This document shows, piece after piece, positions 1 through 64,000 of a DNA stretch of 64,000 nt. Source of the stretch: Ornithodoros turicata (taxonomy: Eukaryota > Arthropoda > Arachnida > Ixodida > Argasidae); contig NW_026999403.1 in the NCBI RefSeq assembly GCF_037126465.1, positions 1 through 64,000 on the forward strand, given 5' to 3'. A model generated the notes under the pieces. It was not told where the DNA came from and did no database searches. It saw nothing but the letters and a program-made list of their open reading frames with translations. Positions within the stretch are counted from its first letter, which is position 1, and each line of letters starts with the position of its first letter. A program made the translations under genes and the position numbers.

Positions 1-3000
1 ATTTAATCATTTCGCTCCTGCCTTATACACACACAAGCACACACACGCGCAGACAGACAGACGATGATGAGATGGGACTCCTGCCTAAATCTGAACAGCT
101 GTTATGGATAACATACTGATTACAAACTATGGTGCGCGTAATTGAAAATAATGATATGCCACACACCCCAGAGTATAAGGAGAATCATGTGAGGACACCT
201 GCATGAACGTAATCTCAGAATTCGAAGGATACAAGTGAGTCACGCATCTGCGGAATCAATTTTCAAGCGATGACTTTTGCTTTTCTTATTGACTGTATGT
301 TTACAGTGTTCTGAGTCCTCATTGTCAGGGCGTTCGTGGAACATTTAATCATTTCGCTCCTGCCTTATACACACACAAACACACACACGCGCACACAGAC
401 AGACGATGATGAGATGGGACTCCTGCCTAAATCTGAACAGCTGTTATGGATAACATACTGATTACAAACTATGGTGCGCGTAATTGAAAATAATCATATG
501 CCACAGACCCCAGAGTATAAGGAGAATCATGTGAGGACACCTGCATGAACGTAATCTCAGAATTCGAAGGATAGAAGTGAGTCACGCATCTGCGGAATCA
601 ATTTTCAAATGATGTATTTTGCTTTTCTTATTGACTCTATGTTTACAGGGTTCTGAATCCTCATATTTCAAGGCATTCGTGGAACATTTAATCTTCATTT
701 CGCTCCTGCCTTATACACACACAAACACGCGCAGACAGACACACGGTGATGAGATGGGACTCCTGCCTAAATCTGAACAGCTGTTATTGATAACATACTG
801 ATTACAAACTATGGTGCGCGTAATTGAAAATAATCATATGCCACAGACCCCAGAGTATAAGGAGAATCATGTGAGGACACCTGCATGAACGTAATCTCAG
901 AATTCGAAGGATACAAGTGAGTCACGCATCTGCGGAATCAATTTTCAAGCGATGACTTTTGCTTTTCTTATTGACTGTATGTTTACAGTGTTCTGAGTCC
1001 TCATTGTCAGGGCGTTCGTGGAACATTTAATCATTTCGCTCCTGCCTTATACACACACAACACACACACGCGCAGACAGACAGACGATGATGAGATGGGA
1101 CTCCTGCCTAAATCTGAACAGCTGTTATGGATAACATACTGATTACAAACTATGGTGCGCGTAATTGAAAATAATCATATGCCACAGACCCCAGAGTATA
1201 AGGAGAATCATGTGAGGACACCTGCATGAACGTAATCTCAGAATTCGAAGGATACAAGTGAGTCACGCATCTGCGGAATCAATTTTCAAGCGATGACTTT
1301 TGCTTTTCTTATTGACTGTATGTTTACAGTGTTCTGAGTCCTCATATGTCAGGGCGTTCGTGGAACATTTAATCATTTCGCTCCTGCCTTATACACACAC
1401 AAACACACACGCGCAGACAGACAGACGATGATGAGATGGGACTCCTGCCTAAATCTGAACAGCTGTTATGGATAACATACTGATTACAAACTATGGTGCG
1501 CGTAATTGAAAATAATCATATGCCACAGACCCCAGAGTATAAGGAGAATCATGTGAGGACACCTGCATGAACGTAATCTCAGAATTCGAAGGATACAAGT
1601 GAGTCACGCATCTGCGGAATCAATTTTCAAGCGATGACTTTTGCTTTTCTTATTGACTGTATGTTTACAGTGTTCTGAGTCCTCATTGTCAGGGCGTTCG
1701 TGGAACATTTAATCATTTCGCTCCTGCCTTATACACACACAACACACACACGCGCAGACAGACAGACGATGATGAGATGGGACTCCTGCCTAAATCTGAA
1801 CAGCTGTTATGGATAACATACTGATTACAAACTATGGTGCGCGTAATTGAAAATAATCATATGCCACAGACCCCAGAGTATAAGGAGAATCATGTGAGGA
1901 CACCTGCATGAACGTAATCTCAGAATTCGAAGGATACAAGTGAGTCACGCATCTGCGGAATCAATTTTCAAGCGATGACTTTTGCTTTTCTTATTGACTG
2001 TATGTTTACAGTGTTCTGAGTCCTCATTGTCAGGGCGTTCGTGGAACATTTAATCATTTCGCTCCTGCCTTATACACACACAAACACACACACGCGCAGA
2101 CAGACAGACGATGATGAGATGGGACTCCTGCCTAAATCTGAACAGCTGTTATAGATAACATACTGATTACAAACTATGGTGCGCGTAATTGAAAATAATC
2201 ATATGCCACAGACCCCAGAGTATAAGGAGAATCATGTGAGGACACCTGCATGAACGTAATCTCAGAATTCGAAGGATACAAGTGAGTCACGCATCTGCGG
2301 AATCAATTTTCGAGCGATGACTTTTGCTTTTCTTATTGACTGTATGTTAACAGTGTTCTGAGTCCTCATTGTCAGGGCGTTCGTGGAACATTTAATCATT
2401 TCGCTCCTGCCTTATACACACACAAACACACACACGCGCAGACAGACAGACGATGATGAGATGGGACTCCTGCCTAAATCTGAACAGCTGTTATGGATAA
2501 CATACTGATTACAAACTATGGTGCGCGTAATTGAAAATAATCATATGCCACAGACCCCAGAGTATAAGGAGAATCATGTGAGGACACCTGCATGAACGTA
2601 ATTTCAGAATTCGAAGGATACAAGTGAGTCACGCATCTGCGGAATCAATTTTCAAGCGATGACTTTTGCTTTTCTTATTGACTGTATGTTTACAGTGTTC
2701 TGAGTCCTCATTGTCAGGGCGTTCGTGGAACATTTAATCATTTCGCTCCTGCCTTATACACACACAACACACACACGCGCAGACAGACAGACGATGATGA
2801 GATGGGACTCCTGCCTAAATCTGAACAGCTGTTATGGATAACATACTGATTACAAACTATGGTGCGCGTAATTGAAAATAATCATATGCCACAGACCCCA
2901 GAGTATAAGGAGAATCATGTGAGGACACCTGCATGAACGTAATCTCAGAATTCGAAGGATAGAAGTGAGTCACGCATCTGCGGAATCAATTTTCAAATGA

Positions 3001-6000
3001 TGTATTTTGCTTTTCTTATTGACTCTTATGTTTACAGGGTTCTGAATCCTCATATTTCAAGGCATTCGTGGAACATTTAATCTTCATTTCGCTCCTGCCT
3101 TATACACACACAAACACGCGCAGACAGACACACGGTGATGAGATGGGACTCCTGCCTAAATCTGAACAGCTGTTATTGATAACATACTGATTACAAACTA
3201 TGGTGCGCGTAATTGAAAATAATCATATGCCACAGACCCCAGAGTATAAGGAGAATCATGTGAGGACACCTGCATGAACGTAATCTCAGAATTCGAAGGA
3301 TACAAGTGAGTCACGCATCTGCGGAATCAATTTTCAAGCGATGACTTTTGCTTTTCTTATTGACTGTATGTTTACAGTGTTCTGAGTCCTCATTGTCAGG
3401 GCGTTCGTGGAACATTTAATCATTTCGCTCCTGCCTTATACACACACAAACACACACACGCGCAGACAGACAGACGATGATGAGATGGGACTCCTGCCTA
3501 AATCTGAACAGCTGTTATGGATAACATACTGATTACAAACTATGGTGCGCGTAATTGAAAATAATCATATGCCACAGACCCCAGAGTATAAGGAGAATCA
3601 TGTGAGGACACCTGCATGAACGTAATCTCAGAATTCGAAGGATACAAGTGAGTCACGCATCTGCGGAATCAATTTTCAAGCGATGACTTTTGCTTTTCTT
3701 ATTGACTGTATGTTTACAGTGTTCTGAGTCCTCATTGTCAGGGCGTTCGTGGAACATTTAATCATTTCGCTCCTGCCTTATACACACACAAACACACACA
3801 CGCGCAGACAGACAGACGATGATGAGATGGGACTCCTGCCTAAATCTGAACAGCTGTTATGGATAACATACTGATTACAAACTATGGTGCGCGTAATTGA
3901 AAATAATCATATGCCACAGACCCCAGAGTATAAGGAGAATCATGTGAGGACACCTGCATGAACGTAATCTCAGAATTCGAAGGATACAAGTGAGTCACGC
4001 ATCTGCGGAATCAATTTTCAAGCGATGACTTTTGCTTTTCTTATTGACTGTATGTTTACAGTGTTCTGAGTCCTCATTGTCAGGGCGTTCGTGGAACATT
4101 TAATCATTTCGCTCCTGCCTTATACACACACAAACACACACACGCGCAGACAGACAGACGATGATGAGATGGGACTCCTGCCTAAATCTGAACAGCTGTT
4201 ATGGATAACATACTGATTACAAACTATGGTGCGCGTAATTGAAAATAATCATATGCCACAGACCCCAGAGTATAAGGAGAATCATGTGAGGACACCTGCA
4301 TGAACGTAATCTCAGAATTCGAAGGATACAAGTGAGTCACGCATCTGCGGAATCAATTTTCAAGCGATGACATTTGCTTTTCTTATTGACTGTATGTTTA
4401 CAGTGTTCTGAGTCCTCATTGTCAGGGCGTTCGTGGAACATTTAATCATTTCGCTCCTGCCTTATACACACACAAACACACACACGCGCAGACAGACAGA
4501 CGATGATGAGATGGGACTCCTGCCTAAATCTGAACAGCTGTTATGGATAACATACTGATTACAAACTATGGTGCGCGTAATTGAAAATAATCATATGCCA
4601 CAGACCCCAGAGTATAAGGAGAATCATGTGAGGACACCTGCATGAACGTAATCTCAGAATTCGAAGGATACAAGTGAGTCACGCATCTGCGGAATCAATT
4701 TTCAAGCGATGACTTTTGCTTTTCTTATTGACTGTATGTTTACAGTGTTCTGAGTCCTCATTGTCAGGGCGTTCGTGGAACATTTAATCATTTCGCTCCT
4801 GCCTTATACACACACAAACACACACACGCGCAGACAGACAGACGATGATGAGATGGGACTCCTGCCTAAATCTGAACAGCTGTTATGGATAACATACTGA
4901 TTACAAACTATGGTGCGCGTAATTGAAAATAATCATATGCCACAGACCCCAGAGTATAAGGAGAATCATGTGAGGACACCTGCATGAACGTAATCTCAGA
5001 ATTCGAAGGATACAAGTGAGTCACGCATCTGCGGAATCAATTTTCAAGCGATGACTTTTGCTTTTCTTATTGACTGTATGTTTACAGTGTTCTGAGTCCT
5101 CATTGTCAGGGCGTTCGTGGAACATTTAATCATTTCGCTCCTGCCTTATACACACACAAACACACACACGCGCAGACAGACAGACGATGATGAGATGGGA
5201 CTCCTGCCTAAATCTGAACAGCTGTTATGGATAACATACTGATTACAAACTATGGTGCGCGTAATTGAAAATAATCATATGCCACAGACCCCAGAGTATA
5301 AGGAGAATCATGTGAGGACACCTGCATGAACGTAATCTCAGAATTCGAAGGATACAAGTGAGTCACGCATCTGCGGAATCAATTTTCAAGCGATGACTTT
5401 TGCTTTTCTTATTGACTGTATGTTTACAGTGTTCTGAGTCCTCATTGTCAGGGCGTTCGTGGAACATTTAATCATTTCGCTCCTGCCTTATACACACACA
5501 AACACACACACGCGCAGACAGACAGACGATGATGAGATGGGACTCCTGCCTAAATCTGAACAGCTGTTATAGATAACATACTGATTACAAACTATGGTGC
5601 GCGTAATTGAAAATAATCATATGCCACAGACCCCAGAGTATAAGGAGAATCATGTGAGGACACCTGCATGAACGTAATCTCAGAATTCGAAGGATACAAG
5701 TGAGTCACGCATCTGCGGAATCAATTTTCGAGCGATGACTTTTGCTTTTCTTATTGACTGTATGTTAACAGTGTTCTGAGTCCTCATTGTCAGGGCGTTC
5801 GTGGAACATTTAATCATTTCGCTCCTGCCTTATACACACACAAACACACACACGCGCAGACAGACAGACGATGATGAGATGGGACTCCTGCCTAAATCTG
5901 AAAAGCTGTTATGGATAACATACTGATTACAAACTATGGTGCGCGTAATTGAAAATAATCATATGCCACAGACCCCAGAGTATAAGGAGAATCATGTGAG

Positions 6001-8464
6001 GACACCTGCATGAACGTAATCTCAGAATTCGAAGGATAGAAGTGAGTCACGCATCTGCGGAATCAATTTTCAAGCGATGACTTTTGCTTTTCTTATTGAC
6101 TCTATGTTTACAGGGTTCTGAATCCTCATATTTCAAGGCATTCGTGGAACATTTAATCTTCATTTCGCTCCTGCCTTATACACACACAAACACGCGCAGA
6201 CAGACACACGGTGATGAGATGGGACTCCTGCCTAAATCTGAACAGCTGTTATGGATAACATACTGATTACAAACTATGGTGCGCGTAATTGAAAATAATC
6301 ATATGCCACAGACCCCAGAGTATAAGGAGAATCATGTGAGGACACCTGCATGAACGTAATCTCAGAATTCGAAGGATACAAGTGAGTCACGCATCTGCGG
6401 AATCAATTTTCAAGCGATGACTTTTGCTTTTCTTATTGACTGTATGTTTACAGTGTTCTGAGTCCTCATTGTCAGGGCGTTCGTGGAACATTTAATCATT
6501 TCGCTCCTGCCTTATACACACACAAACACACACACGCGCAGACAGACAGACGATGATGAGATGGGACTCCTGCCTAAATCTGAACAGCTGTTATGGATAA
6601 CATACTGATTACAAACTATGGTGCGCGTAATTGAAAATAATCATATGCCACAGACCCCAGAGTATAAGGAGAATCATGTGAGGACACCTGCATGAACGTA
6701 ATCTCAGAATTCGAAGGATACAAGTGAGTCACGCATCTGCGGAATCAATTTTCAAGCGATGACTTTTGCTTTTCTTATTGACTGTATGTTTACAGTGTTC
6801 TGAGTCCTCATTGTCAGGGCGTTCGTGGAACATTTAATCATTTCGCTCCTGCCTTATACACACACAAACACACACACGCGCAGACAGACTGACGATGATG
6901 AGATGGGACTCCTGCCTAAATCTGAACAGCTGTTATGGATAACATACTGATTACAAACTATGGTGCGCGTAATTGAAAATAATCATATGCCACAGACCCC
7001 AGAGTATAAGGAGAATCATGTGAGGACACCTGCATGAACGTAATCTCAGAATTCGAAGGATACAAGTGAGTCACGCATCTGCGGAATCAATTTTCGAGCG
7101 ATGACTTTTGCTTTTCTTATTGACTGTATGTTAACAGTGTTCTGAGTCCTCATTGTCAGGGCGTTCGTGGAACATTTAATCATTTCGCTCCTGCCTTATA
7201 CACACACAAACACACACACGCGCAGACAGACAGACGATGATGAGATGGGACTCCTGCCTAAATCTGAACAGCTGTTATGGATAACATACTGATTACAAAC
7301 TATGGTGCGCGTAATTGAAAATAATCATATGCCACAGACCCCAGAGTATAAGGAGAATCATGTGAGGACACCTGCATGAACGTAATCTCAGAATTCGAAG
7401 GATACAAGTGAGTCACGCATCTGCGGAATCAATTTTCAAGCGATGACTTTTGCTTTTCTTATTGACTGTATGTTTACAGTGTTCTGAGTCCTCATTGTCA
7501 GGGCGTTCGTGGAACATTTAATCATTTCGCTCCTGCCTTATACACACACAAACACACACACGCGCAGACAGACAGACGATGATGAGATGGGACTCCTGCC
7601 TAAATCTGAACAGCTGTTATAGATAACATACTGATTACAAACTATGGTGCGCGTAATTGAAAATAATCATATGCCACAGACCCCAGAGTATAAGGAGAAT
7701 CATGTGAGGACACCTGCATGAACGTAATCTCAGAATTCGAAGGATAGAAGTGAGTCACGCATCTGCGGAATCAATTTTCAAGCGATGACTTTTGCTTTTC
7801 TTATTGACTCTATGTTTACAGGGTTCTGAATCCTCATATTTCAAGGCATTCGTGGAACATTTAATCTTCATTTCGCTCCTGCCTTATACACACACAAACA
7901 CGCGCAGACAGACACACGGTGATGAGATGGGACTCCTGCCTAAATCTGAACAGCTGTTATGGATAACATACTGATTACAAACTATGGTGCGCGTAATTGA
8001 AAATAATCATATGCCACAGACCCCAGAGTATAAGGAGAATCATGTGAGGACACCTGCATGAACGTAATCTCAGAATTCGAAGGATACAAGTGAGTCACGC
8101 ATCTGCGGAATCAATTTTCAAGCGATGACTTTTGCTTTTCTTATTGACTGTATGTTTACAGTGTTCTGAGTCCTCATTGTCAGGGCGTTCGTGGAACATT
8201 TAATCATTTCGCTCCTGCCTTATACACACACAAACACACACACGCGCAGACAGACAGACGATGATGAGATGGGACTCCTGCCTAAATCTGAACAGCTGTT
8301 ATGGATAACATACTGATTAGAAACTATGGTGCGCGTAATTGAAAATAATCACATGCCACAGACCCCAGAGTATAAGGAGAATCATGTGAGGACACCTGCA
8401 TGAACGTAATCTCAGAATTCGAAGGATACAAGTGAGTCACGCATCTGCGGAATCAATTTTCAAG
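1..8464. repeat. Satellite array, ~25 monomers of about 341 bp
   Basis: The stretch is a head-to-tail tandem array. The marker GATGGGACTCCTGCC recurs every 340-342 bp (about 72, 414, 754, 1,096, 1,436 and so on to 8,267), giving 25 copies. Monomers are nearly identical and differ mainly in a CA-rich microsatellite-like tract. A distinct variant (CAGGGTTCTGAATCC, an extra TTC before the TTTCGCTCC block, CACACGGTGATGAG) occurs near 619, 3,006, 6,084 and 7,792, spaced 7, 9 and 5 monomers apart. Another variant (TTCGAGCGATG with TGTTAACAG) recurs near 2,311, 5,729 and 7,095. This is a higher-order pattern expected from unequal exchange. The array starts before the window. The 60-codon open frames in the variant monomers are by-products of the repeat. 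Confidence 0.97.
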
Positions 8465-8668
8465 GAATCAATTTGTTTGGTGGACAGCCGTGATAGTCCG
8501 GGTAAAGAACGAAAACTTCAAGCAAGACTACACGTTACGGGTAATCACAAAAACTTGTGCGGGGCGACAGACGCTGAGGATTGCGTTATGCGTGTGTTAC
8601 AGCCATACGGTGTACGCAAGATATTTGGACGGAACCACTTTGTGATGATTAACAAGGACAGAGAATGA
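8465..8668 (+). CDS. Candidate terminal exon of an unknown protein
   Basis: After the satellite breaks off at ...TTTTCAAG there are 67 codons of non-repetitive reading frame, ending in TGA at 8,666-8,668. The frame holds three cysteines (ICLV, LCGA, DCVM) and a basic middle. The upstream AG could be a 3' splice site. AATAAA signals follow at about 8,757, inside an A/G-rich stretch, which would suit a last coding exon plus 3' UTR. No start codon of its own is visible, apart from an ATG-less frame running back into the last monomer. I do not recognise the family. It may be a host exon next to which the satellite expanded, or a chance frame. Confidence 0.35.
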   Translation, partial: ESICLVDSRDSPGKERKLQARLHVTGNHKNLCGATDAEDCVMRVLQPYGVRKIFGRNHFVMINKDRE

Positions 8669-9141
8669 TCTACTGTGATATTTTGCATCTATTAACGGTA
8701 TAAAACGTATCAAGAGCGATTGAGTGAATTGAAGTGAATGAAGATGAAGAAAGAAGAATAAAATAAATAAAAAAAGCAAATAAGAAGAATGGAGATGAAG
8801 AAAGAAGAATAACATAAATAAAAAGAAAAGAAGAAGAATGAAGATGAAGAAAGAAGGATGAGATGGAATCCAGAAGATGACTTTAAAAGAAAAGCATGAG
8901 GTTAATGCGTTGAGGGTGAGAGTGGAGCACCGAAGAGTGTGATTGCGCGACTGGAGTTCACAGGCTGTTCACCTGACCTGGCTGTTCAGACCTGACTCTC
9001 AAGAAAGTCAAAACTGCTTTGGTCACAGACCGCTGTGTGCGGCGTCGTACTGGGCCGAGGAGAGCGGCCAGAGGAAAGTCTTTGCAAGGAGGAGGAGGAG
9101 GAGGAAGGTAAGAGTACAGTAGCAAAGTCACTTCAACGCGG
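8669..9141. other. A/G-rich spacer without gene
   Basis: From about 8,730 to 8,870 the strand is almost pure purine, with a duplicated GAAGATGAAGAAAGAAGAATA motif block (given here as short pieces, GAAGATGAAG and AAAGAAGAATA) and several AATAAA signals. A GGA microsatellite lies near 9,090. I see no coding frame or RNA gene. Confidence 0.7.
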
Positions 9142-9215
9142 TTAGAGTCACTAAATAAGCTACGCTAAGCGTAGCTTATTTATATTTATAAGCGTAGCTT
9201 ATTTAGTGACTCTAA
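9142..9215. mobile_element. 74-bp perfect foldback insertion with 6-bp target duplication
   Basis: Two perfect 25-bp arms (9,142-9,166 and 9,191-9,215, starting TTAGAGTCACTAAATAAGC) enclose a 24-bp loop that repeats part of the arm. The unit is flanked on both sides by ACGCGG, which is what a 6-bp target-site duplication would look like. It sits inside a stretch with GTAACTGAGTTAC-type motifs (9,216-9,320). Confidence 0.65.
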
Positions 9216-9345
9216 ACGCGGTAACTGTAGGTGTAACGAGTTACGTTTCAAAAAGAGTAACTATAACTCAGTTACTATTTTTTGCTGGGCGTCTGCAACT
9301 CAGTTACTTTTTAAATACCTTACGCGTGACTGTTTCAATCCCCCT

Positions 9346-10120
9346 CTGTTAGGGCATTCGTGGGCCACTTAATGTTCACTTCGCACCTGCCTTAATCTGA
9401 GCAATGGATGACCTTTCCATGATAGCTGACATCTATAATCATAGACAACAGTGTATAGAGGAAATCGTTCAAGAACATCATCTGTAAAGTCGAGGGCTAG
9501 AAGGTAATCCTGCGACTGCGGCAACAAGTTTAAAATGATCGATTTGACATTTCGTACTGAGCCATTGTTGTGCTGTCTACGAGGCTCTGAATCCCCAGAT
9601 GTCAGGACATTGGCTGATCATCTTATCTACGTTTGCACCTGCAGTAATATGAACACAGGATGACTTTTTCGTTTCCGCTGACATCGATAATATGCTATTC
9701 GCAAACCATTGTGCGCGTAATTGAAAAATGTAATATGTCACAGATCACAGAGCGTAAATAGTCCTAGACCACCTGCAAGAACATAATCTCAAAACTCGAA
9801 GGATAGAGGTGAATTCTGCAACCATGGAACAATTTCCAAGGTACGAATTTGACATTACTTTCATTGTTGACATTTTGCCTCGCATCTATATTGATCTGTA
9901 CATCAGATTACCTTTTCGTGACAGCTAATATGCTGTTCGCAGACTATATTGTGTACGTAATGGAACGTAGCCGCACGTCACAGACCACAGAGTATAAGAA
10001 GAGTTGTTGCAGAATACCTGGGAGAACGTGATCCGCAAACTCGAAGGCTAGAAGTGGAATCTGCGACGTTAGTAACAGCTTTCAAGGTATGGAGTTTGCA
10101 TTATTTATTGACATCCCTCT
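9346..10120 (+). repeat. Diverged satellite monomers outside the array
   Basis: Three degraded copies of the 341-bp monomer can be followed here. Shared landmarks are GGCATTCGTGG at 9,353, GCGCGTAATTGAAAA at 9,711, ACAGACCACAGAGTATAAG at 9,979, and AACTCGAAGG at 9,796 and 10,037. They keep the monomer order but differ at many positions and lack the CA tract. They look like the old, non-homogenised edge of the satellite, separated from the array by about 900 bp of other sequence. Confidence 0.8.
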
Positions 10121-10287
10121 TGTACAAATAGCTTGCTCGTCCTTAAACACCTTTTATCTACGGAAGCCGGAAAGAGTGATGTGCAAAGGCACAGCAAAGT
10201 AACATCTCAGTAACGTCACGATGCAAGTGACGCATGTTTCGCGTTTTGCAATACCAGGTCTAATTCCAAATGTTATTCTTTACCCAG

Positions 10288-10394
10288 ATGTTATCTACGA
10301 CCAAGCAATTTCTTCCCATCACGGTCGTGCTTCTTGTAATTGGTGTGATACGTGAGGAAGGAGCGACAGTGGATACTACCACCGATAACCCTTG
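10288..10394 (+). CDS. Candidate signal-peptide exon
   Basis: An ATG directly follows a good 3' splice-like tract (TTATTCTTTACCCAG). It opens 35 codons whose first 25 or so form a classic signal peptide: MLSTTKQ, then a hydrophobic core TVVLLVIGVI and an ALA-type region (EEGAT). The frame hits TGA at 10,396, but a GTGAGA donor at 10,395 would rescue it, leaving two bases (TG) of a split codon. The exon candidates at 29,988, 32,476 and 34,916 all begin in that same phase. A common gene is therefore possible, though it would need a very large intron full of repeats. Function unknown. Confidence 0.3.
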
Positions 10395-10804
10395 GTGAGA
10401 CACTTCCAACTCTCTCCAATGCTACGTACAGAATACAGAAGTGAATGACAGCAAAATCGTAAATGACGGAAACGCATGACACCGGGGCATCACTACGGTT
10501 CGCATCACCCGGTGTGGGAGCAGTTTGTATCACCCATTAATGGATCCCTTTCCATACCAGGCGACACACAATAAATAGCAATATCATAGAACACGCAAAA
10601 TGAAGGACGGTTACGACCCCTGTAACGCAAATTCGAGCGTCAGCTGTGTGTGGTTGAGTGAGGATGCATTAAAGCTTAGACAGAAAGTTCTTAAAGCGAT
10701 AGTTCCCTCTCTAACGAAACAGAAAAAGTAAATGTGCTGGAAGTGTGAAGTACACAATGGACAAATCGCCGTCAGACCCTTCCGTTCGAGATCAGTAGTA
10801 ATCA
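10395..10804. other. Unassigned spacer
   Basis: No recognisable gene, RNA or repeat. Short frames exist on the minus strand, but they lack any motif or compositional support. Confidence 0.6.
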
Positions 10805-11042
10805 TTCAACCCAAGATTTACACAGAAAATCCATGGCAAGTATTGCACTTTTTACTTTAAATTATTTTAAAATTACTTTAAATTATTTTAAAATGACTTT
10901 AAATTATTTTAAAATGACTTTAAATTATTTTAAAATTACTTTACATTATTTAAAGATTGAAATTTGTAAAGTTTTTAAATTGTGCAAAATCTAACTCAAT
11001 GCAATACTTGTCGTGGATTTTCTATGTAAAACTCGGGTTGTA
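10805..11042. mobile_element. MITE with ~42-bp terminal inverted repeats
   Basis: The left end TTCAACCCAAGATTTACACA and the reverse complement of the right end, TACAACCCGAGTTTTACATA, match over about 42 bp with few mismatches; both go on to the shared AGAAAATCCA. The interior consists of about five copies of a ~20-bp AT-rich unit (ATTATTTTAAAATTACTTTA). There is no coding capacity. The terminal TA on the right suggests a TA target, but the left copy is TT. It abuts the truncated outer end of palindrome 1. Confidence 0.7.
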
Positions 11043-11047
11043 GAAAA

Positions 11048-14000
11048 AAAAGCTAGATAGAAAGGAAGCAGACAGCGGGAAATAATTTATTTGAAAATCA
11101 ACGACGCCATCTTGAAGAAATCACGCCGGTGCAGGCGACTGGGGCACGACGGTTGCAGAGGCAGGTGGCCACCCAGTTGCAAGGCATCACACCAGATGGC
11201 GCCACCATCGTAGCTCTATGCGAGAAAGACAGAGAACAACAAAGTACTAGCGACACGTAAAAATGGCAGCACTGTTCAGCAAGTCTAGGCATGTGAGAGA
11301 AAGGGCCTAACCACAGCGTCACAACACTACGCGGCTAACACAAGGCGGGAACCACTAGCCACACGACGGTAAACGTGTGTCAACAGGCTTGGTACGGGGC
11401 ACCGCTAAACAAGTCTAAACATGCGCGTACGGCGAGAAAACACGAGCACGGTAAAACAATGTACATCGGTAAATCACTCACCTTTTCCCTGTGGCGACGG
11501 TGTGACTGCTCCACCGAGAGCCAGGCAAAAACTGAGCGGGCGCGGGGACCGCGGAGCAACCGAGCGCACGTCTGCTCTCCGCGACAGCCACCGAGCAACT
11601 GACTTGAACGCCGCGCCGCGGCAGCTACGCATACGCGCGCGCTCTTAGCGCCCTCTTCTTGCATTGCTCATTGGTTGTGACGTCATCCCATTGTCCCAAA
11701 GCTAGTTAGTTTTTTTTGTTTTCACACGGTCGACACAACTGGACAAGGTCAATCTGCAATGAAGCCATGGCATGACGTCGTCATGCACCTGCGTGGCTCA
11801 AGGACGCGTACGCTCTAGACAGGGGACCTATTATTTATTCTTCTATAATGATTGCATAGGAAACTATTGCAGAAGAGCACCATGCATGAAAAGTGATCAT
11901 AGGAATTCCAGAGGCTTACTAAATGAGACTTGCAAATGAACAAAATATCCTATCACGTAACTTCATCAATGGCTAATAAGAGGACTAGGCACTCAACAAA
12001 TCAACACAGAGTACGGGTAACAAGGAGCGCAGAACGATGCGTCTAGTCAATCCGACAGCCAGGCTCGGAACTGAATCGTAATGCTTTTTCTCCTCTATAA
12101 ACTCATGCATCTGTCCCTCTTGCAGTTGCTTTCTGAACTAATTTAATCGCACAAATATTAAGAATTGTTCTAGCACTATTCCCATTCAGGGCAGCACTAT
12201 CAACATCGTCAAGACAAGAATGTTCCTTGTCAAAAAAGCAAAAAAAATACAAAGCGTCTACAAAATAAAGCATGTATGTCGGGGCATGTCAGGACACGTC
12301 AGGACAAATCGCACGACTGCTGGGCAACAGAGGAAACCAAACACAGAGACACTTGAACAGAGTGAAAAAGACGCTCACCATCATTTTTCACGTTCACTAC
12401 ATTCCCTCACTGTAAATCCGTTCGTCACACACCATTCACCAATGACGAACCACACATCCGCAACCCATCAGAGGCAGACGGAACCCCACCGAAGCTACGC
12501 TCTTCCACTAACGGCCAACACAATTGCTAGGAACAGGATTATTGCGTCCACACCCGTCAGTGTCCAAGAGAGAAGTGAATCCTTGCGCCCCCTGCAGGCT
12601 ATGCTCATTGATCGTGACGTCATCCTGTTGTCTCACGGCTACACTGTTTTTTTCCACTAATGCTCCTCTGGACAAGGTCCACCTGAAACAATAGTGTCGC
12701 GGTATTACATCATCGTGCAGCTGCCTGGCTCAAGGGCGCGTACGCTCTAGACAGGGGACCTGTTATTTATTGAATCACTATCCCAAGATTATTTCCTTTA
12801 TTCTACTATAATGATTGCAGAGGGAACTATTGCAGAAAAACACCATACATGAGAGGTGATTGTAGGAATTAAGCATTTCATTCCCAAAGTCTTACTAAAC
12901 TAGACTTGCAAAAGAACAAAATATCCTAACACCTTCAATGCCTACATACAACGAGCTCATCGAGACATGTCCATCCCTTCCGAGAGCCAGGCAGCTAACT
13001 GAATAATGTCGCTTTGTTCCTCGACTGGATAAAGCCATACACCTGTCCCCCTCGCGGTTACTCTCTGAAGTAAATGAATCACAAAATTATTAAGAATAGC
13101 ACTACTCCCATTTGAGGCAGCACTATCGACATCGTCAAGAATGTTCCTTGTCAAAAAGAAAAAAAAACTACATGTACAAGGAAAACATGACAGAACAGGT
13201 CAGGGCATGTCAGCGCATGTTTGTCAGATAAGAAGAGGGAAAAAAGCAAAGAGAAACACTTGAACAAAGCAGAAAACCAACATCAGACTATTTCTAAGCA
13301 CACACACTCCTCTTATTCAAAAACAGTCATAAATCCGTCCAGGACAATACACACCAGTTTTCTATTGCTACAATTTTTTCCAGTAATGGTCAATGCATTG
13401 CTACAGACTGCGTGACGTCATCACATCCTGTCTGAAGAAGACAGTGGCAAAGACAAAGACTCCTATTATTTATTGAATCGCAAGATTATTTTCTTTGTCT
13501 GACTCTTAATGACGTTCACTTTTACAATAAAATTCAACAAAAAAAGCACCGTGCATATCAGCGATTTTCACCCCAAAGGCTGATCGTGGTCATTAGAATC
13601 ACAACACCAGTAAACTTCCACTGCTCTTTTAAAATAATAAGTGAGACCACTCAACATCATCACGAGGCTTATGTAATACATGACCCTTTCTATGCTCGTA
13701 TACTCATTGTCTGAGGCTACACATGCGAGCAAAAAGGCGCAAAAGCCGGGGGGGGGGGCAAAGTTCCATTTGCGCACGACAAAGCACAAGACAGAACGCC
13801 TTTACAGGAACATGATGGCATTCCCACCGTATTAATGATTTTCTATCTTGCTTTGCAGTTTAGAAAAACTACTACTACAAAAGTACAATTTTAGGAGCCT
13901 ATTAAAATTCTACTTTCTATGGAAACTATATTTGCCCTGTTACTTTGATCGCTATTAATGAAACGTTCCAATTTTTTCTCTCTTCCCATTTCAGCCTTGT

Positions 14001-14919
14001 CATGCAGTGAAGCAGACTCACATCCAAAATAATTAATTTACACTGAGGGTGCCGTGCTTCAGGAATTCCTATCCTGCGCTCAGATGCAAGCATTTCTGCA
14101 CGGATACCTATAACAGCTTACTTCTTCAACATACCGAGCTCCTAACAACATCTAACAAACAAGCAGAGAAACCCACTTCTCAGCTTTACCATGAGACTTT
14201 CTTCTGCACAAAAGCAGTGATTTGAGGAAAGAGCAGCAAAAATTGCACGCACTTGTGCTTGACTTTAAAAAACTGAAGCATATGCTAATAAACTAAGAAA
14301 AAGACACTCATGTCTGGCATCAGATAATCCTTGCATAATGCTACATACACAGCCGCATTGTCCCTTCGTAAAGAAAGCACAAGTTGAGGGCTCACAAATT
14401 CCTTTAAGCGAGCAGGGAAAAGTCTTAAGACCTCAAGAATAATAGCAGAGTCACCGGACATCGCCACGCGGCTAACACAAGATAACAACAAGGTACTAGA
14501 GGTGGGTAAAATTGCAACACTGCTGAACAAGTTCGCACATGCCATGATGACGTCACAAATCAAGAAAAAAAAGCACTCACACTGAGACAGCAGCTGAGGA
14601 ATGCCCAATTAGACGTGCTTTATAGGAAAGCAGTGAAAGGAGAAAAGAACCGCTAAAAATTACACGCATTTGTGCTCCAATAGCTGTAAATGCAAGAAAC
14701 CGTAGCGCACGCTAATAAACTGAGAAAAAGGCACCCATTTCTGCTACCAGATAATTCTTGCATAATGCCACATACACAGTCGCATTGCCCTTGCGTAAAG
14801 AAAGCACAGGACAGGGATATACAAATTTCCTTAAGTGAGCAGGGAAAAGGCTTAAGTCGAACCGCTCAGGAACAATCGGAGAATCACCGCTTACCGCTAC
14901 GAAACTCAACGGCTAGCAC
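11048..14919 (+). repeat. Palindrome 1, left arm (Polinton-TIR-like sequence)
   Basis: This arm is the inverted counterpart of 14,976-21,503. Its outer part (11,091-12,660) matches, in order, the Polinton left TIR from about 52,080 onwards: CAACGACGCC, then ATGGCGCCACCAT with TATGCGAGAAAGACAGAGAA, then TAGCGCCCTCT near 11,645. The inner part is a series of related modules ending in CTAACACAAGAT, GTAAAATTGCAACACTGCT, CATGCC and TGACGTCA. The arm lacks the ~190-bp outermost terminus seen at 35,889 and 51,838, so it is end-truncated. Long frames in the arm have no protein support. Confidence 0.8.
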
Positions 14920-14975
14920 AACATGACAGCAACAAGATATTAGCGAAGGGTAAAATTTGCTAGCCATTGCTAACG
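14920..14975. repeat. Spacer at the centre of palindrome 1
   Basis: 56 bp separate the two arms, which converge on ACGGCTAGCAC (left) and GTGCTAGCCGT (right). The spacer itself contains a piece of the arm module (AAGATATTAGCGAAGGGTAA). Confidence 0.7.
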
Positions 14976-15885
14976 GTGCTAGCCGTTGAGTTTCGTAGCT
15001 ATAGGCGGTGATTCTCCTATTATTCCTGAGCGGTTTGACTTAAGCCTTTTCCCTGCTCACTTAAGGAAATTTGTGTATCCCTGTCCTGTGCTCTCTTTAC
15101 GCAAGGGCAATGCGACAGTGTATGTGGCATTATGCAAGAATTATCTGGTGGCAGAAATGGGTGTCTTTTTCTCAGTTTATTAGCGTGCGCTACGGTTTCT
15201 TGCATTTACAGCTATTGGAGCACAAATGCGTGTAATTTTTAGCGGTTCTTTTCTTCTTTCACTGCTTTTACTCAGAATGTAGATGAGGGGGGATATAGTG
15301 TATAGTTTTGTAGTAGATGAGGGGAAACAGTCAGCATCGAGGTAGAGCAGATGAATGCCGCTTGGCAAAGGAGAGTTCATAAGAATTGAATTTGTTTGTT
15401 TTTTGTTATATGATGTTGAGTGTCAGCATTCACTTTGCTCGATATGTTGATGGAGTAAGCTGTTTGCATTTATAGGTATTTGTGCAGAAATGCTGGTATC
15501 TGAGTGTGGAGTAGAAATTCCTATAAAGCACGTCTCCTTGTGCATTCCTGAGCTGCTGTCTGAGTGTGCGTGCTTTTTTTTCTTGATTTGTGACGTCATC
15601 ATGGCATGTCTGAACATGTTTAGCAGTGTTGCAATTTTACCCACCGCTAGTACCTTGTTGTTATCTTGTGTTAGCCGCGTGGCGATGTCCGGTGACTCTG
15701 CTATTATTCCTGAGGTCTTAAGCCTTTCCCCTGCTCGCTTAAAGGAATTTGTGTGCCCTCGTCCTGTGCTCTCTTTACGAAGGGGAAATTCGGCTGTGTA
15801 TGTAGCATTATGCAAGAATTATCTGATACCAGACATGAGTGTCTTTTTCTTAGTTTATTAGCATATGCTTCAGTTTTTTTAAGTC

Positions 15886-16006
15886 TGTGAAACGTGTCAT
15901 ACACGGCCAGCGACTTGAATCCAAAAGGCAACTTTATTGTCGTCATCCACGACTTAAATGGCGCCGGCATCGTCGTCGTCGTTATCACACTATTACTCTG
16001 CTGACA
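15886..16006 (-). repeat. 3' LTR of the gypsy element
   Basis: 121 bp, the 3' copy in element orientation. It is preceded on the minus strand by the polypurine tract. It differs from the 5' LTR in the CGACTTAAATGGCGCC segment. Confidence 0.93.
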
Positions 16007-16019
16007 TCCCCCTTTCTTC
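16007..16019 (-). promoter_or_regulatory. Polypurine tract
   Basis: On the minus strand GAAGAAAGGGGGA immediately precedes the 3' LTR, the expected position for the plus-strand primer of reverse transcription. Confidence 0.85.
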
Positions 16020-16068
16020 AAACAAGAAACCAAGTGAGAATAAACGTATAAAATGACACTAATAGAAA

Positions 16069-19000
16069 TCAGTCCGGGTAGCGTTTCGGTTGTTTCTTCG
16101 CCCTTGTGCTTCTGCGTGGGGGTGCTGGCACTTCTCCAGCCGATGAGTCTTCCGCCTCCACATGATCCATGGGTGCTTGCATTCTGAGATGCTCCCTGGT
16201 CCTCGTCCTGGTAACTCCATCTTGGGTGGAAACGTCATATGATCTTGGGCTGGTTGCATGTCCTACGACGATGGCTGGAGACCACGTTTTCTTATTCGTG
16301 TCGTAGATGGTCACTCTTGACCCCTTTTCCACTTCAGGGAGCGGCCGTGTTCCTCGGTCGTAGAATTTCTTTTGCTGTTGACGTATCTCGCTGAGTCTTT
16401 CTCTCACGGTGTCCGGTGGAACCACAACAGGCTTGTAGTGCTCCGTAGCGCAGGGTACCAAGGTTCGGGTTTGGCGACTCATCAGCCGTTGTGCCGGAGA
16501 CAAGACACTGTCGCGTGGACTGTTACGCCACTCCAAGAGTGCGTAATAAAACTCCTCAGCCGTCGATGTCCTACGAAGAAGCTTCTTGGCCTCTTGCACG
16601 GCACGCTCCGCCATGCCGTTACTTCTTGGATGGTAGGGGCTAGCTGTAATATGACGAATCTGGAGGTGTTCCAAGAACTGCTTGAACTCATAGCTGCTGA
16701 ACGGAGGACCATTGTCGCTAACCAAAGTTACCGGCAGCCCATGGGTGGCGAATACTTTCATGCAGAAGTTGTTGATTTGGCGGGCGTTTGCAGTTTGTAG
16801 TTCCTGAACCTCGAAGTAGAATGAATAAAAATCAACCATGACTATGTACATCTTGTGGCCGTGTGCGAACAGGTCCAGCCCAACACGCTCCCATGGCAAC
16901 CTCGGGATCTCATGAGACAACATTGGCATTTTCTTGTTCCTCGGCTTGTTTGCTTGACACTCGGCGCAGTTGTCGCAGACCTTGTCGATGGCATCGTTCA
17001 ACTTTGGCCAAAACACGGTGCATCTTGCTCTTCTTTTCATCTTTTCCTTACCGACGTGCGCGGCGTGCAGGTGCTTGAGAACAGACTTCCTCATCGAAAA
17101 CGGAATGACGACCCTGTCCGAGCGCAGAACAATGCCATCTTCCATGTGGATATCTTCTCTGTGAGGCCAAAATTCCACTGCCAGGCTGGGAACCTGCCCT
17201 CGATGTACAGGCCAACCAGAGTCTGCTTACTTGGAAAGAAGCTGCAGCTGTTCATCTGTTTTTGTAGCTTCCCTTATGAGTTGCAGTCTCCTTTCTGCAA
17301 TGGGAAGTTCCTGTAGCGTGTTTACTTGAAGCATCTCGTCCGTTTCGTCCATGACTTCTGTTGTTGGAAATCTTGACAGGCCGTCTGGCAGAAGCTGTTC
17401 TTTGCCAGGTCTGTACCTTACGTCCAATGAGTAGGCTTGCAAACAAAGTCTCATGCGCTGTAGGCGTTGAGGACACTCATGCAGAGATTTTGCGAAGATG
17501 GCCTGCAGCGGCTTATGATCAGTTTCTACCACGACTGTGTGTTGTCCGAATATGTAGTGGTGAAATTTCTTGCAGCCATGTACAATCGCAAGCATTTCTT
17601 TTTCGATTTGTGCATATTTTTCTTGTGCCCCTGTGAAGGATCTTGATGAATAGGCTAGGGGTTTTCCTTCTTGCATCACAACGGCCCCCATGCCGTACTG
17701 GCTGGCGTCTACAGATAGAGTGATTTGCTTTCCAGGCTGGTAGTAAGCCAGAACTGGCGTCTTGGTGAGAGCTTCCTTTAAATGCTCGAAGGCAGTTTGG
17801 TGCACTTCAGTCCATACCCATGCATTGCCTTTTTTAAGGAGCTCTCGGAGCTCTGATGTGTGGTGAGAAAGTCTCGGAATGAAGCTTGAAACGTAGGTAA
17901 TCATTCCTAAAAACGTTCGGAGCTCATGTACGTTCTTTGGCGGTGCGATGGCCCTGATGTCTTCAACCCGGTTTGGGTCGACTTTCAACCCTTCCGTCGT
18001 GAGTATGTGTCCGAGGTATTTAACTTCAGTTCTTGAAAACTGACATTTCTTCAGATTTAACTTCAGGTTGACTTCTCTGCATCTTTGGAGCAGACGTTGC
18101 AAGTTTTGGTCGTGGTCTTCCTTGTCGGTACCCCACACCAGGATATCATCCATCACGACTTGAACATGAGGGAGGCCTTCCAGTACATCATTCATGGCCT
18201 TCTGGAAGACTTCAGGCGCGGTACAAATCCCGAAAGGCATTCGTGTGAAACGGTACCGCCCATATGGTGTGCTCATGGTGCATATTCTCGAGCTGTCCTC
18301 ATCGAGAGGAATCTGCCAGAATCCCGACGATGCGTCCAGCGTGGAGAAAATTTTTGCTCCCGCCAGCTTGGATGCCACCTCCTCCAGAGTTTTCATGGGA
18401 TAGTGCTCCCGCCGTAGGGCTTTGTTAAGGTCGACCGGATCCATGCAGATCCTCAGCTTTCCTGGTTTGGAGACGACCACCATGTAGCTGGACCAGTCGG
18501 TGGGCTCGTTGACCCTCTCAATGACTCCATCAGCCTCCATCCTTTGGAGTTCAGCTTTCACTTTATCCCTGAGTGCTAGCGGAACCTTTCGTGCCGGCCG
18601 TACTATGCCTTGTGATCCGGGTCGCAACTTCATCCGATACCTGACTCCCCTGAGTTTCCCCAGACCAATAAAGACATCTTCAAACATTTTGGCCGGGTCA
18701 AACTGAGCAGCGTTATTCTGTGTCTGTGCGCCGAGGGATCCGACTCGGTTGAGAAGACCAAGCCTTTCGCAAAGGCTTCCACTAAGCGTTGTCTGTACGT
18801 CTTCATCCACAACGAAGAAATCTTCGAGAACCCTTTTGCGCGGTGTCGACACTTCAAGGACAACCTTTCCAACAGCTCGCTTACTGAACCCGAAGAAAGT
18901 CTTCAGTGCTGCACGGCTCTTCATGACGTGCTTCGTCGTGATCATCTTCACCAGCCTCAAAGGGATCACTGAGCAATTTGCTCCTGTGTCCATCTTGCAG

Positions 19001-19965
19001 CGTAACTTGTCCTGCTCGATGCTTATCTCCGTCGTCCAACGGTCATCTGCTTGGACACTGCCAACCGACACGTGACAGAGCAGGTAGTCTTCGTCGCTCT
19101 CACTCTGAGATGTCTCTACGCGAACCTCGTTCAGCTTCTTCCCTTTCCTGGGATTCCTCTTCTGTGGCTTCCGGGTCCTCCGTGGCGGTCCGCGGCAGAC
19201 CTTGGCGAAGTGGTTTCGAAGTCCGCACTTGCTGCATTGTTTTCCAAGTGCTGGGCAGTTCCCTGAGCGATGCTCCTTGTAGCCACAATTCCCGCAGGAT
19301 GTGCAAGTTGCTAAACCGTTTACTTCTGCCCCGTCAGGCACCTTCTCTTTGCGTATTTCCATAAAGCGCTCTTTTGACATCTCCTGGGTTCGACAGCACT
19401 CGAGGACCTTCGTGAAGCTTGGATTATCGCTTATGAGTTTTCTTTGTAGTTGTTGGTCTTTGACTCCCAGTATTATACGGCTTTTCAGCATCCTTTGTTC
19501 GAAGTCGCCGAACTCACAGTTCCGAGCCAGCGTCCTGAGTTCTGTGAGCCAGTCGTCGAACCTCTCGCCTTCCTTCTGGTCCCGTTTTCCAAAGACAAAT
19601 TCATGGTAGGTCAGGTTGACTGTTGGCTTCATGTAGGCCTCAAACTTCGTTCGAACGACCTCAACGTTCTGCTTGTCGGCCTCATTTTCGAATACGAACG
19701 TATCAAAGATCCGCCGCCCTACGTCACCGATGCATACCAAAAATGTTGCTGCCTGTACCTTGCTAGGTTGTTGGGTGAGGTGGGTTGCAACGGCCAAGAG
19801 ATCATACTCTGCTCTCCAAGTCTTCCATGCTTGCCACATGTCACCGGAAATATCCAACGGCTTGGGCGGTGGAAGTAGACTCGTCATGACAGGAGCCACC
19901 GGCGCGGTGGACGTAGGAGTGGAGCTCGGTTCTTCAACCCGCGATGAACCTGATGCGTTCTCCAT
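16069..19965 (-). CDS. Gag-Pol polyprotein with one in-frame TAA between RNase H and integrase
   Basis: The ATG at 19,965 lies 30 nt inside the 5' LTR and opens about 1,298 codons. In order: a Gag region (about 1-220); two zinc knuckles (about 221-257, the second CSKCGLRNHFAKVC being CX2CX4HX4C); aspartic protease (KMDTGANCS, D326); reverse transcriptase (about 460-640, catalytic VMDD at 606-607 with LDASSGFWQIPL upstream); RNase H (D753, E788, D816, then ETDHKPL); integrase with HHCC finger and D1031, D1084, E1120 (VGLDLF, SDNGPPF, NGMAERAV, spacing D-35-E). A single TAA at 17,227-17,229 splits the frame between RNase H and integrase, and the same frame continues without a shift. It is either one recent nonsense mutation or a read-through site. 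No env. Confidence 0.93.
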
Positions 19966-19980
19966 GACGTATATGTTCGA

Positions 19981-19995
19981 AAGGCGCTGCCACCA
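19981..19995 (-). promoter_or_regulatory. Primer binding site, probably tRNA-Leu
   Basis: Directly after the 5' LTR the minus strand reads TGGTGGCAGCGCCTT. Its complement CGCTGCCACCA matches what I remember as the 3' end of a eukaryotic leucine tRNA with CCA added. The TGG immediately next to the LTR is the usual start of a primer site. Confidence 0.7.
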
Positions 19996-20116
19996 TGTGA
20001 AACGTGTCATACACGGCCAGCGACTTGAATCCAAAAGGCAACTTTATTGTCGTCATCCACGGCTTAAATGCCGCCGGCATCGTCGTCGTCGTTATCACAC
20101 TATTACTCTGCTGACA
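19996..20116 (-). repeat. 5' LTR of the gypsy element
   Basis: 121 bp, the 5' copy in element orientation and so the presumed promoter. The target duplication AAGTC follows at 20,117. Confidence 0.93.
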
Positions 20117-21503
20117 AAGTCAAGCACAAGTACGTGCAATTTTTGCTGCTCTTTCCTCAAATCACTGCTTTTGTGCAGAAGAAAGTCGCATGGTAAAGCC
20201 GAGAAGTGGGTTTCTCTGCTTGTTTATTAGATGTTGTTAGGAGCTCGGTATGTTGACGAAGTAAGCTGTTATAGCTATCCGTGCAGAAATGCTTGCATCT
20301 GAGCGCAGGATAGGAATTCCTTAAGCACGGCACCCTCAGTGTAAATTAATTATTTTGGATATGAGTCTGCTTCACTGCATGACAAGGCTGAAATGGGAAG
20401 AGAGAAAAAATTGGAGCGCTTCATGAATAGCGATCAAAGTAATAGGGCAATTATAGCTTCCATAGAAAGTAGAATTTTAATAGGCTCCTAAAATTATAGT
20501 TTTGTAGTAGTAGTTTTTCTAAACTGCAAAGCAAGATAGAAAATCATTAATATGGTGTGAATGCCATCATGTTCCCGTAAAGACGTTCTGCCTTGTGCTT
20601 TGTCGTGCGCGAATGGAACTTTGCCCCCCCCCCCGGCTTTCGCGCCTTTTTGCTCGCATGTGTAGCCTCAGACAATGAGTATACGTGCATAGAAGGGGTC
20701 ATGTATTACATAAGCCTGGTGATGATGTTGAGTGGTCTCACTTATTATTTTAAAAGAGCAGTGGTAGTTTACTGGTGTTGTGATTCCAATGACCATGATG
20801 AGCCTTTGGGGTGAAAATCGCTAATATGCACGGTGCTTTTTTTTTGTTAAATTTTATTGTAAAAGTGAACGTCATTAACAGTCAGGCAAAGGAAATAATC
20901 TTGCGATTCAATAAATAATAGGAGTCTTTGTCTTTGCCACTGTCTTTTTCAGACAGGATGTGATGACGTCACGCAGTCTGTAGCAATGCATCGACCGTTA
21001 CTGGAAAAAAGTGTAGCAATAGAAAACTGGTGTGTATTGGCCTGGGCGGTTTTATGACTTTTTGAATTAGAGGAGTGCGTGTGCTTAGAAACAGTTTGAT
21101 GTTGGTTTTCTGCTTAGTTCAAGTGTTTCTCTTTGCTTTTTTCCCCCTTGTTTTCTGATAAACATGCGCTGACATTCCTTGACCTGTTCTGTCATGTTTT
21201 CCTTCTACATGTAGTTTTTTTTTTCTTTTTGACAAGGAACATTCTTGACGATGTCGATATGGGAGGATGATGTCGATATGCCTTGAATGGGAGTAGTGCT
21301 ATTCTTAATAATTTTGCGATACATTTATTTCAGAGAATAACCGCGAGGGGGACAGGTGCATGGCTTTATCCAGTCGAGGAACAAAGCGACATTATTCAGT
21401 TAGCTGCTTGGCTCTCGGAAGGAATGGACATGTCTCGATTAGCTCGTTGTATGTAGGCATTGAAGGTGTCAGGATATTTTGTTCTTTTGCAAGTCTAATT
21501 TAC

Positions 21504-22617
21504 ACACGTAACATGAAAAACGGTTAGGAGCAACTAAGATTTATTTGAACAAGAACTTTCGTGCAAGAGACTGCACTTCTTCAGGTTCTACCTGAAGACG
21601 TTTATTTTTGTCAAGAATTTTTTTGTCAAGAATTTATTTTTGTCAATTGAACTTTGAAAATTGTGAAACGAACCTCCCTTTTTTTTGCAGAAATATGAGG
21701 TCCTCCACGGGTAACAGCAGACCCAACAAAAACTATGCGCAGTACTGTGACTGAAATAGTCGAGAAAAATTAGTAAAAATTACTCTTTACTTCGCGATAC
21801 TGGGCATAGTTTTTGTTGGGTCTGTGGTTTTCCGTGGAGGACTTCATATTTTTGAAAAAAGTGAGGTTCACGTGGCAGTTTTCAAAGTTTAATTGACAAA
21901 AATAAGTTTCCCTCAATTAAAAATTGTCCAAAGCCTTCCTTAATGGTGGTAAAAGTTACCAGAAGGTAATTGCCGAAGTCCCACAATCCTCCAGCGAGTA
22001 CGTTACCAGTTAGAATTTTTTATCACGTTAGGTGAAACACCCCGTGTACAGTAAGGAAGAAGGTACCCCCATCAACACCCTGCTCTACCTAGTCATTTTC
22101 ATCGGAGTCTTCATAATCTGAGCCGGTGTCATCGAGCTTGTATTCTAGTTGACTGCATTAAGCGGTCCCCTTTTACTACTCCCTGCGTCTGTCTTAATCC
22201 TCACAATATTTAAAAGGGCAGTCGCATCCGGAAACCCAGCTATGAAAGCAATGCCAAACAGCCGGCAATCTACTTTGCTATATTTTTCGCTCAGATATTA
22301 AATAAACGAATTTGAAAGATCAGAGATGCTTCCGCAGCTATAGAGGCTCAGGCGGCGTGACGTCACTCCCTAACTGGAGGCGTGAAAGGGCAGCTTCCAG
22401 AGGACAAATACATTGTGTCGACGCCACGTAACTCCGTGGGACGACCGCACGGCCGCGCTATCTTCTTTTGCAACGACAGCTGTTAAGGGCTTAATTTCGC
22501 GAAGATCCCGTCCTGTACGTCGCATCGCTGAAAACCAAGCAAGATGAAGTGAAGAAACGAGATAAGAGACATCACGAAACATTTTACAGCGAGAGCTGTT
22601 ACCTTATTTCTCATTGA
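21504..22617. other. Spacer with a foldback repeat
   Basis: No gene seen. Contains the inverted repeat at 21,634-21,905 and a small hairpin near 21,580 (CTTCAGGT / ACCTGAAG). The rest is unassigned. Confidence 0.6.
21634..21905. repeat. Imperfect inverted repeat, ~115-bp arms
   Basis: Arms 21,634-21,750 and 21,793-21,905 match in inverse orientation. They share TTATTTTTGTCAATT, the ACTTTGAAAA block, GTCCTCCACGG and CAGACCCAACAAAAACTATG. The spacer is ~42 bp. No target duplication found. Probably a foldback MITE. Confidence 0.7.
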
Positions 22618-23140
22618 CAGTGATGGGAACAACTTGAAGTACCAAGTACTCAAGTACTACTCTAAGTAAATTTCTCACTACTTGTGCTCTACTTGGAGTA
22701 CATTCCAATTTGTATACTTTGTACTGTACTTTAACTGCTTTTCTTGTACTTGTACCTTAGTACTTGGGTACTTTGCTTTAAAGTCCTCAGGTACCCAATT
22801 GGCAATACAAACGGAAAGCTTGGTCGTAAAATCATTTCTTTCGGTTCGCGTTAATGAGTCCGCTGTAAACTATCCACAGCACTTTGTGAAATCTTACTAA
22901 AAGCTTTCTAAACATGTAACACTCGAAACATGATTACCTCACGTTTTATGACTACCAAGTGTTGAAACGTCCAGCGATAGGGCCTAAAATTAATGTACTT
23001 GATGAGTAAATCAAAGTACTTTGCAAAGGACTTTGTACTTTACATTTGTAGTATGGTACTTTTTACTGTACTTAAAGTACAACGTGTGCTAGGTAGTTCG
23101 CACTTTACAAGCAGAATTTTCAGGGACATTGCCATCACTG
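22618..23140. mobile_element. hAT-like non-autonomous element
   Basis: The left end CAGTGATGGGAACAACTTG and the inverted right end CAGTGATGGCAATGTCCC share a typical hAT-style CAG(T)G terminus. The interior is packed with GTACTT / AAGTAC motifs and has no transposase. The flanking 8-mers (CTCATTGA left, TTGATCAC right) do not match, so the target duplication is lost or one end is misplaced. Confidence 0.5.
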
Positions 23141-23540
23141 TTGATCACTCGCAACCTCGATGGCTCCCACAGGGCGGTAAACGTAAAGTCACTGGATTGG
23201 AGAACGTAATGCCGTTATTTTCCTTTCCCACCGCGACCTTGGAGCAACAATGGCAGCTGCGGCATGTGTTGGCATACTACGGCCGCCATTGTCGCGTCAA
23301 GGTCGAAGCGGCCAATATCAGAGGATGACGGTGCTTCCCCAATGCAGTGACTTAAGGTAAATGGAGCCACCGCCATCCCGAAGCACATTGACTTTCAAGG
23401 GTCTACCGGTGCGCGTGCAGTTAGGCTTCGAAGGAAACGCTACGGGCACATAAACAGCTCTGTCGCTGTCGTTGATTTGATGCCACCGTAACTTGCATCA
23501 CATCTGCCAGTTTTTCTTACGGTCGTGCCCTTATTGGTTC

Positions 23541-24385
23541 TTAAAGCGACAGTCGGGACCTCCGGAGGGTATTCTGATCGCGACTGCATTCGACTGTCCT
23601 CTACTCGTATGTCATCCCCGTACAATAGAAAGGGTAAACGCTTTCCCGTTTTAGAGAAGCTGAATTAAATCCTACGGTTAACCCATGTCTCCGTGACGTC
23701 GCTGTTGTTTCCGACGTCACAATTGTGCAAGACTACACGACAACAATCGGCGCGTGGTTGAGGTGCAAAGTGAGATTTTTCGGTGAGATTGGACCCATTT
23801 GGGACTGGCGATTTGCTGTTATCGCGAACTGTGTAGCGTGTGACATTTGTTATGCAGGTGTTGCTGCTGTAACCCAGAGGGACCCGCCTGACAAACGTTT
23901 ATGCTGTGTAGGCCAAATCTGTGACGAGAACGATGTTGACACTACTTATATCTCAAAAAGGCATTGACACTGTACCGAGCTTTTATCCAGGACGATGAAT
24001 TCTGGCTATGCGCAACTGTTTTACTGAGGTTAATCGCTCGACACTGTCACATATGCAGTAACCAATCACTGCTAATAAAAGGCAGGAATGCCATGCGTAT
24101 TGAAAGTACGGGAACCAGCAACGCAGAAAGCTCAGCAGACAGCCCGCCGAGAGGAGCCGGTCCAGCCAAGCAGACGCCGCAAAGGCAGGAAAAGAACGCT
24201 CCTGGCGTCACGACTGTTCGAAGTGTGGCTTTCATTCGGGGGGACAACATGCAAGTTGAAAATTGCATTACAAATTCTCGGAGCCGAATATAAACGAAAT
24301 GTTTTGCATGTGGCTCGGAACGTTGTAAGGAGTCATCTGCTAAGGCCTATTTACTTCACATCTGGGGTCCAGACTGTCCCTTTAA
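23541..24385. mobile_element. TTAA-flanked MITE A
   Basis: The left end TTAAAGCGACAGTCGGGACC and inverted right end TTAAAGGGACAGTCTGGACC are imperfect TIRs; the element begins and ends at TTAA. A TTAA target is characteristic of piggyBac-type transposition. The interior holds only unsupported open frames (e.g. 24,088-24,537), so I call it non-coding. Confidence 0.6.
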
Positions 24386-26076
24386 AGGGTGACTTTTCTC
24401 GTTTTTCCAGAAAGGGACTTCCGGCATACTCTCAATATCCGGCATCTGTTCTTGCCGTGTGTTCCGTCGAATCGCAGTTTACGCCATCATTTCGCGTGGC
24501 ATTTTCAATACCGTGGTCAGTGGTCCATGAGGAATAAAATTACACGTTACTTTCAAAATCAACTGCAACGGATGCGATCGTGCCTTTATCATTGTTGTTT
24601 CCTCTGTGAACACTTCTCCGTGCCTAACACGATATTTCTTAGAAGAATATACAATCCAGCGAACTGGTAAGGAAATCTTAAGGGAATTGCGCTCTCCTTA
24701 ACATGGTGGTTCTTAGCTGTTCTTCAGTAGTCCTTATCGTACACAACGAAACTATGTTATTGGTTCCAGGGACTACTACTACTATAACGGTACACGCATT
24801 AATGGGAGCTACATCACAGAAATGAGAAACAAGTGCAAAACCTTCAGCGGTTGGACTTACGGAGGCCTTCAATACTTGTAAGAAAGTCTTTAATGCTCTT
24901 CTCCCTTCAGATCTGCGTACGTGGAAAAGTGGGGCAGATGTGAGCCTATGCTTTATTTTTAGGGCGAGATGACCTTTGTTAACGCAGTCTGTCCTGACTG
25001 CGTCTTGGAATACGGTCCAACGGTCGCAGAGCGGACTTACGAGCACTACTTTTCCTCGAATGATTTTTCTTAAGGCTCTAATGAATTTCTCAAGGAGTTC
25101 GTAAAAAAAGGACGAAAGGATAAAGGACGCGGGTCACATCGATTTCTTGGGATAATTCTTGTGAGAGAAGATGCTGGGGGGGGGGGTGCTTTAACCAGAT
25201 TGCCGTTGTTGGCCTTCACAGCTGTGGGCATCGGCACCGCTGTTGCTGTACATGATGATGAGGTGATGGAGTGAATTAGGCAGGCTCGGCGGCTGTGAGC
25301 GTCTTGTGACATAACAAATTCTGGGAAACTTGTGGTTTAACCAGTCTTAGGTGGTAACTCGTATTATAACTTTACATCGATCGCAAACTCTGCGCATGCA
25401 AACGTACGTAAATGCCGTCAATGAACATTACGTGCTTCCACGAACTTTCGAAAAGAAAAACAGAAAACTTCGTGGTTTCGGATTTTTCAAGAGCATGTGC
25501 CGTCACCGAGAGATATTGGCGTCTGTCTCCTAGCTACAGCTCTCCACTCTCCGCCTCACGTTGGAAGGGGTGCAGACTATTTGTAACCGTTAAAAATAAA
25601 CACTCAAGAATAGTCGTGTAACTACCTCCCGTTAGAAATAAAACCTCCAGAATATACGCTTAAATAAATTCACGATAAAAAATAAACCGCGTAAATGGGT
25701 ATGTCCCGTTTGAAATCATTCAAAGTAACCTTTCAAAAATAAACGCGTAAGTAGCCACTGTTAAAAATAAATCTCCCACAATACAGGCTTAAAAATGAAC
25801 GCACAAAAATAACCGCTGACATATCCACGTGTAAATAGAAACGCTAAGGAATCCACAGTTAAGAATATATCGTTGAAAATAAATCGTTTCGAAATCCCCC
25901 CAAATCCACCCTACGTTTGCTACAGTTACGTGCTATGGCCGCGAGTGAAATGGACATTCCGCTGCGAGAAATAGTACCGAAGTCGGCCAATTTCATTGGG
26001 CTTCTATCGGCATGAGTCTAAATCGTACTTCGTTACTTCGTAAATGAAACAACCGTGCTCCACTTGAACGTCCGAG
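24386..26076. other. Unassigned region with AT-rich motif repeats
   Basis: No gene recognised. 24,556-24,590 resembles the 3' end of MITE C (GGATGCGATCGTGCC versus GGATGCGATAGTCCC), so it is probably a degraded relative. 25,585-25,905 is the AT-rich micro-repeat listed separately. Confidence 0.55.
25585..25905 (+). repeat. Dispersed AAATAAACC-type micro-repeat, copy 1
   Basis: Variants of GTTAAAAATAAAC or CTTAAGAATAAAC recur every 20-30 bp over about 300 bp. Similar stretches occur at 28,655-28,830 in this orientation, and at 27,655-28,000 and 31,960-32,135 in the opposite orientation. Confidence 0.6.
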
Positions 26077-26665
26077 TAAAGGGCAACCTCCATGGAGCGA
26101 CTGTCCAGCGAAAAAACTGGGAACTTCGCTCAGCGTCGGACGCCCTGCGCGAGGCGTCGAAAATGTGATCGTCCGCCGCCGATCTTCCCAGGCGAGATAT
26201 TTTCGTCCAGCGTCTGCGATTCCGGAAGCGTGGTGGTGGTGGTGGTGATGATGAAAGGGCTCGCCGGATTCCGGAAGCGTCAACTGCAGTCTTCTCGCAA
26301 CTGGATGCTGTCGTCTGCTCACTGTTTCGCCAACTGCATCGCTAGAACGGTAGGCATTCTCTCCCAAGAAACATGTTTTCCTTTCGCAGTAGTGCATATG
26401 CATTTCGGTACATTACGGGGCGCATCTTTTCAGACAGTTGCTAGATTTAGTTGCAAAATTTGTGACATTAAATGCATTTTTTCGAGCAACTGATTTCACT
26501 AAGCTTTCACGTTGTGTTCTGGCAACAGTGACATCACAGCATGACTTCCCGATGCCGTCCGCTGGTTTTTCGTCCCATGGAGCTGGTGCCGGCGAACAAC
26601 TGGTGGCGGAACGCGCGTGGCAGTCTGCCGCGCGAACTTCGTTGCTCCATGGAGGTTGCCCTTAA
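26077..26665. mobile_element. TTAA-type MITE B
   Basis: The ends AAGGGCAACCTCCATGGAGC (from 26,079) and its inverse (ending 26,661) are perfect TIRs of about 20 bp. The right flank is TTAA, the left TAAA. A (GGT)n microsatellite lies at 26,229-26,250. No transposase. Confidence 0.65.
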
Positions 26666-27358
26666 AGCGACTATCGCGTCCGGGAACGTATGTATGATAC
26701 CGATAGGATAATGTTCGTCACCGTTTCAGAGTCAACTTTGCCAAATTTCTCTTCCGAAAACAGCTTACATATTAAGTAAACGAGTTTTAAAGGTCCGCAT
26801 TCCATCTGCAGCCAACACGATGATGACGTAAGCCAGGCACACGAATGGGAGCGCAGCGCAGGCGATTGTCTCCGAGATCGTCTGCTTGACGTTCGTATCG
26901 CATTATACTAAGTGAAAAGCCATCGGTAAATACGCTGACTTTCGCTTACCAGTGTGAGTGCAGACGTAACCATGTTACGTGAAACACAGCGTTCGACACT
27001 AATCAGAAACAACATTCCGCGGGCCGGTAACAGAGAAGACGCCGTCCCCTAGCATTCCGCCTCGCTCGCCCGCCCGCCTATCGGTCGGTTGCCAAGGCTA
27101 CCAAGGTCCCTCCGGCCGCTCCGTGATTGGTATTCCCCATGTCAAAGGGCGCGCAGTGATTGGCCTCGTCCGCGTGACGTTACCAGAGAGGGAATCCCGG
27201 AGTGCGTCGTCTGCTCTTGCGAAGTTTTATATCACACTACACAGGAACAACGCTGCCAATTCGCGTCGGGCTTTCGGCATTATTATCAGTGATGAACGCG
27301 GAGTAAAACAGCACTGCAGTTTCGGAATCGACTGGGACGGATGCGATAGTCCCTTTAA
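26662..27358. mobile_element. TTAA-flanked MITE C, sharing its TTAA with MITE B
   Basis: The left end TTAAAGCGACTATCGCGTCC and inverted right end TTAAAGGGACTATCGCATCC form imperfect TIRs, with TTAA at both ends. The left TTAA (26,662-26,665) is also the right TTAA of MITE B, so the two elements abut with one target copy between them. Confidence 0.65.
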
Positions 27359-27654
27359 AGCGAACTCAGGACACATGCAGGAACAAACGGGCACTCAACA
27401 CTATCATGCTTCCTATCGAGGCTTTGTCAAGCGAAATACCACGACACATGCATATAATGCATAGCCTTTCTGCACTAGAAAATAAAGCGTAGCCAGAACA
27501 CATACACAGAAAGAAAAAAAACATGGCAGCCATGACAATCCAGACATAGGTAGGGGGTAAGCGCCAGCAACGGCAAAACCACCTGTGTAAGTTACATCGT
27601 ACCGTTATCCTTTGCGTTGAGATACTTAAGTATTGCTCCGCTGTCGTATTCGAC

Positions 27655-28000
27655 TATATGATATATTTTGAAACAGTTTATTTGTAAGGATATATTTTTA
27701 TACAGTTCGTTTTTAACTATATATTTTTAATTGACGATTCTTTAGCGATTGTTCTTGGGCGGGAATCCTTGCGCGTTGATTCGTTATCGGGGAACTTTAC
27801 GCGGTTTATTGTGAAACAATGTTTTCTGAAAGCATTTTTCTTGGAGGATTTATTCTTAAAGATTTATTAGTGTAACCCACAGGGGAATTTTGAAACAGTT
27901 TATTTTTTAGATTTATTTGTAACCGTGTATTTTTAAGCGGTTTATTGTGTAAAGTTTTATTCTGAAGCACTTTATTGTTAATGGTGGATTTCGCGTACCC
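27655..28000 (-). repeat. Dispersed micro-repeat, copy 2
   Basis: Inverse orientation of the motif (GTTTATTTTT, CGGTTTATTG, GATTTATTC). The block TTTACGCGGTTTATTGTGAA to TTTATTAGTGTAACCC is clearly related to 32,050-32,135. Confidence 0.6.
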
Positions 28001-28654
28001 CCGTTGGAAGACTGCCAACACCTGTGGTACGGAAATCGAACTTCGAGGACTAATGTTGCCAGTCGTGGTCGGGTGGACATGACGTCGTACGTGTCAAAAC
28101 TGAAAATTAGATTAGATTAATGGTGCTTCCGCATCACATTCGGAAGCAATACTCTAGGAGAGTATTTACTGTGCGAAATACGTAGATTACTGTGGCATAT
28201 CCGGTCAGAGTGTACAATGAGAATCGGTCCGTGGTAGCACTTTAAGACCAACAAGCAATGGGCTGTACTCGTGACAGGCAATACAAGCGTTGACATGAAG
28301 TCTTTAAGTCTGTTGACGGTTCGTTTCTCAAGGTACTTGTACAGTGACAAAGTTGCAGTATAACGTAACTTTAATAGTATTGCTTTCTTTAGAGAAAAAC
28401 AAAATTAGAGAAAAATAATTCGATCGTATTTCAGTATAGTTCGCCCCCCCCCCCCGCGTTCTCTGTGCGTGTGCTATCGCTTGACCAACGTACAAATTCC
28501 AGCATGACTGGCTGACTGATGGAATGTGCAATCAGTTATGCACCAAGGAAGCGGTACACTTCGGCGGCAATGAAAGGCGCTGCATTTTCTTGGGTCGCTT
28601 CGCCTCTGGCTGAAAATAATGGACGCAGTTCTTGTCACCAGGGGGTTACCCGAA

Positions 28655-28830
28655 ATCCCCCATCAAGAATAAACCGCTTAAGAATAAAACATTCAAGATA
28701 ACCTGCTTAAAAAATACACGGTTGAAAATAAATCTCCAAAAATAAGCAGTTTAATAACTCCGTTTACAGATCACCGCTTAAGAATGCACCATTAAAATAA
28801 AATGTTTCAAAATCCCTTCATCATCCAGCA
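28655..28830 (+). repeat. Dispersed micro-repeat, copy 3
   Basis: AAGAATAAACCGCTTAAGAA and similar motifs repeated over ~170 bp, in the same orientation as copy 1. Confidence 0.6.
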
Positions 28831-29107
28831 CTGAGGCAGATTGATTACATTCTGCTTCGGGTTGGATCAGGTTATGTTAGGTTAGTTGTGTTTAAGTTGT
28901 GGTTAGTTTGGGATAGCTTAGGCTAGTTTGGCCTTGTGAGGTTAATTAAGTCCCTTGTTTGCAGTTCACCTTGTTTTGGGCAGTGCAGGCATAAGGGGGT
29001 TACGCTAATAAATCTTTAAGTCTAAATCCTAAGCGCGACTATTTCTCTAAGCGGGTTGTCCATTTCACCCGCGGCCATACCACGTGATTGTACCAACCGT
29101 AGGGTAG

Positions 29108-29700
29108 ATGTGGGGGGGGGGGACACGGCGTTGTTTGAGTTTAGCGCAGCCGAAGGTTTCCGAGCTTCAGTCGTTCCTAGGTTTAACTTCGTACTTCAGG
29201 AAGTTTTTTCCCAGCCACAGAAGCATTGCTTCTGCTTTGCACCACCCACTCATGAAGGACGTACCTTTCCAATGGGATAAAAAGCAAGAGTAAGCCAGCA
29301 AGATCTCAAGGAAGCTTTGTGCGAACCTTCTGTTCTCAAGCATTTCACGGACGATGCTCTTGCAGGAAAATGAAAACGGAGAGTTTCCGTCAGTCGCCTT
29401 TTTGAACCGCTTGAACGCAGAGGAAAACTACGCATACGTAGATTTGGAAGACCTCGCTGTGAAATGGTCTTTCGACCAGTTGCGGCCATTCCTGATAGGG
29501 AGGAAATTTCAGGTAGTCACGGACCACCATGCTTTTGTGTTGGGTCCTTCGCTACAAGAAGAGGAACCAAAGGCAGTTGAGATGGTTTTTGTGGCTTCAG
29601 GAATACGACGTGGAAGTCGTACATATATCCGGAGTCTCCCACGAAGGACCGGATTGTCTTTCGCGGACTCCGCTCCCTGCGTTTGAAGCAGAGGATTAAA
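29108..29700 (+). pseudogene. Degraded Ty3/gypsy pol fragment (RT end and RNase H)
   Basis: The first frame (29,108-29,293) carries the end of a gypsy reverse transcriptase: LQSFLGLTSYFRKFFPSH and PFQWDKKQE. After a frame break, RNase H follows at 29,354-29,560 with VLLQENENGEFPSVAFL and FLIGRKFQVVTDHHAF. A last piece, in yet another frame, reads VHISGVSHEGPDCLSRTPLP. The pieces are collinear with a normal pol, so this is a 5'- and 3'-truncated, frameshifted remnant of a family different from the complete element at 15,886. No LTR or integrase found nearby. Confidence 0.85.
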
Positions 29701-29987
29701 CCAAAGCTTGTGACCTGTGTATGAAACTTCCTGAAGACCTGTCAGTGCATGAAACTTACGCCGTCTGCTCTGTTTGGACTGATTGTTTCAAGTACAGAAC
29801 TGGATACTGCCTTCGATACAGTGGGCTTAGCATATTTGGTCCATTACAATCGGCTCGGTGCGAGTAGCCATTGGCTACTTTTTAAGTCTATTTAGTCATG
29901 ACCGATTTTATGAGGGAGGAAATTTGTTATTACTCTAGAATTCTGCTTGTCACCATCTAACGTATTCTTTAACCTATCATATTCCAG

Positions 29988-30160
29988 TTTAAGTATTTTT
30001 GGCCAGACGATGACACTCGGATCAACGTACCTAACAACCCAATCGAACATTGACAATGCTATGAAGTACACAGAGAACTGCATTAATCCACTAATGGGCC
30101 CCATGCCGCCGAAGGTTGCGTTTGTCAAATGGAATAAGGACAGAGATTTTATATATCCAG
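29988..30160 (+). CDS. Candidate internal exon A of an unknown secreted protein
   Basis: A 173-nt open segment lies between a good acceptor (ATCATATTCCAG) and a consensus donor (CCAG|GTAAGT). It reads about 57 codons, including TTQSNIDNAMKYTENCINPL and VAFVKWNKDRDFIYP. The first base completes a codon begun in the previous exon, and one base is left over at the donor. That donor phase does not fit the acceptors of exon candidates B and C, so an intermediate exon or a different gene is required. I do not recognise the family. Confidence 0.4.
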
Positions 30161-30384
30161 GTAAGTCAGGCTTCACTGTTTTTTTATTCAGAATTTATTT
30201 CTGTCCCCGGGGAAGCATTAAACGTCGGGGACTTCGTTTTCGTAAGTCGCTTTCAGAGTTTGCCACTGCGCGACTGCAAGACGAGGGGTTCTTAGTAAAG
30301 CATAAAGCATAGCCCCGGAGCAGACTTGTACAGTAACTTGAGTGGAGTATTTAAGTTACGTATCTTAAAGACTTTAAACACTTC

Positions 30385-31257
30385 TTATCTCAAACACTTC
30401 AAGTTTGAGAACAGGAAGTAGTCACTCGGTGCCAAGTCTGGACTGTAGGGTGTGGGGTGGATTTCTTCGAAGCCGCACTCCTTCAGTGCAGCCTTGGCAA
30501 CAGAAGCCGTGTGGACAGGGGCATTGTCCTGGAGCAACCGGACACCTCGACTCAACCTGCCACCCCTCCTTTCCTTGATGGCGTCTCGCAGTCGGTGCAG
30601 GAGTGAAGCACAATAAGTCGCATTCACTGTGGTGTTCCTCTCTTCGAAGTTGATGAGGAGGATCCCGTGACAATCCCAAAATATTGTTGCCATTATCTTC
30701 TTTGTGGATTGTGTGACCTTGGCTTTTCTTGGGGGTGGTTCTCCTGGTTTGCGCCATTCCATCGACTCCTTTTTCGAAAGGGGACCATAGTAGAGCACCA
30801 TAGTCTCATCCCTGTGACAATTGACTTCAATATTTCTTCTTCGTTCTGTTGACAGAGCTCCAAAAACTCTTTGGCACAGACGACGCGCTGTTGCTTTTGA
30901 ACTGACGAGGGAAGTCGTGACACCCATCTCGCACTGACCTCTTTCATGTAAAGGCCCTCGCCGATGATGCGAAAAAACGGTTGTTTTGGAAAGCCCCAGC
31001 CTTTCTGAGATTTCCTTCACCTTTAGACGCCTGTTGCTCAGCACTTCCTCCTCGACAAGAGACAAATTTTCTTGTGTCACCACTTCCACTAGACGACCAT
31101 CGCGCGGATCATCTTCAATGGACTCTCGCCCCAGTCGAAATTGCTTAGACCAGTCTTTTACCTTTGTGTGCGACGGCGAGGCTTCCCTGTACACGTTGTC
31201 CAGTCGCGCTTTAATTTCTTTAGGCGAAACTCCCTGTTTTGTCAAGAATTTTATCAA
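30385..31257 (-). pseudogene. Mariner transposase, frameshifted and C-terminally truncated
   Basis: Mariner transposases cut and paste at TA sites. The N-terminal helix-turn-helix part (MIKFLTKQGVSPKEIKARL, then LVEEEVLSNRRLKVKEIS) and the catalytic part lie in one frame, but the middle (about 30,800-30,960; SARWVSRLPSSVQKQQR and EFLELCQQNEEEILKSIVTG) is in another, so at least two frameshifts exist. The three catalytic aspartates are still present (RDETM; LLQDNAPVH; final D of SPDLAPSDYFLF, spacing D34D). The WVPHDL-type linker is altered. The C-terminus normally following SNLK is gone. It cannot encode an active enzyme. Confidence 0.9.
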
Positions 31258-31462
31258 AGCGCGGTACTCGATTTTTTTTCATTTTAACTGAAGAGTGCAC
31301 CCTGGCTGTTTGAAATGCCGCTCTCCAACCGACAAAAGCATGGAGAGGGTTGAGGGTGGTGCTCCAGCCCTCCAACAGATGGCGCCACGCGTCCTTAATC
31401 GCATTTTCAAATTCGCGCGCATTTTCTACCTCGGGCCGGAAACTTATGGAACCACCCTCGTA
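30385..31462 (-). mobile_element. Mariner element, 3'-truncated
   Basis: The 5' TIR lies at the right: on the minus strand TACGAGGGTGGTTCCATAAG begins at about 31,462 next to TA. The transposase starts about 205 bp further in. No matching TIR is seen on the left, where similarity stops soon after the DYFLF motif, so the 3' part is missing. Confidence 0.85.
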
Positions 31463-31774
31463 TATATAACAGAACACGTTTAAACGAGTTTTAAACGTTT
31501 AATCCGTGAAACGTGTTACGAAACGCGTTTCTTAAGAAAACGTTTAACATAGAGCTCTAGTGTACACCCTCCCTGCATTTTTGCAACCCCCCCCCCCCCC
31601 AGCTGGACCACCAACACGTTCTGGTAGTGAGTCCGGCGCAGCGAATTACATCATGTACTGTCAAGCTTGGGCTGTAGGCCACAGTCATGCAGATGATCGC
31701 ACCATGCATTTGTCCAAAATCATCATCAGGCTCAATGTGGATCATCAAGAACCATTTGCACCCAACTCAATCAA

Positions 31775-31950
31775 GTGAGGTATTCTGCTTTTTCCCCCGA
31801 CTTCAGGGGGAACTGTGCCGACATTCGTCAGGGAAGTCTTCGGAAAACCCAGGGAAAACCTCAGACAGCACAGCCGGTGGTAGGATTCGAACCACAGTCA
31901 GCACGACACGAAAGAGCGAGACGCCTTAACCCACTCGGCCATGCCGCTGG
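31775..31950 (-). mobile_element. tRNA-derived SINE
   Basis: The minus strand carries a tRNA-like head with A box TGGCCGAGTGGG (about 31,930-31,943) and B box GGTTCGAATCC (31,883-31,893). The spacing resembles a type II (Leu/Ser) tRNA. The tRNA-unrelated body contains GAGGTTTTCCCTGGGTTTTC and CCCCCTGAAGTCGGGGG. The long tail and lack of proper acceptor pairing argue against a functional tRNA gene. Confidence 0.75.
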
Positions 31951-31959
31951 TATATGTAT

Positions 31960-32135
31960 AAGAGTGGGGAGACAATATATTTTTCATTGTGGATTCTTGA
32001 GCGATTGTTTTTCGGCGAAGATTTCTGCTCAGTTGATTTCTTACCAGGGAATTTTACGCGGTTTGTTGTAAAACAATGTGTTTTGGAAGGAATTTTCTTA
32101 AAGGGTTTATTCTTAAAGGTTTATTAGTGTAACCT
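31960..32135 (-). repeat. Dispersed micro-repeat, copy 4
   Basis: Homologous to 27,740-27,880. Shared blocks are AGCGATTGTT, TTTACGCGGTTT, AAACAATG, GGTTTATTCTTAAAG and TTTATTAGTGTAACC. Confidence 0.6.
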
Positions 32136-32475
32136 CCCCTTTTGGGTTCCTATCTTAGGTATATGTATTTTAATTCCCCTTTCCACAAACCCTCGAGGTA
32201 CAAAATGGTGTGGCGCTGGAAATAAATCCACTGACAATAATGATAAGTATGGAACTGGAGAGTCGACAGACAAGTGCTGCGAAAAACACGATAATGCCAC
32301 AGATTACATATTGGCAAAGGGATATCACGAAACGAGTCAGCTGAGGAGTACGTATCCATATACTATGTAAGTATTAATAGCAAAGACAGAGTACCTTGCA
32401 TATCCAATGTGACACCCAAATGTGAGAATGAAAGCTGTCCTTACAGATCATGAGGTGCCGCTCATTATTTTTCAG

Positions 32476-32700
32476 AACGAACTGCTCGGATGACATAAAA
32501 CTATTCGACTGCCTCTATCAGGACAATGCCACCCTTTCCTATGAGTTCGGCCAAGTATTTTTCGACGCCGTGCATGTTCCCTGCTTTGCACACACATATC
32601 CGATCGAGTGCAACAAGTACTTATGCCACTTCTCTTATATTAGCCATTCTGATAGCGTGTACTTAGACTTATTCAGCAAAAACCAACGAGCTAGCATTTA
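32476..32700 (+). CDS. Candidate exon B of a cysteine-rich secreted protein
   Basis: After an acceptor (CTCATTATTTTTCAG) a frame of about 74 codons begins TNCSDDIKLFDCLYQDNATL and holds five cysteines and one N-glycosylation sequon (NAT). The frame ends in TAA at 32,698. Possible donors inside it that leave two bases are at 32,617 (CAA|GTACTT) and 32,659 (CGT|GTACTT); either would join in phase to exon C. The first base completes a codon left by an upstream exon. Family unknown. Confidence 0.4.
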
Positions 32701-33221
32701 ATGGGGCAATAAACAGGTATACGAGGCGCACTTAAAAAAATGCATTGCGATACGTTGACGACGTTGAACGTTTAAAAAAAATGTTGTCCCAAAAAAGTAA
32801 ATAATGGCTTCAAACCGACTGAATATTCGCTGCACTCTTTCGCCCTCATGCCCCGCCCTGCGATGCCCTGGCGACAATAACGACACGTCATTTTGACGTC
32901 GCGCATCATCAGCCATTGTGAATGCGGGGCGCTTATACATTAATTTTGTTGTAATATCGAGAAGTGTGGTCAATTCTACACATATTCCCACTTGTCAAAT
33001 CCAAGACAGCCAGTTCAAACTCTACCAAAAACCCTCAATATTCTATTTCACGTGCCCACTATGTTTTCAGCGCGGTATTCCCCGCGTGGTCACCGGGATG
33101 TTCAGCAACGGGTTCCCTCGCGAGCTTCAGCTTGTCTCAGTGGAGTCCGTCATTGGCTAGGAGAGCAAAATCTTCCCTACCTCCAGCGCCTAGAATTCGG
33201 TGCTGCTATACGTTGCTATAC
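32701..33221. other. Unassigned spacer
   Basis: No gene, tRNA or repeat recognised. Contains a short A run and frames without support. Confidence 0.5.
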
Positions 33222-33229
33222 GTTGGAAG

Positions 33230-33987
33230 CAGACTTGTGTGCCCGTTACTCGAAAAAAGTAATTTATTACCGTTGCCATTCCTTCTACGCAAAAAGTAAT
33301 TGATTATCGTTACCAATTACTCAACTCCAAATGTAATTGAGTAACGAGCAGAAAAGTAACGCGTTACTGTAGTCGTTACTGTGGTCGTTACTCTGGAGTC
33401 AGGCAAATTATACCTGTCTTTGTGTGCCTCAGAAAAGAAGAAGAAGAAAAAAAGTTCAACTGCTGAAATAACACGAAAAACAAACAAACAAACAAAAACG
33501 CCTAGGTCAAGTAGATCTGTACGTCTAGTGTACTTACCTCCAGGGAAGACGTTGTGGAAGATTGTTGAAGAGCAATGCATGGAACTTCCCTATGACTCAC
33601 TAAACCACCAAAGGTATCACAAAGGTAACACCTCACTGGTGTAGGAAGACATTGAGGAGAGAGACACTGAAATTCCTGAAGTTATTACAATGACCTCCGC
33701 TTGCTATAGTAGCACAACGGGCCAACAAAGGCTAGCGGCACAAGGGGCTTGACTTGGGGCAGAATATCTAGAAGATGAAGTAATCTCTGCTGGAAAAGTA
33801 ATCAATTACTGAGTAGTCAATTACTCAGAAAAATAATTGATTACTGGAAAAAATACTTTGACAGTAAAGTAATTTATTACAGGAAAAAATACTTTGACAG
33901 TAAAGTAATTGATTACTCGAAAAATTACTCAAAAAGTAATTGATTACAAGTAACGCAATTACTAGTAACCCGTAACGCACAAGTCTG
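33230..33987. mobile_element. hAT-like non-autonomous element, 758 bp
   Basis: The left end CAGACTTGTGTGCCCGTTAC and inverted right end CAGACTTGTGCGTTACGGGT are related TIRs. The flanks GTTGGAAG (33,222-33,229) and GTTGGAAC (33,988-33,995) are an 8-bp target duplication with one change, the hAT size. The ends are built from many GTAATTGATTAC-like motifs. No transposase remains. The short frame at 33,381-33,644 lacks support. Confidence 0.75.
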
Positions 33988-34178
33988 GTTGGAACATGGT
34001 GACGTGACCCGGTTCCAAGGATAAGGAGAGACTTACGCGGATTATGCTCTTTCAATGTCATTGCTTCGTGTTAAAGACTCGCTAGAAGCAAAAGAATTTC
34101 ATATTTGAACACTGTGAGCTACGTTCTTTCATTGTCCATAATAATCGAAGAATGTTCGTCGACCTGTTTTGTGCCCCT

Positions 34179-34832
34179 TTAAAGGACGACGGAAGCGAAA
34201 ATACGCTGCAAAGCTATTTGCCTCATATTGCGATGTGTACCAAAACAATCCGGAATTCGACTTAGATTTGCGTATATTAGTTGAAATGCCGCCACAATCG
34301 CGATATAACATTCGGCCGTGGAGCACTCTGAGCCCCTGGTGAACGTCGCCGCGCCGCCGTAGCAGACCACGGAAGTGACGCACGTTGGCTCTCCTGTTTG
34401 AGTTCCTGACTTTCATTTGGCGTTTCGGCGTACATCTAATTCCCGCCACGGGGAAAGAACGGAGACGAAGAAGCATGTACGAACCCATCTCTCATAGGAT
34501 ATATCGCCTTCAAACTGTCACGAGATTTCCGTATCGAACATCTTCAGGCGTTATTCAGAATTCGCCGTGTTTGTGCCGTTTAACCGGCAGCCGCACATGG
34601 AGCGCGAGAGATATTTGACGTCACGCGCTCCTCAGATTTTCCGGCAATGCTTGGCGCGCTCCATGGGCGATGGTGTCGGGTGGGCGGCCCAGCGCGCTCG
34701 TAATCGTCAAAAATATGCCCATCCGTACAGCGTACTTGCAAAATACTGGTGGCACCATAATTTTACATAATATTTACACCTTGTTCGGTCCCTTTTTTGC
34801 AATGGACAAATTTCGCTTCTGTTGTCCTTTAA
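34179..34832. mobile_element. TTAA-flanked MITE D, 654 bp
   Basis: The left end TTAAAGGACGACGGAAGCGA and inverted right end TTAAAGGACAACAGAAGCGA are TIRs, with TTAA at both ends. A second copy lies at 62,061-63,335. Open frames inside (e.g. minus strand 34,129-34,488) are shared only as repeat sequence. Confidence 0.8.
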
Positions 34833-34915
34833 ACTAGCACCCATTGCATTGCAAAGCATTCGTCGTGGGAACGTCGTCCTTACCAGCGTTTTCTAGATTC
34901 TGTTTGCGTTTGCAG

Positions 34916-35180
34916 GACGGAAGGAGGGAATTGTGCACAGTACTACATGGATAAGAATGCAACAAGGAAGTGGCAGTTCCTTCCCCCTCCAAATTTCTTC
35001 CAGGCTTACACGAAGAAATGGTTTAGTGAGAATTTCACAGTCCTTCCGGATAAAGTAGACAACACGTGGGCTCTAGCCTGCAGGGAGGATCCTCAAATGG
35101 GATGCAGCAACTACACGTTCGTGAACGGCACACTGGACATGCCAAAGCAACCGTATAAGCTCATAGCGAACGTGTATTAA
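34916..35180 (+). CDS. Candidate terminal exon C of a cysteine-rich secreted protein
   Basis: An acceptor (TTCTGTTTGCGTTTGCAG) is followed by 87 codons ending in TAA at 35,178. The frame begins TEGGNCAQYYMDKNATRKWQ and has NAT, NFT, NYT and NGT sequons and three cysteines, suggesting an extracellular glycoprotein. The first base completes a codon begun upstream, the same phase as candidates A and B. AATAAA occurs near 35,551. Composition and sequon density look like real coding sequence, but I do not recognise the family, and no function is proposed. Confidence 0.5.
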
Positions 35181-35882
35181 AGCAATACGTGATGCAATGC
35201 ACGACTGGTGTTTGTCAACTTACTGAACCGGCAGCAACTAGATGCGCCACAGTGCAAAATATGCACGATAATGAAGATTCATAACGGGCGCAGATAAAAA
35301 GGCTGTGTGTCTGTCCCTTCCGTGTTCCCTAGTCTCGGGGTTTTTACATTATGCATCATCTTCACCAGCTCGTTTGCTTCCTAGCCATTTTTGCTTTGTC
35401 AAAAAGGCTTGTTGCGTTGGCAACACATGATGCAACACACGCTAAGTGTGGGAAGGGGATATATTTATTAGAACAAAGAAAAAAAAGCAGAGGAAAGGGG
35501 GCTATGTCGGGGTAATGCAAGCGCATCTAATGTTGCGTCGACTATGCAAAAATAAATATTTATGCACTACAAGAATCATGCTTACGTGCAACGCGCGAGC
35601 TACGATTCTGATCTCTCAGGCGATTCCATTTGCCATTCCAATGAACTACAGGCCGTTTAGGGGGGGGGCACTTGGCCCCTTGGCTCAGGCCTTTTTCTTT
35701 CTTTGCACAGGCAGTATGGTTGTACAGTTTGCACAGTTTTGCACAGACATTACGGGAGCACTCTAATGACGGACGTCACTGATGGTACTCGGGAGTTATT
35801 GCGCAAGAGTGACCTGTAGGACGACACCCTCCCTCGGGTGGACTGTGCAGTGCTGCCGGGGTCCGAGATCTTGCCCTTCCTT
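35181..35882. other. Spacer between exon C and palindrome 2
   Basis: Probably 3' UTR at its start. The rest has short frames and a G run near 35,660, with no supported gene. Confidence 0.5.
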
Positions 35883-35888
35883 GAAAAC
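35883..35888. repeat. Target-site duplication GAAAAC, left copy
   Basis: GAAAAC directly precedes the terminus AGTAGTAAGTACTGACC. The same six bases follow the mirrored terminus at 49,677-49,682. Confidence 0.85.
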
Positions 35889-38800
35889 AGTAGTAAGTAC
35901 TGACCACGCTTATCCGGAAACGCTACAAGGCTTCTGGACGCCATTAATTAGCAATTAGAGCTAATTGGGACCCCCCACATTAATCAGCATCATCCAATGA
36001 GTCATCACACTAATTGGGGAGCGTCTAACTAGTGTCCAGACCACCCTGTGCGTTTCCGGATAAACGTGGTCATAAAAAATAAAAAAATAGATAGAGATAG
36101 AGTGGAGAGAAGGAGTTTAGTTGAAGATCAACGACGCCATCTTGAAGGAACCGGCCCGGAAAGGCCGCTGACCATCGCCGGGCGACGGAGCACAGAGGCA
36201 GGTTGCAAAGCATCCCAGCTATGACCACAAGTTCCGGACATCCTGTGACGTCAGCTGTGACGTCATCATGGCATGTCTGGGCAAGTTAGGACAGCTCTGG
36301 ACATGCAAGGAGAAAAACACTCTTAATACAGAGGCTGGGAAAGCAAGAGTATGCAATCCATCAATAGCTAACAAGAAAAAACAATTAGTTACACAACAAA
36401 TGAGCCCACCAGAACAGGAGCGCAGAACGATGCGACTGCTCCATCCGAGAGGCAGGCAGAGAACTGACTCGTAATGGTTTTTTTTCTCCTGTATAAAGCC
36501 CCGCAGCTGTATCCCCTAGCGGTTACTTTCTCAACTAATCTCACAACAAAATTATTAAGAATCACGCCAGCGCTACTCCCGTTCCCAAGGCAGAAGATGA
36601 TAGAAAATGCCGGGGATGCCCAGTCAACAGCATCCAGCACCCGACGTGCACGGGCACGAAAATCGCAAACAAAGCGGGAACAAAGTTGACGAAAGCATTA
36701 GTTACACAACAAATCACCTCACCACAGCAGGAGCGCAGACCGATGCGACTGCTCTCCGTGACAACCAGCCAGAAACTGAGCGAGCGCGGGGAGCGCACGT
36801 CTGCTTTCCGCGACAGCCGGAGAGAAACTGACTGGGGCGCCGCTCCGCGGCCGCTACGCATACGCGCTCCTAGCGCCCTCTGGGGCGACTACCTCTGAGA
36901 GGCTAAGAGTGAAGAGCATTCCTGCGCCCCCTGCTGGCCATTCTCATTGGTCGTGAGGCTAAGAGAGAAGAGCATTCCTGCGCCCCCTGCTGGCCGTTCT
37001 CATTGGTCGTGACGTCATCCTATTGTCTCAGGGCTACCCTGTTTTTTTCCACTAATGCTCCTTTGGTCAATCTACAATGAAGCCACAGTATGACATCATC
37101 ATGCAGCTGCGTGGCTCAAGGACGCGTACGCTCTAGACAGGGGACATATTATTTATTGAATCATTATCCCAAGATTATTTCCTTTATTCTTCTATAACGA
37201 TTGAATAGGAAACTATTGCAGAAGAGCACCATGCATGAAAGCTGATCGTAGGAATTCCAAACTCTTACTAAATGAGACTTGCAAAAGAACAAAATATCCT
37301 AACACGTAACTCCATCAACGGCAAATAAGAGGACTAGGTACTCAACAAATCAACACAGAGTACGGGTAAACAGGAGCGCAGAACTTAGGGCAGCACTATC
37401 GTCAAGACAACAATGTTCCTTGTCAAAAGAGAAAAATTACAAAACGTCAACACAGGAAAGCATGCATATCGGGGCATGTCAGAACACGTCAGCACAAATT
37501 GTACGACTGCTGGGCAACAGAGGAAAACAAACAAACACTTGAACAGAGTGAAAAAGACACTCACCATCATTTTTCCCGTTCACAGCATTCCCTCATTGTA
37601 AATCCGCTCGTCACAAAATCCACCTGCATCGTCGAACACCATTCACCAGTGACGAACCACACATCCGCACCCCATCAGAGGCAGACAGAACCCCACCGAA
37701 GCTACGCTCTTCCACTGACGGCCAACGCCAGGAGCAGAATTTGCGTGTCGAGACCCGTCAGTGTCCAAGAGAAAAGTGAATCCTTGCGCCCCCTGCAGGC
37801 CGTTCTCATTGGTCGTGACGTCATCCTATTGTCTCAGGGCTACACAGTTTTTTTCCACTAATGCTCCTCTAGACAAGGTCAACCTGAAACAATAGTCTCT
37901 CGGTATGCGGTCATCATGCAGGTGCGTGGCTCAAGGGCGCGTACGCTCTAGACAGGGCACCTGTTATTTATTGAATCACTATCCCTAGATTATTTCCTTT
38001 ATTCTACTATAATGATTGCGTAGGGAACTATTGCAGAAAAACACCATAGACAAGAGGAGATTGTAGCATTTCATTCCCAAAGTCTTACTGTACAGGAAAA
38101 AAAAATGGTTCAGCAAGACATAAAGTCACACACCTGTCCCCCTCGCGGTTACTCTCTGAACTAAATGAATCACAAAATTATTAAGAATAGCTCTACTCCC
38201 ATTCAAGGCAGCACTATCGTCAAGAATATGTCTTGTACAAAAAGAAAAAAACTACACGTAGAAGGAAAGCATGTCAGAACAAGCCCAGGCATGTCAGCAC
38301 ATGTTTGTCAGACAAGGGGGGAAAAAGCAAAAAGAAACAAAGAAGGAAACCAGCATCAAACTATTTCTAAGCACACGCACTCCTCTTATTCAAAAACAGT
38401 GCTCATCATAAATCTGCCCAGGACAATACACACTATTTTTCTATTGCCACACTCAATGGTCACTGGTCAATGCATTGCTACAGACTGCGTGACGTCATCA
38501 CATCCTGTCTGAAGAAGACACCGACAAAGACTCCTATTATTTATTGAATCGCAAGATTATTTCCTTTGTCCTACTCTTAATGACATTGATTCTCTCATTA
38601 AAATTCAACAAAAAAGCACCCCGCATATTAACGATTTTCACCCCAAAGGCTCATCATGGTCATTAGAATTACAGTAAACTGCCACTGCTCTTTTAAAATA
38701 ATAAGTGAGACCACTCAACATCACCTCCAGGCTTATGTAATACGTGACCCTTTCTATGCTCATACATTCGTTGTCTGAGGCTACACCTGCGAGCAAAAAA

Positions 38801-41800
38801 GGCGCGGAAGCCGGGTGGGCAAAGTTCCATTCGCGCATTGCGAGCATAAAGGCGGGAAAGCCTGGGAGCAAAGTTCTATTCGCGCATTCCAAAGCACAAG
38901 ACAGAACGCCTTTACGGGAACACGATAGCATTCCTATACTATATTAATGATTATTGCATTGCAGTTTAGAAAAACTACAACTAAACTATAATTTTAGGAG
39001 CCCATTAAAATTCTACTTTCTATGGAAACTATAATTGCCCTATTACTTGGATCGCTACTAATGAAGCGCTCCAATTTTTTCTCTCTTCCCATTTCAGCCT
39101 TGTCATGCAGGGAAGCAGACTCATATCCAAAATAATTAATTTACACTGAGGGTGCCGTGCTTCAGGAATTCCTATCCTGCGCTCAGATGCAAGCATTTCT
39201 TCACGGATACCTTTAACAGCTGACTTCCTCAACATATCGAACACCCAACAAAATCAAACAAACAATCAGAGAAACCCTCTTCTCAGCTGTACCATGCGAC
39301 TGTCTTCTTCATAAAATCGGTGATCTGAGGAAGAGAGCAGCGAAAAATTGCGCGCACTTGTGCTTGACTTAAAAAAACCTGAAGCATATGCCAATAAACC
39401 AAGAAAAAGACACTCATGTCTGGTATCTGATAGTGCCACATACACAGACGCATTGTCGCAAAGAAAGCACAGGACATGGATACACAAATTTCCTTAGGTG
39501 AGCAGGGAAAAGGCTTAAGACCTCAGGAATAATAGCAGAGTCACTGGACATCGCTACGCGGCTAACACAAGATAACAACAACAAGATAATAGCGGCGGGT
39601 AAAATTGCAACACTGCTAAACAAGCCCCAACATGCCATCATGACGTCGCAAACCAGGAAAAAGAAGCACGCGCGCGCACACAGCAGCTCAGGAATGCACA
39701 AGGAGAGGTGCTTTATAGGAATTTCTACTCCACACACTCAGATACCAGCATTTCTGCGCAAATACCTATAACGGCTGACTTCCTCAACATATCGAGGAAA
39801 GCGAATACTAACACTCAACATATAACAAAAAACAAACAAATTCCATTCTCATGAACTCTCTCCTCTGCCGAGCGGCTTTCTCCTGCTCTACCTGGATGCT
39901 GACTGTTTCCCCTCATCTACATTCTGAGTAAAAGCCGTGAAAGGAGAAAAGAACCGCGAAAAATTACACGCATGTGTGCTCCAATAGCTGTAACTGCAAG
40001 AAACCGTAGCGCACGCCAATACACTGAGAAAAAGACACCTATTTCTACCACCAGATAATTCTTGCATAATGCCACATACAGAGTCGCATTACCCTTGCGT
40101 AAAGAAAGCACAGGACAGGGATACACAAATTTCCTTAGGTGAGCAGGGAAAAGGCTTAAGACCTCAGGTCACCACACATCGCCACGCGGCTAGCACAACA
40201 TGACACCAACAACCTACTAGCAGCGGGAAGAACTGCAACACTGCTAAACAAGACCAGACATGCCACGATGACGTCACAAATCAGGGGAAAAAGCACACGC
40301 ACGCACGCACAGAGGACAACGCTTTAAACACACGGAGCGCTCTGGAATAATCGTAGCGTTACCGCACATCGCTACGAAGCTCAACGTCTAACACAAGACG
40401 GCAGCAACAAGATATTAGCGAAGGGTAAAAATTGCAACACTACTGAACAAGTCTAGACGTGCGACATCGAATGCGAAAACACTGGTGATCGGGGAAAAGG
40501 CCTAAGCCTGCGGCGGATCATCATCATAGAGCATACACAACTTCATTTTTCTATTTTGCGTAAACTAAACGCGGTCTGCTTGGAAAACGACGTACAAATT
40601 TTCTTAGGGAGCAGAGAAATATATAAATTTGTACTCCGTGCTCAGATACCAGCATTTCTGCTCAAAAACCTGCAAAATTAAGCTCTGCTTACTTCGTCAA
40701 GATATCGAACACCCAACAAAATCAAACAAACAACCCCACTTCCACTGGTAGAACACTATTCAGCTTTTACGCAGGAGGCTTTCTTCTACATAAAAAGTAG
40801 AGAAAATAAGAAAAGAGCAGCGAAATATTACACGCACTTTTGCTCGCCATAGCTATAAGAGAAAAAAAATAAATAAAAGAACGACGCACACGCTAATAAA
40901 CTGCGACAAAGACACCCTTTTCTGCTATCAGATAATTATTGCATAATGCTAAATACTCATTTGCATTGGCCCTGCGTGAAGAAAGCACAGGACAGGGATA
41001 CACAATCTATCTTAAGCGAGCGCAGAAAGTCACTTCTACTCGAACAGCTTAATACCATAAAGTCTGAATTTTTGCAAAGAAAATAAAGTCTGAACAGCGC
41101 TACGAAGGTGACAGACACATACTAACAAACAAACAAACACTTCTTCGAGTCTGTATTGTCTTTTAAAAATAACGAAAGCACACATAAAAAAATCAAATCG
41201 GCTAGGTAGCCTACCAGACGTTGCGCCTTAAGTTGGCTGCACGCAATGCGCGAATGCATGCTGTGAAGCCAACTTGCGGTTTTGCTGGATGCACATGAAG
41301 TCCGATTCCAATTGGAAATCGCGCTAAGGACGTGCCAAACGTGGAATTTTCGCAAGATTAATCCCAATACCTGGAATTCTGTTCATTTTAGCGGGAATGC
41401 TGGCGCTTGTGCTCCATTATTCGAAATTTTCGAATATTCGAATTTCTCGATTATCAAATTTTCGAATGCGAATAGGGTTCGAATATCAACAATATTCGAA
41501 CAATATTCGAAATTTCGAATATTCGCACACCTCTAGTGAATACTGACACTCAACGATATATAACAAAAAACAAACAAATTCCATTCTCATGAACTCTCCT
41601 CTGCCGAGCGGCTTTCTCCTGCTCTACCTGGATGCTGACTTTTTCCCCCCTCACCTACATTCTGAGTAAAAGCAGTGACAGAAGAAAAGAACCGCGAAAA
41701 ATTACGCGCATTTGTGTCACAGGACAGGGATACACAAATTTCCTTAAGTGAGCAGGGAAAAGGCTTAAGTCGTACCGCTCGGGAATAATCGGAGAATCAC

Positions 41801-42719
41801 CGCGTATCGCTACGCGGCTAGCGCTTGAACAGCGCTACGAACGTGACAGATACATACTAACAAACAAACAAACAAACAACAGCAGGACCGGCGTCGGGCA
41901 CTCATAAAATACCCTGCCCAAAACAAAGACTTCGCCAGGTTCGCGAGGCAATTCCATTAAAAACGCTCGTCCTATCCTACAGATAGCAATGCAAACGCGA
42001 CTGCCCTTATTTTTTAAACCACTATTTCACGCAATAGTACATAAATGTATCACTCGTGCCACACGAAAAGACAAACACTTACTTGTCAAGTGGGGTCCCA
42101 GCGCGTGCGCGCGCGCGCACACACACAGGCACACACAGACACACACACTAACATTTTCACACTCACAAACACAAAGTCTATTTTCACAACCACATAAATC
42201 CATATTATTCCTCAGGTCAATAATTATCCTGCCATCGTCAAAAGACGGCACAGACATGTATGCTTACGCAAGACAATCGGTCCTCGTTCCGGATGTAATA
42301 GGATATCGTCACTCGGCCGGCGCGAACCAATAAAGAAAGAAAGGAATGCATGTTCGCTACGAAGAAAACGGTGCCGTGCTTCTACGCAGCGATCATTATA
42401 CAGACGCGTAAATGTGAACATCATTCGCTACACACTGTAGCTCTCATCATTTTTAAACCAAACCGTGTTCATAGGTCTTCACTAAATAGGTGAGCCGATA
42501 ATGACTCCAAATAAAATAAAATAAAATAATCATTCCAGCATCGCTGGCTGCAAGCTTGGGTACCCAACAGAGCAGCGCGCTCCTATCAACACGCCTTGGG
42601 CTGACCTTACACACCCGAAGCCTTTTCTGAATACATTCTGCCGGCGCTGGAATAAAAGATTTATCGCGAGGGTACTACGATGTCAGCTCTGTTGCTGTTT
42701 AAGTGATAAAACAGTGCGC
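35889..42719 (+). repeat. Palindrome 2, left arm
   Basis: Mirrors 42,847-49,676 with only about five differences that I noticed: a T-run length near 36,474, and single bases near 37,891, 37,939, 39,478 and 42,069. The arm is built from repeated modules. TGACGTCA recurs at 36,246, 36,258, 37,010, 37,816, 38,490 and 40,269. GCGCCCCCTGC recurs near 36,928, 36,982 and 37,787. The unit GCTAACACAA...TAAAATTGCAACACTGCT...CATGCC recurs near 39,560, 40,190 and 40,390. A TTCGAATATTCGAA-rich block lies at 41,420-41,530 and a CA/CG microsatellite at 42,105-42,150. Confidence 0.93.
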
Positions 42720-42846
42720 CCGAACCGCGAAGCGCGTGCGCGGGCCCGGTCTCGCGGTTTGGACTCGCGACGCGTGCGATTCCCCGCGGCGCGAGCGCAA
42801 CGCGGACCCGTTCTCGCGGTTTGGACGCGCGCGATTGCCCGAGTAA
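42720..42846. repeat. GC-rich spacer of palindrome 2 with a tandem duplication
   Basis: 127 bp, strongly GC-rich and CpG-rich, unlike the arms. It contains two direct copies of a ~40-bp unit with the core TCTCGCGGTTTGGAC (42,750 and 42,811). It is flanked by the arm ends CAGTGCGC and GCGCACTG. Confidence 0.85.
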
Positions 42847-45800
42847 GCGCACTGTTTTATCACTTAAACAGCAACAGAGCTGACATCGTAGTACCCTCGC
42901 GATAAATCTTTTATTCCAGCGCCGGCAGAATGTATTCAGAAAAGGCTTCGGGTGTGTAAGGTCAGCCCAAGGCGTGTTGATAGGAGCGCGCTGCTCTGTT
43001 GGGTACCCAAGCTTGCAGCCAGCGATGCTGGAATGATTATTTTATTTTATTTTATTTGGAGTCATTATCGGCTCACCTATTTAGTGAAGACCTATGAACA
43101 CGGTTTGGTTTAAAAATGATGAGAGCTACAGTGTGTAGCGAATGATGTTCACATTTACGCGTCTGTATAATGATCGCTGCGTAGAAGCACGGCACCGTTT
43201 TCTTCGTAGCGAACATGCATTCCTTTCTTTCTTTATTGGTTCGCGCCGGCCGAGTGACGATATCCTATTACATCCGGAACGAGGACCGATTGTCTTGCGT
43301 AAGCATACATGTCTGTGCCGTCTTTTGACGATGGCAGGATAATTATTGACCTGAGGAATAATATGGATTTATGTGGTTGTGAAAATAGACTTTGTGTTTG
43401 TGAGTGTGAAAATGTTAGTGTGTGTGTCTGTGTGTGCCTGTGTGTGTGCGCGCGCGCGCACGCGCTGGGACCCCACTTGACAAGTAAGTGTTTGCCTTTT
43501 CGTGTGGCACGAGTGATACATTTATGTACTATTGCGTGAAATAGTGGTTTAAAAAATAAGGGCAGTCGCGTTTGCATTGCTATCTGTAGGATAGGACGAG
43601 CGTTTTTAATGGAATTGCCTCGCGAACCTGGCGAAGTCTTTGTTTTGGGCAGGGTATTTTATGAGTGCCCGACGCCGGTCCTGCTGTTGTTTGTTTGTTT
43701 GTTTGTTAGTATGTATCTGTCACGTTCGTAGCGCTGTTCAAGCGCTAGCCGCGTAGCGATACGCGGTGATTCTCCGATTATTCCCGAGCGGTACGACTTA
43801 AGCCTTTTCCCTGCTCACTTAAGGAAATTTGTGTATCCCTGTCCTGTGACACAAATGCGCGTAATTTTTCGCGGTTCTTTTCTTCTGTCACTGCTTTTAC
43901 TCAGAATGTAGGTGAGGGGGGAAAAAGTCAGCATCCAGGTAGAGCAGGAGAAAGCCGCTCGGCAGAGGAGAGTTCATGAGAATGGAATTTGTTTGTTTTT
44001 TGTTATATATCGTTGAGTGTCAGTATTCACTAGAGGTGTGCGAATATTCGAAATTTCGAATATTGTTCGAATATTGTTGATATTCGAACCCTATTCGCAT
44101 TCGAAAATTTGATAATCGAGAAATTCGAATATTCGAAAATTTCGAATAATGGAGCACAAGCGCCAGCATTCCCGCTAAAATGAACAGAATTCCAGGTATT
44201 GGGATTAATCTTGCGAAAATTCCACGTTTGGCACGTCCTTAGCGCGATTTCCAATTGGAATCGGACTTCATGTGCATCCAGCAAAACCGCAAGTTGGCTT
44301 CACAGCATGCATTCGCGCATTGCGTGCAGCCAACTTAAGGCGCAACGTCTGGTAGGCTACCTAGCCGATTTGATTTTTTTATGTGTGCTTTCGTTATTTT
44401 TAAAAGACAATACAGACTCGAAGAAGTGTTTGTTTGTTTGTTAGTATGTGTCTGTCACCTTCGTAGCGCTGTTCAGACTTTATTTTCTTTGCAAAAATTC
44501 AGACTTTATGGTATTAAGCTGTTCGAGTAGAAGTGACTTTCTGCGCTCGCTTAAGATAGATTGTGTATCCCTGTCCTGTGCTTTCTTCACGCAGGGCCAA
44601 TGCAAATGAGTATTTAGCATTATGCAATAATTATCTGATAGCAGAAAAGGGTGTCTTTGTCGCAGTTTATTAGCGTGTGCGTCGTTCTTTTATTTATTTT
44701 TTTTCTCTTATAGCTATGGCGAGCAAAAGTGCGTGTAATATTTCGCTGCTCTTTTCTTATTTTCTCTACTTTTTATGTAGAAGAAAGCCTCCTGCGTAAA
44801 AGCTGAATAGTGTTCTACCAGTGGAAGTGGGGTTGTTTGTTTGATTTTGTTGGGTGTTCGATATCTTGACGAAGTAAGCAGAGCTTAATTTTGCAGGTTT
44901 TTGAGCAGAAATGCTGGTATCTGAGCACGGAGTACAAATTTATATATTTCTCTGCTCCCTAAGAAAATTTGTACGTCGTTTTCCAAGCAGACCGCGTTTA
45001 GTTTACGCAAAATAGAAAAATGAAGTTGTGTATGCTCTATGATGATGATCCGCCGCAGGCTTAGGCCTTTTCCCCGATCACCAGTGTTTTCGCATTCGAT
45101 GTCGCACGTCTAGACTTGTTCAGTAGTGTTGCAATTTTTACCCTTCGCTAATATCTTGTTGCTGCCGTCTTGTGTTAGACGTTGAGCTTCGTAGCGATGT
45201 GCGGTAACGCTACGATTATTCCAGAGCGCTCCGTGTGTTTAAAGCGTTGTCCTCTGTGCGTGCGTGCGTGTGCTTTTTCCCCTGATTTGTGACGTCATCG
45301 TGGCATGTCTGGTCTTGTTTAGCAGTGTTGCAGTTCTTCCCGCTGCTAGTAGGTTGTTGGTGTCATGTTGTGCTAGCCGCGTGGCGATGTGTGGTGACCT
45401 GAGGTCTTAAGCCTTTTCCCTGCTCACCTAAGGAAATTTGTGTATCCCTGTCCTGTGCTTTCTTTACGCAAGGGTAATGCGACTCTGTATGTGGCATTAT
45501 GCAAGAATTATCTGGTGGTAGAAATAGGTGTCTTTTTCTCAGTGTATTGGCGTGCGCTACGGTTTCTTGCAGTTACAGCTATTGGAGCACACATGCGTGT
45601 AATTTTTCGCGGTTCTTTTCTCCTTTCACGGCTTTTACTCAGAATGTAGATGAGGGGAAACAGTCAGCATCCAGGTAGAGCAGGAGAAAGCCGCTCGGCA
45701 GAGGAGAGAGTTCATGAGAATGGAATTTGTTTGTTTTTTGTTATATGTTGAGTGTTAGTATTCGCTTTCCTCGATATGTTGAGGAAGTCAGCCGTTATAG

Positions 45801-48800
45801 GTATTTGCGCAGAAATGCTGGTATCTGAGTGTGTGGAGTAGAAATTCCTATAAAGCACCTCTCCTTGTGCATTCCTGAGCTGCTGTGTGCGCGCGCGTGC
45901 TTCTTTTTCCTGGTTTGCGACGTCATGATGGCATGTTGGGGCTTGTTTAGCAGTGTTGCAATTTTACCCGCCGCTATTATCTTGTTGTTGTTATCTTGTG
46001 TTAGCCGCGTAGCGATGTCCAGTGACTCTGCTATTATTCCTGAGGTCTTAAGCCTTTTCCCTGCTCACCTAAGGAAATTTGTGTATCCCTGTCCTGTGCT
46101 TTCTTTGCGACAATGCGTCTGTGTATGTGGCACTATCAGATACCAGACATGAGTGTCTTTTTCTTGGTTTATTGGCATATGCTTCAGGTTTTTTTAAGTC
46201 AAGCACAAGTGCGCGCAATTTTTCGCTGCTCTCTTCCTCAGATCACCGATTTTATGAAGAAGACAGTCGCATGGTACAGCTGAGAAGAGGGTTTCTCTGA
46301 TTGTTTGTTTGATTTTGTTGGGTGTTCGATATGTTGAGGAAGTCAGCTGTTAAAGGTATCCGTGAAGAAATGCTTGCATCTGAGCGCAGGATAGGAATTC
46401 CTGAAGCACGGCACCCTCAGTGTAAATTAATTATTTTGGATATGAGTCTGCTTCCCTGCATGACAAGGCTGAAATGGGAAGAGAGAAAAAATTGGAGCGC
46501 TTCATTAGTAGCGATCCAAGTAATAGGGCAATTATAGTTTCCATAGAAAGTAGAATTTTAATGGGCTCCTAAAATTATAGTTTAGTTGTAGTTTTTCTAA
46601 ACTGCAATGCAATAATCATTAATATAGTATAGGAATGCTATCGTGTTCCCGTAAAGGCGTTCTGTCTTGTGCTTTGGAATGCGCGAATAGAACTTTGCTC
46701 CCAGGCTTTCCCGCCTTTATGCTCGCAATGCGCGAATGGAACTTTGCCCACCCGGCTTCCGCGCCTTTTTTGCTCGCAGGTGTAGCCTCAGACAACGAAT
46801 GTATGAGCATAGAAAGGGTCACGTATTACATAAGCCTGGAGGTGATGTTGAGTGGTCTCACTTATTATTTTAAAAGAGCAGTGGCAGTTTACTGTAATTC
46901 TAATGACCATGATGAGCCTTTGGGGTGAAAATCGTTAATATGCGGGGTGCTTTTTTGTTGAATTTTAATGAGAGAATCAATGTCATTAAGAGTAGGACAA
47001 AGGAAATAATCTTGCGATTCAATAAATAATAGGAGTCTTTGTCGGTGTCTTCTTCAGACAGGATGTGATGACGTCACGCAGTCTGTAGCAATGCATTGAC
47101 CAGTGACCATTGAGTGTGGCAATAGAAAAATAGTGTGTATTGTCCTGGGCAGATTTATGATGAGCACTGTTTTTGAATAAGAGGAGTGCGTGTGCTTAGA
47201 AATAGTTTGATGCTGGTTTCCTTCTTTGTTTCTTTTTGCTTTTTCCCCCCTTGTCTGACAAACATGTGCTGACATGCCTGGGCTTGTTCTGACATGCTTT
47301 CCTTCTACGTGTAGTTTTTTTCTTTTTGTACAAGACATATTCTTGACGATAGTGCTGCCTTGAATGGGAGTAGAGCTATTCTTAATAATTTTGTGATTCA
47401 TTTAGTTCAGAGAGTAACCGCGAGGGGGACAGGTGTGTGACTTTATGTCTTGCTGAACCATTTTTTTTTCCTGTACAGTAAGACTTTGGGAATGAAATGC
47501 TACAATCTCCTCTTGTCTATGGTGTTTTTCTGCAATAGTTCCCTACGCAATCATTATAGTAGAATAAAGGAAATAATCTAGGGATAGTGATTCAATAAAT
47601 AACAGGTGCCCTGTCTAGAGCGTACGCGTCCTTGAGCCACGCACCTGCATGATGACCGCATACCGAGAGAATATTGTTTCAGGTTGACCTTGTCTAGAGG
47701 AGCATTAGTGGAAAAAAACTGTGTAGCCCTGAGACAATAGGATGACGTCACGACCAATGAGAACGGCCTGCAGGGGGCGCAAGGATTCACTTTTCTCTTG
47801 GACACTGACGGGTCTCGACACGCAAATTCTGCTCCTGGCGTTGGCCGTCAGTGGAAGAGCGTAGCTTCGGTGGGGTTCTGTCTGCCTCTGATGGGGTGCG
47901 GATGTGTGGTTCGTCACTGGTGAATGGTGTTCGACGATGCAGGTGGATTTTGTGACGAGCGGATTTACAATGAGGGAATGCTGTGAACGGGAAAAATGAT
48001 GGTGAGTGTCTTTTTCACTCTGTTCAAGTGTTTGTTTGTTTTCCTCTGTTGCCCAGCAGTCGTACAATTTGTGCTGACGTGTTCTGACATGCCCCGATAT
48101 GCATGCTTTCCTGTGTTGACGTTTTGTAATTTTTCTCTTTTGACAAGGAACATTGTTGTCTTGACGATAGTGCTGCCCTAAGTTCTGCGCTCCTGTTTAC
48201 CCGTACTCTGTGTTGATTTGTTGAGTACCTAGTCCTCTTATTTGCCGTTGATGGAGTTACGTGTTAGGATATTTTGTTCTTTTGCAAGTCTCATTTAGTA
48301 AGAGTTTGGAATTCCTACGATCAGCTTTCATGCATGGTGCTCTTCTGCAATAGTTTCCTATTCAATCGTTATAGAAGAATAAAGGAAATAATCTTGGGAT
48401 AGTGATTCAATAAATAATATGTCCCCTGTCTAGAGCGTACGCGTCCTTGAGCCACGCAGCTGCATGATGATGTCATACTGTGGCTTCATTGTAGATTGAC
48501 CAAAGGAGCATTAGTGGAAAAAAACAGGGTAGCCCTGAGACAATAGGATGACGTCACGACCAATGAGAACGGCCAGCAGGGGGCGCAGGAATGCTCTTCT
48601 CTCTTAGCCTCACGACCAATGAGAATGGCCAGCAGGGGGCGCAGGAATGCTCTTCACTCTTAGCCTCTCAGAGGTAGTCGCCCCAGAGGGCGCTAGGAGC
48701 GCGTATGCGTAGCGGCCGCGGAGCGGCGCCCCAGTCAGTTTCTCTCCGGCTGTCGCGGAAAGCAGACGTGCGCTCCCCGCGCTCGCTCAGTTTCTGGCTG

Positions 48801-49676
48801 GTTGTCACGGAGAGCAGTCGCATCGGTCTGCGCTCCTGCTGTGGTGAGGTGATTTGTTGTGTAACTAATGCTTTCGTCAACTTTGTTCCCGCTTTGTTTG
48901 CGATTTTCGTGCCCGTGCACGTCGGGTGCTGGATGCTGTTGACTGGGCATCCCCGGCATTTTCTATCATCTTCTGCCTTGGGAACGGGAGTAGCGCTGGC
49001 GTGATTCTTAATAATTTTGTTGTGAGATTAGTTGAGAAAGTAACCGCTAGGGGATACAGCTGCGGGGCTTTATACAGGAGAAAAAAACCATTACGAGTCA
49101 GTTCTCTGCCTGCCTCTCGGATGGAGCAGTCGCATCGTTCTGCGCTCCTGTTCTGGTGGGCTCATTTGTTGTGTAACTAATTGTTTTTTCTTGTTAGCTA
49201 TTGATGGATTGCATACTCTTGCTTTCCCAGCCTCTGTATTAAGAGTGTTTTTCTCCTTGCATGTCCAGAGCTGTCCTAACTTGCCCAGACATGCCATGAT
49301 GACGTCACAGCTGACGTCACAGGATGTCCGGAACTTGTGGTCATAGCTGGGATGCTTTGCAACCTGCCTCTGTGCTCCGTCGCCCGGCGATGGTCAGCGG
49401 CCTTTCCGGGCCGGTTCCTTCAAGATGGCGTCGTTGATCTTCAACTAAACTCCTTCTCTCCACTCTATCTCTATCTATTTTTTTATTTTTTATGACCACG
49501 TTTATCCGGAAACGCACAGGGTGGTCTGGACACTAGTTAGACGCTCCCCAATTAGTGTGATGACTCATTGGATGATGCTGATTAATGTGGGGGGTCCCAA
49601 TTAGCTCTAATTGCTAATTAATGGCGTCCAGAAGCCTTGTAGCGTTTCCGGATAAGCGTGGTCAGTACTTACTACT
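42847..49676 (-). repeat. Palindrome 2, right arm
   Basis: Inverse of the left arm, ending ...GGTCAGTACTTACTACT at 49,676. All long frames in it are mirrored by frames in the left arm and have no motif support. Confidence 0.93.
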
Positions 49677-49682
49677 GAAAAC
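49677..49682. repeat. Target-site duplication GAAAAC, right copy
   Basis: Immediately follows the right terminus and is identical to 35,883-35,888. Confidence 0.85.
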
Positions 49683-50379
49683 ATTGCCTAGCGGCGCCCC
49701 TGACTGCAGGTGGCGCCCCGAACTTCCAAGACGGCGGACGTATGGAGGTCACAGAGCAAAGCGAGAGTAGGAAATGCGGTGTCGACTGAATTATGTGCAT
49801 CTGTTTTAGTTTATAATACCCACAAATTGACATGTTTCATAAAAACCGAATTAATTTTGTTCGCTGGTCATCTAATACTGTGCAACTCAGTGTCAACTCA
49901 GAGAAGTACAGGCAAAAAAATTCCGTCGTGGGAATTTGTTTACATGCGTCGGGAGTCGAGCGAACAAAGGAGGCATTTTAGGATCTAGAAGGCAAAGCAG
50001 GGATTAGTTGCTAGGAAGAGTGACATAGCATGTGTTTGGAAATGTAGATTAGTAGTCTGCAAGGCAATACCATGTCATGGCCTGTTACCATACCAAATAC
50101 CATGTTAGGCACATGGGTATTTGCAAGAGCTCAAGAGAACACTTCTTTGTTTGGTGTGGTGATAACAAAACGCGCTCATATGACGTTGGCTCTGACCATG
50201 ATGTTTTCAACTCTGTGACAGTATGTCCAAAGGTATAAGTGAACAATGAATATTTTGAAAACCCTTGGCACGCACGCATATATCTGCCACCTTGTCTTGG
50301 CTTAACACCATACATGTGCAACTATTGAACATGCCCATGCCATATGCTGTGCGGCGAACATCTGAGCGCTGCAAGAGAT
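49683..50379. other. Unassigned spacer
   Basis: No supported gene. The right part may be the 5' remainder of the LINE that follows. Confidence 0.5.
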
Positions 50380-51240
50380 GCTCTGGCAAAGTGTGCGGCA
50401 AAGAGCGTTCGTCGTGTGCTTTTGTCGTCCCATCTGACGCAGTCTCACGTGGATACCGTCTCTCACATCGTACGTCATCAGCATCAGCGGAGCTGTATGC
50501 CATTTTATACTCTTTCTGTAGTAGATATCCCAAGTTCCTCCACGTGTCTAGGCGGCCTACACCGATTCTCAGGTTGCTCTGCAATATGTGGCAACCATGG
50601 GGCTTCGTGGGACGGTAGCCTCCATCGTAGTAGACATTCTTCCCCCAAGTTCAGCGTCTACATGATGAAGGTCATCATATATCCTTGCAGTGGCTTCCTG
50701 GTGATTGCGATTTTAAGAGGCAATGAGGAGGCTGACAGACTAGCAACGGCTGCCCATGAGTCCTCGACAGCCTTGCCCATTGTGCTGTCGAGGGGTGATG
50801 GAAGGACCCTACTAACTGTGTGGTTTCAATCCTTGGCTCTGCAGCAATGGCGGCAGGACATCACGGCTCAATCTCTCATGTACTCGGTAATTGTATTTGA
50901 AGTTTTCTGTCCCTGCCCGCTTATGCCGCCATTTACCTCCCTCCTGCGTAGACGTCGCCTCAATGTGGCTTTCACCCCACAATTCAAGTGCATGATCAGG
51001 TGCTGCGACACAAGCCTCTGTTCCACCTGCGGTGTAGTGGCGAACACCCAGCACATTTTTATGGAATGTGCACTCTACTCCCCGTAAAGGCAGATACTGT
51101 GCGATGAGCTTGCCCACATCAGCAAGAGACAGCTCAATTTGGCTGCACTGATTGGCCCCTATGAAGATCCTCTGCTCCATTGTCGGGTTCTTCGCCCTTT
51201 CATGGAGTTCTTGTCGACAACTGGACTGCTCCAGACGCTT
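50380..51240 (+). pseudogene. Non-LTR retrotransposon pol, RNase H and C-terminal part
   Basis: Pieces in different frames are collinear. SSCAFVVPSDAVSRGYRLSH with SASAELYAILYSF (about 50,405-50,520) is the first half of a LINE-type RNase H. GNEEADRLATAAHES (about 50,720-50,765) is its end. Then come LLRRRRLNVAFTPQFKCM and the cysteine-rich CSTCGVVANTQHIFMECALY, typical of the C-terminus of arthropod I-like LINEs. A last frame runs to a stop near 51,241. At least three frameshifts or stops are present. The reverse transcriptase is missing, so the copy is 5'-truncated, the usual LINE fate. Confidence 0.8.
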
Positions 51241-51363
51241 TAACTCCTTCTCGTATTTTCATACTTCCTTCATCATCTTCACATGATGTTTCACGTGCTA
51301 TGGGGTAGGGTACCGCGGTGAAACACCCCAGCTTATCGTCATCTATTGTTGTTGTTGTTGTTG
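51241..51363 (+). repeat. LINE 3' UTR and (TTG)n tail
   Basis: After the pol remnant there is ~100 bp of UTR with GGTGAAACACCCC, then TTGTTGTTGTTGTTG ending near 51,363, a simple-repeat tail as many LINEs have. Confidence 0.65.
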
Positions 51364-51837
51364 TCTTGCAAACTGAAGCATTCGTTCTCTGCACTGCTCT
51401 TGGTGTTCACATACAGGTTGGTGTGTTCTTTTTATCTTTGCGAGTCATTTGTTGATACGTCTAAGTCACGAAAGAGAAGCTTTCTCTCCCAGATACCACC
51501 CACAAGCATCCCTAGTGGATGCTTGGCTACACCGTATTGGTACGGTGATATTGTTTCCTTTGCCTGAGGTCTGATAATGCATACATGTCAACACGACAAA
51601 GAAATGCCGGTTCCTCGTTCTCTATTTCTAAGATAAAATCATGGTGACAGAGTCAGGAAACTCGTGCGATGGGTCGACACATGGGACTTCCATTCCAGTC
51701 GATCTTGATTATAGGAAACTATTAAAAGAAAGCATAGGGTATTTCCAACAGGCTGAGAAGAAATCAGTAGTACAAAGCTGGGTGTCGAACTGAACCCTTA
51801 TTTTAGCCTGAACCGACCCAGAAACCAAACCGAAATT
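51364..51837. other. Unassigned spacer before the Polinton
   Basis: No supported gene. The last six bases, GAAATT (51,832-51,837), would be the left target duplication of the Polinton. The matching copy lies outside the window. Confidence 0.5.
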
Positions 51838-53135
51838 AGTAGTAAGTACTGACCAACTAAACCCACAACGCGGAAACACACAACTGGCCCTAAACAAGAT
51901 TTAATTAGCAGTTAGAGTTAATTGGGACCCCCCACAGTTATCAGCACCCTCCAAGGTGTCACCACACTAATTGGGGAGCATCTAACTCGTGTCCAGACCA
52001 GTTGTGTGTTTCTGGATAATCATGGTCATAAAAATGAAAAAAAAAACAGATAGAAATAGAGCGGAGAGAAACAATTTGTTCAAAAATCAACAACGCCGTG
52101 GCGAAGAAACCGTTCTGGAACGCCCGAGTGACCAGTGCCCGCCATGTTGCTTCTTGACGTCACGTAGTTCCAGAGATCGACGACAGGTGGCCACTTAGTT
52201 GCAAGGCATCACACCAGATGGCGCCACCATCATAGCTGTATGCGAGAAAGACAGAGAACAACAGGATACTAGCGACAGGTAAAATTGCAACACTGCTCAA
52301 CAAGTGTAGGCATGCGAGAGCGCGGAGAAAAAGCCTAACCAGTACAGCAAACGGAGAAAACGTTACACATAGGAGAAAGGCTTAAGGCGGTCAACTAGGC
52401 CTAACCACAGCGTCACTGCACAACGCTACGAAATTGAACAGCTAACACAAGCCAACTACAAAACGCTAGCCACACAACGCTAAAAATGCGTCAACACGGA
52501 GAAAGTGGCTTGGTACGGGTCACTGCTAAAAAAGTCTAAACATGAGCATACAGGGAATATCCGTTATGGCAAACATATGAGAAAAGGCTTAACACGAGTG
52601 CAGTAAAACAACGCGCAAACATCGAGCACGGCAAATCACTCACCTTTTCTCCGGCGGCGACGGTGCGTCCGATCCCGACGCCAGTGAAGGCTCAACTGAA
52701 GCAGCACGGGGATGGCGGAGCGACCGACCGCATGTCTTCACTCCGCTAGAGCCAAAGCGCGAATGATATGAGCGTCTCGCCGCGGCAGCTATGCGTGAGC
52801 GCTCCTAGCGCCCTCTGCGCCAGCATCCAGCGGTCATCTCCTCACGGACGCTCCCCGTTTCGGTTTCGCTCTCTCTCCTTTCACTGTGCGCACTGCTAGG
52901 GGCAATGAGTTGCTTCTCCATTTCGTCTTTCCGCTTCTCCTAGCGGTCTCTGCGCCACCGCTGCGCACGCCAGCCCCATGCTGGCGCTCCCGTTTCGCTC
53001 TTGCTATCTCCTTTTACTGCATGCGTGCACTCCTAGCGGCAGCGGATTGCTTCTCCGTTTCGGCATCGCTCTCGTTCCTTTGAGCGTGTTTATTTGAAAA
53101 CGCTGTATAAAGACAGCGCGCACCGCGCTCGCGTC
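51838..53135 (+). repeat. Polinton left terminal inverted repeat
   Basis: The inner ~200 bp (52,936-53,135) is the near-perfect inverse of 63,690-63,888; they share AGCGGATTGCTTCTCCGTTT and CATGCTGGCGCTCCCG. Going outward, the left copy has an extra ~135-bp degenerate tandem duplication (about 52,800-52,935) absent on the right. Outside this, weaker similarity resumes (GCTATGCGTG / GCTACGCATG, CGGGGAT). A TGACGTCA lies at 52,155. Confidence 0.88.
53106..53112 (+). promoter_or_regulatory. TATA box at the inner edge of the left TIR
   Basis: TATAAAG within CGCTGTATAAAGACAGCGCG, 45 bp before the first gene's ATG (53,151). The same sequence, inverted, lies at 63,713-63,719 in the right TIR, so each TIR carries an inward-facing promoter. 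Confidence 0.65.
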
Positions 53136-53150
53136 CTCATTCTGACCGAT

Positions 53151-53426
53151 ATGTGGAAATACATGTGTGGTTTATTCTCCTGCGTTTCTCGTTGACAAGG
53201 AAAGACGAAAAACGAAGAACTTCGCAAATTTATTCGCGGCCTCGTGGAGGAAGCCATCCAAGTCCAGCGCCTGGAATGGTTGCAAGCACGTCAAGAAATG
53301 TGGCAGGACAGGATGAAGACGCTCGACCGCATCTTAGCGGACAGACTGATGGAAAAGAAGTCCAACTTTAGTCTGAATAATCTGTATTGGGAACGCAGTT
53401 CCGGTCTAGAGAACGGCAACGTGTAA
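53151..53426 (+). pseudogene. Small helical Polinton protein with early stop
   Basis: The ATG just inside the left TIR, 45 bp after a TATA box, opens 91 codons that are interrupted by TGA at codon 15 (53,193). Downstream the frame reads NEELRKFIRGLVEEAIQVQR and then a charged helical run (EWLQARQEMWQDRMKTL), probably a coiled coil. The stop overlaps a polyadenylation signal (TAAATAAA). No enzymatic motif; not recognised as a named family. A start downstream of the TGA cannot be excluded, but no ATG lies before 53,300. Confidence 0.6.
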
Positions 53427-53496
53427 ATAAAAGATATGCATTTCACTACGAGTCACAGTCTCTTCTTTTTCTTTGTGCAATGTGTAAATACGCAAC

Positions 53497-54132
53497 ATGT
53501 CTTCCCCCAAACCTTTTCGTTTCCGTCATCCTTTTTGCTGTATCTTAAGTGGCCCCTTCATGTGCGGCAAATCTACGTTTGTTGCGAACTTGCTGAGGAA
53601 TCGGAACGACGTCGTGGACAGGCCTCTGTCACAAATATTGTACATGCAGAAATATGCTTCGCCGAGCATGCAGGATGAATTTGGGGATTCTGTAAAATTT
53701 ACCAAGGAGTTACCCCGAGAGTGGGACACGTCGCGCGCTATGCTCATTGTCGTCGATGATCACATGATCGATGCTGATTCCTTGAAGGAGGTGACCGATC
53801 TTTTCACGCGGGGTTTACACCACGCCAACGCCTCGATCTTCTTACTCGTACAAAACATCTTTTTCAGCGGTAGCCATTTTAGAGCTATATCCTACAACAC
53901 CAGTTACGTTGTCCTGTGGCACACCGTGCACAGCGTCCACCAGATGGAACATTTCGGGCAATAAATATTTGGCAGAAAAAGAGTGGAGTATTTTCTGGAC
54001 GCATATAAACAAGCAATGTAGTTGCCCCACGCCTATTTACTCGTGGATCTTAACAACTATACGCACGAGGATCACAGGCTGGGTAGCAATATCTTTCCGG
54101 GAGAACGTCACTATATCTACGCTCCGAAATGA
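53497..54132 (+). pseudogene. A32-like DNA-packaging ATPase, two in-frame stops
   Basis: FtsK/HerA-type ATPases of this group pump DNA into capsids. The ATG at 53,497 opens a 211-codon frame. Walker A is at about residues 22-30 (GPFMCGKST) and Walker B at about 84-90 (AMLIVVDDHM), followed by a DLFTRGLHHANASIFLLVQN stretch typical of the sensor region. TAA (53,962-53,964) and TAG (54,019-54,021) interrupt the C-terminal fifth. The frame then continues through AYLLVDLNNYTHED and GERHYIYAPK to a natural TGA at 54,130. The first stop overlaps AATAAA. The ATG of the next gene overlaps the final TGA (ATGA). Confidence 0.9.
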
Positions 54133-54473
54133 ATCTCCATCCTCACCTCACTTTACTCAAAGTGCTCTCTACTCTACCCAGTTCGAGCCATCGCGACGTC
54201 TTGAGACGTTCTTCCTCGTCCGACATGAAACACCCCTCCGAAATTTGTCTCAATGTATTGAATGGAAAGGTGGCTCTGGCTCCAGACACGTCCGCAGATT
54301 TGAAAAAGCACAAACGCTTCTTACGTCGGCTCGCCTATAAAAAGATTCACAAGAATCTGCAGCGTTTGAAGCGTTATCTGTCTCAGCAGCAAGGACAGGG
54401 CGGTCTTTCGTCAGTGGTTCCTCTCCTACTTTCCGCCGTGTTGAACCTCTTCGCCTATGGCCAAGAGAATTGA
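54129..54473 (+). CDS. Small basic Polinton virion-type protein with hydrophobic C-terminus
   Basis: The start overlaps the ATPase stop (ATGA), as in compact viral operon-like blocks. 114 codons, apparently unbroken. The middle is strongly basic (DLKKHKRFLRRLAYKKIHKN). Near the end there is a GQGG followed by a hydrophobic helix (LSSVVPLLLSAVLNLF). A basic segment followed by Gly-Gly and a hydrophobic tail is a layout known for small core or minor virion proteins processed by adenain-type proteases. The assignment rests on layout and position only. It is one of the few frames in this block without a visible lesion. Confidence 0.55.
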   Translation: MNLHPHLTLLKVLSTLPSSSHRDVLRRSSSSDMKHPSEICLNVLNGKVALAPDTSADLKKHKRFLRRLAYKKIHKNLQRLKRYLSQQQGQGGLSSVVPLLLSAVLNLFAYGQEN

Positions 54474-54872
54474 AGTGACCGGCTCCTCCATCGGGAACAT
54501 TCTTTGCTCGAAGGAGGGTGACGACGTCAAAGTGAAACTCATACTGCAAGCACTGTATCGCATACTGAAGCAGTACGGATTTGACCCCTACGACAATAGA
54601 AACAAGGAGTCCGATGCGAGAAATGACTTTGACTGTTCGCTACTCTCTCCAGAGGTGGACGAAGAGGAAGCGGAAAGGGTCGTCTCGGAATTACAGAAGA
54701 TCATTTCCTGGGATCGCGAGGGTTGTGTCTCTGGTCGGACAAGCCCATCCGGCACTCCTCCGTTTACGAACTCGCCAATTATTTGTTGCAACGTAAGACG
54801 GGAAAGAAACCTTCCTGGTTCCCCAAAGTCTCGAAACTGTTGCGCCTGATTTCTCTGCCCAGATCTCGTTAG
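54457..54872 (+). pseudogene. Unknown Polinton protein, frameshifted
   Basis: The ATG overlaps the preceding gene by 17 bp. The first part (MAKRIEVTGSSIGNILCSK; acidic DEEEAERVVSELQKIISW) is followed, after a shift near 54,720, by SVYELANYLLQRKTGKKPSW and LLRLISLPRSR, ending in TAG at 54,870. The protein would be about 138 residues, first acidic and then basic. Position between a core-like protein and integrase suggests a virion or accessory role. I do not recognise the family. Confidence 0.55.
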
Positions 54873-54977
54873 CCTCAACAGCAGCAGCAAGCCTCCATCA
54901 CGTGGACGACCTATGGAGTGATATGAGAAACCAGAGTGTGGTTTGGGGGGAGTGGAGCGCTATAGAAAAGCGCGTCA
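54873..54977. other. Short intergenic stretch in the Polinton
   Basis: About 100 bp without a supported frame between the unknown protein and the integrase remnant. Confidence 0.5.
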
Positions 54978-55801
54978 CATGAGCAAAAACAAGGCTCTCG
55001 CCATTCTCAGAAAGCTGGACGCATCTCCCGCTTTCAGCGCACACTCCCGCTAGAGACGAAGCGCCCCGACGAAATGAAAAGGGCCATGATAAGACTTTTT
55101 CGAGGAGGTAATGTGCCTACACGCATCTTTTGCGACAGAGGAGGGGAATTCTACAACAAGATCGTCAAGGAACACCTGTCACGAAAGAAGGTCCACACGT
55201 ATTCCACCTTCTCTCCCATAATCAAGGCATCGCAGGCAGAATGGGTGATACGCACTTTACGCGACAGAATATTCTGCTATTTTAGAGTGACCAGAAAATA
55301 CCACTTCGTTTCCGCGCTTCCCAAGATCGTGCGCGACTACAACAACACCAAACACAGGACGTTGGGCATCAGCCCGTCCGAAGTCACACCCAAAAACGAA
55401 TTGGAGCTGTTTAATAAGATAAATGCGAGCCCGTCATACCCTCCGTGAAAAAGAAGCTCAAAGTGGGGGATAAAGTGAGGGTCCTACTACACAGAAAAAT
55501 GTTTTCATAAGAGCTCGGAAGGGAGTTGGTTGCCTCAGATTTTCACCGTCTCCCGCCTGAGAGACACCTCCCCTCCCGTCGTGCACCTGGAAGATTACCG
55601 GGGTAAGGAAGTGGACGGATCTTTCTACCACGAGGAGGTACTCGTCATAACCCGAGACGCCAATCAGCCTTTGCCAAAAACGAAAGTGCTGAGAACAAGA
55701 ATGTGAATGGTCACAGCTTCTCCTTGGTTCGCTGGTTCGGTTACGACAAAGAACACGACAGTTGGGTTCTGAGCAGTGACGTGGTCAAGATTGGGAAATG
55801 A
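54978..55801 (+). pseudogene. Polinton integrase with chromodomain, internally deleted and frameshifted
   Basis: A retroviral-type DDE integrase inserts the element and gives 6-bp target duplications. A short N-terminal piece (54,978-55,046, KALAILRKLDASPAF) runs straight into the second half of the catalytic core (from 55,074): the second Asp in IFCDRGGEFYNK and the Glu in QAEWVIRTLRDRI, spaced as usual. The zinc finger and first catalytic Asp are missing. Further on come KLKVGDKVRVLLHRKMF (stop after it), then in another frame LPQIFTVSRLRDTSPP and KEVDGSFYHEEVLVI. Finally a chromodomain (SLVRWFGYDKEHDSWVLS) ends in TGA at 55,799. The stop overlaps the next ATG (ATGA). Confidence 0.9.
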
Positions 55802-56951
55802 CGTCAGACATCTACGTCCACCTCCTCTCGAGCAACAAGTTTTTAAATATCCGATACTAAAGGCAAGATGCGAAAATCGAGGTTTCTTTGAGGACACGGT
55901 CGAAGCCTGGAGAACTTTTCGTGTCACCTTGGATCTCGAGAGGGATTTGGGAAAAGCCCTTTCGGAATTTAACGTTTCTTTCGCGTACAATAAATCGCGA
56001 TACGACTTCGTCTTACCCGTAGACGTGAAAGCCGTGGAATTGGACACTCGGCTCGCACCGGCGCTCGACGTTTCGCTAGCATCCCGCGATGCAGGTCGTG
56101 CGGTGAAGCCTCCCAAATTGAGTGAACGCGAAGCCACCTCCATATTGTTGGAGCACGCCGAACCCGTCGCTTTCGTCACTTTGAATTCAGAAACCACGTC
56201 CCCATGTAACGCACTCAACAAGTATTTCCAGACGCACAAGCTGGGCGCCTCGGTAGAATTCGTGGATAACGTCTACTCTCTGAAAATGCTGAAGGGGCTG
56301 CATGTACCGGAACCCTTTCTCAAGCTGCTACATCTCACACCCGTTGAGGGACACGGAGAAACGCTACGCATCTCTCTCCCCGTAGCGTGCCAATTTTCTT
56401 TCACGATCAAGACGAAAATTCCTCGATCTTTGCAAGTACATCTGCCTCCTGGCTATTATGCGACGCTGCATGCACTTCTGGATGCCATTAACCAGGGCGT
56501 AGGCGAACGCGCGCGCTTCAGCTTTCGACGGAACCGAACAGAAATGTAAAATTCGGCTTTCCTAGGACACCACCACCTTAAGACTTTCCGAGTACCTGGC
56601 CGTGCTTTTGGGTTTCGAATCGCGCACCGAGTTCACAGGGGAGGAGGATGCCACGAGCTCCGTCGAGGTACTCTTGGAACCCCCGTTTCACAACGTAATC
56701 GTCTACACGGATATTCTGGAACCCACGTACGTGAGGATAGGGAAAAAACGATATTAAAAATACTGCCCTTTTGTTACGAGAAAGACGAGCACGTCGTCAC
56801 CTACACGTTAGATAACGTCCAGTATTTTAACCTGTCTCAATTCGAAATTCCCTCAGAGACGATTGTTCTCGCGGACGAAACAAGAAGACGTTTACCATTG
56901 CGGTCCAAAGGTAGAACCAATTTAACGTTGCATTTCAAATATGTACCGTAA
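55798..56951 (+). pseudogene. Minor capsid (penton-like, single jelly-roll) protein, frameshifted
   Basis: The ATG overlaps the integrase stop. The opening MTSDIYVHLLSSNK is in one frame (to about 55,857). The main body, about 240 codons, is in another (55,86x-56,549; VTLDLERDLGKALSEFNVSF, SLQVHLPPGYYATLHALLDA). Then come TTLRLSEYLAVLLGFESR and FHNVIVYTDILEP after another shift, and a last piece ending HFKYVP with TAA at 56,949. The PPGYY motif and the conserved order point to the Polinton minor capsid protein. At least three frameshifts rule out a functional product. Confidence 0.8.
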
Positions 56952-57333
56952 TTTTCCCCAAATAATTCCTGTGCACATGGAAGCCGTTTTCCAACTTGGG
57001 GGCGATGTGCTGAGCAACATATCCAAGTTTATCGTTCCCATCTGGCAAGAAATAAAACCAGTCGCCAAGAAAACGTTGAAGCGGTTGGCGCGGAATTTGG
57101 CCGACGGCGAAGGAATATGGCGTGTAGTGAAAAAGACTGCCATAGCAACGGGGCGAGACGTGCTGGATTCCATGGAGGGCTCTGGAAAGAAACGTCACAA
57201 AGGACAACAACCTGCACGACACACCTACAGATGTCTTTGGTTCGTAGTGAGGGTCACACATCCGCTGTGCACTCCAGCCATTATGACGTCAACAAAAGAC
57301 AAAAACAGTCGCAATGGTCGCCGCTCTGTTTGA
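56941..57333 (+). CDS. pVI-like Polinton minor virion protein
   Basis: The ATG overlaps the end of the minor capsid gene. The first ~95 codons start MYRNFPQIIPVHMEAVFQLG and show a Gly-Gly-like site (QLGG), an amphipathic helix (NISKFIVPIWQEIKPVAKKT) and a basic tail (GKKRHKGQQ). This is the layout of the adenovirus pVI-type, membrane-active capsid lining proteins found in Polintons. The last ~35 codons overlap the major capsid start in another frame and may not belong. No lesion is evident in the first part. Confidence 0.6.
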   Translation: MYRNFPQIIPVHMEAVFQLGGDVLSNISKFIVPIWQEIKPVAKKTLKRLARNLADGEGIWRVVKKTAIATGRDVLDSMEGSGKKRHKGQQPARHTYRCLWFVVRVTHPLCTPAIMTSTKDKNSRNGRRSV

Positions 57334-57892
57334 CGAGTGACGTGATGATATTCGATCCCCCTTCCATTCAATACGGCGTGGGAGGTACTTCTTACCAACA
57401 CTTTTATCCGGTCTACAGGGTAAATAATACAGTGATCGAATTTACTATTCAAAATTCACAAAGGGCACACTTGCAACGCTACGACAGCTTCGTGTCTTTG
57501 ACCGTGCGCATTGTTTGCGAGAACAGAGAAGAAATGGATGAGAAAGATGTCATTTTCCCAGTAAACCATCTGTTGAGTGGCGTGTGTAACATGGTCACCG
57601 TTTATGGGAATAACAAGCTTGTCAGTTCCAACGAGTTATACGGCTAGAGGAGTATTTTGGACGCCGTGCTTCATTCCACGTCCCTGGCTCAAGAGTCCCT
57701 GGCGCGGCTGGACTCTTGGTCGAGGGCGACGAACATTTAACAGACGACTACGACGTCTCGTCTCGCTGTCCGAAACAACGTTACGAAGTGACGAAGGGTG
57801 GAAAGTACTTTAACCTGGTCGGACAGATCAATACCGACCTGTTCCAGCAGCCGCGTCTGATGGTACCTGCGGTCGGAATTCGTACTCGTTTT
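57231..57892 (+). pseudogene. Major capsid protein (double jelly-roll), N-terminal part only, broken
   Basis: The ATG at 57,231 starts MSLVRSEGHTSAVHSSHYDV; further motifs are VMIFDPPSIQYGVGG and FPVNHLLSGVCNMVTVYGNN, the conserved N-terminal region of Polinton major capsid proteins. TAG at 57,645 interrupts the frame, which goes on (LDAVLHSTSLAQESLARLDS). It then shifts to EHLTDDYDVSSRC and GKYFNLVGQINTDLFQQPRL. The homology ends near 57,890 after roughly 220 residues, well under half of a normal major capsid protein, and protease sequence follows at once. A deletion therefore removed the second jelly roll. Confidence 0.82.
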
Positions 57893-57912
57893 CCTGTGAA
57901 ACAACGACGCGA

Positions 57913-58208
57913 GGCCAGCACTGGGTGCTCTACCTGAAAAACTACGACGGGTCTGCCGTGTTTTTTCGACAGTTACGGACTCCCCCTAATGAAGAAAACC
58001 TTTGAAGGACTTTACTAGTGGACGAGTATAACGGCAAAATGTATTCAGCCACCTTTTTCACCTTACTGCGTGCTTTTTTGTATCTAGGGTAGCCAGGCTC
58101 ATGTCGAAATGCTACAGCTTGAAAACTTGTGTATCCATGTTTTCCTGTAACCTCGAAGCGAATGACGAAACGATAAAACGTCTCCTCGTGAGCGAACTCG
58201 CTTTGTAA
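57913..58208 (+). pseudogene. Adenain-like cysteine protease, N-terminally deleted and frameshifted
   Basis: Adenain matures virion proteins. The fragment begins GQHWVLYLKNYDGS, with the His-Trp of the catalytic histidine region. An extra T in a T run near 57,960 shifts the frame, and FFDSYGLPLMKKTFEGLY follows with the DSYG motif. The catalytic Cys region cannot be read confidently. A C-terminal piece (SMFSCNLEANDETIKRLL) in yet another frame ends in TAA at 58,206. The N-terminal third is missing because the fragment is fused directly to the truncated capsid gene. Confidence 0.7.
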
Positions 58209-58279
58209 AATAGTCTATTTTTACACGACATACATAAGATGCTTCCGAGACGATCTTCCAATGTGCTGACCCGACGCTC

Positions 58280-58585
58280 TTAGCTGGTCACCGTGACTTC
58301 AAGAGAAGTGTGGAGAAGCCAGTAGCGATGGATGATGGGTCGGTTGAAACCCGCGTTTATGAGACACGGGTCAACTGCCTCCCCTCGTCTATACTTTTCC
58401 AACAGCTCGAGCTTGTAATCTACGAAACGCTTCATTTTCTTTGTAATCTTCCTACTAGCAGTGTACAGACGTAAGCGTATCGTCTTGAGAATAGAGCGAA
58501 AGTCACCCTCACAGCCATCGCCGTGAATATAACTCGTGAGGTTGAATATAACTCCCGATACATTCGTGTTGCACAAAGGTTGCAA
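58280..58585 (-). CDS. Unknown Polinton minus-strand protein
   Basis: An open frame of about 100 codons reads toward the protease gene. It includes SYIHGDGCEGDFRSILKTIR, a basic helix (ASRKITKKMKRFVDYKLELL) and DPCLINAGFNRPIIHRYW. It lacks an ATG at its start (TTG). A second frame upstream, from the ATG at about 58,603, overlaps it, so a frameshift near the 5' end is likely. The amino-acid pattern looks coding, but I do not recognise it. Position opposite the structural block suggests an accessory gene transcribed from the other side. Confidence 0.4.
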   Translation of the reverse strand: MQPLCNTNVSGVIFNLTSYIHGDGCEGDFRSILKTIRLRLYTASRKITKKMKRFVDYKLELLEKYRRGEAVDPCLINAGFNRPIIHRYWLLHTSLEVTVTS

Positions 58586-58743
58586 ACCTCTGCTCGGGTA
58601 TCATGACTGAGACGGAGTGAGAGTATACACACCCTTGTTTTATCTATCATGAGAGGTTACATGAGTCAGCCTCCAGGTTTGGTTTTGTAGCCGGGAATAC
58701 AGCCCAAATATGGACGGAGGCTCGAGGGGGGGGGAATATATAT

Positions 58744-58956
58744 TTATTGACGGAGGCTCGAGTCTAACCAATGGTTGGGGTTTCTCGACCAGAGTCCACC
58801 ATAACGACAGGTGCTCAGCTGATCACCGATCCACAAGAAGAAAGTCTTCGGAGGAGGCTTGAGGGTGAGGACCAGGGGTAGATCTCCTGTCGGTAGCCAT
58901 TCGTAATCTGCATTAAAGGAGCGTAAGAAATACGTGTTTTTATTTGATACACACAC
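58744..58956 (-). pseudogene. Unknown Polinton minus-strand fragment
   Basis: About 70 codons without ATG, reading NTYFLRSFNADYEWLPTGDL, FFLWIGDQLSTCRYGGLW and NPNHWLDSSLRQ. The stop TAA overlaps AATAAA (CAATAAATATATA), the same economy seen in other genes of this element. An in-frame TGA lies just upstream of the fragment. The neighbouring frame holds an ATG (59,006), so the 5' end is probably shifted. A 20-bp direct repeat (GACGGAGGCTCGAG) flanks the 3' end. Family unknown. Confidence 0.35.
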
Positions 58957-59006
58957 GTACAGCCTTCTTCAGTCACAGAGTGACACTTATGGCCCATCTT
59001 CTCCAT

Positions 59007-60047
59007 CTTCCTTCAATAGTCGTAGTCCTTCGCAACGTACGTCGAACGGTACCGTCCGACAGCCGAGAAACGAGCGTATCAATCGGTCCGCCCAAAGTTT
59101 TTCCTCTGAAAAAAAGTTGTACGGTGCCAACGAGGAAGACGAGAGGGAGGGGCCACGAGCAAGAAAGAAGATGGGACAGTTTTAGTGTTGGGTTCCTTCG
59201 GTAAGGAACATTACAAAAGTGACCTGTTATAGGACGTATTAAAAATAATCAGGAAACGTACCTCTAGACCACAATCCGCTGCACTTAGTGCAGAAGAAGC
59301 GGGCGCTGCCAATCTCCCGAAATATGTGAGGCGGGAAAAAACCGACTTCACGTACCGCAAAAAAGTTGTAAACTGTAAATGAAACTCTTCAAACATTTCG
59401 ACGATGATGATGTCATGCGTATTACTTACGAGGATTCACAAGCTGAGCATGATGGAAGTGAGAATGACGATCAAATGATCGCTTCGGCATTTATAGTATT
59501 TAAGCTTTTCTTCTCACTCTCTATAACGTCCTTGAACGTGTTTGGACATGTGTGGACGTGTTTAGACACGCGCAGGCGCCGTCGAAGTCGTCCCTGGACG
59601 CACTAGTTCCTCTCACTCACTAACGTGTTTGAACAGGTTTGGACGTGTTGTAACATGTTTTAGCGTGTTTGAACATGTTTGGACGTGTTTAGACACGAAC
59701 CCCGCGATACGAAAACGTCATGCATTAGACATTCGACTAGTGGTTAGCATATATCACGTCCAGCGCGAGACGTTCGAATCCCACTCTGGGTCTTCTTGTC
59801 CGGGACGTCTACACAGGATGTGCCAGCAGTTCCTCTCACTCTTTTTGTAGTTCTTGTACGTGTCTGGTCTCGAACCCCCTGATATGAAACGAAGAAGGTG
59901 TCTCCCCACCCTCCTCGCACGATATTGGAGAAACAAAAGGCGACGCCTCTCACACAAGCAAAGTGACGGATTTATGTAATCGATGGATGTGACGTAAACG
60001 GGCTAATACAAGCGTCAGAATCTTGTAGTATCAGATCCCCCGTGTAG
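59007..60047. other. Polinton interior with degenerate repeats and a SINE
   Basis: No supported gene. 59,531-59,700 consists of imperfect repeats of GTGTTTGGACATGT / GTGTTTAGACACG. A SINE begins near 59,728. An uninterrupted serine-rich frame at 58,934-59,185 (+) was considered, but has no motif. Confidence 0.55.
59728..59900 (+). mobile_element. tRNA-derived SINE inside the Polinton
   Basis: A-box-like TAGTGGTTAGCAT at 59,738-59,750 and B-box GTTCGAATCCCA from 59,772, with the usual ~30-bp spacing, head a unit with a pyrimidine-rich body. Acceptor-stem pairing is absent, so it is not a working tRNA gene. The 3' end is uncertain. Confidence 0.6.
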
Positions 60048-60384
60048 CACCTTGTCCACCATCCCCCGAATCAAGCCTGCTGCGACAATGATGCACACGT
60101 TCCAGACAATTTTCGAGCTTCTGGTCCGTATTCGCCCCCTTTTGGTGAGTATTTCTCTATCTCTTCTTGTTCTGTTCTGTTCTTCTCTTCTGTTCCTTTC
60201 TAATACCTGACATTTTTCTGCAGGTTTCACCGTGACGCACATTGTGCAACTTTTCTTTCAACTGATACCCGGTTCGGGGGGCGATGTACCCCGTTTGGAT
60301 ATGGAAACGTTTTTGCAAATGTTCGCACTAGTAGGCGAAGAGGAGATGGAAACGGCAATGACAGAAGTGCTCATGGCGCGCTAA
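60048..60384 (+). CDS. Possible two-exon Polinton gene fragment
   Basis: A 79-bp GT-AG intron is plausible: donor TTTG|GTGAGT at 60,145, pyrimidine-rich tract, acceptor TTTTTCTGCAG|GT at 60,223. The second exon then reads FTVTHIVQLFFQLIP and DMETFLQMFALVGEEEMETA to TAA at 60,382. The joined frame has no ATG upstream before TAG at 60,045. The only ATG (60,089) is in a frame that stops right after the splice. The gene is either broken, or the start is elsewhere. Family unknown. Confidence 0.3.
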
Positions 60385-60697
60385 GCCTCGAAGTGGCGAG
60401 ACATCGTCATGTAGCGTGGACTAGAGGGGGAGCTCTTTTTCAGAGTGCCCCAAAATCTTAGAGGAGCAGACTTTGTCGCTAGAAGTCACTGCCGCTTTAA
60501 GTTTTGGTGCAGTGACGTACTTGCTCTACTCCCTGGTGCACCAGTGGAATAGAGTCAGCGCTTCAGGAGCACCACGAAAATTCCATGTACTCGCGAGAGG
60601 AAATAAATGCGTATCGTCTTTCACATCACATGACTCCCTCTCTCTCTCTCTCTCTATCTGTCAATACAATAGAAAATAGGGAACCACAGATCATGCG

Positions 60698-60705
60698 TAT
60701 AAAAG
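60698..60705 (+). promoter_or_regulatory. TATA box
   Basis: TATAAAAG, followed about 35 and 58 bp later by ATGs at 60,733 and 60,756, and by a donor AAG|GTAAGT at 60,780 with an acceptor CCGTAG at 60,840. The spliced frames are very short (about 27-34 codons), so the transcript is only suggested. Confidence 0.5.
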
Positions 60706-60859
60706 CGAGCGTGGGATAATCAGCAGTTAAAGATGATGTTGACGTTGACACCAAAATGCTGTCTGTACTTGCACAGAAGGTAAGTGAATTTTTGTGTTCA
60801 AATCTTTTTTGAGTAATGCCTCTTTTTCTCTATTCCGTAGGTTCACTCCATGGGAGAAT

Positions 60860-61095
60860 TGTTTCAAATTGGGGGGGGAGGGACTTCAAGCCTAACATGA
60901 GGTCCGATTAGGCTTCATCAATTTCACAATTTGGGGGAGCTTCACCCACACTAATCAAAATTGGGAATGGGCGAGAGTTCATGGCAAACATGAATTCTGA
61001 TTAGACTTAATGGGGAATTGGGGAGCATCCCCCACACCAGTCAAAATTGGGAAGGGGAGAGAGAATTCATGGTGAACATGAATTCTGATAAGAGT
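60860..61095 (+). repeat. Degenerate ~100-bp tandem repeat
   Basis: Two to three imperfect copies share CATGAATTCTGAT / CATGAGGTCCGAT, AATTGGGGAGC / TTTGGGGGAGC and CAAAATTGGGAA. Non-coding. Confidence 0.65.
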
Positions 61096-61236
61096 AAATG
61101 TAAGTACAACACAAGGAGCTCTCATTGACTATGTGCGGACAATATAAACTCTACAACGTTCATTAGGGCACGTAAGTTTGTAGATAGAAAAGCTAGATTT
61201 GTTTCTCACTTCCATTTCTGCTCTGATTGTATAGCA

Positions 61237-61515
61237 CAGAATGTTGTACCCAAAGGTTTAATGATTGACGTTCACCCAACATTTAATTCCCACTCTCCGC
61301 GAAGTTCAAAGAGATGGTGTAACATACTAACGCATGCTTCTATAGAACTGATCAGAATTTTGCGAACAGAAAGTTCTTTCATAATCAAAGACATAGACAA
61401 CCAGCTCCGTCAACTAGCTCACGCTGTGACGCCAGAAGAGGTGCTCACACTCAGTCGTTTTTCGTCTGGTTGTCATCGTCGACGACATATGCAACATCGC
61501 AACGACATCGAGTAA
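61237..61515 (+). CDS. Candidate Polinton exon of unknown function
   Basis: Follows an acceptor-like TGATTGTATAG and reads about 92 codons, with an ATG at 61,261. It includes HASIELIRILRTESSFIIKD and QLRQLAHAVTPEEVLTLSRF, ending in TAA at 61,513. It looks like an alpha-helical protein. A donor in matching phase upstream was not found. The next candidate gene starts 4 bp after the stop. Confidence 0.35.
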   Translation, partial: QNVVPKGLMIDVHPTFNSHSPRSSKRWCNILTHASIELIRILRTESSFIIKDIDNQLRQLAHAVTPEEVLTLSRFSSGCHRRRHMQHRNDIE

Positions 61516-61518
61516 GAC

Positions 61519-61999
61519 ATGGTGCAGGGTCCAAAGTACAGACGACACCGTCGTAATGCGAGGAGTAGAAGGAGCTCTGGTCCTGCGGCGATGGAACGAA
61601 AGCCCACAAGGGGCATCCATCCATCCATCCATCCACGGCGTGAGCCTTTCCGGGGAAAAAAATGTAAGTAGTCCAGCTCTGCTTTGGTTGAGTGTATTCT
61701 ATATTTGGTATTGTTTTCCAGGCTGCATAGCCGCATATCATGAAACCTCGGGACTCCTCCCAACGAGCAACCTCCCAACTACCTCTCTGTATAGCAGTAC
61801 GACCCCTCTTTGTGCAGCATCGGGCAAAAGAGCCCTTGAACGTCCTTGTGAATCGAGTGACCATGGAACGAACTGCAGGCATCTATCAATCAACTCAAAA
61901 GCCTTCTTTGTATGTGTCCATGAAAAAGCACAGTCTCGTCAAATGTTATTTGGACTGTTTAATGCACTGCATTTCGATAACCAAATGGTAGTTCAGTAA
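61519..61999 (+). CDS. Spliced Arg/Ser-rich Polinton protein candidate
   Basis: Exon 1 (61,519-61,663) starts MVQGPKYRRHRRNARSRRSS, is strongly basic and ends at a donor (AAAT|GTAAGT). The 58-bp intron ends TTGTTTTCCAG. Exon 2 (61,722-61,999) continues in phase for about 92 codons to TAA. The total is 140 residues. An arginine-rich small protein could bind DNA, like viral core proteins, but that is inference from composition. A competing ATG frame (61,740-61,991) overlaps exon 2. The 3' end overlaps the convergent minus-strand gene by about 50 bp. Confidence 0.4.
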
Positions 62000-62060
62000 A
62001 TCGGCGATTAAGTTCACGATGTAGACTGCTTGCAAATGTTGCTGCTTCCACAGGGCATAC

Positions 62061-63335
62061 TTAAAGGACGACGGAAGCGAAAATAAGCTGCAAAGCTGTT
62101 TGCCTCATATTGCGATGTGTATCAAAACAATCCGGAATTCGACTTAGATTTACGTATATTAGTTGAAATGCCGCCATAATCTCGATATAAAACTTGGATC
62201 ACTCTGAGCCCCTGGTGAGCGTCGCCGCGCCGCCGTAGCAGACCACAGAAGTGACGCACGTTGTCTCTCCTGTTGGAGTTCCTGACTTTTATTTCACGGT
62301 TGTTTTGCGATCAGAGGTTTATTTTCGCGGCAAGAAAAATTGTACGTGCTTGTGAAGTCTTTCCTGGCTGTGCTACAGCATGTTGCCAACTTCCTTTCAG
62401 CAACGCGAGGATATAGTGTTCCTTGCACGGACGACAGACGGATAGACAGCACAAACATTGCGTCAAATATCAACTGACGTTTATTAAAATGACAACACTA
62501 CCGAGGCTGGCAGCCAAAATCCATCCGAAGGGAGGTGATCTCATTCTCTCTAGGGGTGAGAGTCGTGCTGCTTATATTGCTGGCTGCCTTACCTTGCGTT
62601 TGGCCAGGATATGTTTCAGAACAAACACGCTCTACTAGTCAAAACAAATCCAGAGTTGCTCATTAGCCTTGGCTTGTCAACGAAGTGCATCAGGCCAACA
62701 CCACCTAGATAACAAAGGCCTCTTCATGCTTCTCTCTCCCAGCGTGTGACGTAACGCTAGTTGACCGAGCCTGATCCTGAGTCCGATGGCCCGATGCATG
62801 CTGATGCAAGCGTTGTGCAACGTGCCGGTCATCTCTCCATGCTTCTAGTGTCTGTTTCGTGAGATTTTGCAAGGCACAAATCTTTACCTCCACTTTGCGT
62901 TTCAGTGTATGGCTGATTCCCGCTACGGGGAAAAAACGGAGACGAAGAAGCATAGGTGCGAGCCCATCTGTCATAGGAATATATCGCCTTCAGACTTCCA
63001 CGAGATCTCCGAATCAAATATCTTCAGGCGTTATTCGGAATTCGCCGTGTTTATCCCATTCACCGGCCAACCGCACATGGAGCTCGAGAGGTATTTGATG
63101 TCACGCGCTCCTCACATTTCCCCCCCCCCACCCCCCCGAATGCTTTGGGGCAGCGGGCGCGCTCCATGGGCGATCGTGTCGGGTGGACGGCCCAGCGCGC
63201 TCGTAATCGTGAAAAATATGGCCATCCGTACAGCGTACTCGCAAAATACTAGTAGCACCATAATTCTACATAATATTTACACCTTGTTCAGACCCTTTTT
63301 TGCAATGGACAAATTTCACTTCCGTTGTCCTTTAA
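62061..63335. mobile_element. TTAA-flanked MITE D copy 2, itself interrupted
   Basis: Ends TTAAAGGACGACGGAAGCGA (left) and inverted TTAAAGGACAACGGAAGTGA (right), with TTAA at both borders. It matches the 654-bp copy at 34,179-34,832 in two parts (62,061 to about 62,290 and about 62,885-63,335), split by ~590 bp of foreign sequence. Confidence 0.8.
62291..62885. mobile_element. Unidentified insertion inside the MITE
   Basis: This segment is absent from the related copy at 34,179-34,832, where the flanking parts are contiguous (TTTCATTTGGCGTTTCGG). No clear TIRs, tail or target duplication seen. Confidence 0.55.
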
Positions 63336-63689
63336 TATGAGCAATGACACGAGTGAGAAGGTCCACGATGTCTGCAGAGAAGTAGTTGAATTTGGTGTTG
63401 GTCGAGCTCACAAATTCGCTCATCAGTCCCAGGAGACCGTCAGGAACCATTACACAGACGATCTTGTAATGGGCGTAGATCCGACGCACCATCTCCTGCA
63501 GTGGCCCGGGAGATATCTCTCCTATATTGCCAAAGCCCACCATTTCTATTACATAGCGAAAAGCACTGATGACGAGCTCGTTACGGGCACTCTCCTTGTT
63601 TAAACATTCATTCTCCACTTCTTCCCAAGAAGCGTGGATACAGGGACAATTGTGTAAAGCATGGTAGCTGAACATTTTCACGTATTGAT

Positions 63690-64000
63690 GACGCGAGCGC
63701 AGTGCGCGCTGCCTTTATACAGCGTTTTCAAATAAACACGCGCAAAGAAATGAGAGCGATGCCGAAACGGAGAAGCAATCCGCTGCCGCTAGGAGTGCAC
63801 GCATGCAGTAAAAGGAGATAGCAAGAGCGAAACGGGAGCGCCAGCATGGGGCTGGCGTGCGCAGCGGTGGCGCAGAGACCGCTAGGAGCACGCGTGCGCA
63901 TGCGTAGCGGCTGCGGAGGGGCGCTCCTGTCACTCGCACGCTGGCTGTCGTGCAGTGTGGACGCGCCGTCGCTCGCTGAGGAATCCCCGCGTCAGTTGGG
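63690..64000 (-). repeat. Polinton right terminal inverted repeat (partial)
   Basis: Inverse of the left TIR: near-identical from 63,690 to about 63,888, then aligned at lower similarity to the part of the left TIR before its extra duplication. The window ends inside the repeat, so the outer ~0.8-1 kb and target duplication are not visible. Confidence 0.88.
63713..63719 (-). promoter_or_regulatory. TATA box at the inner edge of the right TIR
   Basis: TATAAAG on the minus strand (CGCTGTATAAAGGCAGCGCG), 38 bp before the ATG at 63,675. Mirror image of 53,106-53,112. Confidence 0.65.

Follow-up and report, generated by a model that had tools for sequence, protein, structure and literature searches.

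Layout of the locus

The window, a stretch of 64,000 nucleotides from the soft tick Ornithodoros turicata, carries two palindromes and the remains of a coding Polinton. Self-alignment of the window delimits the main palindrome, near-perfect and 13.8 kb long, to positions 35889-49676. The other palindrome (e2), an older member of this family that is absent from the earlier note on this DNA, lies at about 10794-21502, and the decayed Polinton begins at 51838. The features are as follows.

10794..14919, + strand: left arm of e2; its start AGTAGTAA at 10794 is probable only
14920..14975, no strand: spacer of e2, 56 nt
14976..15885, - strand: right arm of e2, inner part
20117..21502, - strand: right arm of e2, outer part, cut off at 21502
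35883..35888, no strand: left target-site duplication GAAAAC, a direct repeat exactly at the border
35889..42719, + strand: left arm of the main palindrome, 6,831 nt, first bases AGTAGTAAGTACTGACC
35901..36072, + strand: terminal hairpin, mirrored in the right arm at ~49493-49664
36490..36498, + strand: TATA-like TGTATAAAG in the left arm, pointing inward
42720..42846, no strand: asymmetric spacer, 127 nt, 72% G+C
42847..49676, - strand: right arm of the main palindrome, 6,830 nt, inverted copy of the left arm
49068..49076, - strand: TGTATAAAG in the right arm, pointing inward
49677..49682, no strand: right target-site duplication GAAAAC, a direct repeat exactly at the border
51838..64000, + strand: decayed coding Polinton, sharing its 17-nt end with the palindrome
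53488-53961: ATPase open reading frame (ORF) of the decayed Polinton, identified via a coding copy in the genome
54966-55445: integrase ORF of the decayed Polinton, identified in the same way
55773-56546: capsid-region ORF of the decayed Polinton
from 63686, running beyond the window: inverted right end of the decayed Polinton

The two arms of the main palindrome align over 6,832 columns with five mismatches and one homopolymer indel, one of these columns being the symmetric last base of the GAAAAC duplication. In the 106 nt directly outside the palindrome the inverted symmetry is 29%, and in five shuffles of positions 35001-50500 the longest exact inverted repeat reached 14-16 nt. The 13.8-kb palindrome with 6.83-kb arms and a 127-bp spacer, and the end of its symmetry at the GAAAAC borders, are therefore confirmed as the earlier note had described them.

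Internal repeats, nearly all direct, cover 49% of the arm, and arm nt 3648-3736 and 4319-4576 contain pieces that are also present in the subterminal region of the Polinton (nt 420-624), an organization that can be likened to the internally repeated terminal inverted repeats (TIRs) of Galileo and Tetris. The 9-mer TGTATAAAG occurs four times in the window (36490, 53104, and on the minus strand 49068 and 63713), namely in both palindrome arms and at both ends of the decayed Polinton, always pointing inward. Folded as a hairpin, the centre with its spacer is no better than its shuffles (z -0.33) and so is not a special hairpin.

Borders and target-site duplications

The perfect 6-bp direct repeat that had been noticed at both borders is present and sits inside an 8-bp direct match, TGAAAACA: the bases next to it, T and A, are also the last and first base of the element itself. 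The window alone leaves 6 and 8 bp open; the choice falls on 6 bp because a perfect repeat of this length adjoins the same border in 15 other copies. The terminal 17-mer is found three times in the window, at both ends of the palindrome and at 51838, the start of the decayed Polinton. No reading frame indicative of a target gene is present in the joined flanks of the palindrome.

These other copies came from a search of the tick's own assembly with the first 600 nt of the palindrome, which gave 3,517 candidates. The 40 scored end matches have at least 98% identity, and an additional short piece has 93%. Of the 40, 32 form 16 left/right pairs and eight are unpaired. All 16 pairs, the window's included, are flanked by a perfect 6-bp duplication, with 15 different 6-mers in total; the copies C10 and C88 have the same duplication, CGCGTG, with different flanks. 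The ends are AGTAGTAAGTAC...GTACTTACTACT (AGTAGT...ACTACT), except for one left end that begins with G. In 15 of the 16 pairs the two fetched 1.5-kb ends match each other at 99% or more; in C3_48430 a stretch is absent from one arm, and the arms agree on either side of the gap. A second end type, AGTAGTAATGTATCAGC, occurs in C130 687312-700910 and C1 80433207-80446821, two of 40 scored matches to the palindrome centre (see below) whose ends were inspected. Their duplications are also perfect (GGCTTT in C130; TATATT in C1, where two other registers are possible), so that a 6-bp duplication fits all 18 copies inspected.

For vertebrate Mavericks, the published end motif is (AGT)2//(ACT)2, the duplications are of 6 bp, the TIRs measure 46-1,447 bp and intact elements 12.7-24.6 kb (PMC8097293, in part). 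The earlier note had recognized Polinton-type ends and duplications in the palindrome; they agree with this published motif, and the genome contains coding Polintons that share these ends. Its proposal of a discrete mobile unit is borne out by the many copies with their own flanks and their own 6-bp duplications, and the genome search that it had suggested as a check found the same borders with other duplications in 16 of 16 pairs and in the two additional copies.

A family of gene-less palindromes

The 16 paired copies span 9,278-15,298 bp. Four of the 16 fall short of 12.7 kb, the lower limit for intact vertebrate Mavericks, and the copies therefore do not clearly adhere to a packaging size. 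As judged from the central 3 kb, inverted symmetry at or near the midpoint is present in 14 of the 15 other copies; the central 3 kb of C88 is not palindromic. By arm borders, the 127-nt spacer is found in seven other copies, in six of which a second, overlapping alignment gives 121 nt, and three more share the spacer by sequence match to that of the window. C6_19988 has no spacer and turns at arm nt ~6357, and the arms are 1.1 kb apart in C10, 554 nt in C1_142639 and 151 nt in C1_89437. In e2, the left part of the spacer corresponds by homology to arm nt 4487-4547 of the main element; the e2 axis therefore lies elsewhere, its turning point being homologous to arm nt ~4547. Because the turning points differ among C6_19988, C10, C1_142639, C1_89437 and e2, the axis appears to have moved several times, through new folding or central deletion. 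A possible right end of e2 at 22173 (TTACTACT) is consistent with chance and is not claimed.

A search with the inner arm and spacer yielded 1,418 candidates, and all 40 scored matches have 98-100% identity. An adjoining inverted arm of at least 600 nt is present in 31 of these 40 (window included), a short piece of it in two and none in seven. With 16 of 16 pairs duplicated at 6 bp and 14 of 15 other copies palindromic, the palindrome of the window belongs to an amplified family of gene-less foldback elements and is not an artefact. The class of giant foldback, TIR-only Polinton derivatives postulated in the earlier note thus has further members, whose ends are common to coding Polintons.

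Among the 55 ORFs of at least 55 aa in one arm there is a single Pfam match (Bacteriocin_IId, E 0.0007), which is taken as chance. The longest ORF (163 aa, without Met) has no protein relatives at E 0.001. It is common to e2, with a dN/dS near 0.4 over few sites; it is rejected as a gene, for it lacks Met and other frames are equally conserved. Pfam searches of the ORFs recognized no integrase, packaging ATPase or capsid gene in the arm, and no Polinton gene was recognized in arm nt 1,000-6,831. RNA families were not found at gathering scores, and searches of viral and prokaryote collections with the ends and with Polinton proteins gave no matches. The absence of a coding gene noted before holds as far as these 55 ORFs, with no credible Pfam match, can tell. 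Because the palindrome is gene-less and an integrase is found only in the coding relative, it can be at most a non-autonomous member of the Polintons. The palindrome behaves like a foldback element of the Polinton superfamily.

Coding Polinton relatives

From 63686 outward, the right end of the decayed Polinton matches over 203 nt at 97% and then over about 100 nt at about 70%. The ORFs of this element give no convincing family match by themselves; those for the ATPase and integrase have 87% identity to a coding copy elsewhere in the genome. The capsid-region ORF has one match among database proteins, at 85% identity, from O. turicata. The corresponding gene, P0001, gave 98 scored matches of 3,027 candidates at 97-100% identity, 93 of the 98 being without a stop. 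The structure predicted for P0001 alone (pLDDT 33) is too poor for use.

A coding copy on C4 has AGTAGTAAGTACTGACCACG as its first bases and, over about 200 nt from there, is 88% identical to the end of the palindrome arm. In a 2.5-kb piece of it, Pfam matches to an integrase core (E 3.3e-7) and a chromodomain (1.5e-4) were obtained, and the best matches of the ATPase, which is of the packaging type, are Pox_A32 (0.0026) and Adeno_IVa2 (0.045); the integrase, chromodomain and ATPase matches all lie just below the curated cut-offs. The ATPase piece has no relatives in protein searches, and PDB searches with the integrase, ATPase and capsid pieces gave one chance match (E 0.92) and otherwise none. 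Taken together, these comparisons show that a coding Polinton family with the same ends is present in this genome.

The terminal hairpin and a coding palindrome

In the terminal hairpin, arm nt ~13-52 pair with about nt 143-184 to form the outer stem. Folded as single-stranded DNA, the first 195 nt reach -41.2 kcal/mol, as compared with a shuffle mean of -17.4 (z -7.4). Covariation was analysed in 14 ends (11 distinct), which were chosen to span the end types. Of all cells for the 23 tested pairs, 94.5% are paired, and 15 of these pairs have changed on both sides; none of 500 shuffles reaches any of five measures, and slid controls are 29-40% paired. Three quite different stem sequences (main, C130 and C90 types) are each self-complementary. 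Such concerted stems can come from fold-back copying itself, and selection is not necessarily implied.

One mirror-image gene pair exists among the 98 matches of P0001, at C2:91899392-91913699. The arms of this coding palindrome are known from its ends, centre and gene only: the outer 1,300 nt are 100% identical, the centre is 95.8% self-inverse over 1.3 kb, and the gene lies 4,067 nt from each end. Its axis is the terminal hairpin unit (element nt 13-184), and the mirror symmetry extends into the stem of this hairpin. The flanks are GAT repeats, which makes the duplication uninformative. This arrangement suggests the trace expected from a strand that was self-primed at its terminal hairpin. 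Hairpin priming fits the coding palindrome better than that of the window, because the centre of the latter has no special hairpin. Another outward-facing pair of P0001 genes is situated on C7, 16.6 kb apart.

Concerted evolution of the arms

About 1.3 kb of both ends was compared among the 16 copies. Divergence between the two arms within a copy is 0-0.62%, and in 14 of the 16, all except C7_6279 and C1_108665, it is smaller than the divergence from the closest other copy. The 42 left/right differences are distributed over 39 columns, of which two are affected in more than one copy, and 44 copy-private substitutions are present in both arms as against 43 sites with a change in one arm only. 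A tree groups the left and right arm as sisters for 15 of the 16 copies; four of these pairs carry no support value, and the lowest value given is 0.67. This sister position, together with the scarcity of left/right differences common to several copies, shows that the arms have been re-equalized between moves of the elements. The two halves appear to be restored to identity during each move, which points to copying via a folded-back strand.

The older palindrome bears on the same question. The arms of e2 are 95.1% alike and have 86.8% identity to the main element; in the 1,253 columns compared, 133 sites have changed in both e2 arms, and 28 and 29 in one arm only. It follows from these counts that, at least in e2, the arms were equalized in the lineage between insertions and drifted after insertion.

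Comparison with known systems

The palindrome resembles vertebrate Mavericks in its end motif, its perfect 6-bp duplication and the 13.8-kb size of the window copy, which falls within 12.7-24.6 kb. It is unlike them in being gene-less and wholly palindromic, with arms of 6.8 kb in place of TIRs of 46-1,447 bp, and four of its 16 copies are below 12.7 kb (PMC8097293, in part). Its long inverted repeats, its little or no core and its internally repetitive arms are those of the structural class of foldback elements. Galileo 2T/2RT (PMC3573991, in part) and Tetris (PMC4079207, in part) are likewise gene-less, with long repetitive inverted repeats, and are thought to be moved by an autonomous relative. 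However, Galileo is of P type with a 7-bp duplication, Tetris is probably of Mutator type with an 8-10-bp duplication, and their longest TIRs as given in these parts of the two sources are 1,260 and 1,735 bp, as against 6.8 kb; the same parts make no mention of arms that evolve in concert. Polinton-like viruses without an integrase, whose authors propose that resident Polinton integrases act in trans, as is proposed here, are unlike the palindromes in that they carry virus genes (PMC4642659, in part). Among the titles and abstract openings listed by searches of the freely accessible literature, no palindromic or foldback Polinton was found.

Mirror-image genomes derived from one end of a linear genome are formed as symmetric recombinants of adenovirus, and parvoviruses replicate through self-priming terminal hairpins. 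Unlike the palindromes, these are infectious viruses and form no amplified germ-line family. Among the systems compared, the snapback genomes of AAV, which are self-complementary, mirror one genome end and are symmetric or have a loop, seem to be the closest molecular form described; they differ in being found in parvovirus particles and not as integrated elements of a tick (PMC8235507, in part).

Origin of the palindromes

The palindromes are mobile and gene-less, exist in many copies, and have Polinton ends, 6-bp duplications, a shared palindromic centre and equalized arms. They are best explained, and in our judgement quite probably, as non-autonomous satellites of Polintons in which the first arm serves, within a folded strand, as template for copying or correcting the second, and which a Polinton integrase inserts in trans, a route that we infer. 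At an extrachromosomal stage, a single strand would fold back on itself and its two arms would be made equal, either because the second is synthesized on the first or because mismatches in the hairpin are repaired, and each new insertion would therefore start with identical arms. The terminal hairpin of the Polinton would be one point where a strand can fold and prime itself, as the coding palindrome suggests. Two of 16 copies that are nearer to another copy, one arm pair that is not sister and the non-palindromic centre of C88 count against this folded-strand reading. A more specific version, which is put forward tentatively and is somewhat less likely than not, regards the palindromes as self-complementary satellites of a putatively protein-primed Polinton virus that multiply as palindromic linear genomes: the inherited information would lie in one arm alone, the other being rewritten by fold-back copying in each cycle, with the covarying hairpins priming and the integrase fixing many of the products in the germ line.

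The main rival is that host gene conversion in the chromosome equalizes the arms, the palindrome being otherwise inherited as a plain cut-and-paste foldback element. Large palindromes do undergo gene conversion, and it would likewise yield sister arms. However, arm divergence varies by copy and the differences are mostly private, and because the arms of e2 have drifted to 95% with nearly equal one-arm changes (28 and 29), conversion did not keep this insertion equal; the rival is weakened thereby and is considered unlikely. The internal repeats in 49% of the arm are what would be expected if terminal repeats had grown in one founder by recombination and loss of the core, as in Galileo or Foldback, with ordinary transposition thereafter, and gene-less copies as well as long TIRs with internal repeats are described for both Galileo and Tetris (PMC3573991, PMC4079207, both in part). 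By itself, such growth leaves the concerted arms, the several different axes and the coding palindrome unexplained and is improbable as a full account, although recombination of this type may well be the way in which the arms grew. Membership of another superfamily, such as a Mutator-like foldback element with an 8-bp duplication that resembles Polinton ends by chance, could be suspected from the window alone, with its 8-bp repeat TGAAAACA, and most foldback elements are said to be Mutator members (PMC4079207, in part); against duplications of 8-10 bp, 6 bp fits all 18 inspected copies, and the ends with the first 200 nt are common to coding Polintons, so that hardly any weight is left to this assignment. 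Equally slight is the chance of an assembly or read artefact (a missed adapter or a foldback read): foldback artefacts of long reads exist (PMC12870357, in part), but the 18 inspected copies all lie at different places with different flanks and a perfect 6-bp duplication at both ends.

Four findings were added to those of the earlier note, namely the concerted evolution of the arms, the hairpin at the element ends, the palindromic coding copy and the number of copies. To our knowledge, the process of Polinton replication has so far only been deduced from sequence. If the satellite reading is true, Polintons have a gene-less satellite class in which the palindromic form itself is the replicating unit, and the arms, through their concerted change, would preserve as a fossil the trace of a step at which a single strand folds back when Polintons replicate. 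The divergence between the two arms would then provide a separate clock for every insertion.

Coding Polintons elsewhere in the genome

The capsid-region gene of the Polinton is represented in O. turicata by many open, near-identical copies (98 scored places, i.e., matches, in the genome assembly), and the Polinton family that carries this gene looks, from these sequences, to have been recently active in this species. A coding Polinton copy at positions 91899392-91913699 of contig C2 in the same assembly (G000) is palindromic, with its axis at the terminal hairpin.

Other repeats and ORFs in the window

The older palindrome, of the same family as the main one, is interrupted by a Gypsy-type LTR retrotransposon (15886-20116), which contains RT/RNaseH and integrase ORFs and has LTRs of 121 bp that are 98.3% alike, together with a 5-bp duplication, AAGTC. 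Near the point at which the right arm of this palindrome breaks off lies an imperfect small inverted repeat resembling a foldback MITE (21634-21908). A dispersed repeat occurs in the window near the main palindrome (34179-34832) and again within the decayed Polinton (62061-63335), with 84-92% likeness. Positions 1-8533 are occupied by a tandem satellite with a unit of ~342 bp, of which 25 copies were found; their identity to the reference copies is 82-100%, and the majority exceed 94%.

A Mariner-type transposase ORF is situated at 30385-31278 on the minus strand (Transposase_1, E = 4.9e-19). Phospholipase A2 matches (Pfam Phospholip_A2_2, best E = 3.4e-11) occur in two of the 52 ORFs of alignment A3 (9372-35763).
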